Source: Lentisphaerales bacterium
Lineage (GTDB): Bacteria; Verrucomicrobiota; Kiritimatiellia; JAUXFM01
Length of the DNA: 43,584 nucleotides
Assembly: GCA_030622955.1 (NCBI GenBank)
Contig: JAUXFM010000011.1
Location: 1 to 43,584 of the forward strand
Direction: 5' to 3'
The position numbers and the translations under genes are program-made. Below the pieces are notes generated by a model. It had not been told where the DNA came from, did not search any database, and saw only the letters and a program-made list of their open reading frames with translations. Numbering within the stretch: the stretch's first letter is position 1; each line of letters begins with the position of its first letter. This document shows positions 1-43,584 of the stretch, in pieces.

Positions 1-107
1 TCCACTTCCAGAAAGCAGCCATACACGAGGGTCTTCCCTACCAGACCCTTATCTCCAGCGTTCTTCATAAGTACATCAGCGGACACATGGCAGAAAAAGC
101 AGGATGA
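1..107 (+). CDS. C-terminal end of a CopG/ribbon-helix-helix-type antitoxin (5' truncated)
   Basis: The frame is open from base 3 to a TGA at 105-107 and encodes 34 residues. They include the segment EGLPYQTLISSVLHKYISG, which matches the conserved C-terminal helix of CopG-like/BrnA-type antitoxins (typically 'G.PYQTLI...L..Y..G'). In that family the protein is a DNA-binding antitoxin that represses its own operon and neutralises a small toxin. The start and the DNA-binding strand lie outside the window. No toxin gene follows, so if there is a partner (for example BrnT-like) it must lie upstream. The assignment rests only on the C-terminal motif. Confidence 0.6.
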   Translation, partial: HFQKAAIHEGLPYQTLISSVLHKYISGHMAEKAG

Positions 108-195
108 TGGCACAATAAATTTCTGCACGGTATCGTCGCTAGCGCGCCGAACCGCGAGAATGACGTTGTGCACCGAGAAATGATCAAGAGGTAAC

Positions 196-1659
196 ATGAA
201 CTCCACACAAAACACTCCCAACATAGTATTTATCTTCACCGATGATCTTGGCTACGGTGACCTGTCCTGTTACGGCGCGACCAAGGTTAAGACTCCAAAC
301 ATCGATAGGATTGCCGCTCAGGGCCGAATGTTCACCGACGCACATTCGGCCTCGGCAGTCTGCACTCCATCGCGGTACGCCCTGTTGACAGGAGAATACC
401 CCTGCCGGAAGGCTGATCTTTGGGGGCCTGTGATGCTGAAAAACCCGTTGGTTGTCGATACCAAACGCCTAACTCTTGGTCAGATGATGAAGAATGCCGG
501 ATACGCGACCGCGTGTATCGGAAAATGGCATCTCGGATTTGGGGACACTGAACCTACGGACTGGAACACTCCGCTCAAACCGGGCCCACTTGAACTCGGA
601 TTTGACTATTTCTTTGGCATACCCGTTGTCAGCAGCCATCCGCCATTCGTTTATGTTGAAAACCATAACGTAGTCGGTTACGACCCGGATGATCCATTTG
701 TCTATGGCGAGACCGCAGAGACGCAGACGTTTCAGGAGAAAATGGGACTCGACTGGATCGGCGGCGCAAAGAAGTCCCATGAATTGTATGATGACCGGAT
801 GCTTGGTACGACCATAGCAAATAGGGCCGTCGAGTGGCTTCGCGAGCAGAAAGACAACCCGTTCTTTCTGTATCTGCCTACTCCGCACATTCATCATCCG
901 TTCACACCTGCCGAGCGATTCGTTGGCACGAGCGAGTGTGGCCGCTACGGCGATGCCATCCACGAACTCGACTGGATGGTCGGCGAAGTCATGAACACCC
1001 TCGAAGAGATGAGGGTTGCAGACAATACTCTCCTTATCTTCACCAGCGATAATGGTGGCATGCTTAATCAGGGCGGACAGGACGCCTGGAGAGCGGGTCA
1101 CCATATGAACGGCGATCTCTTCGGGTTCAAGTTTGACGCCTGGGAAGGGGGCCACCGGATTCCGTTCATCGCGCGTTGGCCTGGGAAGATAGAGCCAGGA
1201 ACACGCTCAGACGAATTGATCTCTATTATTGATATGCTTGCATCGTTTGCGTCGGTAACCGGCCAGGATCTACCCGAAGGCGCGGGGCCTGACAGCATCG
1301 ATGTGCAGGAAGCACTGTGTGGCGAACCGCAGGCTCCGCTCAGAGAAAATCTTGTATTGGCGCCATTCAGCAGTACGCATTTGGGAATCCGCAGTGGCGA
1401 TTGGATGTACATTCCCGCGCAGGGCGGCGGAGGCTTTGCAGCTGAGAAACTTGGCGAGCATGCGTTTGGTGGCCCAGCAGCCACTATGTTTACCGGTCGC
1501 CCCAATAGCGATATTGAGAACGGAAAGCTGAAAGAACACGCCCCCCCGGCTCAGCTCTATAACCTGAAGAACGACCCATATCAAACCACCAACCTTCATG
1601 ATAGACTGCCAGAAAAGGTAGAGGAACTTCAGATGCTCTTAGCCGAGGAGACGGCTTGA
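196..1659 (+). CDS. Sulfatase (arylsulfatase A family, S1), no signal peptide
   Basis: 487-residue alkaline-phosphatase-superfamily sulfatase that hydrolyses sulfate esters. The N-terminal metal-binding block NIVFIFTDDLGYGDL (residues 9-23) carries the Asp pair for Ca2+. The sulfatase signature CTPSR at residues 56-60 places the cysteine that becomes formylglycine at C56. Later conserved pieces are GKWHLG (about 109-114), FLYLPTPHIHHPF and FTSDNGG (the second metal site). Length is normal for the family. There is no signal peptide, unlike the two Tat-exported sulfatases near 30 kb, so this copy may be cytoplasmic. The start has a good ribosome site (AGAGG, 4 nt before ATG). Substrate unknown; nearby GH29-like and GH20 genes hint at a sulfated glycan. 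Confidence 0.93.
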   Translation: MNSTQNTPNIVFIFTDDLGYGDLSCYGATKVKTPNIDRIAAQGRMFTDAHSASAVCTPSRYALLTGEYPCRKADLWGPVMLKNPLVVDTKRLTLGQMMKNAGYATACIGKWHLGFGDTEPTDWNTPLKPGPLELGFDYFFGIPVVSSHPPFVYVENHNVVGYDPDDPFVYGETAETQTFQEKMGLDWIGGAKKSHELYDDRMLGTTIANRAVEWLREQKDNPFFLYLPTPHIHHPFTPAERFVGTSECGRYGDAIHELDWMVGEVMNTLEEMRVADNTLLIFTSDNGGMLNQGGQDAWRAGHHMNGDLFGFKFDAWEGGHRIPFIARWPGKIEPGTRSDELISIIDMLASFASVTGQDLPEGAGPDSIDVQEALCGEPQAPLRENLVLAPFSSTHLGIRSGDWMYIPAQGGGGFAAEKLGEHAFGGPAATMFTGRPNSDIENGKLKEHAPPAQLYNLKNDPYQTTNLHDRLPEKVEELQMLLAEETA

Positions 1660-1681
1660 ACAAGAAGACACGCACAACAAT

Positions 1682-1719
1682 CTCCTGCAGGCGACGTCCT
1701 AAAGGCCGCGCCTGAGGAG
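1682..1719 (+). terminator. Bulged hairpin after the sulfatase, terminator-like but without a T-run
   Basis: Arms CTCCT-(G)-CAGGCG and CGCCTGAGGAG pair over 11 bp with one bulged G, around a loop of about 15 nt. It begins 22 nt after the sulfatase stop. No U-tract follows, so it may be a 3'-end stabiliser or a Rho-assisted end rather than a classic intrinsic terminator. Confidence 0.4.
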
Positions 1720-1738
1720 TAGCGTTGGATGTGAAAAG

Positions 1739-2290
1739 ATGAAGAAATGGATAATCATCATTGTGCTGGCAGTTGTGGTTGCGCTCGGCACATGCGTGCT
1801 CATGTCGGTCCGCAAGTCAGGATCGCTCGAGTTGTGGGTTGAAGATTGTCTCTCAGCACTCATGAGTGGAGATCGCACGGTTGCCGTCTTGAATATCGAG
1901 AAGTCTCGACGCACCTCCCTCGACTTCACCATCCGATCCCACACGCCATGGGAAACCTACCGTTTCGATATTGTTGGTGAAGACATAGAGCTTGAGAAGC
2001 ATCCCATCTGGCAGACGGAAGTCGACATCATTGTCAGCAATCGCGGCCCCCTTTCGTTTGAGTATCCCGATCCCACATGGGTTTACTCAACGACGAATAC
2101 ACACCAGAAGGCGTTGGCTGTGAGGCCTGACACCGCTGTTCCTGTATACTCCGGACCATTTCGTGGTTTTGCTCTCAGCATGCAACCCGACGGCAAGAAG
2201 ACGAGGGTCACTTTGCAGATCAAGTTTTCAGAAGAACTGACAACACGAGACCAATTCCGGTTTCATGCTGTATGGTCCGATGGGCCGTAA
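1739..2290 (+). CDS. Membrane-anchored protein of unknown function
   Basis: 183 residues; I do not recognise the family. The N-terminus is a short Lys-containing head followed by one strongly hydrophobic helix (residues 3-23, IIIIVLAVVVALGTCVLM). The rest should therefore lie outside the cytoplasmic membrane, either on an uncleaved anchor or after cleavage. A Cys at residue 19 is not preceded by a good lipobox (LGTC), so a lipoprotein is less likely. The remainder is hydrophilic with alternating beta-like segments. The start ATG is weakly supported: GGA lies about 9 nt upstream. It sits between a sulfatase and a GH29-like gene, with hairpins in both flanking gaps, so it may be its own transcription unit. 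Confidence 0.6.
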   Translation: MKKWIIIIVLAVVVALGTCVLMSVRKSGSLELWVEDCLSALMSGDRTVAVLNIEKSRRTSLDFTIRSHTPWETYRFDIVGEDIELEKHPIWQTEVDIIVSNRGPLSFEYPDPTWVYSTTNTHQKALAVRPDTAVPVYSGPFRGFALSMQPDGKKTRVTLQIKFSEELTTRDQFRFHAVWSDGP

Positions 2291-2319
2291 GGAAAGGACA
2301 TCCAACAAACAAAAACATG

Positions 2320-2350
2320 GAGCATATTTGCTCTTACGCGCAAAATGCTC
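2320..2350 (+). terminator. Bulged hairpin between the anchored protein and the GH29-like gene
   Basis: GAGCAT-(A)-TTTGC pairs with GCAAAATGCTC over 11 bp with one bulge, around an 8-nt loop. It lies 30 nt after the upstream stop and 28 nt before the downstream ATG. No T-run follows. It could separate transcripts or act in the leader of the GH29-like gene. Confidence 0.4.
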
Positions 2351-2378
2351 ATGTTGAACGTCAGTTTGGGAGGAAAAC

Positions 2379-3404
2379 ATGAATAAACAATACTGGTTAA
2401 TAATCCTTGTGATGGTCTCAGCGTCATTTATGGGCTCAAATGTTTTTGCCAAGAATACAAAAAACGTAAACACACAAAACCGGGCATCATGGATGGAAGG
2501 CCAATGGGGCTTTCGCTTCAACTTGCCGGGCATGAAACATCCTGAAACATTGGCTGATTTTGATGTGCAAACAATGATAAATCAGATCAAGATCCTCGAC
2601 ACGGCCAAATGGGTTCAGATCAACATCACACAGGGTGCCAATGGTTCTTTTTTTACGTCTCCGCATGATAGTCTGGCCAAACATGTATCCCAAGACATTG
2701 TTCCCAACCGCGATCTCTTCGGAGAAATGCTGGATGCATTAATTGCTGAGGGATACAAGGTCCACGTATATTTTGCCACAGAGGGGCCCACAATGAGCAA
2801 GCACCCGGATAAAGCGCTTCCCGGCGTGATAGGCAAATGGAAGAAATATGCAAAATCATTGAAAATGACACCTAACCAAGCTGTCGCTGAGATTATTGTG
2901 AAGAAATATTCATTGCGTTATGGAAAGAAGATATCTGGATGGTGGTTTGATCATGCGAAATATGGTGACATCACATTGCTGGCAAAAGCAGCACTGGCTG
3001 GAAATCCACAGGCCGCCCTCACATTCAACGTGGGTGCATCTCCCAAGCTTTTGACTTGTCCGGAATCTGACTTCACCTCCGGTCACCCGACTCCGATGAA
3101 GAAGCAGCCTCCCTCATGGAAAGGTAATGAAGTGGCAATAAAGCTCATTGAAAAAAACAACTATATCGATGGCTCCCTTGGACATTTTTTTCCTCCGTTG
3201 CAGATAAAATGGACACAAGGTGAACCAGCTTTCAAAACAAAACAGGCAGTCGACTGGACAACAAGAATTGTCAGGGCTGGTGGAGCTATAACCTGGGCTG
3301 TTGCTCTTGCCGACACAAATCAACAGGATGCTCCCCTTGCTTCAGTTCAATTCGAGCAATTGAAGGCGATAAATGAAGCAGTCAGACAATTGAAGAAAAA
3401 CTGA
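2379..3404 (+). CDS. Secreted glycoside hydrolase, alpha-L-fucosidase-like (GH29-related)
   Basis: 341 residues with a clear signal peptide (hydrophobic 5-20, likely cleavage after FAK or VFA near residue 24), so it is exported. The central block ISGWWFDHAKYGD (residues 185-197) resembles the GH29 fucosidase nucleophile region, in which the Asp of 'W.D' is catalytic (candidate D191). The preceding helix-strand pattern with a growing 'GYKVHVYFATEG' strand fits a TIM barrel. The protein is shorter than most GH29 enzymes and lacks the usual C-terminal beta-sandwich, so the exact family is unsure; it could be a distant barrel hydrolase. The ribosome site GGGAGG, 5 nt before ATG, is strong. Base composition is more AT-rich than the neighbours, consistent with accessory origin. 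Confidence 0.6.
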   Translation: MNKQYWLIILVMVSASFMGSNVFAKNTKNVNTQNRASWMEGQWGFRFNLPGMKHPETLADFDVQTMINQIKILDTAKWVQINITQGANGSFFTSPHDSLAKHVSQDIVPNRDLFGEMLDALIAEGYKVHVYFATEGPTMSKHPDKALPGVIGKWKKYAKSLKMTPNQAVAEIIVKKYSLRYGKKISGWWFDHAKYGDITLLAKAALAGNPQAALTFNVGASPKLLTCPESDFTSGHPTPMKKQPPSWKGNEVAIKLIEKNNYIDGSLGHFFPPLQIKWTQGEPAFKTKQAVDWTTRIVRAGGAITWAVALADTNQQDAPLASVQFEQLKAINEAVRQLKKN

Positions 3405-3570
3405 ACAAGGCACTGCATGGTATTGCCGCTAGGCGCACCAGCAAGCAATCGGGCATGCCCGGCACACACAAGATGAATCCAGCATATTGTCGCTGGCGCG
3501 GAACATTCTGATTCACGACGTTCGGCAAAAGAAATATTGAAACAGGAAAAAGGAATGATAGTATAGCGGC

Positions 3571-3939
3571 ATGGGTACGTTCCACATAGGCTGCAAGATT
3601 GAGAATCACGTGCATCGTACAAAGGGCATTCGTATAGCGAAGGCCCTTGTCGACACGGGAAGTGAGTATACTTGGATTCCGAGTTCGAAACTCCAGAAAA
3701 TCGGTGTGACTCGCGAGAAGAAGGATCTTCGCTTCATCATGGCTAACGGCAATGTCGTTACCCGAAACGTTGGGTTCGCTATCATTCGCGTCGGCAAGGA
3801 ATTCACGATCGACGAGGTCGTTTTCGCCGAGCCCGGTGACATGGCGTTGCTCGGAGCGCGAACCCTGGAAGGTCTCAACCTCATGGTCGACTCTGCACGC
3901 AAGAAACTTGTCGCCGCCGGTCCTCTCCCAGCCGCTTAA
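3571..3939 (+). CDS. Retropepsin-like aspartic protease domain protein
   Basis: 122 residues forming a single clan AA aspartic-protease domain. The catalytic motif LVDTGSEYTWIP (residues 27-36, active Asp28) is followed by the flap-like central strands and the C-terminal hydrophobic-Gly motif LLGARTLEGLNLMVD (93-107), as in retropepsin-like single-domain proteins that work as homodimers. It has no signal peptide and no retroelement genes around it, so it belongs with the cellular bacterial 'clan AA' proteins, whose substrates are generally unknown. The start is uncertain: the closest Shine-Dalgarno-like AAGGA is about 20 nt upstream of the ATG. Confidence 0.75.
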   Translation: MGTFHIGCKIENHVHRTKGIRIAKALVDTGSEYTWIPSSKLQKIGVTREKKDLRFIMANGNVVTRNVGFAIIRVGKEFTIDEVVFAEPGDMALLGARTLEGLNLMVDSARKKLVAAGPLPAA

Positions 3940-3956
3940 CCATCTGCCGAACAAAA

Positions 3957-3972
3957 CAATCGAGAACGATTG
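3957..3972 (+). terminator. Small hairpin after the aspartic protease
   Basis: CAATCG-AGAA-CGATTG forms a perfect 6-bp stem with a 4-nt loop, 17 nt after the protease stop. No T-run follows, so it is only a weak terminator candidate. Confidence 0.3.
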
Positions 3973-4033
3973 GGAATAGCTGCGCCATTTCAAGCGTCTC
4001 ATTGTCAACGTTCGCATAAAGGAAACAAACACC

Positions 4034-4318
4034 ATGGAAAATGATTCGAGCAATGCGATGGTTGTCGTGTTTGCCGCAATTGTGGCAATTCTCTTCTGGG
4101 GCGGCGCGGCTTAGCTACTGTTCTATGTCCCTGTCCAGGGGGAAATGCTGGCTGATTTTGGAGAACCTCTTTCGTCGGGCATGCAGATCCAACTGAACGC
4201 CAGCAACTTTCTCAAGAGATATGCGTTGTTCCTGTCACCGATCTTTTTGATCATTGCTGCGTTGCCGTTCCATTTGTCGTCAAGCAACAATTGGGCGAGC
4301 AGAGCTTCTGTATGTTGA
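4034..4318 (+). pseudogene. Broken membrane protein, resembling the N-terminal part of a type II secretion F-like protein
   Basis: The ATG at 4034 has an AAGGA ribosome site about 9 nt upstream and opens a 26-codon frame ending at an in-frame TAG (4112-4114) just after a transmembrane segment. The same frame continues without interruption for 67 codons, with segments FYVPVQGEMLADFG and NFLKRYALFLSPIFLI, to a TGA at 4316-4318. Read through the amber codon this is one two-helix membrane protein. The pattern (W-G-G, V-P, M-ADFG, then a second helix) resembles small T2SS F-domain proteins in PVC genomes. The amber codon, plus the abrupt fusion with the GH20 remnant at about 4290-4312, indicate decay. 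The family call is tentative. A functional 26-residue peptide is an alternative. Confidence 0.4.
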
Positions 4319-5402
4319 ACGTATTTCATTGGCACCTCACAGATGATCAGGGATGGCGAATTGAAATTAAGAAATATCCCAAACTGACGGAAATTGGATC
4401 CAAACGTTCTGCAACACCAATTCCGTCAAATCGCAAGAGATTAGACGGGACCCCATACGAAGGGTTCTATACCCAGGAAGAGATCAAAGACGTTGTCGCT
4501 TATGCCGCTGAGCGTTTCATCAGGGTTATGCCCGAAATTGAAATGCCAGGGCACTCGGGTGCCGCTTTAGCAGCCTATCCAGAGCTGGGTTGCACAGGAG
4601 GTCCGTATGAGGTCCGTCAACGATGGGGTATCGGCAAAGATGTCTATTGCGCAGGAAACGGAAATGTATATGTTTTTCTAGAAAATGTGCTGGCAGAAGT
4701 TCTCGACTTATTTCCAAGCGGATTTATCCACATTGGTGGTGATGAATGCCCAAAAGACAGGTGGAAGACCTGTAGCAAATGCCAAGCGATGATTAAGCAA
4801 GAAGGATTACATGGCGAGCACGAGTTACAGAGCTACTTCATAAAAACAATTGGGGAATTCCTCGCCAAGAAGAATCGACGTCTTATTGGATGGGATGAAA
4901 TCCTAGAGGGGGGGGGCTTGCCCCAAATGCCGCGGTCATGAGCTGGAGAGGGACCGGAGTTAAACGCGCTACAGCCGTTGCGACGGCGGGACATGATGTG
5001 GTTATGTCACCTGGTAGTCATTGCTATTTTGACAAATACCAATCGCGACACAAGAAGTCCGAGCCTCCGGCCATAGGCGGATTCTTGCCACTTAGTAAGG
5101 TTTACTCTTTCAACCCAATCCCAAAAAAGCTTCCACCAGCTAAAGTCGGACACATCCTTGGAGCACAAGGCAATGTATGGACAGAATACATCCCCAATAG
5201 TAAACAGGTAGAATACATGGCGTTTCCGCGTGCATGTGCTCTTTCCGAAGTGTTGTGGTCAGCACCTGAGTTACATAACTATGATGATTTCTTGAGGCGA
5301 CTTGAGCCGTCGTTGCGGCGCCTTAGATTACTGAAGGTTAATTTCAGAAATCCGAGGATGGATATTAAAACTCTCCGACAAAAGAATTCACCTGACAAAT
5401 AA
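4291..5402 (+). pseudogene. Beta-N-acetylhexosaminidase (GH20) remnant: 5' truncated and frameshifted
   Basis: The reading starts in the middle of the GH20 barrel at LNVFHWHLTDDQGWRIEIKK. The N-terminal GH20b domain, any signal peptide and the first barrel strand are missing. Catalytic HIGGDEC is intact (Asp151/Glu152 counting from 4291). Frame 1 ends at a TGA at 4939-4941. The second half continues from 4938 in another frame with MSWRGTG and NVWTEYI, ending at 5402. The break lies at a run of nine G (4908-4916): adding one G or removing two restores EGGLAPNAAVMSWRG, the expected family sequence. GH20 enzymes release terminal GlcNAc or GalNAc. With the 5' deletion it is almost certainly non-functional, although the G-run shift alone could be a sequencing error. 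Confidence 0.85.
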
Positions 5403-5427
5403 TGGGCATGCCATTATTTGCAGGTGA
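5388..5427. repeat. 40-nt near-perfect palindrome over the stop codon of the GH20 remnant
   Basis: The arm TCACCTG-(A)-CAAATAATGG pairs with CCATTATTTG-CAGGTGA, giving 17 bp with a single bulged A, around the 5-nt loop GCATG. It contains the GH20 stop codon. As RNA it is a very stable hairpin, but it lacks a T-run. It may be a terminator, or a scar or end of a mobile or repeat element, given the truncated gene on one side and an orphan segment on the other. Confidence 0.6.
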
Positions 5428-5722
5428 TCCTGGACCTCTGTGCCGGGCATGGCGCGGCACTTACGAAGTGAAACTCCCCGTTCCTGGTATAGGAGAAGCC
5501 GAAGGGCAACTGCGTCACCGCGAGGTAGATGTCAGCCGAGGGCATAGCAGTCGACGGAAATGAGCCGGGGGATGTCGACAACCCGTGTAAACGAAGAAAC
5601 CGGAGAGGATTCACCACGACAAAGGCCTGAACCGCATACAGGGCTAATAGCTTCATCGAACGTCGATCTGTGAATCTTCGCAGAGAGGGCAGAAAGCCCG
5701 AGGTTAAAAAAGCGCTGCCAAC
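5428..5722. other. Intergenic segment with no recognisable gene
   Basis: Nearly 300 bp between the palindrome and the tRNA-Leu. A minus-strand open frame runs across it into the tRNA gene (5752 down to 5414, 112 codons), but its sequence shows no family I know and its N-terminus is encoded by tRNA sequence, so I do not call it. Two GTCGAC hexamers are present. A T6 run just downstream of the tRNA 3' end (minus strand, near 5706-5711) could help end tRNA transcription. The segment could be degenerate repeat or element sequence. Confidence 0.4.
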
Positions 5723-5808
5723 TGGTGCTCGGGAGAGGACTTGAACCTCCACAGCCTTGCGGCTACTAGACCCTTAATCTAGCGCGTCTGCCATTCCGCC
5801 ACCCGAGC
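5723..5808 (-). tRNA. tRNA-Leu, anticodon AAG
   Basis: A complete class II tRNA including an encoded CCA (5723-5725). The acceptor GCTCGGG/CCCGAGC pairs perfectly. The D-stem is GCG/CGC. The anticodon stem CTAGA/TCTAG encloses the loop TTAAGGG, so positions 34-36 are A-A-G (complement of 5773-5775). The variable arm AGCC-GCAA-GGCT and T-loop TTCAAGT follow. The long variable arm and G36/G37 fit leucine. A34 would need deamination to inosine for wide decoding; bacterial Leu tRNAs normally carry GAG, UAG, CAG, UAA or CAA. Confidence 0.92.
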
Positions 5809-5824
5809 GCAGAAAGGAAACAGG

Positions 5825-5853
5825 AATATAATGGGTGCGTCCGTGCGGTTCAA
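5825..5853 (-). promoter_or_regulatory. Sigma-70-type promoter for tRNA-Leu
   Basis: On the minus strand, TTGAAC (complement of 5848-5853), a 17-bp spacer and TATATT (complement of 5825-5830). Transcription would start near 5817, a few bases before the tRNA 5' end at 5808. The box sits in the short gap directly after the stop of the upstream gene. Confidence 0.6.
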
Positions 5854-5856
5854 GCT

Positions 5857-7488
5857 TTAGTCGCCAATTCTAAAGCGAATCTCATGAACTGACCCGCTCG
5901 CAACAAACTCAAGCTCGAGTCGCTCTGCCCCGGAAAGGGCCTGTATCCGCTTTTTTATGGCTTTGAGCTTCTCGCGCTGATCCCGTTTTTTCGCTGTCGT
6001 CGGACGCACCTGCAAAGCCAGGATATCGGGCAAAACAGCAAATGCATCACCAGTCTTCGCAAGATCAGACCAGCCATAAGCAGCGCATTCCGATTCTTCC
6101 AGACCCGCCATCCACTGCGCTTCCACCGGCACCTCGTCCCACGGTGTCAGCAAACCCTCGAGCAGCCCACGCAACACACCATAGTTGCTCGAAACAATCA
6201 GCCACCCACCACAGACGGTGTAACCAACCGTTTCATCTACCTTGAACTGCGCATAATCACTCTCAGCCGCACTCTCAATCGAAACAACCGTATGATGCCC
6301 GACACGCAATGGATGCGGGATCAGCTTCCAGCCATGCACGTTGTTCAGGTTGCTCAACAGGTCAGACATCGCGGCCACCGACTCCTCAACACTCTTAACC
6401 TGTACAGCCAACAACAAGGTCGGAACCTTTGTCCCCTTGATCTGATCACTGTAATTCCCACCAAACAACGTACGGAGCCGCCCAGAATTTTCGCCAGTCA
6501 ACACAGCGGCCAATACATAAGGATTCTTAACAAGATGCTCAGTAAGCAAGGCATCCGCTTCTCCAATCCAACGTATTCGCGCACACTCAATGTGCGGCCT
6601 GACAACATTCCAGGGCGCAACAATCATCGCGTCTGGCTTGTCTCCAAGCAGCTGACGCGGAAAAGCGAGATCCAGGCCATCGGCCAGCGATAAGGGCCCT
6701 GATTGCACAGGCGCCCAACGTAACATGCCATCAATCGCTTCACCATCGACAACACGACAACTATAGGAAACGAAGAAGGGCAGGGCGCAAGTGCCGGGTG
6801 ACGCGATATAGGAGCGATAGAAGCCTTTTACTGTGTCGGTTTCATTCCACAATTCCTGAACATCTGCCAGGCAAGGTGTAGTTCTCAATGACCCCGTGGC
6901 CGCGACACCTTCAATGATCACCATTGACTCATGGAAGATATCGAGCATGTAGGCTACGGCGCCGGGATCGGTGGACAAACAGGCGAGCAACATTCCGTCA
7001 ACAACCGCGAAAGAAAAGCGCCTGCCCGATTCATCGACCACCTTTTTTGAGTGCCAGATTTTGTAGCGCCCCTCATCTTCTACCCGTTCAACCCCCTTAA
7101 CCAGGCCCAGGTTCAGGGCGCACCGAAAAAACTGGCTTTTCCCGCCCAACCAGCTGCCGAAGAACCAGGTTGCGTCCGCGTCGGGGCCAAATGATGGCGA
7201 ATATGCCGCCACAATCCGTTTTCCGCCAACCTTGTCGAGCCAGCTCCCAATACCCGAGACGGCATCAGCGTCGACCAGCTCATGATCAAGCAGCATCTGC
7301 TGAAAGAGCGGACCATCCGCAATTTCTCCCCAGTCCTCGGACATGTTATCGACAACACAGAGGAAACGAACATTCGCAGGAAATGCGGAATACAGATGCG
7401 GCCCATTAAAAGGGAAACAGAACACCCACAGCACACCTAGCACTGCGGAAAGAGAAGAAACAATGCGTACTGTCAGACGATGCTTCAT
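5857..7488 (-). CDS. Membrane-anchored DUF3352-like protein of unknown function
   Basis: 543 residues from the ATG at 7488; a TTG at 7545 would add 19 residues. Neither has a clear ribosome site, and I prefer the ATG because it gives a normal K/R head before the hydrophobic helix (about residues 9-27, VRIVSSLSAVLGVLWVFCF). The rest is predicted to be extracytoplasmic. Repeated alpha/beta sections with 'GGKRIVAAYSP', 'VVDGMLLACLSTDPGAVAYML' and 'VCGGWLIVSSNYGVLRGLL' resemble DUF3352-type proteins, whose function is unknown. The C-terminus is a basic coiled region followed by two strands. It is downstream of pyrK-pyrD on the same strand, but the 150-bp gap argues against obligatory co-transcription. 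Family membership is a resemblance only. Confidence 0.65.
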   Translation of the reverse strand: MKHRLTVRIVSSLSAVLGVLWVFCFPFNGPHLYSAFPANVRFLCVVDNMSEDWGEIADGPLFQQMLLDHELVDADAVSGIGSWLDKVGGKRIVAAYSPSFGPDADATWFFGSWLGGKSQFFRCALNLGLVKGVERVEDEGRYKIWHSKKVVDESGRRFSFAVVDGMLLACLSTDPGAVAYMLDIFHESMVIIEGVAATGSLRTTPCLADVQELWNETDTVKGFYRSYIASPGTCALPFFVSYSCRVVDGEAIDGMLRWAPVQSGPLSLADGLDLAFPRQLLGDKPDAMIVAPWNVVRPHIECARIRWIGEADALLTEHLVKNPYVLAAVLTGENSGRLRTLFGGNYSDQIKGTKVPTLLLAVQVKSVEESVAAMSDLLSNLNNVHGWKLIPHPLRVGHHTVVSIESAAESDYAQFKVDETVGYTVCGGWLIVSSNYGVLRGLLEGLLTPWDEVPVEAQWMAGLEESECAAYGWSDLAKTGDAFAVLPDILALQVRPTTAKKRDQREKLKAIKKRIQALSGAERLELEFVASGSVHEIRFRIGD

Positions 7489-7641
7489 GGTCAGTTGACG
7501 AAGTCGCTGCAACTCCGAAATGCGAATATCTCTAAATAGGTCCAAATGTTCTAAACAAGCAGTTGGACTCTGCGTTTACCGACAAATTCCCGGTACCTGG
7601 TTTCATGCTTGGCACATTCGTGCCTGTTTTGGATTCCGGAA

Positions 7642-8586
7642 TTAGAAATTTGGAGTTCCTGCCGCAGGCAGGTCAAGACTGCCCACGATCTCTCCTATGC
7701 TCCCGAGCCCGTTCTCGATCAAGTAGGCCTCGATCCCGTCGATCACGGAAAGGACCGTGGATGGATCCGTAAACGTTGCCGTGCCAACAGCAACAGCCGA
7801 TGCGCCCGCAATGATGAATTCCAGCGCGCTGCCGCCACTTGTTATACCACCCATCCCAATCACAGGGATTTCCACAGCCGATGCCGCCTGCCATACAAGT
7901 TTCACCGCAACAGGACGAATTGCCGGCCCCGTAAGACCGCCGATCGTGTTGGCCAAAGCCGGCTTTCTCTTGCCAACATCAATGACAAGACTGGGCAAAG
8001 AATTGATCAGAGAAATTGCATCAGACCCACAGTTCTCCGCGATCTTCGCGAACTGGCCAATATCGGTAACAGCAGCCGAAAGTTTCGGAATGATCGTCAG
8101 ATCCGTGGCTTTTCGGACCGCCGTGATAACTTCTTCGGTCATCTTGGGATCCGTTCCGAACGCGATCCCGCCTTCCTTGATGTTCGGACAGGATATGTTC
8201 ACTTCAAGGCCCGCAACACCCTCGACATCGCTCAGTCGTTTTGCCACCTCGGCATACTCTTCGACCGTCCTGCCCCAGATATTCACGATTACTGGTGTGT
8301 CAAATCCGCGGAGGAACTTCATGTAGGTATCCACGAACCCGGCAACCCCCGGATTCTGGAGTCCTATCGCATTCACAATGCCACTGGCTACTTCAACAAT
8401 GCGCGGGGTGGGGTTCCCTTCATGCGGTTCCAGGCTGATCCCCTTGACGACAATTGCGCCAAGCCTGTTCAAATCGATCAAGCCGGCATATTCCGGCCCG
8501 TACCCGAACGTTCCCGATGCAACCATCACCGGGTTCTTCATTTCAATCGCGCCAATCTTGACGGCTATATCTGGTTTACCAATCAT
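7642..8586 (-). CDS. pyrD: Dihydroorotate dehydrogenase B, catalytic subunit
   Basis: 314 residues, the normal length for class 1B PyrD. It oxidises dihydroorotate to orotate with FMN in the cytoplasm (pyrimidine biosynthesis) and passes electrons to PyrK and then NAD. Visible motifs are the FMN-binding start NPVMVASGTFGYG (18-30), KGISLEPHEGNPTPR, the active-site stretch VNISCPNIKEGG with catalytic Cys133 (class 1 uses Cys), KLSAAVTDI (usually KLSPNVTDI, so two residues differ) and the C-terminal phosphate-binding GMGGITSGGSALEFI. The gene lies 82 bp downstream of pyrK on the same strand, which supports the NAD-dependent type B enzyme. Confidence 0.95.
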   Translation of the reverse strand: MIGKPDIAVKIGAIEMKNPVMVASGTFGYGPEYAGLIDLNRLGAIVVKGISLEPHEGNPTPRIVEVASGIVNAIGLQNPGVAGFVDTYMKFLRGFDTPVIVNIWGRTVEEYAEVAKRLSDVEGVAGLEVNISCPNIKEGGIAFGTDPKMTEEVITAVRKATDLTIIPKLSAAVTDIGQFAKIAENCGSDAISLINSLPSLVIDVGKRKPALANTIGGLTGPAIRPVAVKLVWQAASAVEIPVIGMGGITSGGSALEFIIAGASAVAVGTATFTDPSTVLSVIDGIEAYLIENGLGSIGEIVGSLDLPAAGTPNF

Positions 8587-8668
8587 AATTAGGCTCTAGC
8601 CCTTTACCAGCCGCCGGTTGTGATAAATCGTTCCGGCTCGGCAACTCTCCGAAATCCCAAATGGTCCT

Positions 8669-9448
8669 TTATTCCCATATAATGTCACTCGCATCAAAAA
8701 CGGGGCCTTCCTTACAGACCCTGACATATTCAATTTTGTCGCCCTTCTTCACCTTCTGGACACAGGCCAGGCATGCGCCTACACCACATGCCATGTTGCG
8801 ATCCATGGAAAGCCAGGCCTTCCAGCCATGCTTCTTCGCCATTTCGGCAATTGCCTTGAGCATACCATGCGGACCGCAGGAATAGATGACGGGGGTGGCG
8901 TCGGCTTTGCCCTGGCCCACCCAGTCCTCGACCAGGTCGGTGACGCGGCCTTTCATGCCCATTGAGCCATCCTCAGTGCTGATGCGGAAATCCCATTCGA
9001 GCATCCTGAACTCTTCAGCGCAGAGAATATGGCTTTTGCTCGAACTACCAACCATCATGATCCCCTTGACCGGTGAGCGCTTGGCGAAGAAATGAAGGGG
9101 GGCAACACCATAACCGCCGCCGATCAGCAGCGGCAGCGTTCCTTCTCTCGCCTGCGGGAAGCGCTGGCCGAGCGGGCCCATGATGCTTATCTCATCGCCC
9201 TGTTCCGCATACGTGAGCGCAGCTGTCCCTTTGCCAACAATCTTGAATATGACTGAAAGTGATGTGTCGTCAGCGTCCAGGACACTAAATGGTCGGCGCA
9301 GGACCGACTCAGCAAGCTTCGGTACCTGCAAGTGGATGAACTGGCCGGGCCCAACGGCTTTCGCGATAGCCGGCACTTCAATGGAAAGCAGGCGATACCC
9401 GCCCTTGAGTTCCTCGTGCCTTAATACCCGCCCTTGTTCAATCTTCAA
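8669..9448 (-). CDS. pyrK: Dihydroorotate dehydrogenase B, electron-transfer subunit
   Basis: 259 residues of the ferredoxin-reductase-like PyrK family. The FAD domain contains RRPFSV (51-56). The NAD domain begins with LLIGGGYGVAPLHFF. The C-terminal 2Fe-2S ligands are C221, C226, C229 and C245 (MACGVGACLACVQK...RVCKEGPVF). It moves electrons from PyrD FMN through FAD and the iron-sulfur cluster to NAD+. The start is a TTG at 9446-9448 preceded closely by AGAGGTGG, a strong ribosome site, and no ATG in the first part fits better. pyrK precedes pyrD, as in many operons. Confidence 0.95.
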   Translation of the reverse strand: MKIEQGRVLRHEELKGGYRLLSIEVPAIAKAVGPGQFIHLQVPKLAESVLRRPFSVLDADDTSLSVIFKIVGKGTAALTYAEQGDEISIMGPLGQRFPQAREGTLPLLIGGGYGVAPLHFFAKRSPVKGIMMVGSSSKSHILCAEEFRMLEWDFRISTEDGSMGMKGRVTDLVEDWVGQGKADATPVIYSCGPHGMLKAIAEMAKKHGWKAWLSMDRNMACGVGACLACVQKVKKGDKIEYVRVCKEGPVFDASDIIWE

Positions 9449-9513
9449 TATCCACCTCTGCGGCTATAAATCGGACGCTTTGTACGGCAAACCGTAGCAG
9501 AAGGCGCTGTCGT

Positions 9514-9533
9514 GTGTCGAGTGTCGAGTGTCG
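9514..9533. repeat. Short tandem repeat, three copies of GTGTCGA (last one partial)
   Basis: GTGTCGA-GTGTCGA-GTGTCG lies in the 255-bp gap between pyrK (upstream side) and the end of nrdJ. The rest of this gap holds small GC-rich hairpins but no gene I can support. Similar intergenic micro-repeats with other words occur elsewhere in the window. Confidence 0.6.
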
Positions 9534-9703
9534 CCATTGAGGGGCGAGCCATCCACTCTCTATTATGGAGCCTATCGTGAAGAAATAATGAATTGCCGGA
9601 CCCCCGGCAGAACCCACCGCCGGTTTTTCCGCTTTGCGTGGTGCAACCGCATGGCGAATGGACGCCCGAAGGGCCTGAAAAGCAATTCATGCCAGACGCA
9701 ATA

Positions 9704-12631
9704 TCAGGAGCAACCCATGGAGTTGCCGCAATTCCAACAACGGTAACAGGATCCATTTCGCACAGTGATCGCGCCACAGACATCACAAGCCGGTGCATCA
9801 TCCGAAAAATGCTGGAACTGCTCGTCTACCCGCTCACCCTGTGCCGGCGGATTAATCCCCGCCGTCTGCGTGGCAACAGGCGCCTCTTTTTCCTTCTCAC
9901 GCTCACGCCCGTTCTGCGAACCATTCGTTGGCGAGACCTGCGCTGCCGGCAATGCACCATCCCCCTCGGGGAAGGTAAGCTCAAGCCAGCGGAAGATATA
10001 ATCGACAATCGATTTTGCCATCGGGATATCGGGGTTGCTACTGAACCCACTCGGCTCAAACCGGCTGTGTGCAAATTTCTTGATAAGCTCCTTCACCGGC
10101 ACGCCGTACTGCAGGCAGAGCGAGATGGCGGTACCAAAGGCATCCATTGTGCCACCAACAGTACTGCCTTCCTTCGCCATCGTAATAAACAGTTCACCCG
10201 GCGTCCCATCTTCATAGATACCCACTGTGAGATACCCTTCATGCCCGGCAATCTCGAACTTGTGCGTGATCGACTGGCGGGTATGCGGCATTCTGCGCCT
10301 GAACGGCTTGCTGGTGTTCTCTGGCACAACATTCTTGCCATCCTGCTGATCGCCTGTCTTCGTAAGGTTTATCGGCTGGGTGCGTTTTGAACCATCCCTG
10401 TAGATGGCGACCGACTTAAGGCCAAGCTTCCATCCATCGATGTAGGCCTGAACAATTTCGCTTTCCGTTGTCTCGCTCTGCATGTTGATGGTCTTGCTGA
10501 TCGCGCCGGACAGAAACGGTTGAACAGCAGCCATCATCTTGAGATGGGCCTGAAATGAGATCGAACGCACTCCATCCTTTGGCTTGAAGGCACAGTCGAA
10601 AACCTCAAGGTGTTCATCTTTGAGTCCGGGCGCGCCTTCAATCGTCTCGCGCTCATGTATATGCTTCACAATGACATCAATTTGGTCCTCGCTGTAGCCC
10701 AGCGTCTCCAGCGCGCGCCGCACGCTGCGGTTCACGATCTTCATGAGTCCGCCGCCCGCAAGCTGCTTATATTTGACCAATGCAATGTCCGGCTCAACGC
10801 CTGTCGTATCGCAGTCCATCATGAACCCAATTGTCCCCGTTGGTGCCAGGAGGGTGACTTGTGCATTCCGGAATCCGTTCTTCTCGCCCTGTACCAGCAC
10901 CTGTTCCCATGCTTTTGTGGCCTCTGTCATGAGATCTGGCGGACATATGCTGCTGTTGATCCGGCCCACATTCTCATTATGCATGGTCATCACATCTTGC
11001 ATGCCATCCCGGTTCTTTGCGAACCCTTCGAATGTGCCCATTGTCTCGGCGATCTCGCTCGATGTGCTGTACGCGTAGGCGCTCATCACTGCAGTAACGG
11101 CACCGGCCCAGGCCCGCCCTTCATCACTATCATAAGGAAGCCCCATACTCATAAGGAGTGCGCCAAGATTCGCATAGCCCAGTCCAAGCGGACGGAAGTT
11201 ATGCGAGTTCGAGGTCATCTCTACAGAAGGATAACTTGCGTTATCGACGAGGATATCCTGGGCGATGACATAAAGTCGCACGGCGTGTTTCAGTTTCGGC
11301 AGGTCAATTCGACGTTCCGCATTCACGAACTTCGTGAGATTCAGTGATGCAAGGTTGCATGCGCTGTTATCCACAAACATGTATTCTGAGCAGGGGTTGC
11401 TCGCGTTTATGCGGCCGCTCTCCTTACAGGTGTGATACTTGTTGATGGTGGTGTCGTACTGCACGCCCGGATCGCCACAGACATGCGCACCTTCAGCAAT
11501 CATCCGCATCAGCTCGCGTGCTTTATGAGTGTCAATCGTTTCACCTGTTGTGACAGCTTTGGTTTCCCATTCGCCATCGTTTTCAACCGCACGCATGAAT
11601 TCATCGGTCACACGAATAGAGAGGTTCGCATTCTGGAACATGACCGAGTCGTATGCCTCGCCACCGAACGAGCCGTCATAGCCCTGGTCGATCAAGGCCC
11701 AGGCCTTCTTCTCTTCCTTCGTTTTGCAGGTGATGAAATCGATCACGTCCGGATGATCAATACGAATACTCTGCATTTTTGCTGCTCTGCGGGTTTTGCC
11801 GCCGGATTTGATGACAGCTGCGACCTGGTCGAAAACCTTCATGAAGCTGAGCGGACCTGAAGGCGTCCCACCACCCGAAAGCTTCTCCCTGCTACTGCGC
11901 AGCGTGCTCAGGTCAGTGCCTGTTCCGGAACCATACTTGAAGATCATGGCTTCCGATGTGGCCAGGCGCATGATGTCTTCCATGGTGTCGTCAACCGACT
12001 GGATGAAGCATGCGGAGACCTGCGGATGCTCGTAGGAGTTCGTCGTCATGGCAGCCTTGTCTTCGTCCACATCCCAATGATAGTTGCACCGGCTGTTGGC
12101 AGAGATGCCCTGTACATGATAAAGCCCGGCGTTAAACCATACCGGGCTATTGAACGAACCATACTGGTTCAGGCAAAGGTGAGAGAGCTCTCCGTAGAAG
12201 CGCTCAGAGTCTTCCGGGGTCTCAAAATACCCATCTTTCAGGCCCCAATCTGCGATTGTGCGGACAACTCGATGCACCAGTTCCCGCACCGATTTCTCGT
12301 GATACTCGCTGTCTTCCGAGCCGTAGAAATACTTAGAAGAAACTACGTTTGCTGCGAGCTGCGACCATGCCTTGGGCACTTCAACATCTGTGCGGGAGAA
12401 GATCGCATTACCTTTGTCATCGCTGATGCTTGTCTTCCGTTTGTCCCACTCGATCGCGTCGAATGGACTCACGCCTTCCTTCGTGAAAAGACATTCGATA
12501 GAGAGTCCCTTCTGTTTCCCTTTTATCTTCTCGCCTGGTGTATTTTTTCGTCCGGATTTTGGTTTGATGTTTCTTGGATTCGTAGTCGCTTGGTCGTTAA
12601 CCGTTCCTGATGGCTCACGAACTTCCAGCAT
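9704..12631 (-). CDS. nrdJ: Vitamin B12-dependent ribonucleoside-diphosphate reductase (class II)
   Basis: 975 residues. It reduces ribonucleotides to deoxyribonucleotides using adenosylcobalamin, so it works with or without oxygen. Features include YGSFNSPVWFNAG (near 165), the substrate loop HPQVSACFIQSVDDTMEDI, FKYGSGTGTDLS, the NPCSEYMFVDNSACNLASLNL block containing the active-site Cys region, LAPTGTIGFMMDCDTTG, and a C-terminal DUF/Zn-ribbon tail with CDVC...CYRCWNC, as expected for the long NrdJ type. I place the start at the ATG 12631, which has GGGAG 8 nt upstream; a TTG five codons earlier is less likely. The upstream promoter has an NrdR-box-like spacer. No class I or III reductase is seen in the window. 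Confidence 0.96.
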   Translation of the reverse strand: MLEVREPSGTVNDQATTNPRNIKPKSGRKNTPGEKIKGKQKGLSIECLFTKEGVSPFDAIEWDKRKTSISDDKGNAIFSRTDVEVPKAWSQLAANVVSSKYFYGSEDSEYHEKSVRELVHRVVRTIADWGLKDGYFETPEDSERFYGELSHLCLNQYGSFNSPVWFNAGLYHVQGISANSRCNYHWDVDEDKAAMTTNSYEHPQVSACFIQSVDDTMEDIMRLATSEAMIFKYGSGTGTDLSTLRSSREKLSGGGTPSGPLSFMKVFDQVAAVIKSGGKTRRAAKMQSIRIDHPDVIDFITCKTKEEKKAWALIDQGYDGSFGGEAYDSVMFQNANLSIRVTDEFMRAVENDGEWETKAVTTGETIDTHKARELMRMIAEGAHVCGDPGVQYDTTINKYHTCKESGRINASNPCSEYMFVDNSACNLASLNLTKFVNAERRIDLPKLKHAVRLYVIAQDILVDNASYPSVEMTSNSHNFRPLGLGYANLGALLMSMGLPYDSDEGRAWAGAVTAVMSAYAYSTSSEIAETMGTFEGFAKNRDGMQDVMTMHNENVGRINSSICPPDLMTEATKAWEQVLVQGEKNGFRNAQVTLLAPTGTIGFMMDCDTTGVEPDIALVKYKQLAGGGLMKIVNRSVRRALETLGYSEDQIDVIVKHIHERETIEGAPGLKDEHLEVFDCAFKPKDGVRSISFQAHLKMMAAVQPFLSGAISKTINMQSETTESEIVQAYIDGWKLGLKSVAIYRDGSKRTQPINLTKTGDQQDGKNVVPENTSKPFRRRMPHTRQSITHKFEIAGHEGYLTVGIYEDGTPGELFITMAKEGSTVGGTMDAFGTAISLCLQYGVPVKELIKKFAHSRFEPSGFSSNPDIPMAKSIVDYIFRWLELTFPEGDGALPAAQVSPTNGSQNGREREKEKEAPVATQTAGINPPAQGERVDEQFQHFSDDAPACDVCGAITVRNGSCYRCWNCGNSMGCS

Positions 12632-12734
12632 TATCCCGTCTCCCAATATTCATGCGCACAAAGCGCAGCACTTAATTATTGAAAATGAAACTCCATTGCA
12701 GGCTACTAGATGTGCTACCCGTGGCCCACAATTG

Positions 12735-12766
12735 GACACTATTAACCCCACATATAGTGTCATCAA
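12735..12766 (-). promoter_or_regulatory. nrdJ promoter with NrdR-box-like site and 27-bp inverted repeat
   Basis: On the minus strand, TTGATG (complement of 12761-12766), a 16-bp spacer, and TAATAG (complement of 12739-12744). The spacer 12745-12760 reads ACACTATATGTGGGGT and matches 13 of 16 positions of the NrdR box consensus. GACACTAT (12735-12742) and ATAGTGTC (12754-12761) form a perfect 8-bp inverted repeat around 11 bp. NrdR normally represses ribonucleotide reductase genes, so bound protein here would block polymerase. Prediction from sequence only. Confidence 0.5.
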
Positions 12767-12978
12767 GTAAAAAAACAAAAAAAAGACAAAACCTCTTTTT
12801 CTTCTCCATTTAACGCAAGTTTATCTACACAATGATCACCGCGGCCAAGGCGTTGGTGGAGACGTTTTTGAACGCAAAAAAACTTAACCCTTTTCCCTTG
12901 ACGGGTTTTGCGAAATGAAAGCGGTGAAAATCGTGCAGTAAAGATGGCTTCTGTGCGTTGCGATGACGGGGTATGACC

Positions 12979-13007
12979 TTGATACTGCAACTGACATGAA
13001 CTATAGT
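12979..13007 (+). promoter_or_regulatory. Sigma-70-type promoter for tkt
   Basis: TTGATA (12979-12984), a 17-bp spacer and TATAGT (13002-13007). Predicted start of transcription is near 13014, giving a leader of about 35 nt before the tkt ATG at 13050. The remainder of the roughly 400-bp gap between nrdJ and tkt holds the nrdJ promoter and a one-mismatch DnaA-box-like TTATCTACA near 12820, and I see no gene in it. Confidence 0.6.
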
Positions 13008-13049
13008 GATGCCCTTTTCAAGATCGACAAACTACATTGGAGATGACAG

Positions 13050-15047
13050 ATGACAACTATTAGTAACAAGCAACTTTCTCTCGCCGCAAACACTATCCGC
13101 GGCCTCGCAATGGATGGTGTCCAAAAAGCAAACTCGGGACACCCAGGGCTGCCGATGGGCATGGCGGATGTTGCCGCAGTTCTCTTCCTCAAACACCTCA
13201 AACATTGTCCATCTGAACCGACATGGCTTGACCGCGATCGCTTTGTTCTTTCTGCCGGACATGGCTCAATGTTGATCTATTCTCTTCTCCATCTTTCGGG
13301 TTACGGGCTGCCGCTCGATGAGCTGAAAGCCTTTCGGCAATGGGAAAGCCTCACGCCTGGTCACCCGGAACGCGGCCACACTAAAGGTGTAGAAACAACA
13401 ACCGGTCCGCTCGGACAAGGCTGTGGGAACGGTGTCGGCATGGCGCTTGCCGAACGTATGATGGCCAGCCGTTACAACACCGACAAAAGCCCCATTTTTG
13501 GGCACTTTACCTATGTTTTGGCGAGTGATGGCGACCTCATGGAAGGCATCAGTCACGAAGCTTTTTCGCTCGCCGGTCACCTCGGCCTGAACCGATTGAT
13601 CGTCCTTTACGACAGTAATCGCATATCAATTGAAGGCTCTACGGACCTGGCCTACACAGAGGATCCACGAGCCCGTTTCGAGGCCTATAAATGGAATGTT
13701 CTCGAGGTGGATGGCCATAATCATGAGGAGATAGATAAGGCTATTTCCGCTGCAAAATCCGAGCAGAACAAGCCCACCATCATCATCTGCAATACCCAGA
13801 TCGGGTGGGGCAGCCCTAACAAGGCGGGCACCGCACAGTCACATGGTGAACCGCTCGGAGCTGACGAAATTATCGCTTCAAAAAAGCAGCTGGGCCTTCC
13901 CGAAGATAAGGAGTTCCACGTCGAGCAGGAAGTCTCCGCCCTCTTCAGCGCGCGTGCTGAAGAAATGGAAAAAGAGATGGCGAGTTGGTCTGCTGTTTTC
14001 AACGAGTTCAAGAACGCCAACCCTGAACAGGCGGCCCTGCTTGACAAAGCACTCAGTGGCGAGCTCCCTGAAGATCTCAGTGGCCTGATGCCCGAGTTCG
14101 ATCCCAAGACCCCGATCGCAACACGTGCTGCTTCCGGCAAGATCTTACAGAAGCTTGCGCAGGCAATGCCATCGCTCGTTGGCGGTTCGGCAGATCTGGC
14201 GCCAAGTAATAAGACAATGTTGAACGATGCTGACTCCGTCGGCACCGGCTCTTTCGGTGGACGCAATCTCCACTTCGGTGTACGTGAACATGCGATGTGC
14301 GCGATGCTTAACGGCATGGCTTTGCACGGCGGCCTTCGCGTCTATGGCGCGACTTTCTTTGTGTTCGCTGATTATTGCAGACCATCCATCCGGCTCGCCG
14401 CACTCATGAAGCTTCCCATAATCTATGTGTTCACACACGACAGCTTTTATGTCGGCGAAGATGGGCCAACACATCAGCCAGTTGAGCAACTCGCGAGCTT
14501 ACGCGCGATGCCAAACGTGACCGTGCTGCGGCCCGCCGATGCGACGGAAACCGCAGCTGCCTGGATTGCCGCATTGAAGAACCAAGACGGCCCATCGCTG
14601 CTCCTTCTTACGCGACAGGGGCTACCCATCCTCGACAGGACCCAGCACCCGCCAGCCGCATTGGTCGAGAAAGGCGCATACGTGGTCTGGGAGAGCGAGG
14701 AAAAGGACCCCGATCTCATAATCATGGCATCTGGATCAGAGGTCTCGCTGGCGCTTGAAGCCGGGCAGAAGCTGGCTAATAACAGGGCGGTCCGCGTTGT
14801 CAGCATGCCATCCTGGGAACTCTTCGAGAAACAGGACAATGGCTATAAACAGGCTGTTTTACCGCCTCATTGCACCCTGCGACTAGCCGTCGAGGCGGGC
14901 ATCAGCATGGGCTGGGACAAGTATATCGGACCGGAAGGCGGGCTCGTATGCATCGATCATTATGGCGCTTCTGCCCCATATAAGGTATTAGCAGAGAAGT
15001 TCGGCTTCACCGTCGATAATGTTATCGCAGCAGCAGAAAAGCTTTAA
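13050..15047 (+). CDS. tkt: Transketolase
   Basis: 665 residues, full length. It transfers two-carbon units between ketoses and aldoses in the pentose phosphate pathway using thiamine diphosphate. Landmarks are [19 protein letters not shown] (27-45), [40 protein letters not shown] (101-124), the ThDP/metal motif [19 protein letters not shown] (158-176) with [30 protein letters not shown], and [17 protein letters not shown]. The GDG/N metal motif and the Glu of the REH segment are intact. The start is supported by TTGGAGA 6 nt before the ATG and by a good promoter. It produces ribose-5-phosphate precursors that feed the nucleotide genes in this region, though linkage may be coincidental. Confidence 0.97.
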
Positions 15048-15059
15048 GTAGATAGCCAC

Positions 15060-15134
15060 GACAATGTACAAAAGAGAAACGGCTGCAATCCTTCGGTGTT
15101 GTCACCGTTGGCCTCCTGCCGTTTCCGCATTGTC
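15060..15134 (+). other. Nested inverted-repeat structure between tkt and murA
   Basis: Three nested stems: GACAATG (15060-15066) with CATTGTC (15128-15134); GAAACGGC (15076-15083) with GCCGTTTC (15118-15125); and an inner hairpin CGGTG-TTGT-CACCG (15094-15107). All are perfect pairs. It starts 12 nt after the tkt stop and ends 48 nt before the murA start. It could be a structured 3' end, a murA leader element or a decayed palindromic repeat. I do not recognise a known riboswitch. Confidence 0.5.
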
Positions 15135-15182
15135 TCTGGTTGAGCGATTGTTTTCATTAACCAATAACGAATAACCACTCCC

Positions 15183-16457
15183 TTGTCTTCTTTCATAATA
15201 AAAGGTAATCGACGGCTCGAGGGCACGTTTCGGCCACGCGGCAACAAGAATGCCGCGCTCCCAATGCTCGCCGCTACGGTAATGACCGACAAGCCGGTCG
15301 TTCTCCAGAATGTCCCGATCATTAATGACGTTCTGACAATGTGCGAGATTCTCGTGGATCTTGGCGCTACTGTTGAGCGCAGGAAGAATACCGTCACTAT
15401 CTGCGCCGCATCACTGCGGAAACGAACATTGCCGGCCGATCTTTGCCGGAAGGTGCGATCCTCGATTCTCTTCGCCGGGCCGCTTGCCGCCCGGCATGGT
15501 TCCGCCAAGCTGCCGCCGCCGGGTGGCGATGTTATCGGCAGGCGCAGACTCGATACCCATTTTGCCGGGTTGAAGGCGCTCGGGATCAAGGTGTGCGCAA
15601 ATCATGATTACCGTTTGAAATGTACGAAGCTCAAAGGAGCGGACCTCTTGCTCGATGAAGCAAGCGTTACGGCCACGGAGAACGTACTCATGGCAGCGTG
15701 TCTCGCGAAGGGCAGAACTGTGATTTTCAATGCTGCCTGCGAACCACATGTCCAGGATCTTTGCCATCTGCTGAACAAGATGGGCGCACAGATAGAAGGC
15801 ATCGGCACGAACCGGCTGCAGATCCAAGGGGTAAGAAAACTGCGGGGAGCGACACATAGGATACAGCCGGACCACATCGAGATCGGAAGTTTCATTGCAG
15901 CGGCCGCGGTTACCGGTGGCTCCCTTGACATCCCGGGCGTTAATGGTCAGGATCTCGCAATGATCGCACCCTCCTTCGCAAAGTTGGGGCTCTGCTGGCA
16001 GATCAAGGGTAAGACACTCCACCTGCCGGGCAGACAGAAGCTGGCGATCGCTGACGACCTCGGGGCAGCCATCCCGAAAATAGAAGACGGTATTTGGCCG
16101 GCATTCCCGTCCGATTTGATGAGTATAGCCATTGTACTGGCTACCCGGGCAAAGGGAACGATCCTTATCTTCGAGAAGATGTTTGAGAGCCGCATGTATT
16201 TCGTCGATCGCCTCATCAGCATGGGCGCGAAACTCGTGCAGTGCGATCCGCACAGAGTGATCGTTACGGGCCCAGCACGTCTCCAGGCAACACACCTTGA
16301 GAGCCCCGATATCCGGGCCGGCATGGCCCTCCTTGTCGCTGCGCTATGCGCGAAAGGTGAGAGCATCATCGACAATGCCGAAACGATCGACCGCGGCTAC
16401 GAATGTATCGAAGAGAAGCTTGCGGCGCTCGGCGCCTCCATTTCGCGGAAGCGCTGA
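15183..16457 (+). CDS. murA: UDP-N-acetylglucosamine 1-carboxyvinyltransferase with Asp in place of the active Cys
   Basis: 424 residues. It adds enolpyruvate from PEP to UDP-GlcNAc, the first committed step of peptidoglycan synthesis in the cytoplasm. Conserved parts are RPRGNKNAALPMLAA (18-32, Lys22 and Asn23), RSSILFAGPLAARHG, the catalytic loop PPPGGDVIGRRRLDTH, FPSDLMSIAIVLATRAKG, FESRMYFVDRLISMGA and DIRAGMALLVAAL. The loop residue normally Cys115 is Asp116 (GAT, 15528-15530), the change known to give natural fosfomycin resistance in Chlamydia and Mycobacterium. The start is a TTG at 15183. It is set by alignment to the family N-terminus and an upstream in-frame TAA, and has no obvious ribosome site. 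Confidence 0.92.
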   Translation: MSSFIIKGNRRLEGTFRPRGNKNAALPMLAATVMTDKPVVLQNVPIINDVLTMCEILVDLGATVERRKNTVTICAASLRKRTLPADLCRKVRSSILFAGPLAARHGSAKLPPPGGDVIGRRRLDTHFAGLKALGIKVCANHDYRLKCTKLKGADLLLDEASVTATENVLMAACLAKGRTVIFNAACEPHVQDLCHLLNKMGAQIEGIGTNRLQIQGVRKLRGATHRIQPDHIEIGSFIAAAAVTGGSLDIPGVNGQDLAMIAPSFAKLGLCWQIKGKTLHLPGRQKLAIADDLGAAIPKIEDGIWPAFPSDLMSIAIVLATRAKGTILIFEKMFESRMYFVDRLISMGAKLVQCDPHRVIVTGPARLQATHLESPDIRAGMALLVAALCAKGESIIDNAETIDRGYECIEEKLAALGASISRKR

Positions 16458-16588
16458 TTGTACTTTCCCGCCGGCCCGGCTGGCTCCAAGAATCTGAAGG
16501 CAGCGGCTGCCCAAAACTTCACAAACAAGAGCGGCGCGTCCAAAGGCCTATAGTGAAGTGAGTGTTTGTGCTTCCATCCGTCGCAAAG

Positions 16589-16636
16589 AAAAAAGCGCCA
16601 CGAACTGTTCTCAGCTCGTGACGCTCGTTCTTTTTT
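16589..16636. terminator. Bidirectional intrinsic terminator between murA and the convergent Spy-like gene
   Basis: A6 (16589-16594), then GCG-C-CACGA...TCGTG-A-CGC as a GC-rich stem, ending in T6 (16631-16636). Stem plus A-run on one side and T-run on the other gives a terminator for both strands, exactly between two convergent genes. Confidence 0.75.
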
Positions 16637-16668
16637 AAACCAATAACAATCAACCAGTCTTTCGGCCT

Positions 16669-17310
16669 CTACTCTTCTTCCGGCCCCACCCAATCTCGGA
16701 CCTTGCCGCGCTTCTTGAAGTCGCCGCCTTCTGCGTCGGGATCACCGCGCCCGCGCTTGACCTCGCCACCTTCGGCATCGCCACGCTGTTTCTGCGTGCG
16801 CTGCTGCATGCGCTTACGGACCATATCTTGTATCTGCTTCTTCTGGTCTTTGGTGAAAGCCTTATTGAGTATCAACGCATGTTTAGCTTTGAGCTGCGCC
16901 ATCTTGGTGCGAAATTCGCCGGCCTTCTGGATATGCTCCATGATGACTTCCTGATCGGGTTCATCTTTCAGCCACTCGCGGCTCTGCGCGAGTTCAAGTT
17001 TCTTGCTCACTGCCTGGAGGTCGACCATTACTTCTTTGTAGGTATAGTACTCGTTGCGCAGTGATTCGAGCTGCTCTTTATCGATCCCGAGTTGCTCGGC
17101 CATTTCCGGACTGCGGATGATCATCGCCAGCAGTCTATCTTCACCCGCTCCTTTTGCCCGGCCAAGTGCTTCAAGTCCACCTTCAACATTGCGCCCGCCA
17201 CCACGGCGTTCGCTACTTGCATCGCGATCAGGTCTCTCCCTGTCCTGTGCAATAGCCACCGACGCAGAGACCAGCAACGCTGTGAATACAACTGTGATTG
17301 TTCGCTTCAT
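16669..17310 (-). CDS. Exported Spy/CpxP-like (LTXXQ) helical protein
   Basis: 213 residues with a clear signal peptide (MKRTITVVFTALLVSASVAIA, likely cleaved before QD), so periplasmic. The mature part starts with a charged low-complexity stretch rich in Arg and Gly. It then has a long helical region with SPEMAEQLGIDKEQLESLRNEYYTYKEVMVDL and a second segment KHALILNKAFTKDQKKQIQDMVRKRM, the pattern of periplasmic Spy/CpxP or heavy-metal-sensor-like proteins. The acidic-basic C-terminal tail has two imperfect DAEGG repeats. In that family, members act as chaperones or stress sensors; the role here is unknown. It is convergent with murA and separated by a terminator. Confidence 0.65.
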   Translation of the reverse strand: MKRTITVVFTALLVSASVAIAQDRERPDRDASSERRGGGRNVEGGLEALGRAKGAGEDRLLAMIIRSPEMAEQLGIDKEQLESLRNEYYTYKEVMVDLQAVSKKLELAQSREWLKDEPDQEVIMEHIQKAGEFRTKMAQLKAKHALILNKAFTKDQKKQIQDMVRKRMQQRTQKQRGDAEGGEVKRGRGDPDAEGGDFKKRGKVRDWVGPEEE

Positions 17311-17477
17311 AATCAGACCCTCTCTTGATGAATCATAAAATCTACCCGTAATTACCTATTCATAAGACGCGCTCGCCCCACGATTATTGTGTGTGGGCCA
17401 TGTCTATTTCCGGTCAGAATAGCTGAAAAGCGGCCAATTGTTCAATGTTTTTGAGCCAAATACAGGTCTAGCAGAAA

Positions 17478-18641
17478 TTAGATCTCGAATTTCTTCTCGC
17501 AGGGGGCCAGATAGCGCCAGCCGGTACGCGTCACGAGCACGGTATCCTCAATCCTGATCCCGCCAAGATCGGGATAGTAGAGACCCGGCTCCACGGTCAC
17601 GACATTGCCCGCGCGTAGTCGTGCTTTGCTGCCCGGGCTGAAGCCCGGCCCTTCATGGATCGCCAGACCCACACTGTGTCCCGTGCTATGCGTGAACCCG
17701 ACCTTCCGGCCGTCCACCAGCTTCGTAACAAACCCACGCCGCTCTATTTCGTCGGCCGCTCGCCTGTGGATTCGCCCCGTGCAGGCGCCCGACTTGATCC
17801 CCGCCAGTGCCTGCGACTGTGCCGATCGCACGGCATGATACATGCGTCGCAGCTCAGTGCTCGCACTTCCACGAACTACCGTACGCGTGATGTCGCCCCA
17901 GTAACCGTGATCGATATGTTGCGGGAAGATATCCATCACTATTGTTTCCCCGGCATGTAATGGACCATGCCCTGGCTCGTGCGGATCCGCCGCCTGCTTT
18001 CCACCTGCGGCGATAAGATCTGTGCAGACCACATCGTGCTCCATCAGAACCCGGTGTATATGTGTGCGCAACATTTCTGATGTCAACCGCTGTCTGCCAA
18101 CGCGCAGGATCCCCGCATGATCAATCGAGGTCGATGCTATCAGGCCGATCGCAGAACGCATGGCAATGACCGCTGCCTGTTGTGCATCTCTTATCTTCCG
18201 GATTTCGTCTTTTGATTTCACTTCCCGCTGCGGGCAGACGGCTTCCTTTAATATGCTCGTTCTGATGCCGGCCTTGTTCAGCATCTCCGCCGCCCCGATG
18301 GATGTCCATCCCGGTACCTGCACGCTTCGAACGCCGGCCTTTCGGAGCAGTCTCTTTATGAGCGTGGCGGGGGTCTGTTTCTTCTCGCCCCTCCTCTTCG
18401 GGAAATCGTCAGGCGTAAAGATCTGGAATCCCTGTAATTGTTTGCAGCGGCGCGCGCGCCCTATTTCGAGTTGCGGCACAATGATATAGCGTTTGCGTCC
18501 ATGCAACAGGATGATCATCCTGCTGAGGATGCTGAGCCCGCTGATGTACTGGATGTCGCTCTGCTGTTTAGGATTGCCAACTAATAGAATCGCTTTCTTC
18601 TTTTTCATAAGGAAAGAGGTTAGTGATTTCGTGGAGCTCAT
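17478..18641 (-). CDS. M24-family metallopeptidase (Xaa-Pro aminopeptidase-like)
   Basis: 387 residues. An N-terminal creatinase-like domain (about 1-140) is followed by a pita-bread catalytic domain. The five metal ligands are in place: D237 (IVMDIFP), D250 (WGDITRTV), H322 (HSTGHSVGLAIHEGPG), E351 (VTVEPGLY) and E365 (IRIEDTVLV). The two-domain layout matches aminopeptidase P and PepQ-type enzymes, which remove or split X-Pro units. Substrate cannot be told from sequence. The start ATG at 18641 was preferred over a second ATG 11 codons in; neither has a strong ribosome site. It is transcribed away from dnaA, sharing a gap of about 300 bp. Confidence 0.88.
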   Translation of the reverse strand: MSSTKSLTSFLMKKKKAILLVGNPKQQSDIQYISGLSILSRMIILLHGRKRYIIVPQLEIGRARRCKQLQGFQIFTPDDFPKRRGEKKQTPATLIKRLLRKAGVRSVQVPGWTSIGAAEMLNKAGIRTSILKEAVCPQREVKSKDEIRKIRDAQQAAVIAMRSAIGLIASTSIDHAGILRVGRQRLTSEMLRTHIHRVLMEHDVVCTDLIAAGGKQAADPHEPGHGPLHAGETIVMDIFPQHIDHGYWGDITRTVVRGSASTELRRMYHAVRSAQSQALAGIKSGACTGRIHRRAADEIERRGFVTKLVDGRKVGFTHSTGHSVGLAIHEGPGFSPGSKARLRAGNVVTVEPGLYYPDLGGIRIEDTVLVTRTGWRYLAPCEKKFEI

Positions 18642-18760
18642 TCAAGATTGAAGGCTCAGCGGCAAGCAGATCTGCAGTCTTTGTCTTTCCCTGAACGCTG
18701 CAAACCACGGGCCGGGCTGCCCGCTTCCCAGGTTTCGAGTTTCCAGCGTCCAATTTCCGA

Positions 18761-18872
18761 TTATTCACAGGCAAAATATTTTCGCTTGCCCTCAGTCAAA
18801 CAGCTCGGTATCGTTCCCCGCTAGTGCCAAGAATTTACAACAGCTGAAAGCCTGTTCACAACCTGTTGATAA
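18761..18872. promoter_or_regulatory. DnaA-box-like sites upstream of dnaA
   Basis: Within the 302-bp gap between the peptidase and dnaA there is TTATTCACA at 18761-18769, a full match to TTATNCACA. TTATCAACA lies on the minus strand at 18864-18872 (one mismatch), and a weaker CTGTTCACA near 18852. The sites could serve dnaA autoregulation or form an upstream half of a bipartite origin. The rest of this gap has no gene I can support. Confidence 0.5.
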
Positions 18873-18943
18873 ATTGTCATGGCTCATTTTGGCTGTACCT
18901 ACCATAGATCTACTAGTAGGGTGCCATGACTGAGAGGATTTAA

Positions 18944-20308
18944 ATGGCTGCGGACGAGGCAAAAACATTGTGGAATAAGGCTTGCAGGCATCTGGAGGAC
19001 ACCCTCCATCAGGATGTTTTCTCGCGCTGGATAGCCGTTATTGAGGCCAAAGATGTCGAAAATAGCACCCTTACGCTGGCAGTTGATAACGACTTCTATC
19101 AGACCTGGCTCGAAGAAAACTACCTCCCCCTTATCAGCAAGGCAATATCGGCCGTTTCCGGCGCTGAAATGACCATCCGGTTCATCGTCGATCATGGCCA
19201 TCATGAGGCAGACGAGCCTAAGATCCAGGAAACCCAAAAGAAACCCAGTATACGGGAGCGATTGACGGGTAAAAGCAAGCGTGAGCCGGCCCTGAACGAG
19301 AAGTATCTTTTCGACTCTTTCATCGTTGGGCCCTCAAATCATTTTGCACATGCTGCGGCATTGGCTGTGGCACAGGCGCCTGCCCGTGCCTATAACCCGC
19401 TCTTTATTTATGGTGGGGTCGGTCTCGGTAAGACGCACCTGATGCAGGCGATTGGACAACATGTTCTTTCAACGACGCGTTCAAAAGTTGTCTACATGTC
19501 ATCCGAAGCATTTCTTAACGAGTACATTGATGATCTTCAGAAGCGTCGGCTTGTCCAGTTCCGAAAGAAATACCGCGGCGTCGATCTTCTCCTTATCGAC
19601 GACATTCATTTTCTCGCCGGCAAGAAACAACTCCAGGAAGAATTTTTTCACACCTTCAATGCTCTTTTCGATGCACGCAAACAAATCGTCCTTACCAGTG
19701 ACAGGCCCGCGAATGAAATACCGCATCTTGAACAGCGCCTGGTTTCACGCTTCGAGTGGGGGTTAGTGACCGAGCTGGAACCCCCTGACCTTGAGACGCG
19801 GATCGCCATTTTGCGCAACAACAGGGAGAAGAGCAACGCTTCGGTAAGCGATGATATTCTTCTTTTCATCGCCGAGAACGTTAACTCGAACGTTCGCCGA
19901 CTGGAAGGCGCCATGCTCCGCGTTACCTCATACGCTTCCCTTACCGGCAAGGAAGTTACCGTTGATTCGCTCAGCAACCTGCTCTCCGATATTCTCGACC
20001 AGGAGAAGAAAGATATTCTGACCTGTGAGACCATTCAAAAATCTGTTGCCGATCATTACGACGTTCGTCTTTCTGATATGACCAGTACCCGCCGCCAGCG
20101 ATCCGTTGCTTTGCCCCGTCAGATTGCCATGTATCTCTGCAGGCGCTTGACCCCATCGTCCCTTCCTGACATAGCCAAGAGCTTTTCAAAAACGCATGCT
20201 ACGATTCTCCATGCTTACCGGAGTATAGAGCAGAAAGCGGCCAATAATGTGGAACTTAAGCAGAATATCCGGAGCGTGGCCCAAAAACTCGGCCGCAAGC
20301 TGGTGTAA
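18944..20308 (+). CDS. dnaA: Chromosomal replication initiator protein DnaA
   Basis: 454 residues with the usual four domains. Domain I (1-85) contains LWNKACRHLEDTLHQDVFSRWI, followed by a short linker. The AAA+ core starts at NEKYLFDSFIVGPSNHFAHAAA, with Walker A GGVGLGKTH (157-165) and Walker B VDLLLIDDIHF (213-223), the sensor stretch VLTSDRP, and a C-terminal helix-turn-helix with LPRQIAMYLCRRLTPSSLPDIA. The DNA-reading loop is unusual: the normal FGGRDHTTVLHA is FSKTHATILHA here, one residue shorter and without the Asp of DHT. It binds DnaA boxes and opens the origin. Ribosome site GAGAGGA is well placed. dnaN follows after 225 bp. Confidence 0.98.
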   Translation: MAADEAKTLWNKACRHLEDTLHQDVFSRWIAVIEAKDVENSTLTLAVDNDFYQTWLEENYLPLISKAISAVSGAEMTIRFIVDHGHHEADEPKIQETQKKPSIRERLTGKSKREPALNEKYLFDSFIVGPSNHFAHAAALAVAQAPARAYNPLFIYGGVGLGKTHLMQAIGQHVLSTTRSKVVYMSSEAFLNEYIDDLQKRRLVQFRKKYRGVDLLLIDDIHFLAGKKQLQEEFFHTFNALFDARKQIVLTSDRPANEIPHLEQRLVSRFEWGLVTELEPPDLETRIAILRNNREKSNASVSDDILLFIAENVNSNVRRLEGAMLRVTSYASLTGKEVTVDSLSNLLSDILDQEKKDILTCETIQKSVADHYDVRLSDMTSTRRQRSVALPRQIAMYLCRRLTPSSLPDIAKSFSKTHATILHAYRSIEQKAANNVELKQNIRSVAQKLGRKLV

Positions 20309-20533
20309 CCAGAGGTTTGACAGAATGTTGATAACTGAGGCGCGAAGACCTGAAAGTCGGCTTATCCACAAGAGAGGCGCGTTTACGAACAATCCACGTA
20401 CAATGATATGAACCGCGTTTTATACTGCAAAAAAGGGCTTTTCGTACTTTGTTAAACGATTTTTTTACATAATACTGCTAATAATAAGATTAGATAATAT
20501 ATTCATATTAAAGAGTAATATCCGGAGGACATC
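20309..20533. other. Probable oriC region between dnaA and dnaN
   Basis: It contains TTATCCACA at 20362-20370 (perfect DnaA box) and TTATCAACA on the minus strand at 20326-20334 (one mismatch). A long AT-rich stretch follows (about 20440-20520), including three TAA units (20479-20487) that resemble DnaA-trio repeats and suit duplex opening. The position between dnaA and dnaN is a common bacterial origin location. The box number is modest, and the upstream dnaA gap has further boxes. Confidence 0.6.
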
Positions 20534-21628
20534 ATGAAGCTAAAGGTTACGAAGTCGGCAATCCTAGAAGGTCTGCAACTGGTCCAAAATGTTGTCAGCG
20601 CAAGAAGTACACTGCCAATTCTTGGCAACGTGTGCCTTACTGTAGAAAAAGATTCCCTCGCGTTGACAGGTACAGACCTGGAAGTAAGTGTTCGCTGTGC
20701 ACTTGATGCAAAGTCGACAAAGGCCGGTGGGACAACACTTCCCGCGCGCCGTTTACTCAGCATCATGCGCGAGATGCCAGAAGAGAACATCGAAATTGAG
20801 ATCGATGAAAAAGATGTTGCCACCGTGAAATGCGGCGCTTCCTTCTTCAAGATCATGGGTCTTTCAGAAGAGGAGTTCCCGCCTATTCCGAAGTTTGCCG
20901 GAAAATACAATTACACGATGGAACAGGCCACGCTGAAGAACATGCTGAAGCGTACCGCCTATGCCGCATCTTCCGATGAAACGCGATATGTTCTTAATGG
21001 TGTATACCTCTCATTCAAGGGGAAGAAGTTGACCATGGTGGCTACTGATGGGCGCAGGCTCGCGTTGGCGGAAAATGAGATGGATTTCCCTAAAGAAGCT
21101 GAGGTTGACATCATTGTGCCGACAAAAGCCGTGAATCAGCTTATGCATGCGCTTTCCGATGAGGGGCAGGTCAAGATCCATGCACAGGAAAACCAGGTTG
21201 CATTTGAGTTTGACGGGGTTCTGGTCGTTTCCAAGGTGATCGATGGAACTTATCCGAACTACAAGCAGGTTATCCCGTCACAGTGCGAAGAGCGCGTGAC
21301 GATTGAAAGGGAATGGTTATTGACCGCGCTGAAACGTGTTTCTCTGCTGACAACAGATCGTTCCAGTTCAGTGAAACTGGCATTTGGGAAGAACAGGCTC
21401 GAATTGACGACCAATACGCCGGACGTTGGGGAAGCCCGTGAAACATTGACAATTAAGTTCTCGGGTAAAGAGGTAGCGGTTGCTTTCAATCCGGAATATG
21501 TCATGGATCCGCTGCGCAACCTGGAATGTGATGAAGTATACATCGAGCTTATTGACTCTCTGAGCCCAGGTGTCATAAAGTGTGACAGTCCGTTTCTTTA
21601 CGTGCTCATGCCGATGCGCGTGAGTTGA
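20534..21628 (+). CDS. dnaN: DNA polymerase III beta sliding clamp
   Basis: 364 residues, normal length, with three clamp domains. Typical pieces are SARSTLPILGNVCL (23-36), LTGTDLEVSVRC, TVKCG and FFKIMGLSEEEFPPIP in domain 1; ASSDETRYVLNGVYL and VATDGRRLA in domain 2; and a C-terminus YVLMPMRVS, the usual clamp ending. It forms a dimeric ring that tethers the replicative polymerase. Ribosome site CCGGAGG, 5 nt before ATG. It immediately follows the probable origin and precedes a tRNA-Gln gene, which is likely to be co-transcribed or read through because the gap is 17 bp. Confidence 0.98.
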   Translation: MKLKVTKSAILEGLQLVQNVVSARSTLPILGNVCLTVEKDSLALTGTDLEVSVRCALDAKSTKAGGTTLPARRLLSIMREMPEENIEIEIDEKDVATVKCGASFFKIMGLSEEEFPPIPKFAGKYNYTMEQATLKNMLKRTAYAASSDETRYVLNGVYLSFKGKKLTMVATDGRRLALAENEMDFPKEAEVDIIVPTKAVNQLMHALSDEGQVKIHAQENQVAFEFDGVLVVSKVIDGTYPNYKQVIPSQCEERVTIEREWLLTALKRVSLLTTDRSSSVKLAFGKNRLELTTNTPDVGEARETLTIKFSGKEVAVAFNPEYVMDPLRNLECDEVYIELIDSLSPGVIKCDSPFLYVLMPMRVS

Positions 21629-21645
21629 GAGACGAGCAAATGCGA

Positions 21646-21719
21646 TGCCGGATGGTGTAATGGTAGCACATCAGATTCTGGTTCTGAGAGTCGGGGTTCA
21701 AATCCCTGTCCGGCAACCA
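21646..21719 (+). tRNA. tRNA-Gln, anticodon CTG
   Basis: A 74-nt cloverleaf with acceptor TGCCGGA/TCCGGCA, an anticodon stem TCAGA/TCTGA around loop TTCTGGT (anticodon CTG), T-stem GGGG region with loop TTCAAAT, and an encoded CCA (21717-21719). It starts 17 nt after dnaN. Confidence 0.95.
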
Positions 21720-21853
21720 CCAGACATAATCCTTCCCCGTCCTTGTTCTGGGAACCCTTGCACGCGGGGTTGTGGAAACATGACGAAGGGGAAAGCCGCT
21801 CTCTGTCCGGAAGCAAGGACTGGTTATGATCGGCATCGGCGAGCCAGGAGTGG

Positions 21854-21877
21854 CGCTAAACCATGCACAGTTTAGCG
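21854..21877. terminator. Hairpin in the gap after tRNA-Gln
   Basis: CGCTAAAC (21854-21861) and GTTTAGCG (21870-21877) form a perfect 8-bp stem with an 8-nt loop. No T-run follows. It lies between the tRNA and the promoter of the WG-repeat gene and may end the dnaN-tRNA transcript. Confidence 0.4.
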
Positions 21878-21928
21878 GTATTAGGTGGCTTACGCTTTTC
21901 AGCATGACCCCTGACAGGGCAAATTGTA

Positions 21929-21957
21929 TTGGCTAAAAGCTGACCGGCTATTGTAAT
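21929..21957 (+). promoter_or_regulatory. Candidate promoter for the WG-repeat gene
   Basis: TTGGCT (21929-21934), a 17-bp spacer and TGTAAT (21952-21957), about 38 bp before the ATG at 21996. Moderate match to sigma-70 consensus. Confidence 0.45.
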
Positions 21958-21995
21958 ATCATGGTCGCACAGGGATAGTATCTACGAGGGAACTC

Positions 21996-23627
21996 ATGGC
22001 GCGACATAGAATGGCAACACCGATTCTTCTTTTTCTGCTGATTACGGCTTTATCTCTGCCCGCGCAGGATGCAGGGCCCAATAGCTTTTCGGTCATTGGC
22101 GCATGGCGAATCGAAAAATCAGGCGCCGGCGCAGACCTGCAAGTCAAAGACGCAAAACTGGACGTTACATACGATGTCACCGCGCCGGCCCCACGCGATA
22201 AGTGCATGCTCAGCAGCTCTATGACTCTCGATCTTTCGAACAAGAAAAGCGTTGTACTCACTGTTAAGAAAACACTCGATGTGCCCGCAAGCCTCGCGCT
22301 CGCCGTCGGACTGGCCGACAACAAGTACTATGAAAGCCAGCCCATCGCCCTGCGTACAGGCGAGAACAAAGATATTGTCTTCGACCTGACCGCAAGTTCA
22401 TTTAAATGCGCAGACAGCGGCTGGGCCTATACGCGGAAAGCGGAAGGACTCGACAAGGCAAGACGACTCTACCTGCTCGTTTACGCAAAAGGCCAGGGGC
22501 AGGTCATCTTCAGCGATTTTCGACTGGTTGCCGGTGATGGTAACCAGGTGGTGCCCGCACCACAGCCGGTGAAAAGGATGCCTGACGCAACATCGCCGCC
22601 ACCCCCAGCAGTTGCGACAACAACCGGCACACAGCAACCGGTTCCCGGCAGGGAGGTGAAGGTGATCCCACCGCCAGTGCCTATTCTGGAGGAAAAGGAA
22701 CAGGGCCCACTTCTGCCCGTGAAGAAGAACAGCAAATGGGGATACGTCTCACTCGATGGAAAGATGGTCATAGAGCCGAAATTCGATGCAGCAATGCCGT
22801 TTTCGGAAGAGCGTGCGCTGGTCTGCATTGAAGACAAATGGGCCTTCATCGACCTGGAAGGGAAATATATTTCACTGGGCCGCTATGAAGGTGGCAGAGC
22901 ATTTCAAAATGGATTGGCAGCAGTAAAGAACGGCGGAAAGTGGGGTTTTGTTGATAAGAAGGGTCAAGAACTGATCAAGCCGAGGTTCGATGCCGCACTT
23001 GAGTTTTCCGATGCCATGGCCTGTGTGAAGGACGGGGGTAAGTGGGGATATATCAACGAGCTTGGTCGTTTCGTCATACTCCCACAATACGAAGAAGCAG
23101 GATCATTCAGCGAAAATCTTGCTGGCGTTAGGAAAGACGACAAATGGGGCTATGTCAATAAGAAGGGCGACTATGTTGTAGTGCCTCAGCTGCTCAATGC
23201 GGGCAAGTTCTCCGGAGGATTGGCTGCCGTTGAGATAGAAAAAGGCTGGGGCTATATCGACCGCGCCGGGAAACTGACGATCATGCCGATTTATGATCAC
23301 GCACTGAATTTCTCTGAAGGACTGGCAGGCGTTATGATAAACGATCTCTGGGGCTACGTGAACGAGGACGGAACATTCATTATCGATCCACAATTTGATA
23401 TGGCCGGCGAATTCACTGACGGGATAGCCGCGATCATGATGGACGGAAAATGGGGCTATGTGTCAGACCGAGGCGAGCTGCTTATCAAGCCACGTTTTGA
23501 TTTCGGTAAATCTTTCCATCAGGGCGCCGCACTCATCGAGCTTCTCGATGTGACTGACGAAGGCCTTGTCCCATACTGGGGCTATATCGACACAGCTGGC
23601 GCATATATCTGGCGACCATCGAATTGA
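21996..23627 (+). CDS. Exported WG-repeat beta protein
   Basis: 543 residues. A signal peptide (about 1-24, hydrophobic LLFLLITALSLPA) indicates export. The first 190 residues form a separate beta-rich domain (TMTLDLSNKKSVVLTVKK...). A Pro-rich linker (about 190-235) follows. The C-terminal part consists of nine WG-type repeats of 30-45 residues (KWGYVSLDGKMVIEPKFD, KWAFIDLEGKY, KWGFVDKKGQELIKPRFD, and so on), one with WA instead of WG. WG repeats make a beta structure seen in many surface proteins of unknown role, probably protein or ligand binding. Ribosome site GAGGGA, 5 nt before the ATG. No enzymatic motif seen. Confidence 0.88.
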   Translation: MARHRMATPILLFLLITALSLPAQDAGPNSFSVIGAWRIEKSGAGADLQVKDAKLDVTYDVTAPAPRDKCMLSSSMTLDLSNKKSVVLTVKKTLDVPASLALAVGLADNKYYESQPIALRTGENKDIVFDLTASSFKCADSGWAYTRKAEGLDKARRLYLLVYAKGQGQVIFSDFRLVAGDGNQVVPAPQPVKRMPDATSPPPPAVATTTGTQQPVPGREVKVIPPPVPILEEKEQGPLLPVKKNSKWGYVSLDGKMVIEPKFDAAMPFSEERALVCIEDKWAFIDLEGKYISLGRYEGGRAFQNGLAAVKNGGKWGFVDKKGQELIKPRFDAALEFSDAMACVKDGGKWGYINELGRFVILPQYEEAGSFSENLAGVRKDDKWGYVNKKGDYVVVPQLLNAGKFSGGLAAVEIEKGWGYIDRAGKLTIMPIYDHALNFSEGLAGVMINDLWGYVNEDGTFIIDPQFDMAGEFTDGIAAIMMDGKWGYVSDRGELLIKPRFDFGKSFHQGAALIELLDVTDEGLVPYWGYIDTAGAYIWRPSN

Positions 23628-23677
23628 AATGTGGGCGGATGCCCAAGCCGTTTTGTTGTTGGATGATTTGTTATGGG

Positions 23678-23696
23678 GATCGGAGCTTGTCCGATC
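23678..23696. terminator. Perfect hairpin between the WG-repeat gene and the phosphofructokinase gene
   Basis: GATCGGA-GCTTG-TCCGATC is a perfect 7-bp stem with a 5-nt loop, 50 nt after the upstream stop and 25 nt before the next ATG. No T-run follows. It may be a terminator or a leader hairpin. Confidence 0.4.
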
Positions 23697-23721
23697 TGTA
23701 GCCTACCGATAAAATACCGCC

Positions 23722-24996
23722 ATGAAAGAATACAGTTCGAAACGGCTTGGCTCCTGCACAAATCCTTCCCCGGTAGATTCCGCACTCTTCATAAATGATG
23801 ATGAAGGAGTGTTGATTGATGCAACCTTGTCCGGTTGCCGCGCCTGCCGCGCATCAGGGGGCGAACCACCCTCACTCGAAAAGGCCGGCCCACGTGAGAA
23901 GATCTTCTTCAATCCGACAGATGTCACGGCAGGGATTGTGACCTGCGGCGGACTCTGTCCCGGGCTCAACGACGTGATCCGCGGCGTTACCATGGTGCTC
24001 TGGTATCGCTACGGGGTGCGGAACATTCTCGGATTCCGATACGGATACGAAGGGCTTGTAAAGGATTGCGGGCATGAACCCATCGAGCTGACCCCGAAGG
24101 TAGTGGAGGATATACACCAGGATGGTGGCACGATGCTCGGCTCCTCACGCGGGCCGCAGGACACAGCGACAATTGTCGACAATCTCGTCGAAAAGAGGGT
24201 CAACATCCTCTTCACGCTCGGTGGTGACGGTACACAACGCGGTGCGCTGGATATCAGTCGTGAAGTTCAGAAGCGGAACCTGCCAATCGCAGTCATAGGG
24301 ATACCTAAGACCATAGATAATGATATTTACCTGCTCGATAAGACATTCGGATTCGAAACGGCGGTTGCATCAAGTGTGGGCCCGATAACAAGCGCACACA
24401 TGGAAGCCAAAGGCGTAAAGAATGGCATAGGGCTGGTGCGCCTGATGGGGCGGGAATCGGGATTCGTCGCTGTCTATGCATCACTCGCATCGAGCGATGT
24501 GAACCTTGTGCTCATCCCTGAAGTGTCGTTTACTATCGACGGGATCATGCGCTACCTCATTGAGCGGATCAAAGCGAAGGCACATGCCGTCATCGTTGTC
24601 GCAGAGGGCGCGGGCCAGGAACTGATGAATGCTACTGGTGCCGACAAGTCTGGGAATAAGAAGCTCGGCGATATCGGGCTCTTCCTGAAAGGCGAGATCG
24701 TTAAACATTTCGGCGAACAGGAAGTTCCGGTATCGGTTAAGTATATCGATCCGTCATATATGATCCGAAGCGCCCCGGCGATTGCGGATGACTCTGTGTT
24801 CTGTTTCCATCTGGCAGAAAATGCTGTCCATGCAGCAATGTCGGGGAGAACGGAACTCGTGATCGGCACCCGCAATGGCCAGTTCGTTCATATCCCTACT
24901 GAGCTGGCCATCGAGAAACGGAAGAAAGTAAACCCACGCGGGCTGCTCTGGCAAAGCGTGCTCGATAATACCGGGCAGCCGATGGATTTGTCCTGA
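23722..24996 (+). CDS. pfkA: 6-phosphofructokinase, plant-type (group III), probably ATP-dependent
   Basis: 424 residues, longer than the 320-residue E. coli type. It phosphorylates fructose 6-phosphate in glycolysis. Motifs are GIVTCGGLCPGLNDVIR (71-87), MLGSSRG, TLGGDGTQRGA (165-175), GIPKTIDNDI (193-202), and LVRLMGRESGFVA. The Gly in GGDGT is the ATP-type residue (PPi enzymes carry Asp there), while Lys in PKTIDND is usual in both plant-type ATP and PPi enzymes. The combination matches plant-type ATP-PFKs, so I favour ATP, but the phosphoryl donor must be tested. No clear ribosome site precedes the ATG. The gene converges on a helicase gene 18 bp away. Confidence 0.9.
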   Translation: MKEYSSKRLGSCTNPSPVDSALFINDDEGVLIDATLSGCRACRASGGEPPSLEKAGPREKIFFNPTDVTAGIVTCGGLCPGLNDVIRGVTMVLWYRYGVRNILGFRYGYEGLVKDCGHEPIELTPKVVEDIHQDGGTMLGSSRGPQDTATIVDNLVEKRVNILFTLGGDGTQRGALDISREVQKRNLPIAVIGIPKTIDNDIYLLDKTFGFETAVASSVGPITSAHMEAKGVKNGIGLVRLMGRESGFVAVYASLASSDVNLVLIPEVSFTIDGIMRYLIERIKAKAHAVIVVAEGAGQELMNATGADKSGNKKLGDIGLFLKGEIVKHFGEQEVPVSVKYIDPSYMIRSAPAIADDSVFCFHLAENAVHAAMSGRTELVIGTRNGQFVHIPTELAIEKRKKVNPRGLLWQSVLDNTGQPMDLS

Positions 24997-25014
24997 ACGG
25001 CTTCAGCCCTCGCC

Positions 25015-27054
25015 TCAATCCCACATCTTGCGTAACCGCTCCCCGATATCCGGGCGCATTGCACCAGCGGTGTCGGAATAATACTGATCGTCATCCTGAT
25101 CCGCATCGAGGCAGACATGATCGATTGTTTCGCAGACTTCACTGGTCAGGAACCGGCAGGGCTGAGCATAACTATGTTTATCGGTGTGCTTGTACCAGCG
25201 GTGATAGTACCGATGCGGCCAGGTAATGTAGAGGAAATCGCGGGCGCGGGTCATTGCCACGTAGGTCAAACGCAGCTCCTCCTCGATCTCTTCGGCAGTA
25301 CCCGTCGACATATCAGATGGCAGGCAGCCGTCTGCGGCATGGATAACGGTCACGACATCCCACTCACATCCTTTTGCCGAATGGATTGTCGAAAGGACAA
25401 GCCAGTCCTCGTCCTTCATGGGCGGACCCGCAAGATCGCTGGTCGATGTCGGGGGGTCCAGAGTCAAATCAGTCAGGAAACGCTGGCGCGATTTGTAGCC
25501 CGATGCTATCTGCTCCAGATTCTCAAGGTCCCGCTTCCGGATAACAGGATTATCATAAAGCTTCTCGAGCATGGGATCGTAGAACTTGCGGACGCGATCC
25601 ACCTGCGCCGCAGGACTGGTTCGGGGTTGAAGTATGTCGGTCATGAGTTTCGCAAGCTGCTGAAGCGGCTCCTGTGCCGCAGCGGGTGCCTTAAAACTCT
25701 CGATGCTGCGTGGGTCCTGCTGATGTTGGAGAACATGTGTAATTGCACGTTCTGCGGTTGAAGGACCAACCCCATCGAAAATCTGCAGCACACGGAACCA
25801 GGCGATCTCGTCGAGTGGGTTCTCTGCTATGCGAAGGAAACCAATCATGTCTTTAACATGCGCAGCTTCCAGGAAGCGGAGTCCGCCATACTTATGGTAG
25901 GGAATATTCCGTCTGGTCAATTCCACTTCAAGTGAATCGGACAGATGAGAAGCACGGAAAAGAACCGCCTGTTTCTGCAGTGGGATGCCCTGCTCGTAAT
26001 GTTCGAGGATCGTTTCTATTACGAACTTGTCCTGCCTGCTTTCGTCGGTGCACATGACGAGTTTCGGACGTTGACCGCCTTTGCGGGATGACCAGAGATC
26101 CTTTGTGTAGCGCTCCGTAGCCTGGCCGATCAGGCGGTTGGTGGTGGTGAGGATCGGCGGGACGGAACGATAATTCTGTTCCAGTGTAATGATGGTGGTG
26201 CCTTCAAATTGTTTGGGGAAATCGAGCATATTTCGGACCGTTGCGGCGCGGAAACTGTAAATGCTCTGTGCATCATCACCTACGACCATGATATTGTTGT
26301 TCTTGCGGCGCATGCCCTGCAGGATGCTGGACTGGAGTATGTTTGTGTCCTGGTACTCATCGACGAGTACATAGTCGAACATGTCGTCGATCAACGCGGC
26401 GGTCTCTTTATCCTCGACCAGGCCGGCCCAGTAGAGGAGCAGGTCATCATAATCGAGAATGTTCTTTTTCTGCTTCCGTTCAACGTAGCGCTTGAAAAGG
26501 GTCTTCAGTTCTTCGGCCCACTGTTCACACCAGGGGAAATGATGCTCCAGCACGTAGGCAAGATCCTCGCCACCATTAACACAACGCGAGTAGATATCGA
26601 GACATGTCCCTTTCTTCGGGAACCGCTTGTCGCGGCTGGCAAGGTCCAGGTCATGCCGAATCACGTTCACGAGATCGCGTGCGTCGGCTTGATCCATGAC
26701 CGTGAAATCCTGTTCGAGCCCGGCACGTTTGGCGAACATCCGGAGCAGGCGATTGGCCGTAGCATGGAAAGTGCCGCCCCACACACGACCGGTCATCGAT
26801 GTGCCGCGCGTCGCGATCGCACCGGCACGACGGAGCATCTCCTGTGCGGAACGACGCGTGAATGTGAGCAGGAGGATGCGGCTGGGATCGACCCCCTGCG
26901 AAATCAGGTAGGCAACACGATAGGCCAGCGTACGAGTCTTGCCGCTGCCGGCACCGGCAACAACGAGCAGCGGCCCCTCGCCATGAGTGACCGCCTGCTG
27001 CTGCTGAGGGTTCAATTCGCTAAGCCATTCGAGCTGTTCTGGTTGTTTATTCAC
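25015..27054 (-). CDS. UvrD/PcrA/Rep-type superfamily 1 DNA helicase
   Basis: 679 residues. 3'-5' DNA helicase for repair or replication-restart. Motifs in order are: Q motif LNPQQQQAV (14-22), Walker A VVAGAGSGKTRT (31-42), Ia LLTFTRRSAQEM, II YVLVDEYQDTN, III MVVGDDAQSIYSFRAA, IV TLEQNYRS, V VLSTIHSAKGCEWDVV, and VI LRLTYVAMTRARDFLYI. Motif V has Cys in 'AKGCEW' where most have Leu. The C-terminal tail is shorter than in UvrD and lacks an obvious Tudor-like end, so UvrD, PcrA and Rep cannot be told apart. The start ATG lies 79 bp from the divergent dut gene, sharing its promoter gap. Confidence 0.92.
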   Translation of the reverse strand: MNKQPEQLEWLSELNPQQQQAVTHGEGPLLVVAGAGSGKTRTLAYRVAYLISQGVDPSRILLLTFTRRSAQEMLRRAGAIATRGTSMTGRVWGGTFHATANRLLRMFAKRAGLEQDFTVMDQADARDLVNVIRHDLDLASRDKRFPKKGTCLDIYSRCVNGGEDLAYVLEHHFPWCEQWAEELKTLFKRYVERKQKKNILDYDDLLLYWAGLVEDKETAALIDDMFDYVLVDEYQDTNILQSSILQGMRRKNNNIMVVGDDAQSIYSFRAATVRNMLDFPKQFEGTTIITLEQNYRSVPPILTTTNRLIGQATERYTKDLWSSRKGGQRPKLVMCTDESRQDKFVIETILEHYEQGIPLQKQAVLFRASHLSDSLEVELTRRNIPYHKYGGLRFLEAAHVKDMIGFLRIAENPLDEIAWFRVLQIFDGVGPSTAERAITHVLQHQQDPRSIESFKAPAAAQEPLQQLAKLMTDILQPRTSPAAQVDRVRKFYDPMLEKLYDNPVIRKRDLENLEQIASGYKSRQRFLTDLTLDPPTSTSDLAGPPMKDEDWLVLSTIHSAKGCEWDVVTVIHAADGCLPSDMSTGTAEEIEEELRLTYVAMTRARDFLYITWPHRYYHRWYKHTDKHSYAQPCRFLTSEVCETIDHVCLDADQDDDQYYSDTAGAMRPDIGERLRKMWD

Positions 27055-27071
27055 ACCTCGGATTATAGAGG

Positions 27072-27100
27072 TTGACCGCCAACCATCAACTCTTTAGCAT
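27072..27100 (+). promoter_or_regulatory. Candidate promoter for dut-thyA
   Basis: TTGACC (27072-27077), 17-bp spacer and TAGCAT (27095-27100), in the short gap between the divergent helicase and dut genes. Predicted leader of about 27 nt before the dut ATG at 27134. Confidence 0.45.
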
Positions 27101-27133
27101 GATGCAATCATCATGGTTTCTGGGGGTTATCCT

Positions 27134-27592
27134 ATGGCAACATTGCTTGTAAAAGTGAAGAAACTCAATGAAGAAGCGATTGTTCCATGCCGTGCGCATG
27201 AGGGTGATGCCGGCCTCGATCTCTTCTCCTGCGAAGAGAAGAAACTCGAACCGGGCGAATCTGGCATGATCAAGACAGGAATCGCCATTCAGCTCCCAGC
27301 CGGAACCGAGGCACAGGTGCGACCACGAAGCGGACTTGCGTACAAGAAGCAGGTTACCGTACTCAATACTCCAGGCACCATTGATGAAGGATATCGGGGC
27401 GAAGTGGGTGTGATCATGATCAACCATGGCAGATCCGCTTTCGAAATCCACAAGGGCATGAAGATAGCACAGATGATCGTCAAACCAGTGCTCAACGTTG
27501 ACACCGAAGAGGTCGCCGAACTTTCCGATACCAGTCGTGGGGAGGGCGGATTCGGTTCGACGGGAACAGGGAAGAACAAGCACGAAATGTAG
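27134..27592 (+). CDS. dut: Deoxyuridine 5'-triphosphate nucleotidohydrolase (dUTPase)
   Basis: 152 residues from the second in-frame ATG, which has GGGGG at a suitable distance; an ATG seven codons upstream is less likely. All five trimeric dUTPase motifs are present: [38 protein letters not shown] and the C-terminal [10 protein letters not shown]. It hydrolyses dUTP to dUMP and pyrophosphate, both preventing uracil incorporation and supplying dUMP to the thymidylate synthase encoded 44 bp downstream on the same strand. The pair is probably one operon. Confidence 0.97.
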
Positions 27593-27636
27593 TGCCGAAT
27601 TCGCAATTTTACCACACGGAGGAGCAGTAGCAGCTC

Positions 27637-28740
27637 ATGACAGTTAAAGAGATGGTCGCGGAGAAGGGATTGAGCAAGACGTTTGACGAGGCGCGTAGAG
27701 TTGCTCGTGAATACACGTACAAGATGCGCGATGAAGGGAAGATCTCATTTTGCGAGGCGCCGGAAGCTGGCATTGCCAGTATCCACGTCGCGCGACGCAC
27801 CATTCCCGAAGCATGGGAAGATACGACCATGGCGCTGATGGGGATCGGGCAGACAATCCATACTCATTATGATCCGAAAGGTAAGGATGGCGAATACACC
27901 AGCTTCCCAAGCATTGAAGCAACCGTCATGATGCATATTGAGGAGCCTTTCGGTGAGCCACGGTTCCACAAACACTATCTCGGTGGTTGGATGGGGTTCG
28001 GTGACTACAGGGCGGAAATCGAGGGCGTGAAAGATCACTGGATGATTTCCCCGTCAGACGTTGCCGGGAAGATGAAGGCCGGGCAGTTTGATGAGGTCAA
28101 GGGCGACGAACGCTGGAATTATACTTACAGCCAGCGGCTGCGTTCTTTCCCTTACTTCGACCTGGAAGGCGACCTGAAGACCGTCAACCAGCTCGAATCG
28201 GTCATTAACAACCTTGTTCGCAATCCAACAAGTCGTTCTGCACAGTGCATTACCTGGGATCCGCGTTGGGATCATAACGATGCACAGATGGGGTGTCGGT
28301 GGGACGCGTATCATTCACCATGCCTGCAGAGGTTCTGGTATCGGTTGCAAGAGATGGGAGATGGCTACCGCCTGAACGTGAACGGGCATTGGCGATCGCG
28401 CGATCACCTCAAAGCGGTGCCGACAAATATCTTTGGCGTGACTGAAGGGATTCACGAACAGGTGCGGCTTGGATTGGAAGAGAAGCTCGGCAAGCCCGTA
28501 GCGCGTGGTTCCTATATCGACATCAGTGATTCGCTCCATCTCTATGGTCATTATCTTGACCCACGTATGCAGGGCCTTGATGCTGAAGGCTATCTTGAGG
28601 ATATCTTCCGGATCGCCGGTGGGGAACCGATCGAGGAACGCCTCATCATGCCGGACGGCGACATGTACGAGATGATGATGGAAGATATCCAGCGCGAATA
28701 CGAGTTCCGCGTCAGCAACCCCGATGCCGGGCGAGCGTAA
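27637..28740 (+). CDS. thyA: Thymidylate synthase family protein (archaeal-like type)
   Basis: 367 residues. The C-terminal half carries the thymidylate synthase features: NPTSRSAQCITWDPRWD (phosphate-binding Arg200), the catalytic stretch YHSPCLQRFWYRLQ (Cys229), NVNGHWRSRDHLKAVPTNIFGV, and the ISDSLHLYGHY block. It methylates dUMP to dTMP with methylenetetrahydrofolate. The N-terminal 180 residues are long compared with ThyA of E. coli (264 total) and carry HIEEPFGEPRFHKHYLGGWMGFGDYRAEI. The PCLQR form and length resemble the atypical or archaeal-type branch, not standard ThyA. Linkage to dut fits dTMP synthesis. A dCMP hydroxymethylase-like role is an alternative. The ribosome site GGAGGAG lies 12 nt upstream. 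Confidence 0.83.
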   Translation: MTVKEMVAEKGLSKTFDEARRVAREYTYKMRDEGKISFCEAPEAGIASIHVARRTIPEAWEDTTMALMGIGQTIHTHYDPKGKDGEYTSFPSIEATVMMHIEEPFGEPRFHKHYLGGWMGFGDYRAEIEGVKDHWMISPSDVAGKMKAGQFDEVKGDERWNYTYSQRLRSFPYFDLEGDLKTVNQLESVINNLVRNPTSRSAQCITWDPRWDHNDAQMGCRWDAYHSPCLQRFWYRLQEMGDGYRLNVNGHWRSRDHLKAVPTNIFGVTEGIHEQVRLGLEEKLGKPVARGSYIDISDSLHLYGHYLDPRMQGLDAEGYLEDIFRIAGGEPIEERLIMPDGDMYEMMMEDIQREYEFRVSNPDAGRA

Positions 28741-29239
28741 GAGCAGCTTCGTGGAAATGCGATACTTAGCCCCATCATCTCTTGACCTGCTAAAAAAGCA
28801 GGAGTACATATTGTCTTAAGTCAGTGAGGCGGTCCAGCGAGTTGTGGCGGCCACATTTTATGATTTCGTGGAGAGAGTTTCGCTTTTTGCTAGCTGAAAA
28901 GGGCTTGATTGAGAGAGCTCAGTACGGCAAATGACGATGTTTTTTGGTTGTTGGACAGACCGGTCCTGTGGCGGTGTTATTCATCCGCGTGCAAAATGCT
29001 GCTAGACAGGACTGAAAGCCAGAAAACATGTGGGAAAACTCATCCGTTTCGGGATGGATAGGCAGGCGAATTCGCCTGCGCGCACGGACACTGTGGAAAC
29101 AGTTGTTGCAACCAACGCATTCGCGTATAATGAGCGACCAGAACTGATTGATCAGCGGGCGCTAAAAATCGTCGGTGAAAGGGCGCTTCCGGCCAAGTTC
29201 AACCTACTTGCGCGCTGAGTCCTAAGACAGGAAAAATCA
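28741..29239. other. Long intergenic region before the sulfatase operon
   Basis: About 500 bp between thyA and the sulfatase pair. It contains a small hairpin CCTGC-A-rich loop-GCAGG (28786-28802) and a good promoter near 29103. A 62-codon open frame at 29030-29218 overlaps that promoter and has no family resemblance, so I do not call it. I see no RNA gene here. Confidence 0.5.
29103..29131 (+). promoter_or_regulatory. Promoter for the sulfatase operon
   Basis: TTGTTG (29103-29108), exactly 17 bp of spacer and a perfect TATAAT (29126-29131). It lies about 110 bp before the first sulfatase ATG at 29240. The -35 is weak, but the -10 is ideal. Confidence 0.55.
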
Positions 29240-30775
29240 ATGAATCGTAGAAATTTCTTGAAAACGGCAGGAATGGGTGTTGCCGGATTAGCTTTTGCAG
29301 GATCGGCGTATGCAAGCGGTAAATCAGGAAAGCCCAATATCCTTATTATTGTTACCGACGACCAGGGTTATGCCGATCTCAGCGCATATGCGCATCATGC
29401 CAGGGACATCAATACACCCAATATGGACCGCATTGCCAGGGACGGCATGCTGTTTACTCAGGCATATGTAACCGCTCCGGTATGCAGTCCGTCTCGTGCC
29501 GGATGGAATACAGGTCAATACCAGCAGCGATGGGACCCATCAGCAAGCTGGACGCCGGGATTACCTGCAAAGGTTAAAACTATTGCAGAATATTTAAAAG
29601 GCGCCGGCTATGCTACAGGAAAAATAGGAAAAAGTGATTTCGGGAAGGGCTATCATTCTGCAAAGGCAAGAGAATATCCATTGAACCATGGATACGACGA
29701 GTTTCTCGGATTTTCAGCACATGCACATGATTATTTTGCGCTTTCGGAAGATATAGCAAAGCGAACTCCCGACCCTAACGGCACCAGCGCTCATCTCGGA
29801 CCGCTCATGCATAACAATAAGAAGAAAAGTTATGATAATGGCTATATAACGAATATCTTAACGGATGCAGCTATTGATTATATCAAGCTTAACAAGAAAA
29901 AGCCCTTTTTCCTTACTGTAGCATATAACGCGGTACATCATTTAATTCATGAAGTGCCTGAAGAATATCTGAACAAATTCGGCGTAAAACCAATTCCGAA
30001 ATATGATCCCGATACAATGGGGAAATACAACAATTACTATAGAAAATATTGTACGCTCGGTGCAATCAATGATCAGGACATGCGCAAATATTATCTGGCC
30101 AATTTAGATTGCATGGATGACAATATTGGACGACTGCTGGATGCACTGGACCAATCCGGGTTAACAGAGAACACGCTAATTATCTGTTTTGCCGACAATG
30201 GTGGCTCACCTTTGACGGGCGCCTGCAACCGTCCCCTTCGCGGTTCGAAATACAATCTGCACGAAGGCGGAATCAGGGTTCCTTTTGTGATGCGATGGCC
30301 TGCCGGAATGCCAAAGAATAAAAGCTACAATTCTCCCGTGAGCACTCTTGGCATTCTTCCCACCTGCCTGGAAGCGGCAGGTCTGTCCGTTCCCGAAAAC
30401 AGCAACCTTGACGGCACAAGCATCTTACGCGTTGCTTGTAATGAAACAGAGACGGGTGGTAAGCCCAAACCACTCTTCTGGCAATGGAGGAACACGTTTG
30501 CAGTCCGTTTGGAAGATTGGAAACTGACAAATGCAAAAATACAGCACACCAAGAACGTGAATACAAGTCAGATCATCAAGGGGCCGGATTCAGGAAAAAT
30601 GCAGTTATATAATTTAAAGGATGATCCTGCGGAACAAAACAATCTCGACCGAAAACATCCGGAAAAAGTCAAGCAGCTGATGGATTTGTATAAGGTCTGG
30701 GCAAAGGCAACAATGGGAACAATCCCTTCATGGGATGGAAAAGAAGAATCCCGCAAAAAAAGGAAGAGGCAATGA
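29240..30775 (+). CDS. Tat-exported sulfatase
   Basis: 511 residues. The N-terminal MNRRNFLKTAGMGVAGLAFAGSA is a twin-arginine signal (RRNFLK), so the folded enzyme is exported. The metal-binding block is PNILIIVTDDQGYADL (32-47). The maturation motif is CSPSR (82-86), with Cys82 becoming formylglycine after an export-independent sulfatase-modifying step. Later parts are NHGYDEFLG, FLTVAYNAVHHL and ICFADNGGSP, all typical S1 features. The C-terminus ends with a basic tail. It overlaps the following sulfatase start by 4 bp (ATGA), so the two are translationally coupled. Base composition is AT-rich compared with the core genes. Natural substrate unknown; probably a sulfated polysaccharide. Confidence 0.95.
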   Translation: MNRRNFLKTAGMGVAGLAFAGSAYASGKSGKPNILIIVTDDQGYADLSAYAHHARDINTPNMDRIARDGMLFTQAYVTAPVCSPSRAGWNTGQYQQRWDPSASWTPGLPAKVKTIAEYLKGAGYATGKIGKSDFGKGYHSAKAREYPLNHGYDEFLGFSAHAHDYFALSEDIAKRTPDPNGTSAHLGPLMHNNKKKSYDNGYITNILTDAAIDYIKLNKKKPFFLTVAYNAVHHLIHEVPEEYLNKFGVKPIPKYDPDTMGKYNNYYRKYCTLGAINDQDMRKYYLANLDCMDDNIGRLLDALDQSGLTENTLIICFADNGGSPLTGACNRPLRGSKYNLHEGGIRVPFVMRWPAGMPKNKSYNSPVSTLGILPTCLEAAGLSVPENSNLDGTSILRVACNETETGGKPKPLFWQWRNTFAVRLEDWKLTNAKIQHTKNVNTSQIIKGPDSGKMQLYNLKDDPAEQNNLDRKHPEKVKQLMDLYKVWAKATMGTIPSWDGKEESRKKRKRQ

Positions 30776-32208
30776 AAAGACGTAATTTCATGAAGATCGT
30801 CGGATGCGGCGCACTGGCAATGGGAACATCCGGCATACAGGTTCTGGCCGCACAGCAAAAGAAACCTAATTTCTTATTTATTCTGATCGATGATCTCGGC
30901 TGGAGCGACGTGAGTTGTTACGGAAGCACATTTTACGAAACTCCGAACATAGACAAGCTTGCGTCGCAGGGCATGCGGTTTACCGATGCCTATGCGGCCT
31001 GTCCGGTGTGTTCACCTACTCGCGCGAGTATTATGTCGGGAAAATATCCTGCTCGAAACAATGTTACCGATTGGATTGGAAATCGAAAACAACGATGGAA
31101 GGGATCACTCATTTCCGCTGATTATGTGCATCAGCTTCCGCTGGAGGAACTTACGCTGGCAGAAGCTTTTAAAGAAGCACGATACAAAACATTTTTTGCG
31201 GGAAAATGGCATCTCGGCAACGCACCATTTTATCCGGAACATCAGGGGTTTGACATTAATAAAGGAGGCTACCATAAAGGCATGCCTGCCGATGGGTATT
31301 TTTCACCTTACTCAAATCCGCGCCTGGATAATGGCCCCACAGGCGAACATTTGCCTGACCGGCTTGCTTCTGAAACAATAAAGTTTATTCAGGACAATCA
31401 GAATGAATCTTTCCTTGCGTATCTTTCTTTTTACTCGGTGCACACACCATTGCAGGGCAAGCGGGAACTAATCGAGAAATACAAAAAGAAACTTGAGGAA
31501 AACAAAAGTGCTCAGAAGAATGCAACCTATGCCGCTATGATCCAAAGCATGGATGAAGCTGTGGGTCGTGTCCTGGGAAAGCTTGATGACCTTGGTATTG
31601 CGGATAATACCATCGTTATTTTCATGTCGGATAATGGAGGGTTTGCCCATGCAACATCAAACAAACCATTACGAGGCTGGAAAGGCATTCTTTATGAAGG
31701 TGGTATACGCGAACCCATGATCATTAAGTGGCCGGGCGTAACAAAACCCGGAAGTGAATGCTCTGATCCAGTAATAAGCACTGATTTTTATCCGACCATG
31801 TTGGAAATGGCCGGGTTACCGCTGAAGCCGAGACAGCATGTTGACGGCATAAGCCTGACGCCACTCTTGAAACAGGAAAAGAAGGCGCTAGATCGCGATG
31901 CTATTTACTGGCATTATCCGCATTATAATGCGCACCCGCAGAGTGTTCCCGGCGGCATGATACGTGCCGGAGATTACAAGCTTATAGAATTCTATGAGGA
32001 TATGCGCGTGGAGCTCTATAATCTTAAAGAGGATATAGGAGAGAAAAACGATCTCTCGGAACAAATGCCTGAAAAAGCGGCTGAGCTGAAAAAGATGCTC
32101 CATAACTGGCGCAAAGATGTCGACGCCTGGATGCCTACACCTAATCGGAAATTTAGTAATGAACAGAAAACAAAAAGAAAAAAGAAGGTACCTCCTTCGC
32201 TGCGGTGA
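30772..32208 (+). CDS. Tat-exported sulfatase, coupled to the preceding one
   Basis: 478 residues from the ATG that overlaps the upstream stop (ATGA). A Tat signal (KRRNFMKIVGCGALAMG) precedes the sulfatase core NFLFILIDDLGWSDVSCYG. The formylglycine site is CSPTR (80-84). Other conserved parts are GKWHLGNAPFYPEHQGFD, FLAYLSFYSVHTPL, IVIFMSDNGGFAHATSNKPLRGWKG and the metal-site Lys/His region. The sequence differs clearly from the upstream sulfatase, so the pair probably acts on different positions of one glycan. The Lys-rich C-terminal tail (about 455-478) is low-complexity. It converges on a GH2 gene. Confidence 0.95.
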   Translation: MKRRNFMKIVGCGALAMGTSGIQVLAAQQKKPNFLFILIDDLGWSDVSCYGSTFYETPNIDKLASQGMRFTDAYAACPVCSPTRASIMSGKYPARNNVTDWIGNRKQRWKGSLISADYVHQLPLEELTLAEAFKEARYKTFFAGKWHLGNAPFYPEHQGFDINKGGYHKGMPADGYFSPYSNPRLDNGPTGEHLPDRLASETIKFIQDNQNESFLAYLSFYSVHTPLQGKRELIEKYKKKLEENKSAQKNATYAAMIQSMDEAVGRVLGKLDDLGIADNTIVIFMSDNGGFAHATSNKPLRGWKGILYEGGIREPMIIKWPGVTKPGSECSDPVISTDFYPTMLEMAGLPLKPRQHVDGISLTPLLKQEKKALDRDAIYWHYPHYNAHPQSVPGGMIRAGDYKLIEFYEDMRVELYNLKEDIGEKNDLSEQMPEKAAELKKMLHNWRKDVDAWMPTPNRKFSNEQKTKRKKKVPPSLR

Positions 32209-32359
32209 CCCCTATATGTCGTGTTTCTATGGTTTGCGGCCCCGGACGCCAAGGGTGATGTCTATCATGGTGGCTCATGCGCATTAATCTCTATGTCGCG
32301 ACGATACAGGGCGCATAGCAGGCGTTGCAATGTTGCGCGGAGTGCGGCTTAGGAATAAG

Positions 32360-34810
32360 TCATGAGGGGTTAGGCAGCGTCAGTTCCGTTGACTGCAAGC
32401 CGCTCGATTCCGCCACGACAGATGCTTCTCCTGCATTCCCGTTCCATTGAATCAAGGCCAGGCACTTGCCTCTGAAGGCACGCCGTTGCGGTATTTTGTA
32501 AGGGGAGAGATCGAGCGGATCGCCGTTATCTACGCCAATCAGTTTGATAGGACCTGATAACTGGAACTGAATCGTATTTTGGGCATGCGGGACCATTGTG
32601 CCGTCTGCATCGACAACCTTCACTTCGATGCTTGTCACAGTCCCGTCGCCATTGGCAGTCAGGGTGATTCCTGACGGATCGCCTGCAGTTCTATTGCTGT
32701 TCCTTGCAACCGCTTTCCCTTCGCGGAATCCGATTGCTGTGAGAACGCCGGGCTCGAATGGCACATGCCAGACGAGTTGTTCATCGTCATATTCCTGCCT
32801 GCCAAGCGAGCGACCGTTCAAGGTCAGTTCAACGGCGTCGCAGTTGGTGTATGCGACCATGGGGATAGCCTGTCCTTCTTTACCTGGATGAGTCCAGTGT
32901 GGCAATAGGTGGACCATTGGGGCGTCCGTCCACATGCTCTGGTAGAGGTAGTAATGGTCTTTGGGGAATCCGCAGAGGTCAATGATGCCGAAATTGGCAC
33001 AACGACTGGGCCAGCGATTGGCCTCGCCCAGATAGTCAAAGGATCCCCACCTGAATTCACCAGCCACGAAAGGAAAATCACGTGTCCGCTGCCATGCCTG
33101 CCTGGCACTGATGCGGACCGATGCATTGTCGTATGACGATTGGTAATAAAGGGTAGGATGCCAGGGCTTGGTGAGCTCGAGTGGTTGTTCATGCCCTTCG
33201 TGGTAGTATGTGGCGCACTGTTCTTCTGGAAACAGCTCAGTGTCTGACAGGTCATCAATGGGGAAGACACGTTTTGCCAAATTGCCCATGCTGCCTGTGT
33301 CATCGTTGTTTTGTTCCCATGGCGCAGGAAATGCGACGCGCCGCCAGTGCGTTTGAGTACGGTAGACGCCACGCGTTTGATACGTGTGCGGCGCCTCGGT
33401 ACATACAATCGGGACGTTAGGATATTTCCGATGGAAAGATTCCAGCACGCCTTTTTCTTCCCCGTATCCGTTGAAGCCAATGACATCCAATTGCGAGGAG
33501 CGCCCGTCGTCACTCATGCCGCGTGTGGGATCGTTTCCGCCTTGCGTGACGGGGCGCGTAGGGTCAAGTTCATGAAATAGGTTGATCAAACGGTTCTGAG
33601 TTTCCGGCGTCGCACCTGTGACCTCATTACCGATGCTCCAGATCACCACGCAGGGATGGTTGCGGTCACGCTTTATGAAGCGAGTGAGATCATCTTTCCA
33701 ATGGGCGTCAAAATCATTGCCGTAATCGTGCTCGGCTTTGGCCGTTTCCCAGCCATCCAGGGCCTCATCAATGACGAGCAATCCCAGTTCATCGCAGAGC
33801 CGATAGAAATCAGGAGCGAACGGGTTATGTGCCGTTCGGATTGCATTGCACCCCATTTGTTTCAGGAGAGTCAGCCGATAGTGCAGGAGGTCATTGGGAA
33901 TGGCTGCGCCGACCGCCCCGGCCGTGTGGTGATCACAGACCCCCTTCATCTTGGTAATCTTGCCATTCAGCTTGAATCCGAAATCTCCCCCGAACTCGAT
34001 CGATCGGAATCCCACGCGTGTGATGTAGGAATCGTGTTGGCCGTCATCTGTGCTCAGATCCATCTTGAGCGTATACAGATTCGGCAGATCCGGGGACCAG
34101 AGCAATGGCGAGTCCATGGTGCCGGTCAGACTGGGCGATGCATTCTCTCGGCCAGGGATATCGACTGTCACATTCTGAGTGCTTACGGTTTCGTCCTGAT
34201 CATTGATCAGGGCGACTTGCAGTGAAGCGCGACGTTTGTCGGATGTTGTGTTTACGAGGCGAGTGTTGATCTCATATGTTGAGCTATCTTGTGAGCATTC
34301 TCCTGTTGTGAAGAAAGTATCGGAGTCGTCAATGTACGTGGCTGGTGTTGTGAGGAGATGGACGGGTCTATAGATGCCTGATCCCGTATACCATCGACCA
34401 CTGCGAGGCCTGGAGTGGTCAACGCGCACGGCGATCACATTTTTATCCGGTCTCAGATAGGGTGTCAGATGGTAATCAAAGCCAATGTAACCGTTGGGTT
34501 GATGGCCAAGATGTTGTCCGTTGATCCATACATCGCTGTGTACATAGATGCCGTCGAAATCGATGATCACGCGCTGGCCGGTCCAGGCGTCATTCTGGGT
34601 CAAGACCTTACGATACCAGCCGATACCTGCAGGCAGGTAGCCGCCCTGCCAATCGGTGTCGTGATCGGGCGAGTAGTTGCCTTCGATGCTCCAGTCGTGG
34701 GGCAGGTTCAGCATTCGCCAATCTTGATCGTCGAATTCGATTTGTTCAGCGCCTGCCGGATCACCTAACGCAAAGCGCCAATCCTTACTTATGTCTTGAT
34801 AATTCCTCAT
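32360..34810 (-). CDS. Beta-galactosidase-type glycoside hydrolase (GH2)
   Basis: 816 residues from the ATG at 34810, which begins the normal GH2 sequence MRNYQDISKDWRFALGD; the frame is open 72 codons further upstream, but that extension has no family similarity. Domains in order: jelly roll (5-155, PHDWSIEG...GIGWYRKV...GSGIYRPVHL), Ig-like domain, TIM barrel (from about 285) and a C-terminal Ig-like region of the DUF4982 kind. The acid/base is E396 (WSIGNEVTG), and the likely nucleophile is E472 (VCTEAPHTYQTRGVY, as in the 'SETAS..SRG.Y' group). FVAGEFRWGSFDYLGE is also present. No signal peptide is visible, so it may be cytoplasmic. It faces the sulfatase operon and shares a promoter gap with marR. 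Confidence 0.92.
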   Translation of the reverse strand: MRNYQDISKDWRFALGDPAGAEQIEFDDQDWRMLNLPHDWSIEGNYSPDHDTDWQGGYLPAGIGWYRKVLTQNDAWTGQRVIIDFDGIYVHSDVWINGQHLGHQPNGYIGFDYHLTPYLRPDKNVIAVRVDHSRPRSGRWYTGSGIYRPVHLLTTPATYIDDSDTFFTTGECSQDSSTYEINTRLVNTTSDKRRASLQVALINDQDETVSTQNVTVDIPGRENASPSLTGTMDSPLLWSPDLPNLYTLKMDLSTDDGQHDSYITRVGFRSIEFGGDFGFKLNGKITKMKGVCDHHTAGAVGAAIPNDLLHYRLTLLKQMGCNAIRTAHNPFAPDFYRLCDELGLLVIDEALDGWETAKAEHDYGNDFDAHWKDDLTRFIKRDRNHPCVVIWSIGNEVTGATPETQNRLINLFHELDPTRPVTQGGNDPTRGMSDDGRSSQLDVIGFNGYGEEKGVLESFHRKYPNVPIVCTEAPHTYQTRGVYRTQTHWRRVAFPAPWEQNNDDTGSMGNLAKRVFPIDDLSDTELFPEEQCATYYHEGHEQPLELTKPWHPTLYYQSSYDNASVRISARQAWQRTRDFPFVAGEFRWGSFDYLGEANRWPSRCANFGIIDLCGFPKDHYYLYQSMWTDAPMVHLLPHWTHPGKEGQAIPMVAYTNCDAVELTLNGRSLGRQEYDDEQLVWHVPFEPGVLTAIGFREGKAVARNSNRTAGDPSGITLTANGDGTVTSIEVKVVDADGTMVPHAQNTIQFQLSGPIKLIGVDNGDPLDLSPYKIPQRRAFRGKCLALIQWNGNAGEASVVAESSGLQSTELTLPNPS

Positions 34811-35020
34811 TTGTGCCAGAGTGAAGTGTAGAAGACGGGGCGAGGAATTGTACAGAAATAAGTTGTGCGTCGGCAACCATCTTGCCACGCGATCCGGGGA
34901 ATATCTCGGCCAGCTTCGCCATGCATTGTTCTCTGAGGGCCAGACTGATGGTGGCTTCGAATTGGGGTGAGGGTGATCAGGAGAATGCCTACCGCTCTGC
35001 CGATTCATCCGGATTATCCC

Positions 35021-35058
35021 TTGCATTACAACTGGTTTAGTCCTAAACTACAATAGTT
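35021..35058 (+). promoter_or_regulatory. Promoter with overlapping palindromes upstream of the MarR regulator
   Basis: TTGCAT (35021-35026), a 17-bp spacer and TAAACT (35044-35049). GTTTAG-TC-CTAAAC (35035-35048) and AACTA-CAA-TAGTT (35046-35058) are perfect inverted repeats covering the -10 and start region. MarR proteins bind such palindromes, so autoregulation, and control of the divergent GH2 gene, is plausible. Confidence 0.5.
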
Positions 35059-35072
35059 AAGGATTGAACTAT

Positions 35073-35576
35073 ATGAAGTCATTTCAGACAGATGATTTAG
35101 CGGATGAGCTCAGGACTGATGATATTGGCGAGATAACGGTTATTCAGATTCTCAAGGTGGCTGATTTGCTTTTGCGCATAGGTGATGCGCATGTATTTAC
35201 CGGGGATCTTTCGCAGGCACAGTTCAATATTTTGATGATCCTCAAGCGGTACGGTAAGGATGGTATGTCACAGAAAGACATTCTTTCCCGGCGGGTCTCT
35301 ACCAAAGGTAATCTCTCTATACATATTACCAATCTGCTGAAGAAGTCCTACATCACCAGGCGAATATCGAAGACTGATAACCGCTTGCATGAGATCCGTC
35401 TTGCAGCAAAAGGCCGCCGCCTGCTGGAGAAACTGGAACCGAAATACTTCAAAAAGATCAGAGAGCTGACGGACGAGCTGTCAGAAGGGGCCGCCGCGAA
35501 AACTCTCTTATTGTTGACTCATCTCCAGGCGAAGTGCGGAGAGCTGCTTTGCCGGGATCAAGTAGAGGAAGCATGA
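35073..35576 (+). CDS. MarR-family transcriptional regulator
   Basis: 167 residues from the ATG at 35073, which has AAGGA at the right distance; a TTG three codons earlier is not needed. The central winged helix-turn-helix reads LSQAQFNILMILKRYGKDGMSQKDIL followed by KGNLSIHITNLLKKSYITRRISKTDNRLHEIRLAAKGRRLLE. That is the recognition helix and the wing with the D-R motif. MarR proteins bind DNA as dimers and usually respond to small phenolic or lipophilic ligands. It is the first gene of the cluster that follows (speD-like gene starts 14 nt after its stop), and palindromes overlap its promoter, so it probably controls the whole operon. Confidence 0.9.
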   Translation: MKSFQTDDLADELRTDDIGEITVIQILKVADLLLRIGDAHVFTGDLSQAQFNILMILKRYGKDGMSQKDILSRRVSTKGNLSIHITNLLKKSYITRRISKTDNRLHEIRLAAKGRRLLEKLEPKYFKKIRELTDELSEGAAAKTLLLLTHLQAKCGELLCRDQVEEA

Positions 35577-35590
35577 AAGGAAGTACAATT

Positions 35591-35995
35591 ATGAAAGAGT
35601 CAGATATATCAGCTATACCGAAAGAAGAGAGGGCATTCGGGTATCATCTTATGCTTGATTGTTATAACTGCGCTCCGGATAAACTGGATAGTATTGATGC
35701 ATGTTACGAGTTTCTCGAAAATCTGGTAGAGGAGATAGGGGCGGAGAAACAGACGCAGCCTTACGTGTTCCGAACGCCGGAGCACTTTAAGGGGAAAGAA
35801 GGATTGTCCGGCTGGGTTCCGATTGTGGAGTCAGGCATATCAATTCATACACTGACGGAGTCGCGGTTCGTTTCTGTAGATGTCTACAGCTGTCGACGGT
35901 TCGATAACGACAGTATCGCGGCTTTTACGGGTAATTTCTTCGAGCCGGGAGAGATTGAGACCAATTTTGTTCTGCGCGGCAGGAAGTATAGCTGA
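35591..35995 (+). CDS. SpeD-family protein (S-adenosylmethionine decarboxylase-like)
   Basis: 134 residues from the ATG at 35591 (GGAAG 7 nt upstream). It matches small bacterial SpeD proenzymes: GYHLMLDCYNC, then VESGISIHTLTES and VSVDVYSC. Cleavage would occur at Glu80-Ser81, making the pyruvoyl group from Ser81; His86 and Cys101 keep the same +5 and +15 spacing as in the Thermotoga enzyme. The residue right after Ser, normally His (ESHIS), is Gly82, so substrate binding may differ. SpeD makes decarboxylated AdoMet, an aminopropyl donor, but some SpeD homologues decarboxylate other amino acids. No aminopropyltransferase gene lies in the window, so the product may feed the unusual cluster instead of spermidine. 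Confidence 0.8.
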   Translation: MKESDISAIPKEERAFGYHLMLDCYNCAPDKLDSIDACYEFLENLVEEIGAEKQTQPYVFRTPEHFKGKEGLSGWVPIVESGISIHTLTESRFVSVDVYSCRRFDNDSIAAFTGNFFEPGEIETNFVLRGRKYS

Positions 35996-36005
35996 GGCAT
36001 TGAAT

Positions 36006-37091
36006 ATGCAGGTGCATATTACAGCAAATGGATTTATGAAGCGCCGCCATCATCTGCTCAAGGAAATCTACGGATCGGATCCGCTTTATAGGGATACTAC
36101 AACAACTCTTCTCGATATGGTTATGAGATCTTCAGGTCAGACCGTCCGGCATGCCAGACAGATTCCCGTAACGGTTCACGATGGACGGACACCTTTATGT
36201 TCGGCAGTGTTGATATTGGCTGATAAGTGCCCCGACATGCTTCAGGTGGGCTTCTTTGAAGCGGTTCCAGATCGTACTGATGCAGTATCGGCGTTCATGG
36301 ATCTGGTGCGTGACACAGCTCTTGAATGGGGGGCGGCTAATGCTGTCCTGACGATGAACGGCCACGTGAACAACGGTCTGGGCCTTCTGGCCAGTGCCTG
36401 TGACCATGTGCCATCCTTCGGGTCTCCATACAACCCGCTCTACTATATAGATTACCTGTCCCCTTATGCATCTTCACACACAGATATGATTTCATATCGA
36501 TATGATCTATCAGTGGCGAATCTCAGCAGGGCACGAAGGGCAATAGACCGGATTGCGAAGAGGTTCAGTGTAAGGCATGGCAACTTCAGGGATCTACGCA
36601 AAGAGATTGCGATATACACAGAACTGAACAATAAGTGTTTTGAAGATCATCCGCTGTATTTTGAACGCCTGCCGGAAGAAGACTACGAGCTTTTCAAGTC
36701 CTTCGGTCCATTCCTGAAAGAGGAGAACTTCCTGGTGCTGGAGCATGACGACAAGCCAATTGGCTTCCTTCTATGGTATCCCGATTTTTGTGAATTGCTC
36801 AAGACGGGTCAGGCCCTGGGTTTGACTGCGGCGTTGAAGTACCGGCTTCCTGGAAATAGGAGCTCTTGTTTCAAAATAGCAGAACTCGGAGTCCTGCCCG
36901 AATATCACGATTCGGGAGCGGTGATCGCCCTTATAGACAAGTGCATAGGAACCGGACTCGAGCAGGGCTATTCATATTGCGATTCAGGATGGATCTTTGA
37001 CAGCAACGTGAGGTCAAAAGGTATAGCAGGAAGATGGGCCAGAGAATCCACGTCACTGTACAAGGTCTTTACGATGGATTTGAGCGCATGA
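36006..37091 (+). CDS. GNAT-fold acyltransferase (YghO-like), cluster gene
   Basis: 361 residues. The start is the ATG 11 nt after the speD-like stop, with GAGG upstream; a longer frame overlaps speD and is not supported. The C-terminal half has the GNAT-like pattern: ENFLVLEHDDKPIGFLLWYPDF, FKIAELGVLPEYHDSGAVIALIDKCI and a final CDSGWIFDSNVRSKGIAGRWARESTSLYKVFTMDL. That last part resembles the 'E.gWv.e.N......l....g...y..y..y' end of YghO-type N-acyltransferases. The N-terminal domain is also alpha/beta but less clear. Family members transfer acyl or amino-acyl groups to amines. Its place beside a SpeD-like enzyme suggests an amine substrate, which is inference. It overlaps the next gene by 4 bp. 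Confidence 0.6.
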   Translation: MQVHITANGFMKRRHHLLKEIYGSDPLYRDTTTTLLDMVMRSSGQTVRHARQIPVTVHDGRTPLCSAVLILADKCPDMLQVGFFEAVPDRTDAVSAFMDLVRDTALEWGAANAVLTMNGHVNNGLGLLASACDHVPSFGSPYNPLYYIDYLSPYASSHTDMISYRYDLSVANLSRARRAIDRIAKRFSVRHGNFRDLRKEIAIYTELNNKCFEDHPLYFERLPEEDYELFKSFGPFLKEENFLVLEHDDKPIGFLLWYPDFCELLKTGQALGLTAALKYRLPGNRSSCFKIAELGVLPEYHDSGAVIALIDKCIGTGLEQGYSYCDSGWIFDSNVRSKGIAGRWARESTSLYKVFTMDLSA

Positions 37092-38080
37092 AATCTGGAA
37101 CCACAGATACATTCACCAGTGCGGCCGACCTGCCGAAGATCTGGGACGCAGGTGCAGGTGACAATCCTTTTCTAAAGAGGAGCTTTCTTGAAGTTCTCGA
37201 GAAGGCCAACCCCTGCGGGCAGGAGTATCATCTGACGGGCGGCGCAGACGGTGCTTCCGTGGCTGTAACGTATCAGCACCGGCTGAATCTCCTTACCTAT
37301 GGGCCCGGTTCTCTCAAACTACCTGTTACAATAGTGGGTATTCCCTGCTCCGTTTCCAAATCGGGTCTGTCACTACCCGAGAAGACTGGCAGAGCGATGC
37401 AGGAATATCTGCTGGCACTTCCCGGAACCAAACTCATTCTCAACGCCGACAAGGGCTGCAGGCTTCCCGGCTTCGCGGCGGGCAGAGCCCTCCCGACATG
37501 CAGGCTGGATATTCGGTGGCGCAGTTTCGACGAATATCTGGAGCAGATGAGGAGCCACTATCGATATCGAATCACCAAAGCGCAGGAAAGAGGAAAGGTG
37601 CTGGCTACGACGGCTATTGAGAGGGATTCGTTCGGAGAAGAACAGTACCGGCTCTACAGAAACGTTTTCAAGAGATCGAAATACAAAATAGAAGAACTCA
37701 GTCAGGAATTCTTTCAGACTGCATCGGCAACTTTGGTTGGGTTCAAGATTGACGATAAGCTTGTCGCTTCTGTTCAGCTACTCAGGAATGGCAAGGAGCT
37801 GATATTCATGTTTGGCGGCATGGACTACGCCGTGGCAAGAGAACGGGATCTCTATCTTAACATGCTTCTCTATATTATCCGGCGAGCCATTGAGGAGGGA
37901 TGTGAGGTCCTGGATCTTGGCCAGACGGCGGAGGATATGAAACAGAAACTGGGCTGCCAGCTCGTGGAAAAGACTATGCATGCTGCGCATTCCGGTAAGG
38001 TGGGAGACTTCTTATTGAAGCGGGCAGCAGGACTGCTGAGCTACAACGGGAGGAGTCGTGATTACAATGTCTTCAGATAA
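37088..38080 (+). CDS. FemAB/GNAT-fold acyltransferase-like protein, cluster gene
   Basis: 330 residues from an ATG overlapping the upstream stop (ATGA). The second half has the pattern of FemAB-like or Acetyltransf_6 proteins: MRSHYRYRITKAQERGKVLAT, then SATLVGFKIDDKLVASVQLLRNGKELIFMFGGMDYAVARERDLYLNMLLYIIRRAIEEGCEVLDLGQTAEDMKQKLGC. These folds move amino-acyl or acyl groups onto amines. The partner is unknown. The coupling with the previous acyltransferase suggests successive or alternative acylations of one product. The C-terminus overlaps the first radical SAM gene by 14-23 bp depending on its start. Confidence 0.6.
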   Translation: MKSGTTDTFTSAADLPKIWDAGAGDNPFLKRSFLEVLEKANPCGQEYHLTGGADGASVAVTYQHRLNLLTYGPGSLKLPVTIVGIPCSVSKSGLSLPEKTGRAMQEYLLALPGTKLILNADKGCRLPGFAAGRALPTCRLDIRWRSFDEYLEQMRSHYRYRITKAQERGKVLATTAIERDSFGEEQYRLYRNVFKRSKYKIEELSQEFFQTASATLVGFKIDDKLVASVQLLRNGKELIFMFGGMDYAVARERDLYLNMLLYIIRRAIEEGCEVLDLGQTAEDMKQKLGCQLVEKTMHAAHSGKVGDFLLKRAAGLLSYNGRSRDYNVFR

Positions 38081-39398
38081 GCAGAAAGTTCTTCTCGTAA
38101 GACCGGAACAGGATACAAGGTTGCTTCACGCGGTCAGGATGATCACCGAACCCCTGGATCTGGAGTATCTTGCTGCAGTGGCGACATCTGAAGGCTGGGA
38201 GTTCCTCATTCATGATCCTCTGGTTACTGACGATCCATTTGAGCTGGCTTTGGAGCGCTTCAATCCTGATATAATCGGGATAACGGGGTACTATCCGACC
38301 AAAGATCGCATGATTGAATTTGCATCAATCGCGAAAGAGCACAGGTCCAATGTGCTCACAGTTATTGGCGGAGTGCATGCGGAAATTAATAATGAGGATT
38401 TCCAGAATGATTCTGTAGATCTGATAGTACATTCCGGCGGGACGGAAACCTTCAGGAATATCCTCAGATTGGCAGGGAACGGCGCAACAACAGAAGGGAT
38501 CGCCGGTACTTGCCACAGGACGGTCAAAGCGGGATGGATCCGCAACGAGGAGGCCTCTTCCGATTTGCTGAATCTGCCTCTGCCGGATAGAACCCATTTC
38601 CATGAGAATATAAACAAATTCCGTTATCTCCACTACGGACCGGTCGCTCTTGTCAAAACTGCCTATGGCTGTCCTCACAACTGTAGATTCTGTTATTGCC
38701 GGCTTCTGAACGGGGGTAGGTATTCGGTACGGTGCATAGAGGATGTCGTTGATGAGATCGAGGCTATAGCATGCGATCGAATATGGGTTGTCGACGATAC
38801 ATTCCTTATCGATCGCAAGAGAGTAGTTGCCTTGGCGAATCTTCTCAGGGAGCGAGCAGTGAAGAAGGAGTTCATTATATACAGTCGATCTGACTTCATT
38901 GCGCAGAATCCGGACATAGTGCCGATTCTGTCGGGGATGGGTGTCATCGATGTGATAATCGGTTTCGAGGCAGTGGAGGAGAAGCAACTGACAGGTTACG
39001 ATAAGCAGGCGACCGTAGATGAAGGGCGCAGAGCGATCCGCCTGCTCAAGGATTCCGGCATAGAGAGCACAGGTCTCTTCATAATGGACATTGATGCGGA
39101 GCCGCGCGATTTCGGGATCCTTCGTAAGTGGATCGCGAAATCGGGCCTGACGACATACACGCTTTCAATTCTAACTCCCTTTCCCGGGACGGAGCTATGG
39201 GAGCGATACAGCGACCGGTTGGTTACGAGGGATTGCCGGAAATGGGATCTCTCGCACCTGGTGATGAACCCCGGAGGCATGCACTGGCTTCTGTTTCACG
39301 CGTTGATGATATGGATGCACCTCGCAGTTTTGTTCAAGAACCGGAAGATGAGACGACATGTGCTTCTGCATGCTGGCTTCAGGCAGGTATGGTCATGA
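38067..39398 (+). CDS. B12-binding radical SAM protein 1
   Basis: 443 residues from the ATG at 38067; a GTG three codons earlier is equally close to the GGAGG, so the start is uncertain. The N-terminal Rossmann B12-binding-like domain starts KVLLVRPEQD...ITEPLDLEYLAAV, with NPDIIGITGYYP and TVIGGVHAEI. It lacks the DxHxxG histidine. The radical SAM domain has CPHNCRFCYC (cluster Cys 205, 209, 212 counting from the GTG) and later IWVVDDTFLIDR, IIGFEAVEE and LSILTPFPGTELW. Such proteins methylate, rearrange or couple unreactive carbons using cobalamin and a 5'-deoxyadenosyl radical. Substrate unknown. The C-terminus has a hydrophobic stretch near 415-430. Confidence 0.88.
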   Translation: MSSDKQKVLLVRPEQDTRLLHAVRMITEPLDLEYLAAVATSEGWEFLIHDPLVTDDPFELALERFNPDIIGITGYYPTKDRMIEFASIAKEHRSNVLTVIGGVHAEINNEDFQNDSVDLIVHSGGTETFRNILRLAGNGATTEGIAGTCHRTVKAGWIRNEEASSDLLNLPLPDRTHFHENINKFRYLHYGPVALVKTAYGCPHNCRFCYCRLLNGGRYSVRCIEDVVDEIEAIACDRIWVVDDTFLIDRKRVVALANLLRERAVKKEFIIYSRSDFIAQNPDIVPILSGMGVIDVIIGFEAVEEKQLTGYDKQATVDEGRRAIRLLKDSGIESTGLFIMDIDAEPRDFGILRKWIAKSGLTTYTLSILTPFPGTELWERYSDRLVTRDCRKWDLSHLVMNPGGMHWLLFHALMIWMHLAVLFKNRKMRRHVLLHAGFRQVWS

Positions 39399-40030
39399 GT
39401 GAGAAGATATGGGATTTCTGGGCCAAACATTATGATCGGCTCTGGGTCCAGCGTGTATCACTTGGGCCGACTCGCGATGCGATTATAGACAATCTCCCAA
39501 AGGGCGATAGCGGGAAGCTGGCGCTTTTGGATATGGGTTGCGGTACGGGGCAGCTTATGGGTTCGTTGTTGGCGACACCTACTGTAGCTGAGGTGGACTA
39601 CAGGGGCGTTGATCAATCGAGGTATATGATTGCGGAAGCGCAGAGGAAATACCCTTTTGGCACTTTCATCACATCATCATCTGAAGACTACGATGGAGAA
39701 GAAGGTTTCTTCGATGTGATCGTGTGCGCTCATTCCTTCCCATATTTCGAGGATCACAGGAAAATGATGTTGAGATTCAGGTCTATGTTGAAGGATGACG
39801 GGTGCCTGATAATCGCGCAGGCATCGATGAATACGATCTATGACAGGATTGTGTTATCTACGGTTAAACTGACGACCTCCAGCGCCAGTTACTACAGCAG
39901 GGTAGATATGCGTTCAATGGTTGATGGTATATTCAAAGTCTCACCTGTGGAAATAAGGATAAACCCGGCATTCCTGATGCCTTCGATATTCCTATTCAAA
40001 TGGGATTTGAGCGAGGGAGATCGTGCATGA
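39395..40030 (+). CDS. Class I SAM-dependent methyltransferase, cluster gene
   Basis: 211 residues from an ATG overlapping the previous stop (ATGA). The AdoMet-binding fold is clear: motif I LALLDMGCGTGQL (42-54), then YRGVDQSRYMIAEA (acidic loop Asp), FFDVIVCAHSFPYFED and MLKDDGCLIIAQ. It is small, a single Rossmann domain with no extra domains. Class I methyltransferases modify O, N or C in many small molecules. It sits between radical SAM genes, so it probably tailors the same product. The downstream gene overlaps it by 4 bp with its own GAGGGAG site. Confidence 0.9.
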   Translation: MSEKIWDFWAKHYDRLWVQRVSLGPTRDAIIDNLPKGDSGKLALLDMGCGTGQLMGSLLATPTVAEVDYRGVDQSRYMIAEAQRKYPFGTFITSSSEDYDGEEGFFDVIVCAHSFPYFEDHRKMMLRFRSMLKDDGCLIIAQASMNTIYDRIVLSTVKLTTSSASYYSRVDMRSMVDGIFKVSPVEIRINPAFLMPSIFLFKWDLSEGDRA

Positions 40031-41400
40031 AGATTGTGTTGGTAAGACCATGCCCCTCTGCTGAGACTATAGGGCTCCAGCATGTGATGATTTGCGAACC
40101 GCTGGAGCTTGAGTATTTGTGCTCCGCGATTGATGATCTGGGACATGAGACGACAATTGTCGATATGATCCTGGAGAAGGCTTCCATTAAACAATTCATT
40201 CAGGAACTTCAACCCGATGTTCTGGTCGTAACCGGCTACATAACACATGTAGAGATTGTGAAGAACTATTGCCGGACGGCGAAAGAACTGCTGCCCGGTT
40301 GTCGGACTATTGTCGGCGGGGTGCACGCAGAGGTTGTGCCTGAAGATTGGGAAGACAGCAGCATCGATTATATAGTCAGCCGGAATCCGATTGATTCATT
40401 CAGGCAGATTATCTTGTCTATGGGAGGGCAGCAGTGCGAACTGTCCGGTGTCTGGAGGCCCGGCTGTGAGCTTGCGCCGGGGAACCGGTCCTTCGATCAC
40501 GCTTTTCCAGACCGCGCGAAGGTGGAGCGGTATCGGTCGAGATACTATTACCTCTTCCATAACCCCTGCGCGCTGATAAAGACATCTTTTGGCTGTCCCT
40601 ATAAGTGCGAATTCTGCTTCTGCCGGCAGATCACTGGCGACGAATATTTCACGAGAGATATCGACAGTGTCATTGAGGAACTGAAGAGTCTTCCAGAAAA
40701 GGACATATATATCGTAGACGACAACTTCCTTGTCTCCAGGGAGCGGCTGGAGGCATTTTGTGATGCCATTGAACGCGAGGGTGTGGCGAAGAAATACCTC
40801 ATCTATGGTCGGTCAGACTTTATCGCGGCAAATGAGGACATTATTGCGAGATTGAAGGAATGCGGGCTGCGGGCTGTGATTGTTGGTATAGAGTCATGCC
40901 GTGCGGATGAGCTCAAGGGATATAACAAGAACAGTGATGTCGCCTCGAATGAAGCCGCGGTGGAGATCCTGCAACGATATGATATCGATTGCTATGCTAC
41001 GCTCATCCTGGGGATGGACTGGAAAGAGTCAGATTTCAAGATGCTTGGCAGATGGCTCCGCAGGCTGAAACTTACGTATATTAATCTTCAGCCTTTCACT
41101 CCGTTACCTGGGACGCCGATGCTTGAGAAATATAATGACGGTCTCATTGTCCCGCGCACTGACTATGAAAAATGGGATTTGGCTCATCTTGTGCTTGCTC
41201 CGACACAAATGTCTCAGGCTCGTTATTATTGGAACATAGTCAAGCTCTACCATTGGGTCACCATGCGGCCGCAGAATATCCTCAAGTTGCTTTACCGGCA
41301 TGGACCGCGTGAGAATCTCAAGTTGTGGCTGGGCTCTGTCCGGGTCACCCTGCAGTATCTCAGTAGAATCAGGAGGCACCTGAGTGGCAAAGAAGCTTAA
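40027..41400 (+). CDS. B12-binding radical SAM protein 2
   Basis: 457 residues. The start ATG overlaps the methyltransferase stop and has GGGAG upstream. The layout equals protein 1: KIVLVRPCPSAETIGLQHVM..EPLELEYLCS, a Rossmann B12-like domain with DVLVVTGYITHV and TIVGGVHAEVVPEDW, and then a radical SAM domain with CPYKCEFCFC (Cys 190, 194, 197). IYIVDDNFLVSRERLEAFC, VIVGIESC and LTYINLQPFTPLPGTPML follow. It is a clear paralogue of protein 1, sharing the unusual 'EPL.LEYL' N-terminus and the KWDLAHLVLAPTQMS-like C-terminal motif. Role unknown; a second reaction on the same product is the simplest idea. Confidence 0.88.
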   Translation: MKIVLVRPCPSAETIGLQHVMICEPLELEYLCSAIDDLGHETTIVDMILEKASIKQFIQELQPDVLVVTGYITHVEIVKNYCRTAKELLPGCRTIVGGVHAEVVPEDWEDSSIDYIVSRNPIDSFRQIILSMGGQQCELSGVWRPGCELAPGNRSFDHAFPDRAKVERYRSRYYYLFHNPCALIKTSFGCPYKCEFCFCRQITGDEYFTRDIDSVIEELKSLPEKDIYIVDDNFLVSRERLEAFCDAIEREGVAKKYLIYGRSDFIAANEDIIARLKECGLRAVIVGIESCRADELKGYNKNSDVASNEAAVEILQRYDIDCYATLILGMDWKESDFKMLGRWLRRLKLTYINLQPFTPLPGTPMLEKYNDGLIVPRTDYEKWDLAHLVLAPTQMSQARYYWNIVKLYHWVTMRPQNILKLLYRHGPRENLKLWLGSVRVTLQYLSRIRRHLSGKEA

Positions 41401-42709
41401 ACTGCTGTTAATTCAGCCCTCGCCTTATGATGGGGCAGGCAGACCGATAAAGAAAAAGAAGCTTTTCTTTGTGGGCCTGGCGCTTCCCTTGCTTGCGGCT
41501 CTTACTCCGGCTGATTGGGAGGTCGAGATATGCCTTGAGATTATCGAAGATGTTCCTTTTGGTACGGATGCCGATCTGATCGGCATCAGCAGTATGGGTC
41601 ATGGGATTATACGTTCATTCGATATCGCCCGCAGGTTCAGGGGGTTGGGCAAAACTGTTGTGATGGGCGGTTATATGGCCAGCCTTATGCCTGGGGAAAC
41701 GCGGAAGCATTGCGATTCAATCGTCATCGGCGATGCCGAGAACGTGTGGATATCCATGTTGGATGATTTCAGGGCGGGGAACCTGCAACAGATCTATCGC
41801 GGGGAACTGGAGGTCCTTGAAACACCGCTACCCAGGTATGATCTGGTGACATCAAAGAACATCGGCGACTTTCTGCCGATCCAGGCGGGCAGGGGATGCC
41901 CACATACCTGTTCCTTCTGTTCCATTCACTGTCTTTACCGCAGGCGCTACTACAGAAGAGATATTGTGGATGTGATGCGTGACATATCGCATGTCAAATC
42001 TCTCGGCTTCAGTAAATTCCTGCTTCTGGATGACAACATATATTCCGATCCATCATACATGATGGATCTGTGCCTTGAGATCAAGAAGCTCGGGATGACC
42101 TGGATGTCGCAATGTTCCATAACGATTGGCAGGAACAGGGAGCTGTTGAAAGTTCTTGCAGAGAGCGGCTGCATCACGCTCAGCTTCGGACTGGAGAGCA
42201 TATCGCGCGATAGTCTTGTTGCCATGGGGAAAGAGTGGGCTGACCCGGCAGAGTACCCAGCTCTTATCGAGGCCATTCGCGATGTCGGAATAGATGTGTC
42301 GACAGAGATGGTAATTGGCGCAGATGGCGATACACTTGATTCCATCAGGCAAACGGCAGAGTTCATCAACGATACCGGCATTGTCCTGCCGCGTTTCTAT
42401 ATTCTTACCCCCATTCCCGGAACGGATTTCTTTGCAGAGATGGAGGCTGCGGGCCGAATCTGTAACGATGATATATACTCATACAACGGGACAGAAGCCG
42501 TGCATGTTCCCGCGAACATGACGCCGGCAGAACTTACTGCCGCATATTGGGCTCTGTACAACGACGTCTTCTCACCAGGGAACATCCTGAAGAGGACAAT
42601 CCTGAACAGACGCTTGTTTAAGAGGCCCGGGCGGAGCATTTTCTATCTATTTGCCAACATGTTCTATCGTAGTCAGATAAGACGCAGAATTGCTCCGAAT
42701 ATCTATTGA
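41384..42709 (+). CDS. B12-binding radical SAM protein 3
   Basis: 441 residues beginning with GTG, 7 nt after GGAGG, and overlapping the previous gene by 17 bp. It is more distant from the other cluster paralogues: N-terminus KLKLLLIQPSPYDGAGRPIKKKKLFFVGLALPLLAAL, B12-like domain with DADLIGISSMG and VVMGGYMASLMPGE, then radical SAM motif CPHTCSFCS (Cys 172, 176, 179), LLLDDNIYSDPSYM, CITLSFGLES and FYILTPIPGTDF. This looks like the common 'B12-binding/rSAM/DUF4070' architecture of HpnJ-like and related enzymes. The reaction is unknown. A C-terminal basic region precedes the end. Confidence 0.88.
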   Translation: MAKKLKLLLIQPSPYDGAGRPIKKKKLFFVGLALPLLAALTPADWEVEICLEIIEDVPFGTDADLIGISSMGHGIIRSFDIARRFRGLGKTVVMGGYMASLMPGETRKHCDSIVIGDAENVWISMLDDFRAGNLQQIYRGELEVLETPLPRYDLVTSKNIGDFLPIQAGRGCPHTCSFCSIHCLYRRRYYRRDIVDVMRDISHVKSLGFSKFLLLDDNIYSDPSYMMDLCLEIKKLGMTWMSQCSITIGRNRELLKVLAESGCITLSFGLESISRDSLVAMGKEWADPAEYPALIEAIRDVGIDVSTEMVIGADGDTLDSIRQTAEFINDTGIVLPRFYILTPIPGTDFFAEMEAAGRICNDDIYSYNGTEAVHVPANMTPAELTAAYWALYNDVFSPGNILKRTILNRRLFKRPGRSIFYLFANMFYRSQIRRRIAPNIY

Positions 42710-42719
42710 GAGGTCAATG

Positions 42720-42739
42720 CTGTCCGACAAACCGGACAG
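42720..42739. repeat. Perfect inverted repeat in the only real gap of the radical SAM run
   Basis: CTGTCCG-ACAAAC-CGGACAG is a 7-bp perfect stem with a 6-nt loop, between radical SAM genes 3 and 4. It starts 10 nt after the gene 3 stop and ends 19 nt before the next start. It might attenuate, protect the RNA or bind a regulator. No T-run follows. Confidence 0.5.
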
Positions 42740-42758
42740 TAGTGTTGAGAGGTGTGGA

Positions 42759-43584
42759 ATGAAGATACTGTTAGTCAGACCTCCGCGTATAAAGAAAGCG
42801 ATCACCATCGGCGAATTCATGTTTTGCGAGCCCCTTGGCCTGGAGTGTCTCTATGCCGTACTCAGCCCGGACCATGATGTCCGGATTCTGGACATGATGA
42901 TTGAGGAGACCGACATTGCTGCGGAATGCCTCGAGTGGCGGCCAGATGTTCTGGGCCTTACTTCGCTATGCGTGGATGTACCCAATGTAATCAGGCTGGC
43001 CCGTGAAGTTAAGGCAGCGAATCCGGAGATAATCATCCTGGCAGGTGGGACGCAGACATTTGTTGAGCCCTCGGCATTTCATGACGAGGCCATTGACCAT
43101 GTACTTCAGTATACAACCACGGCGAATCTGCAGGCGCTCTTCGCATCGTTAAGCGAGGGCGGGCCTGTCCCCATGATCGAAGGGATAGAGAGCAGAGAGA
43201 ACGGATTCCGGTCAACAGGAGTCCATGGCCGTAATGAGTATATCGTGCCCGACATATCCTGCACAAAGGGATACCGCCGCCATTACAGCTATTTCGGGTT
43301 CAAGCCATGCGCGATCATCCAAACGTCTCAAGGCTGTAGCAAGCAATGCAGGTTCTGTCTGCGGTGGAGGATAGAGGGAGGGCATGAAGTGCCGCAGGAT
43401 ATGGATGTTGTTTTCTCTCAGATCCAGCGTGTTCCTGAACCGAGCATCATGATCCTGGATAACGATTTCCTTTGTGACGGGGGTCGTATCGATGCGCTAT
43501 GCGACAGGCTTGAAAAGCATAGTGTCAGGAAGAACTTCCTGTGTTACGGGAGTGTATGCAGCATACAGAAGAACCGGGAACAAA
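42759..43584 (+). CDS. B12-binding radical SAM protein 4 (runs off the window)
   Basis: At least 275 codons; no stop before the window end. The start ATG follows GAGAGG by 7 nt. The N-terminus KILLVRPPRIKKAITIGEFMFCEPLGLECLYAV is again the cluster type. A B12-like domain has RPDVLGLTSLCVDV and IIILAGGTQTFVEP, followed by CSKQCRFC (Cys 193, 197, 200) and the SIMILDNDFLCD segment. It is closest in layout to proteins 1 and 2. The remaining part of the radical SAM domain and any further cluster genes lie beyond the window. Confidence 0.85.
   Translation, partial: MKILLVRPPRIKKAITIGEFMFCEPLGLECLYAVLSPDHDVRILDMMIEETDIAAECLEWRPDVLGLTSLCVDVPNVIRLAREVKAANPEIIILAGGTQTFVEPSAFHDEAIDHVLQYTTTANLQALFASLSEGGPVPMIEGIESRENGFRSTGVHGRNEYIVPDISCTKGYRRHYSYFGFKPCAIIQTSQGCSKQCRFCLRWRIEGGHEVPQDMDVVFSQIQRVPEPSIMILDNDFLCDGGRIDALCDRLEKHSVRKNFLCYGSVCSIQKNREQ

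Follow-up and report, generated by a model that had tools for sequence, protein, structure and literature searches.

The stretch of DNA that we analysed (the window) is the whole of contig JAUXFM010000011.1, exactly 43,584 bp long. Its right-hand part carries nine genes (marR, speD and g3 to g9), all on the + strand and reaching the contig end; both this arrangement and the family labels given in the preliminary description agree with what we found, the latter by their Pfam scores. Gene starts were revised from orthologue alignments and sequence, placing g3 at 36006 rather than 35880 and g6 at 39392 rather than 39128, with speD starting at about 35573, g9 at about 42759 and marR at the ATG at 35073. 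The series opens with g1 (marR, 35073 to 35576), encoding a MarR-family regulator (Pfam MarR, 34.6 bits), and g2 (speD, 35573 to 35995), encoding a divergent homologue of the SpeD-type pyruvoyl decarboxylases (AdoMet_dc, 73.4 bits). These are followed by g3 (36006 to 37091), a tandem-GNAT N-acyltransferase (GNAT Acetyltransf_1, 22.3 bits), g4 (37088 to 38080), a FemX-like double-GNAT protein (Acetyltransf_6/FemAB, 50.9 bits), and the B12-binding radical SAM enzyme g5 (38058 to 39398). A class I SAM-dependent methyltransferase, g6 (39392 to 40030; Pfam Methyltransf_25/11, 50.3 bits), precedes three further B12-binding radical SAM enzymes, g7 (40027 to 41400), g8 (41384 to 42709) and g9 (42759 to 43584). 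With the revised starts there are six overlaps, of 4, 4, 23, 7, 4 and 17 bp, so the earlier statement that most of the genes overlap by 4 to 23 bp was right; the two junctions without overlap are speD-g3 (10-bp gap) and g8-g9 (49-bp gap). The contig ends at 43,584 bp and its last 100 bp occur in no other contig, so that g9 is truncated, at residue ~275 of ~450. Foreign base composition was ruled out, the G+C content of the operon (~50 to 51%) being that of the window.

Immediately 5′ of marR, at positions 35035 to 35069 (no strand assigned), lie two palindromic sites, GTTTAGTCCTAAAC and GTTAAGGATTGAAC, which overlap a weak −10 element and are the only matches to the pair within the 43.6-kb window. 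At one other locus, L049, the same pair again precedes marR (positions 3120 to 3155) and is again the only match there; the MarR orthologue of that locus is 50% identical. The paired palindromes are the probable MarR operator. No cobalamin or other riboswitch was detected in the window or at nine loci.

The preliminary description had staked its proposal on the genes being conserved together in other genomes, and they are: the gene set recurs at 26 other loci, giving 27 in Kiritimatiellia, Clostridia, Actinomycetota and Marinimicrobia, an association far beyond chance. Conservation is not equal across the nine genes, however. A core of g3, g4, g7 and g8 stays together at all 27 loci except one short fragment. 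In contrast, g5 (a tailoring clade with 0 to 3 copies per locus), g6 (16 of 27 loci) and g9 are optional, and the auxiliary marR and speD occur only in the window and at L049, being absent from the other 25. L049 has all nine genes in identical order, and its operon stops after a full-length g9, to which the window g9 is 71% identical. Distances among the core genes are correlated (r, 0.81 to 0.93; none of 999 Mantel permutations as high), and g8 is the most conserved of them, at 53 to 76% identity across the four phyla. Each of g5, g7, g8 and g9 forms its own cassette-exclusive clade (support, 98, 96, 100 and 100, respectively). Around the first 15 loci no extra neighbours recurred beyond those of near-identical genomes and generic families. 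Phage carriage was discarded, IMG/VR yielding only two weak relatives (25 to 27%), as was plasmid carriage, for which the single match was a replicon of 2.6 Mb that is catalogued as a plasmid.

Between the window genome and L049 the most conserved gene is speD (84% identity), and the operon copy is the sole SpeD of the window genome. The protein shares with SpeD, SpeDA and SpeDC the fold family, the processing Ser63 and the catalytic His68 and Cys83 (Thermotoga maritima numbering; VESGISIHT...DVYSC versus AESHISIHT...DVYTC). It differs from them in being encoded in a radical SAM operon, in scoring 60.4 bits against the 75.65-bit cut-off of the AdoMet decarboxylase model (NCBIfam TIGR03330) and in having HTLTE instead of HTWPE, with the loss of the proline. 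We take this to be the proline that separates AdoMet decarboxylases from arginine decarboxylase homologues (PMC10407285); the SpeDA and SpeDC examples in that study are located in polyamine gene clusters. With the score below cut-off and the proline gone, the aminopropyl unit that had been suggested as a starting point is left unsupported. A SpeD-SpeE reading was likewise set aside, as the spermine synthase matches of the window genome lie in frames of 648 to 1,102 aa, not the standard SpeE length. The broader suggestion of an amine start gains indirect support from a clostridial locus, L109, in which a different amino acid decarboxylase, PLP dependent, occupies the place of speD before g3; it is a divergent paralogue, that genome having a separate lysA. 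Decarboxylase genes are present at only 3 of the 27 loci. Since SpeD and MarR are found at two loci, the pathway does not need SpeD inside the operon, and the two genes seem to serve local regulation and the provision of an amine rather than core functions.

The g3 protein yielded a confident AlphaFold2 model (pLDDT, 90.5) whose Foldseek matches are tandem GNATs, the closest solved folds being glucosamine and mycothiol acetyltransferases, and a profile search matched it over its full length to tandem GNATs (E, 6e-36; 19% profile identity). One of these is flanked by a CerR-like reductase on one side and a serine palmitoyltransferase-like gene (601 bits) on the other, and others, matched by g3 at an E value of 1e-32, adjoin fatty-acyl ligases. 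In comparison with the bacterial ceramide synthase of Caulobacter (bCerS/CerS, CC_1154/CCNA_01212), g3 is a full-length but distant homologue, of relatives named bCerS by synteny alone. Bacterial ceramide synthesis combines Spt, CerS and CerR, whereas the cassettes have neither Spt nor CerR; the window genome shows no second, ceramide synthase-like g3 relative. The lipid link comes from kin of the cassette enzymes, not from cassette genes, and the cassette includes no chain-forming enzyme. GNAT folds, moreover, accept many acyl donors.

For g4, the AlphaFold2 model (pLDDT, 91.8) showed a double-GNAT fold, with the aminoacyl-tRNA-dependent peptide synthases Sbb17 and Sba18 as top Foldseek matches, followed by FemX, A-PGS and L-PGS; two of the matched structures are aminoacyl-tRNA-dependent peptide synthases solved with streptothrisamine. 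A sequence search of the PDB with g4 gave no match at an E value of 0.01. Within the g4 sequences of A6, the lysine of the GQTxxxxKxxLG region never varies and is a candidate counterpart of the catalytic Lys305 of FemX. The GQT-x4-K-x2-LG motif, which we take as the FemX-type lysine region, was present in 20 of the 25 g4 proteins searched, a set that includes fragments. The protein shares its fold with the FemX, Sbb17/Sba18 and VlmA type, FemX and Sbb17/Sba18 being its best structural matches, but is only 9 to 16% identical to them and has B12 radical SAM enzymes as partners. GNAT-fold tRNA-dependent enzymes are known from the valanimycin, dehydrophos and pacidamycin pathways (PMC12945691). 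From its modeled fold, we infer that g4 is a FemX-like aminoacyl/peptidyl transferase, predicted to use aminoacyl-tRNA.

All four of g5, g7, g8 and g9 have B12-binding and radical SAM domains by Pfam, which places them in the general class; the B12 domain of g8 scores below threshold (27.5 versus 32.1), and the radical SAM domain of g9 is cut by the contig end. The CxxxCxxC motif is present in 82 of 82 cassette radical SAM proteins checked, including 26 of 26 g5 proteins. HpnR, the hopanoid C-3 methylase, and BchE are the best-scoring named families for g5, g7 and g9 and have the same domain order and CxxxCxxC motif. However, the scores of g5, g7, g8 and the truncated g9 were 161.5, 181.2, 55.9 and 96.0 bits with HpnR (NCBIfam TIGR04367; cut-off, 650 bits) and 131, 141, 63 and 26 bits with BchE (TIGR02026; cut-off, 481 bits), g5, g7 and g9 fall in clades of their own, and no hopanoid or bacteriochlorophyll genes were seen alongside. 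The nearest outside kin of g5, g7 and g9 adjoins a lipid A-type acyltransferase and ketoacyl synthases, and one outside relative of g8 has a FemAB-like protein on one side and a serine palmitoyltransferase-like enzyme on the other. No gene of the cassette received a known-family name above cut-off in the NCBIfam-type profile scores.

The cassette contains no carrier protein, no NRPS/PKS condensation or ketosynthase gene and no recognised peptide precursor gene. A precursor peptide could not fit between the window genes, since these overlap or are separated by gaps of ≤49 bp; the other loci were covered for ORFs of at least 60 aa. Like the RiPP, NRPS and PKS clusters that contain B12 radical SAM methyltransferases, the cassette would carry out radical chemistry at the carbons of a scaffold already made, but it differs from them in having no recognised core gene of those kinds. 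In the literature searched, of which open-access coverage is incomplete, we found no paper that links B12 radical SAM genes to FemAB/GNAT genes, and no known pathway in the libraries and papers searched matches the cassette. The proposal of a conserved, apparently undescribed biosynthetic operon that combines a MarR gene with amide-forming and radical-carbon steps is supported by the co-conservation at 27 loci. The window holds a near-complete copy, lacking the end of g9, of a widespread, apparently undescribed cassette of anaerobes that is here probably under MarR control.

As to what the cassette makes, we favor, at a probability of roughly 45%, a pathway in which g3 puts an acyl group on the nitrogen of an amine, an amino acid delivered by aminoacyl-tRNA is attached by g4, and unactivated carbons, probably those of a lipid-like product, are methylated or cyclised by the radical enzymes. 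MarR would bind the paired palindromes and keep the operon repressed until a ligand arrives. The amine building block would be supplied or trimmed by SpeD here and by the PLP decarboxylase in the one clostridium; g3 would then put an acyl group, probably long-chain, onto it, and g4 would join the amino acid. After this, g7 and g8 may methylate or cyclise unactivated carbons, with g5, g6 and g9 varying the product from species to species. The most likely candidate product is a cell-associated fatty-acyl/aminoacyl conjugate, i.e., a lipoamino compound.

A less probable competitor is a small, secreted pseudo-peptide natural product resembling an antibiotic or signal. Here g3 would place an acetyl or other acyl group on an amine head, g4 would draw amino acids from aminoacyl-tRNA as happens in streptothricin-type pathways, and the product would be C-methylated or cross-linked by the radical SAM enzymes. 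The best fold matches of g4 are aminoacyl-tRNA-dependent peptide synthases, the tRNA-dependent precedents cited above point the same way, and the patchy spread and variable tailoring genes resemble secondary metabolism. Yet one core in four phyla is broad for a specialised antibiotic, and no dedicated gene for export or resistance is found repeatedly next to the cassettes, an EamA-like transporter gene preceding g3 in Acetoanaerobium noterae only. The nonrecurrence of export genes would suit a modification of the cell envelope, in which g4 would work on a peptidoglycan peptide or aminoacylated phospholipid in the manner of FemX or MprF and the group so attached would be changed by the radical SAM enzymes, as would the carrier phyla having both Gram-positive and Gram-negative envelopes and the FemX, FemA and aminoacyl-PG synthase matches of g4. 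These matches are generic to the superfamily, however, and no murein or phospholipid gene recurs near the cassettes; we consider this reading improbable.

Least probable of all is a cofactor or tetrapyrrole-like pathway, with the HpnR/BchE-like enzymes acting on a ring or cobamide-like cofactor that the GNATs decorate. It draws on HpnR and BchE as the best named families for g5 and g7, but none of those scores exceeds ~30% of its curated cut-off, none of the neighbours was recognised as a tetrapyrrole or cobalamin gene, and the negative riboswitch search of the window and nine loci argues against it. A further, also improbable, possibility is that two unrelated units adjoin, marR-speD serving polyamine metabolism and g3 to g9 being the real pathway. 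The 25 loci devoid of marR and speD speak for it. Against it, two genomes whose protein sequences diverge by as much as 50% keep the arrangement and the operator pair, the window genome has a separate spermidine route that bypasses SpeD (SpeA, 860 bits; NspC, 506 bits), and L109 has another decarboxylase at the corresponding position. Such a split would leave the status of g3 to g9 unaffected.

Returning to the acylated, aminoacylated product, a tentative extension is that it represents a new lipoamino or lipo-peptide class of anaerobes. An acyltransferase together with an aminoacyl-tRNA-dependent ligase would assemble it with no NRPS, PKS or ribosomal precursor, B12 radical SAM enzymes, between two and five in number, would then rework its unactivated carbons, and a SpeD homologue of new substrate specificity would supply an amine. 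B12 radical SAM enzymes perform carbon chemistry that few other enzymes manage, and up to five of them in a short operon with no carrier-based core point to unusual chemistry. This apparently undescribed pathway family is testable, and its minimal gene set is now defined. Its carriers include cultured Clostridia (Fusibacter ferrireducens, Anoxynatronum buryatiense and A. noterae), so that gene knockout and metabolite comparison are feasible.

Nine genes run on the forward strand from position 35073 to the end of the 43,584-bp contig, part of a 2.65-Mb genome, and encode a MarR regulator, a SpeD homologue, a GNAT protein (g3), an Acetyltransf_6/FemAB-like protein (g4), a B12 radical SAM enzyme (g5), a methyltransferase (g6), and three more B12 radical SAM enzymes (g7, g8, and g9); g9 is truncated where the contig stops. 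After gene starts had been re-set from the orthologue alignment, neighbors overlapped by 4 to 23 bp at six of the eight junctions, in agreement with the same-strand, mostly overlapping arrangement of the preliminary description. The identical nine-gene order recurs in locus L049 of the Kiritimatiellia MAG Arabian11_MAG_70 (genome G328), which supplies the downstream sequence: unrelated genes follow g9, so the window misses only the end of that gene. Two palindromes of the pattern GTTnA(A/G)nnnTnAAC lie immediately 5′ of marR in both the window and L049 and occur nowhere else in either stretch; the pair is a good candidate for the MarR operator.

Within the class (346 genomes), a g3 search returned two strong orthologues, in G328 (53%) and a second genome, G341 (38%), with the rest at 27% or below. 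When 84,980 species genomes were scanned with an alignment of g8, 15 loci were recovered, distributed over Kiritimatiellia/Verrucomicrobiota, Clostridia, Actinomycetota, and Marinimicrobia. Twelve carriers, each scoring at least 574 bits, were found in a sample of 391 clostridial-class genomes searched at an E floor of 1e-130. Acetoanaerobium noterae DSL2, too, has g3 to g9 in order in its sequence record. Of 388 genomes sampled from the phylum of the window, none but the window genome itself reached an orthologue score (787 bits; others about 331 or less). The cassette is thus rare but widely spread. Most loci come from metagenome bins, and organisms are therefore named here as in their records.

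Twenty-seven loci were compared: the window, the 15 from the g8 scan, 10 further loci, and A. noterae (L110 repeats L063). The genes g3, g4, g7, and g8 were present in 26, the exception being L057, a 4-kb fragment showing g3 and g8 of these four. Genes of g5 type occurred in 22 loci (two to three copies in three of them), g6 in 16, and g9 in 8, not counting a fragment in L057. Gene order varied, e.g., g6-g7-g5-g8-g3-g4 in L056. Thus, of the nine-gene set initially proposed, the core g3/g4/g7/g8 is indeed conserved jointly, but MarR and SpeD accompany it in only 2/27 loci. Pairwise distances for the four core genes across 23 loci correlated at 0.81 to 0.93, a level reached in none of 999 Mantel permutations; this demonstrates a shared history, fitting co-transfer and vertical descent alike. 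A tree of 101 radical SAM proteins, built by a quick method and with some long branches, placed g5, g7, g8, and g9 each in a single cassette-only group (supports 98, 96, 100, and 100, respectively), and CxxxCxxC was kept in all 82 members checked. The named families nearest to g5, g7, and g9 include HpnR and BchE, but scores fall far under the cut-offs and the three are therefore not members.

Near two clostridial cassettes, inside or just 3′ of them, lie genes for related proteins that, reading the sequences by eye, we take to be reverse-transcriptase-like (L104, 5872 to 7218, +; L107, 7935 to 9152, +). In A. noterae (L129), a gene at 2578 to 3633 (+), by the same kind of reading presumably an EamA-like transporter, ends 11 bp upstream of g3 and could be part of the operon.

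The SpeD homologue is the only one in its genome (about 91% complete). It scores under the curated cut-off and retains the processing Ser and catalytic His/Cys, with HTLTE in place of HTWPE. The genome also encodes SpeA (860 bits) and the carboxynorspermidine decarboxylase NspC (506 bits). A spermidine route via SpeA and NspC requires no SpeD, and the two matches point to such a SpeD-independent route here. Since homologues within the SpeD family have been converted into ornithine or arginine decarboxylases (PMC10407285), the operon's homologue may have a substrate other than AdoMet. In locus L109 the position directly 5′ of g3 is taken by a PLP amino-acid decarboxylase of divergent sequence (174 bits against the LysA profile, cut-off 298), in a genome with two better-scoring LysA genes besides. 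Two unrelated decarboxylases at the same position suggest, in a small sample, an amine building block for the cassette. Six spermine-synthase-domain matches in the window genome fall in ORFs of 648 to 1102 aa, far longer than standard SpeE, and G328 and G341 have similarly long ones.

The g3 model is a confident tandem GNAT (pLDDT 90.5), its fold matches including glucosamine N-acetyltransferase, the clavulanate-pathway tandem GNAT, mycothiol synthase, and N-myristoyltransferase. That of g4 is a double GNAT (pLDDT 91.8) most like Sbb17/Sba18, which are aminoacyl-tRNA-dependent peptide synthases, followed by FemX and aminoacyl-phosphatidylglycerol synthases. Enzymes of this kind couple amino acids in a number of natural-product pathways (PMC12945691).

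The clues to a lipid are all indirect and come from enzyme kin. In L037, of the same class, a weak g3 relative adjoins two genes, one serine palmitoyltransferase-like and one for a CerR-like reductase. The known bacterial ceramide set consists of Spt, an N-acyltransferase (CerS/bCerS), and CerR (PMC11324152, PMC11087976, PMC11334938); from gene order, we infer that this GNAT is a CerS/bCerS-type enzyme. An aminotransferase-class gene is visible near the weak relative in L043, and other weak relatives in the class adjoin fatty-acyl ligases. The g3 profile aligned nearly full length with both relative groups (E 6e-36 and 1e-32), whereas its comparison with g4 gave no such alignment. One of the nearest outside kin of g8, a radical SAM gene in genome G074, is flanked by FemAB-like and serine palmitoyltransferase-like genes. 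For g5/g7/g9, the closest relative outside the cassettes sits among acyltransferase and ketoacyl-synthase genes. No cassette contains a chain-forming enzyme.

The gene set, order, conservation, predicted folds, and motifs of the cassette are established; in the pathway we propose, g3 would N-acylate an amine, g4 would attach an amino acid taken from aminoacyl-tRNA, g7 and g8 would act on unactivated carbons, and g5, g6, and g9 would vary the product. The main rival is a secreted pseudo-peptide. Because neither a recurring exporter nor a carrier-based core was found with the cassettes, we lean towards a cell-associated product. No description of the cassette was found in the open-access literature searched, Pfam, NCBIfam, or the structure library, and as far as these go it is apparently undescribed. 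Its interest lies in strong conservation and cultured carriers, the enzyme classes themselves being familiar.

The g8 kin in G074 (L123, G074:C56:55001-66810) lies at 5058 to 8831 (−) with the FemAB-like and serine palmitoyltransferase-like genes, a FadL-like transporter adjoining, likely another undescribed set. In L121 (G015:C42:41001-61000), a g5/g7/g9-related radical SAM gene is clustered with genes for a lipid A-type acyltransferase, a glycosyltransferase, a FabA-like protein, and ketoacyl synthases, in what may be an unusual cluster for a lipid or polyene. In seven loci of Kiritimatiellia-class genomes (L030, L027, L031, L032, L034, L035, and L039), two other ORFs flank a g3-like tandem GNAT; of these two, in L030 and L027, one is without a Pfam match and the other encodes a fatty-acyl-CoA-ligase-family enzyme. 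In the window, a GH20 domain is divided between two overlapping ORFs at 4291 to 5402 (+; profile positions 29 to 227 and 237 to 347), which reads as a frameshift, whether real or introduced by assembly. The A. noterae DSL2 replicon NZ_CP154629.1, filed as plasmid pTPELB2 with four annotated features, is probably a chromosome, judging from its size of 2.63 Mb.
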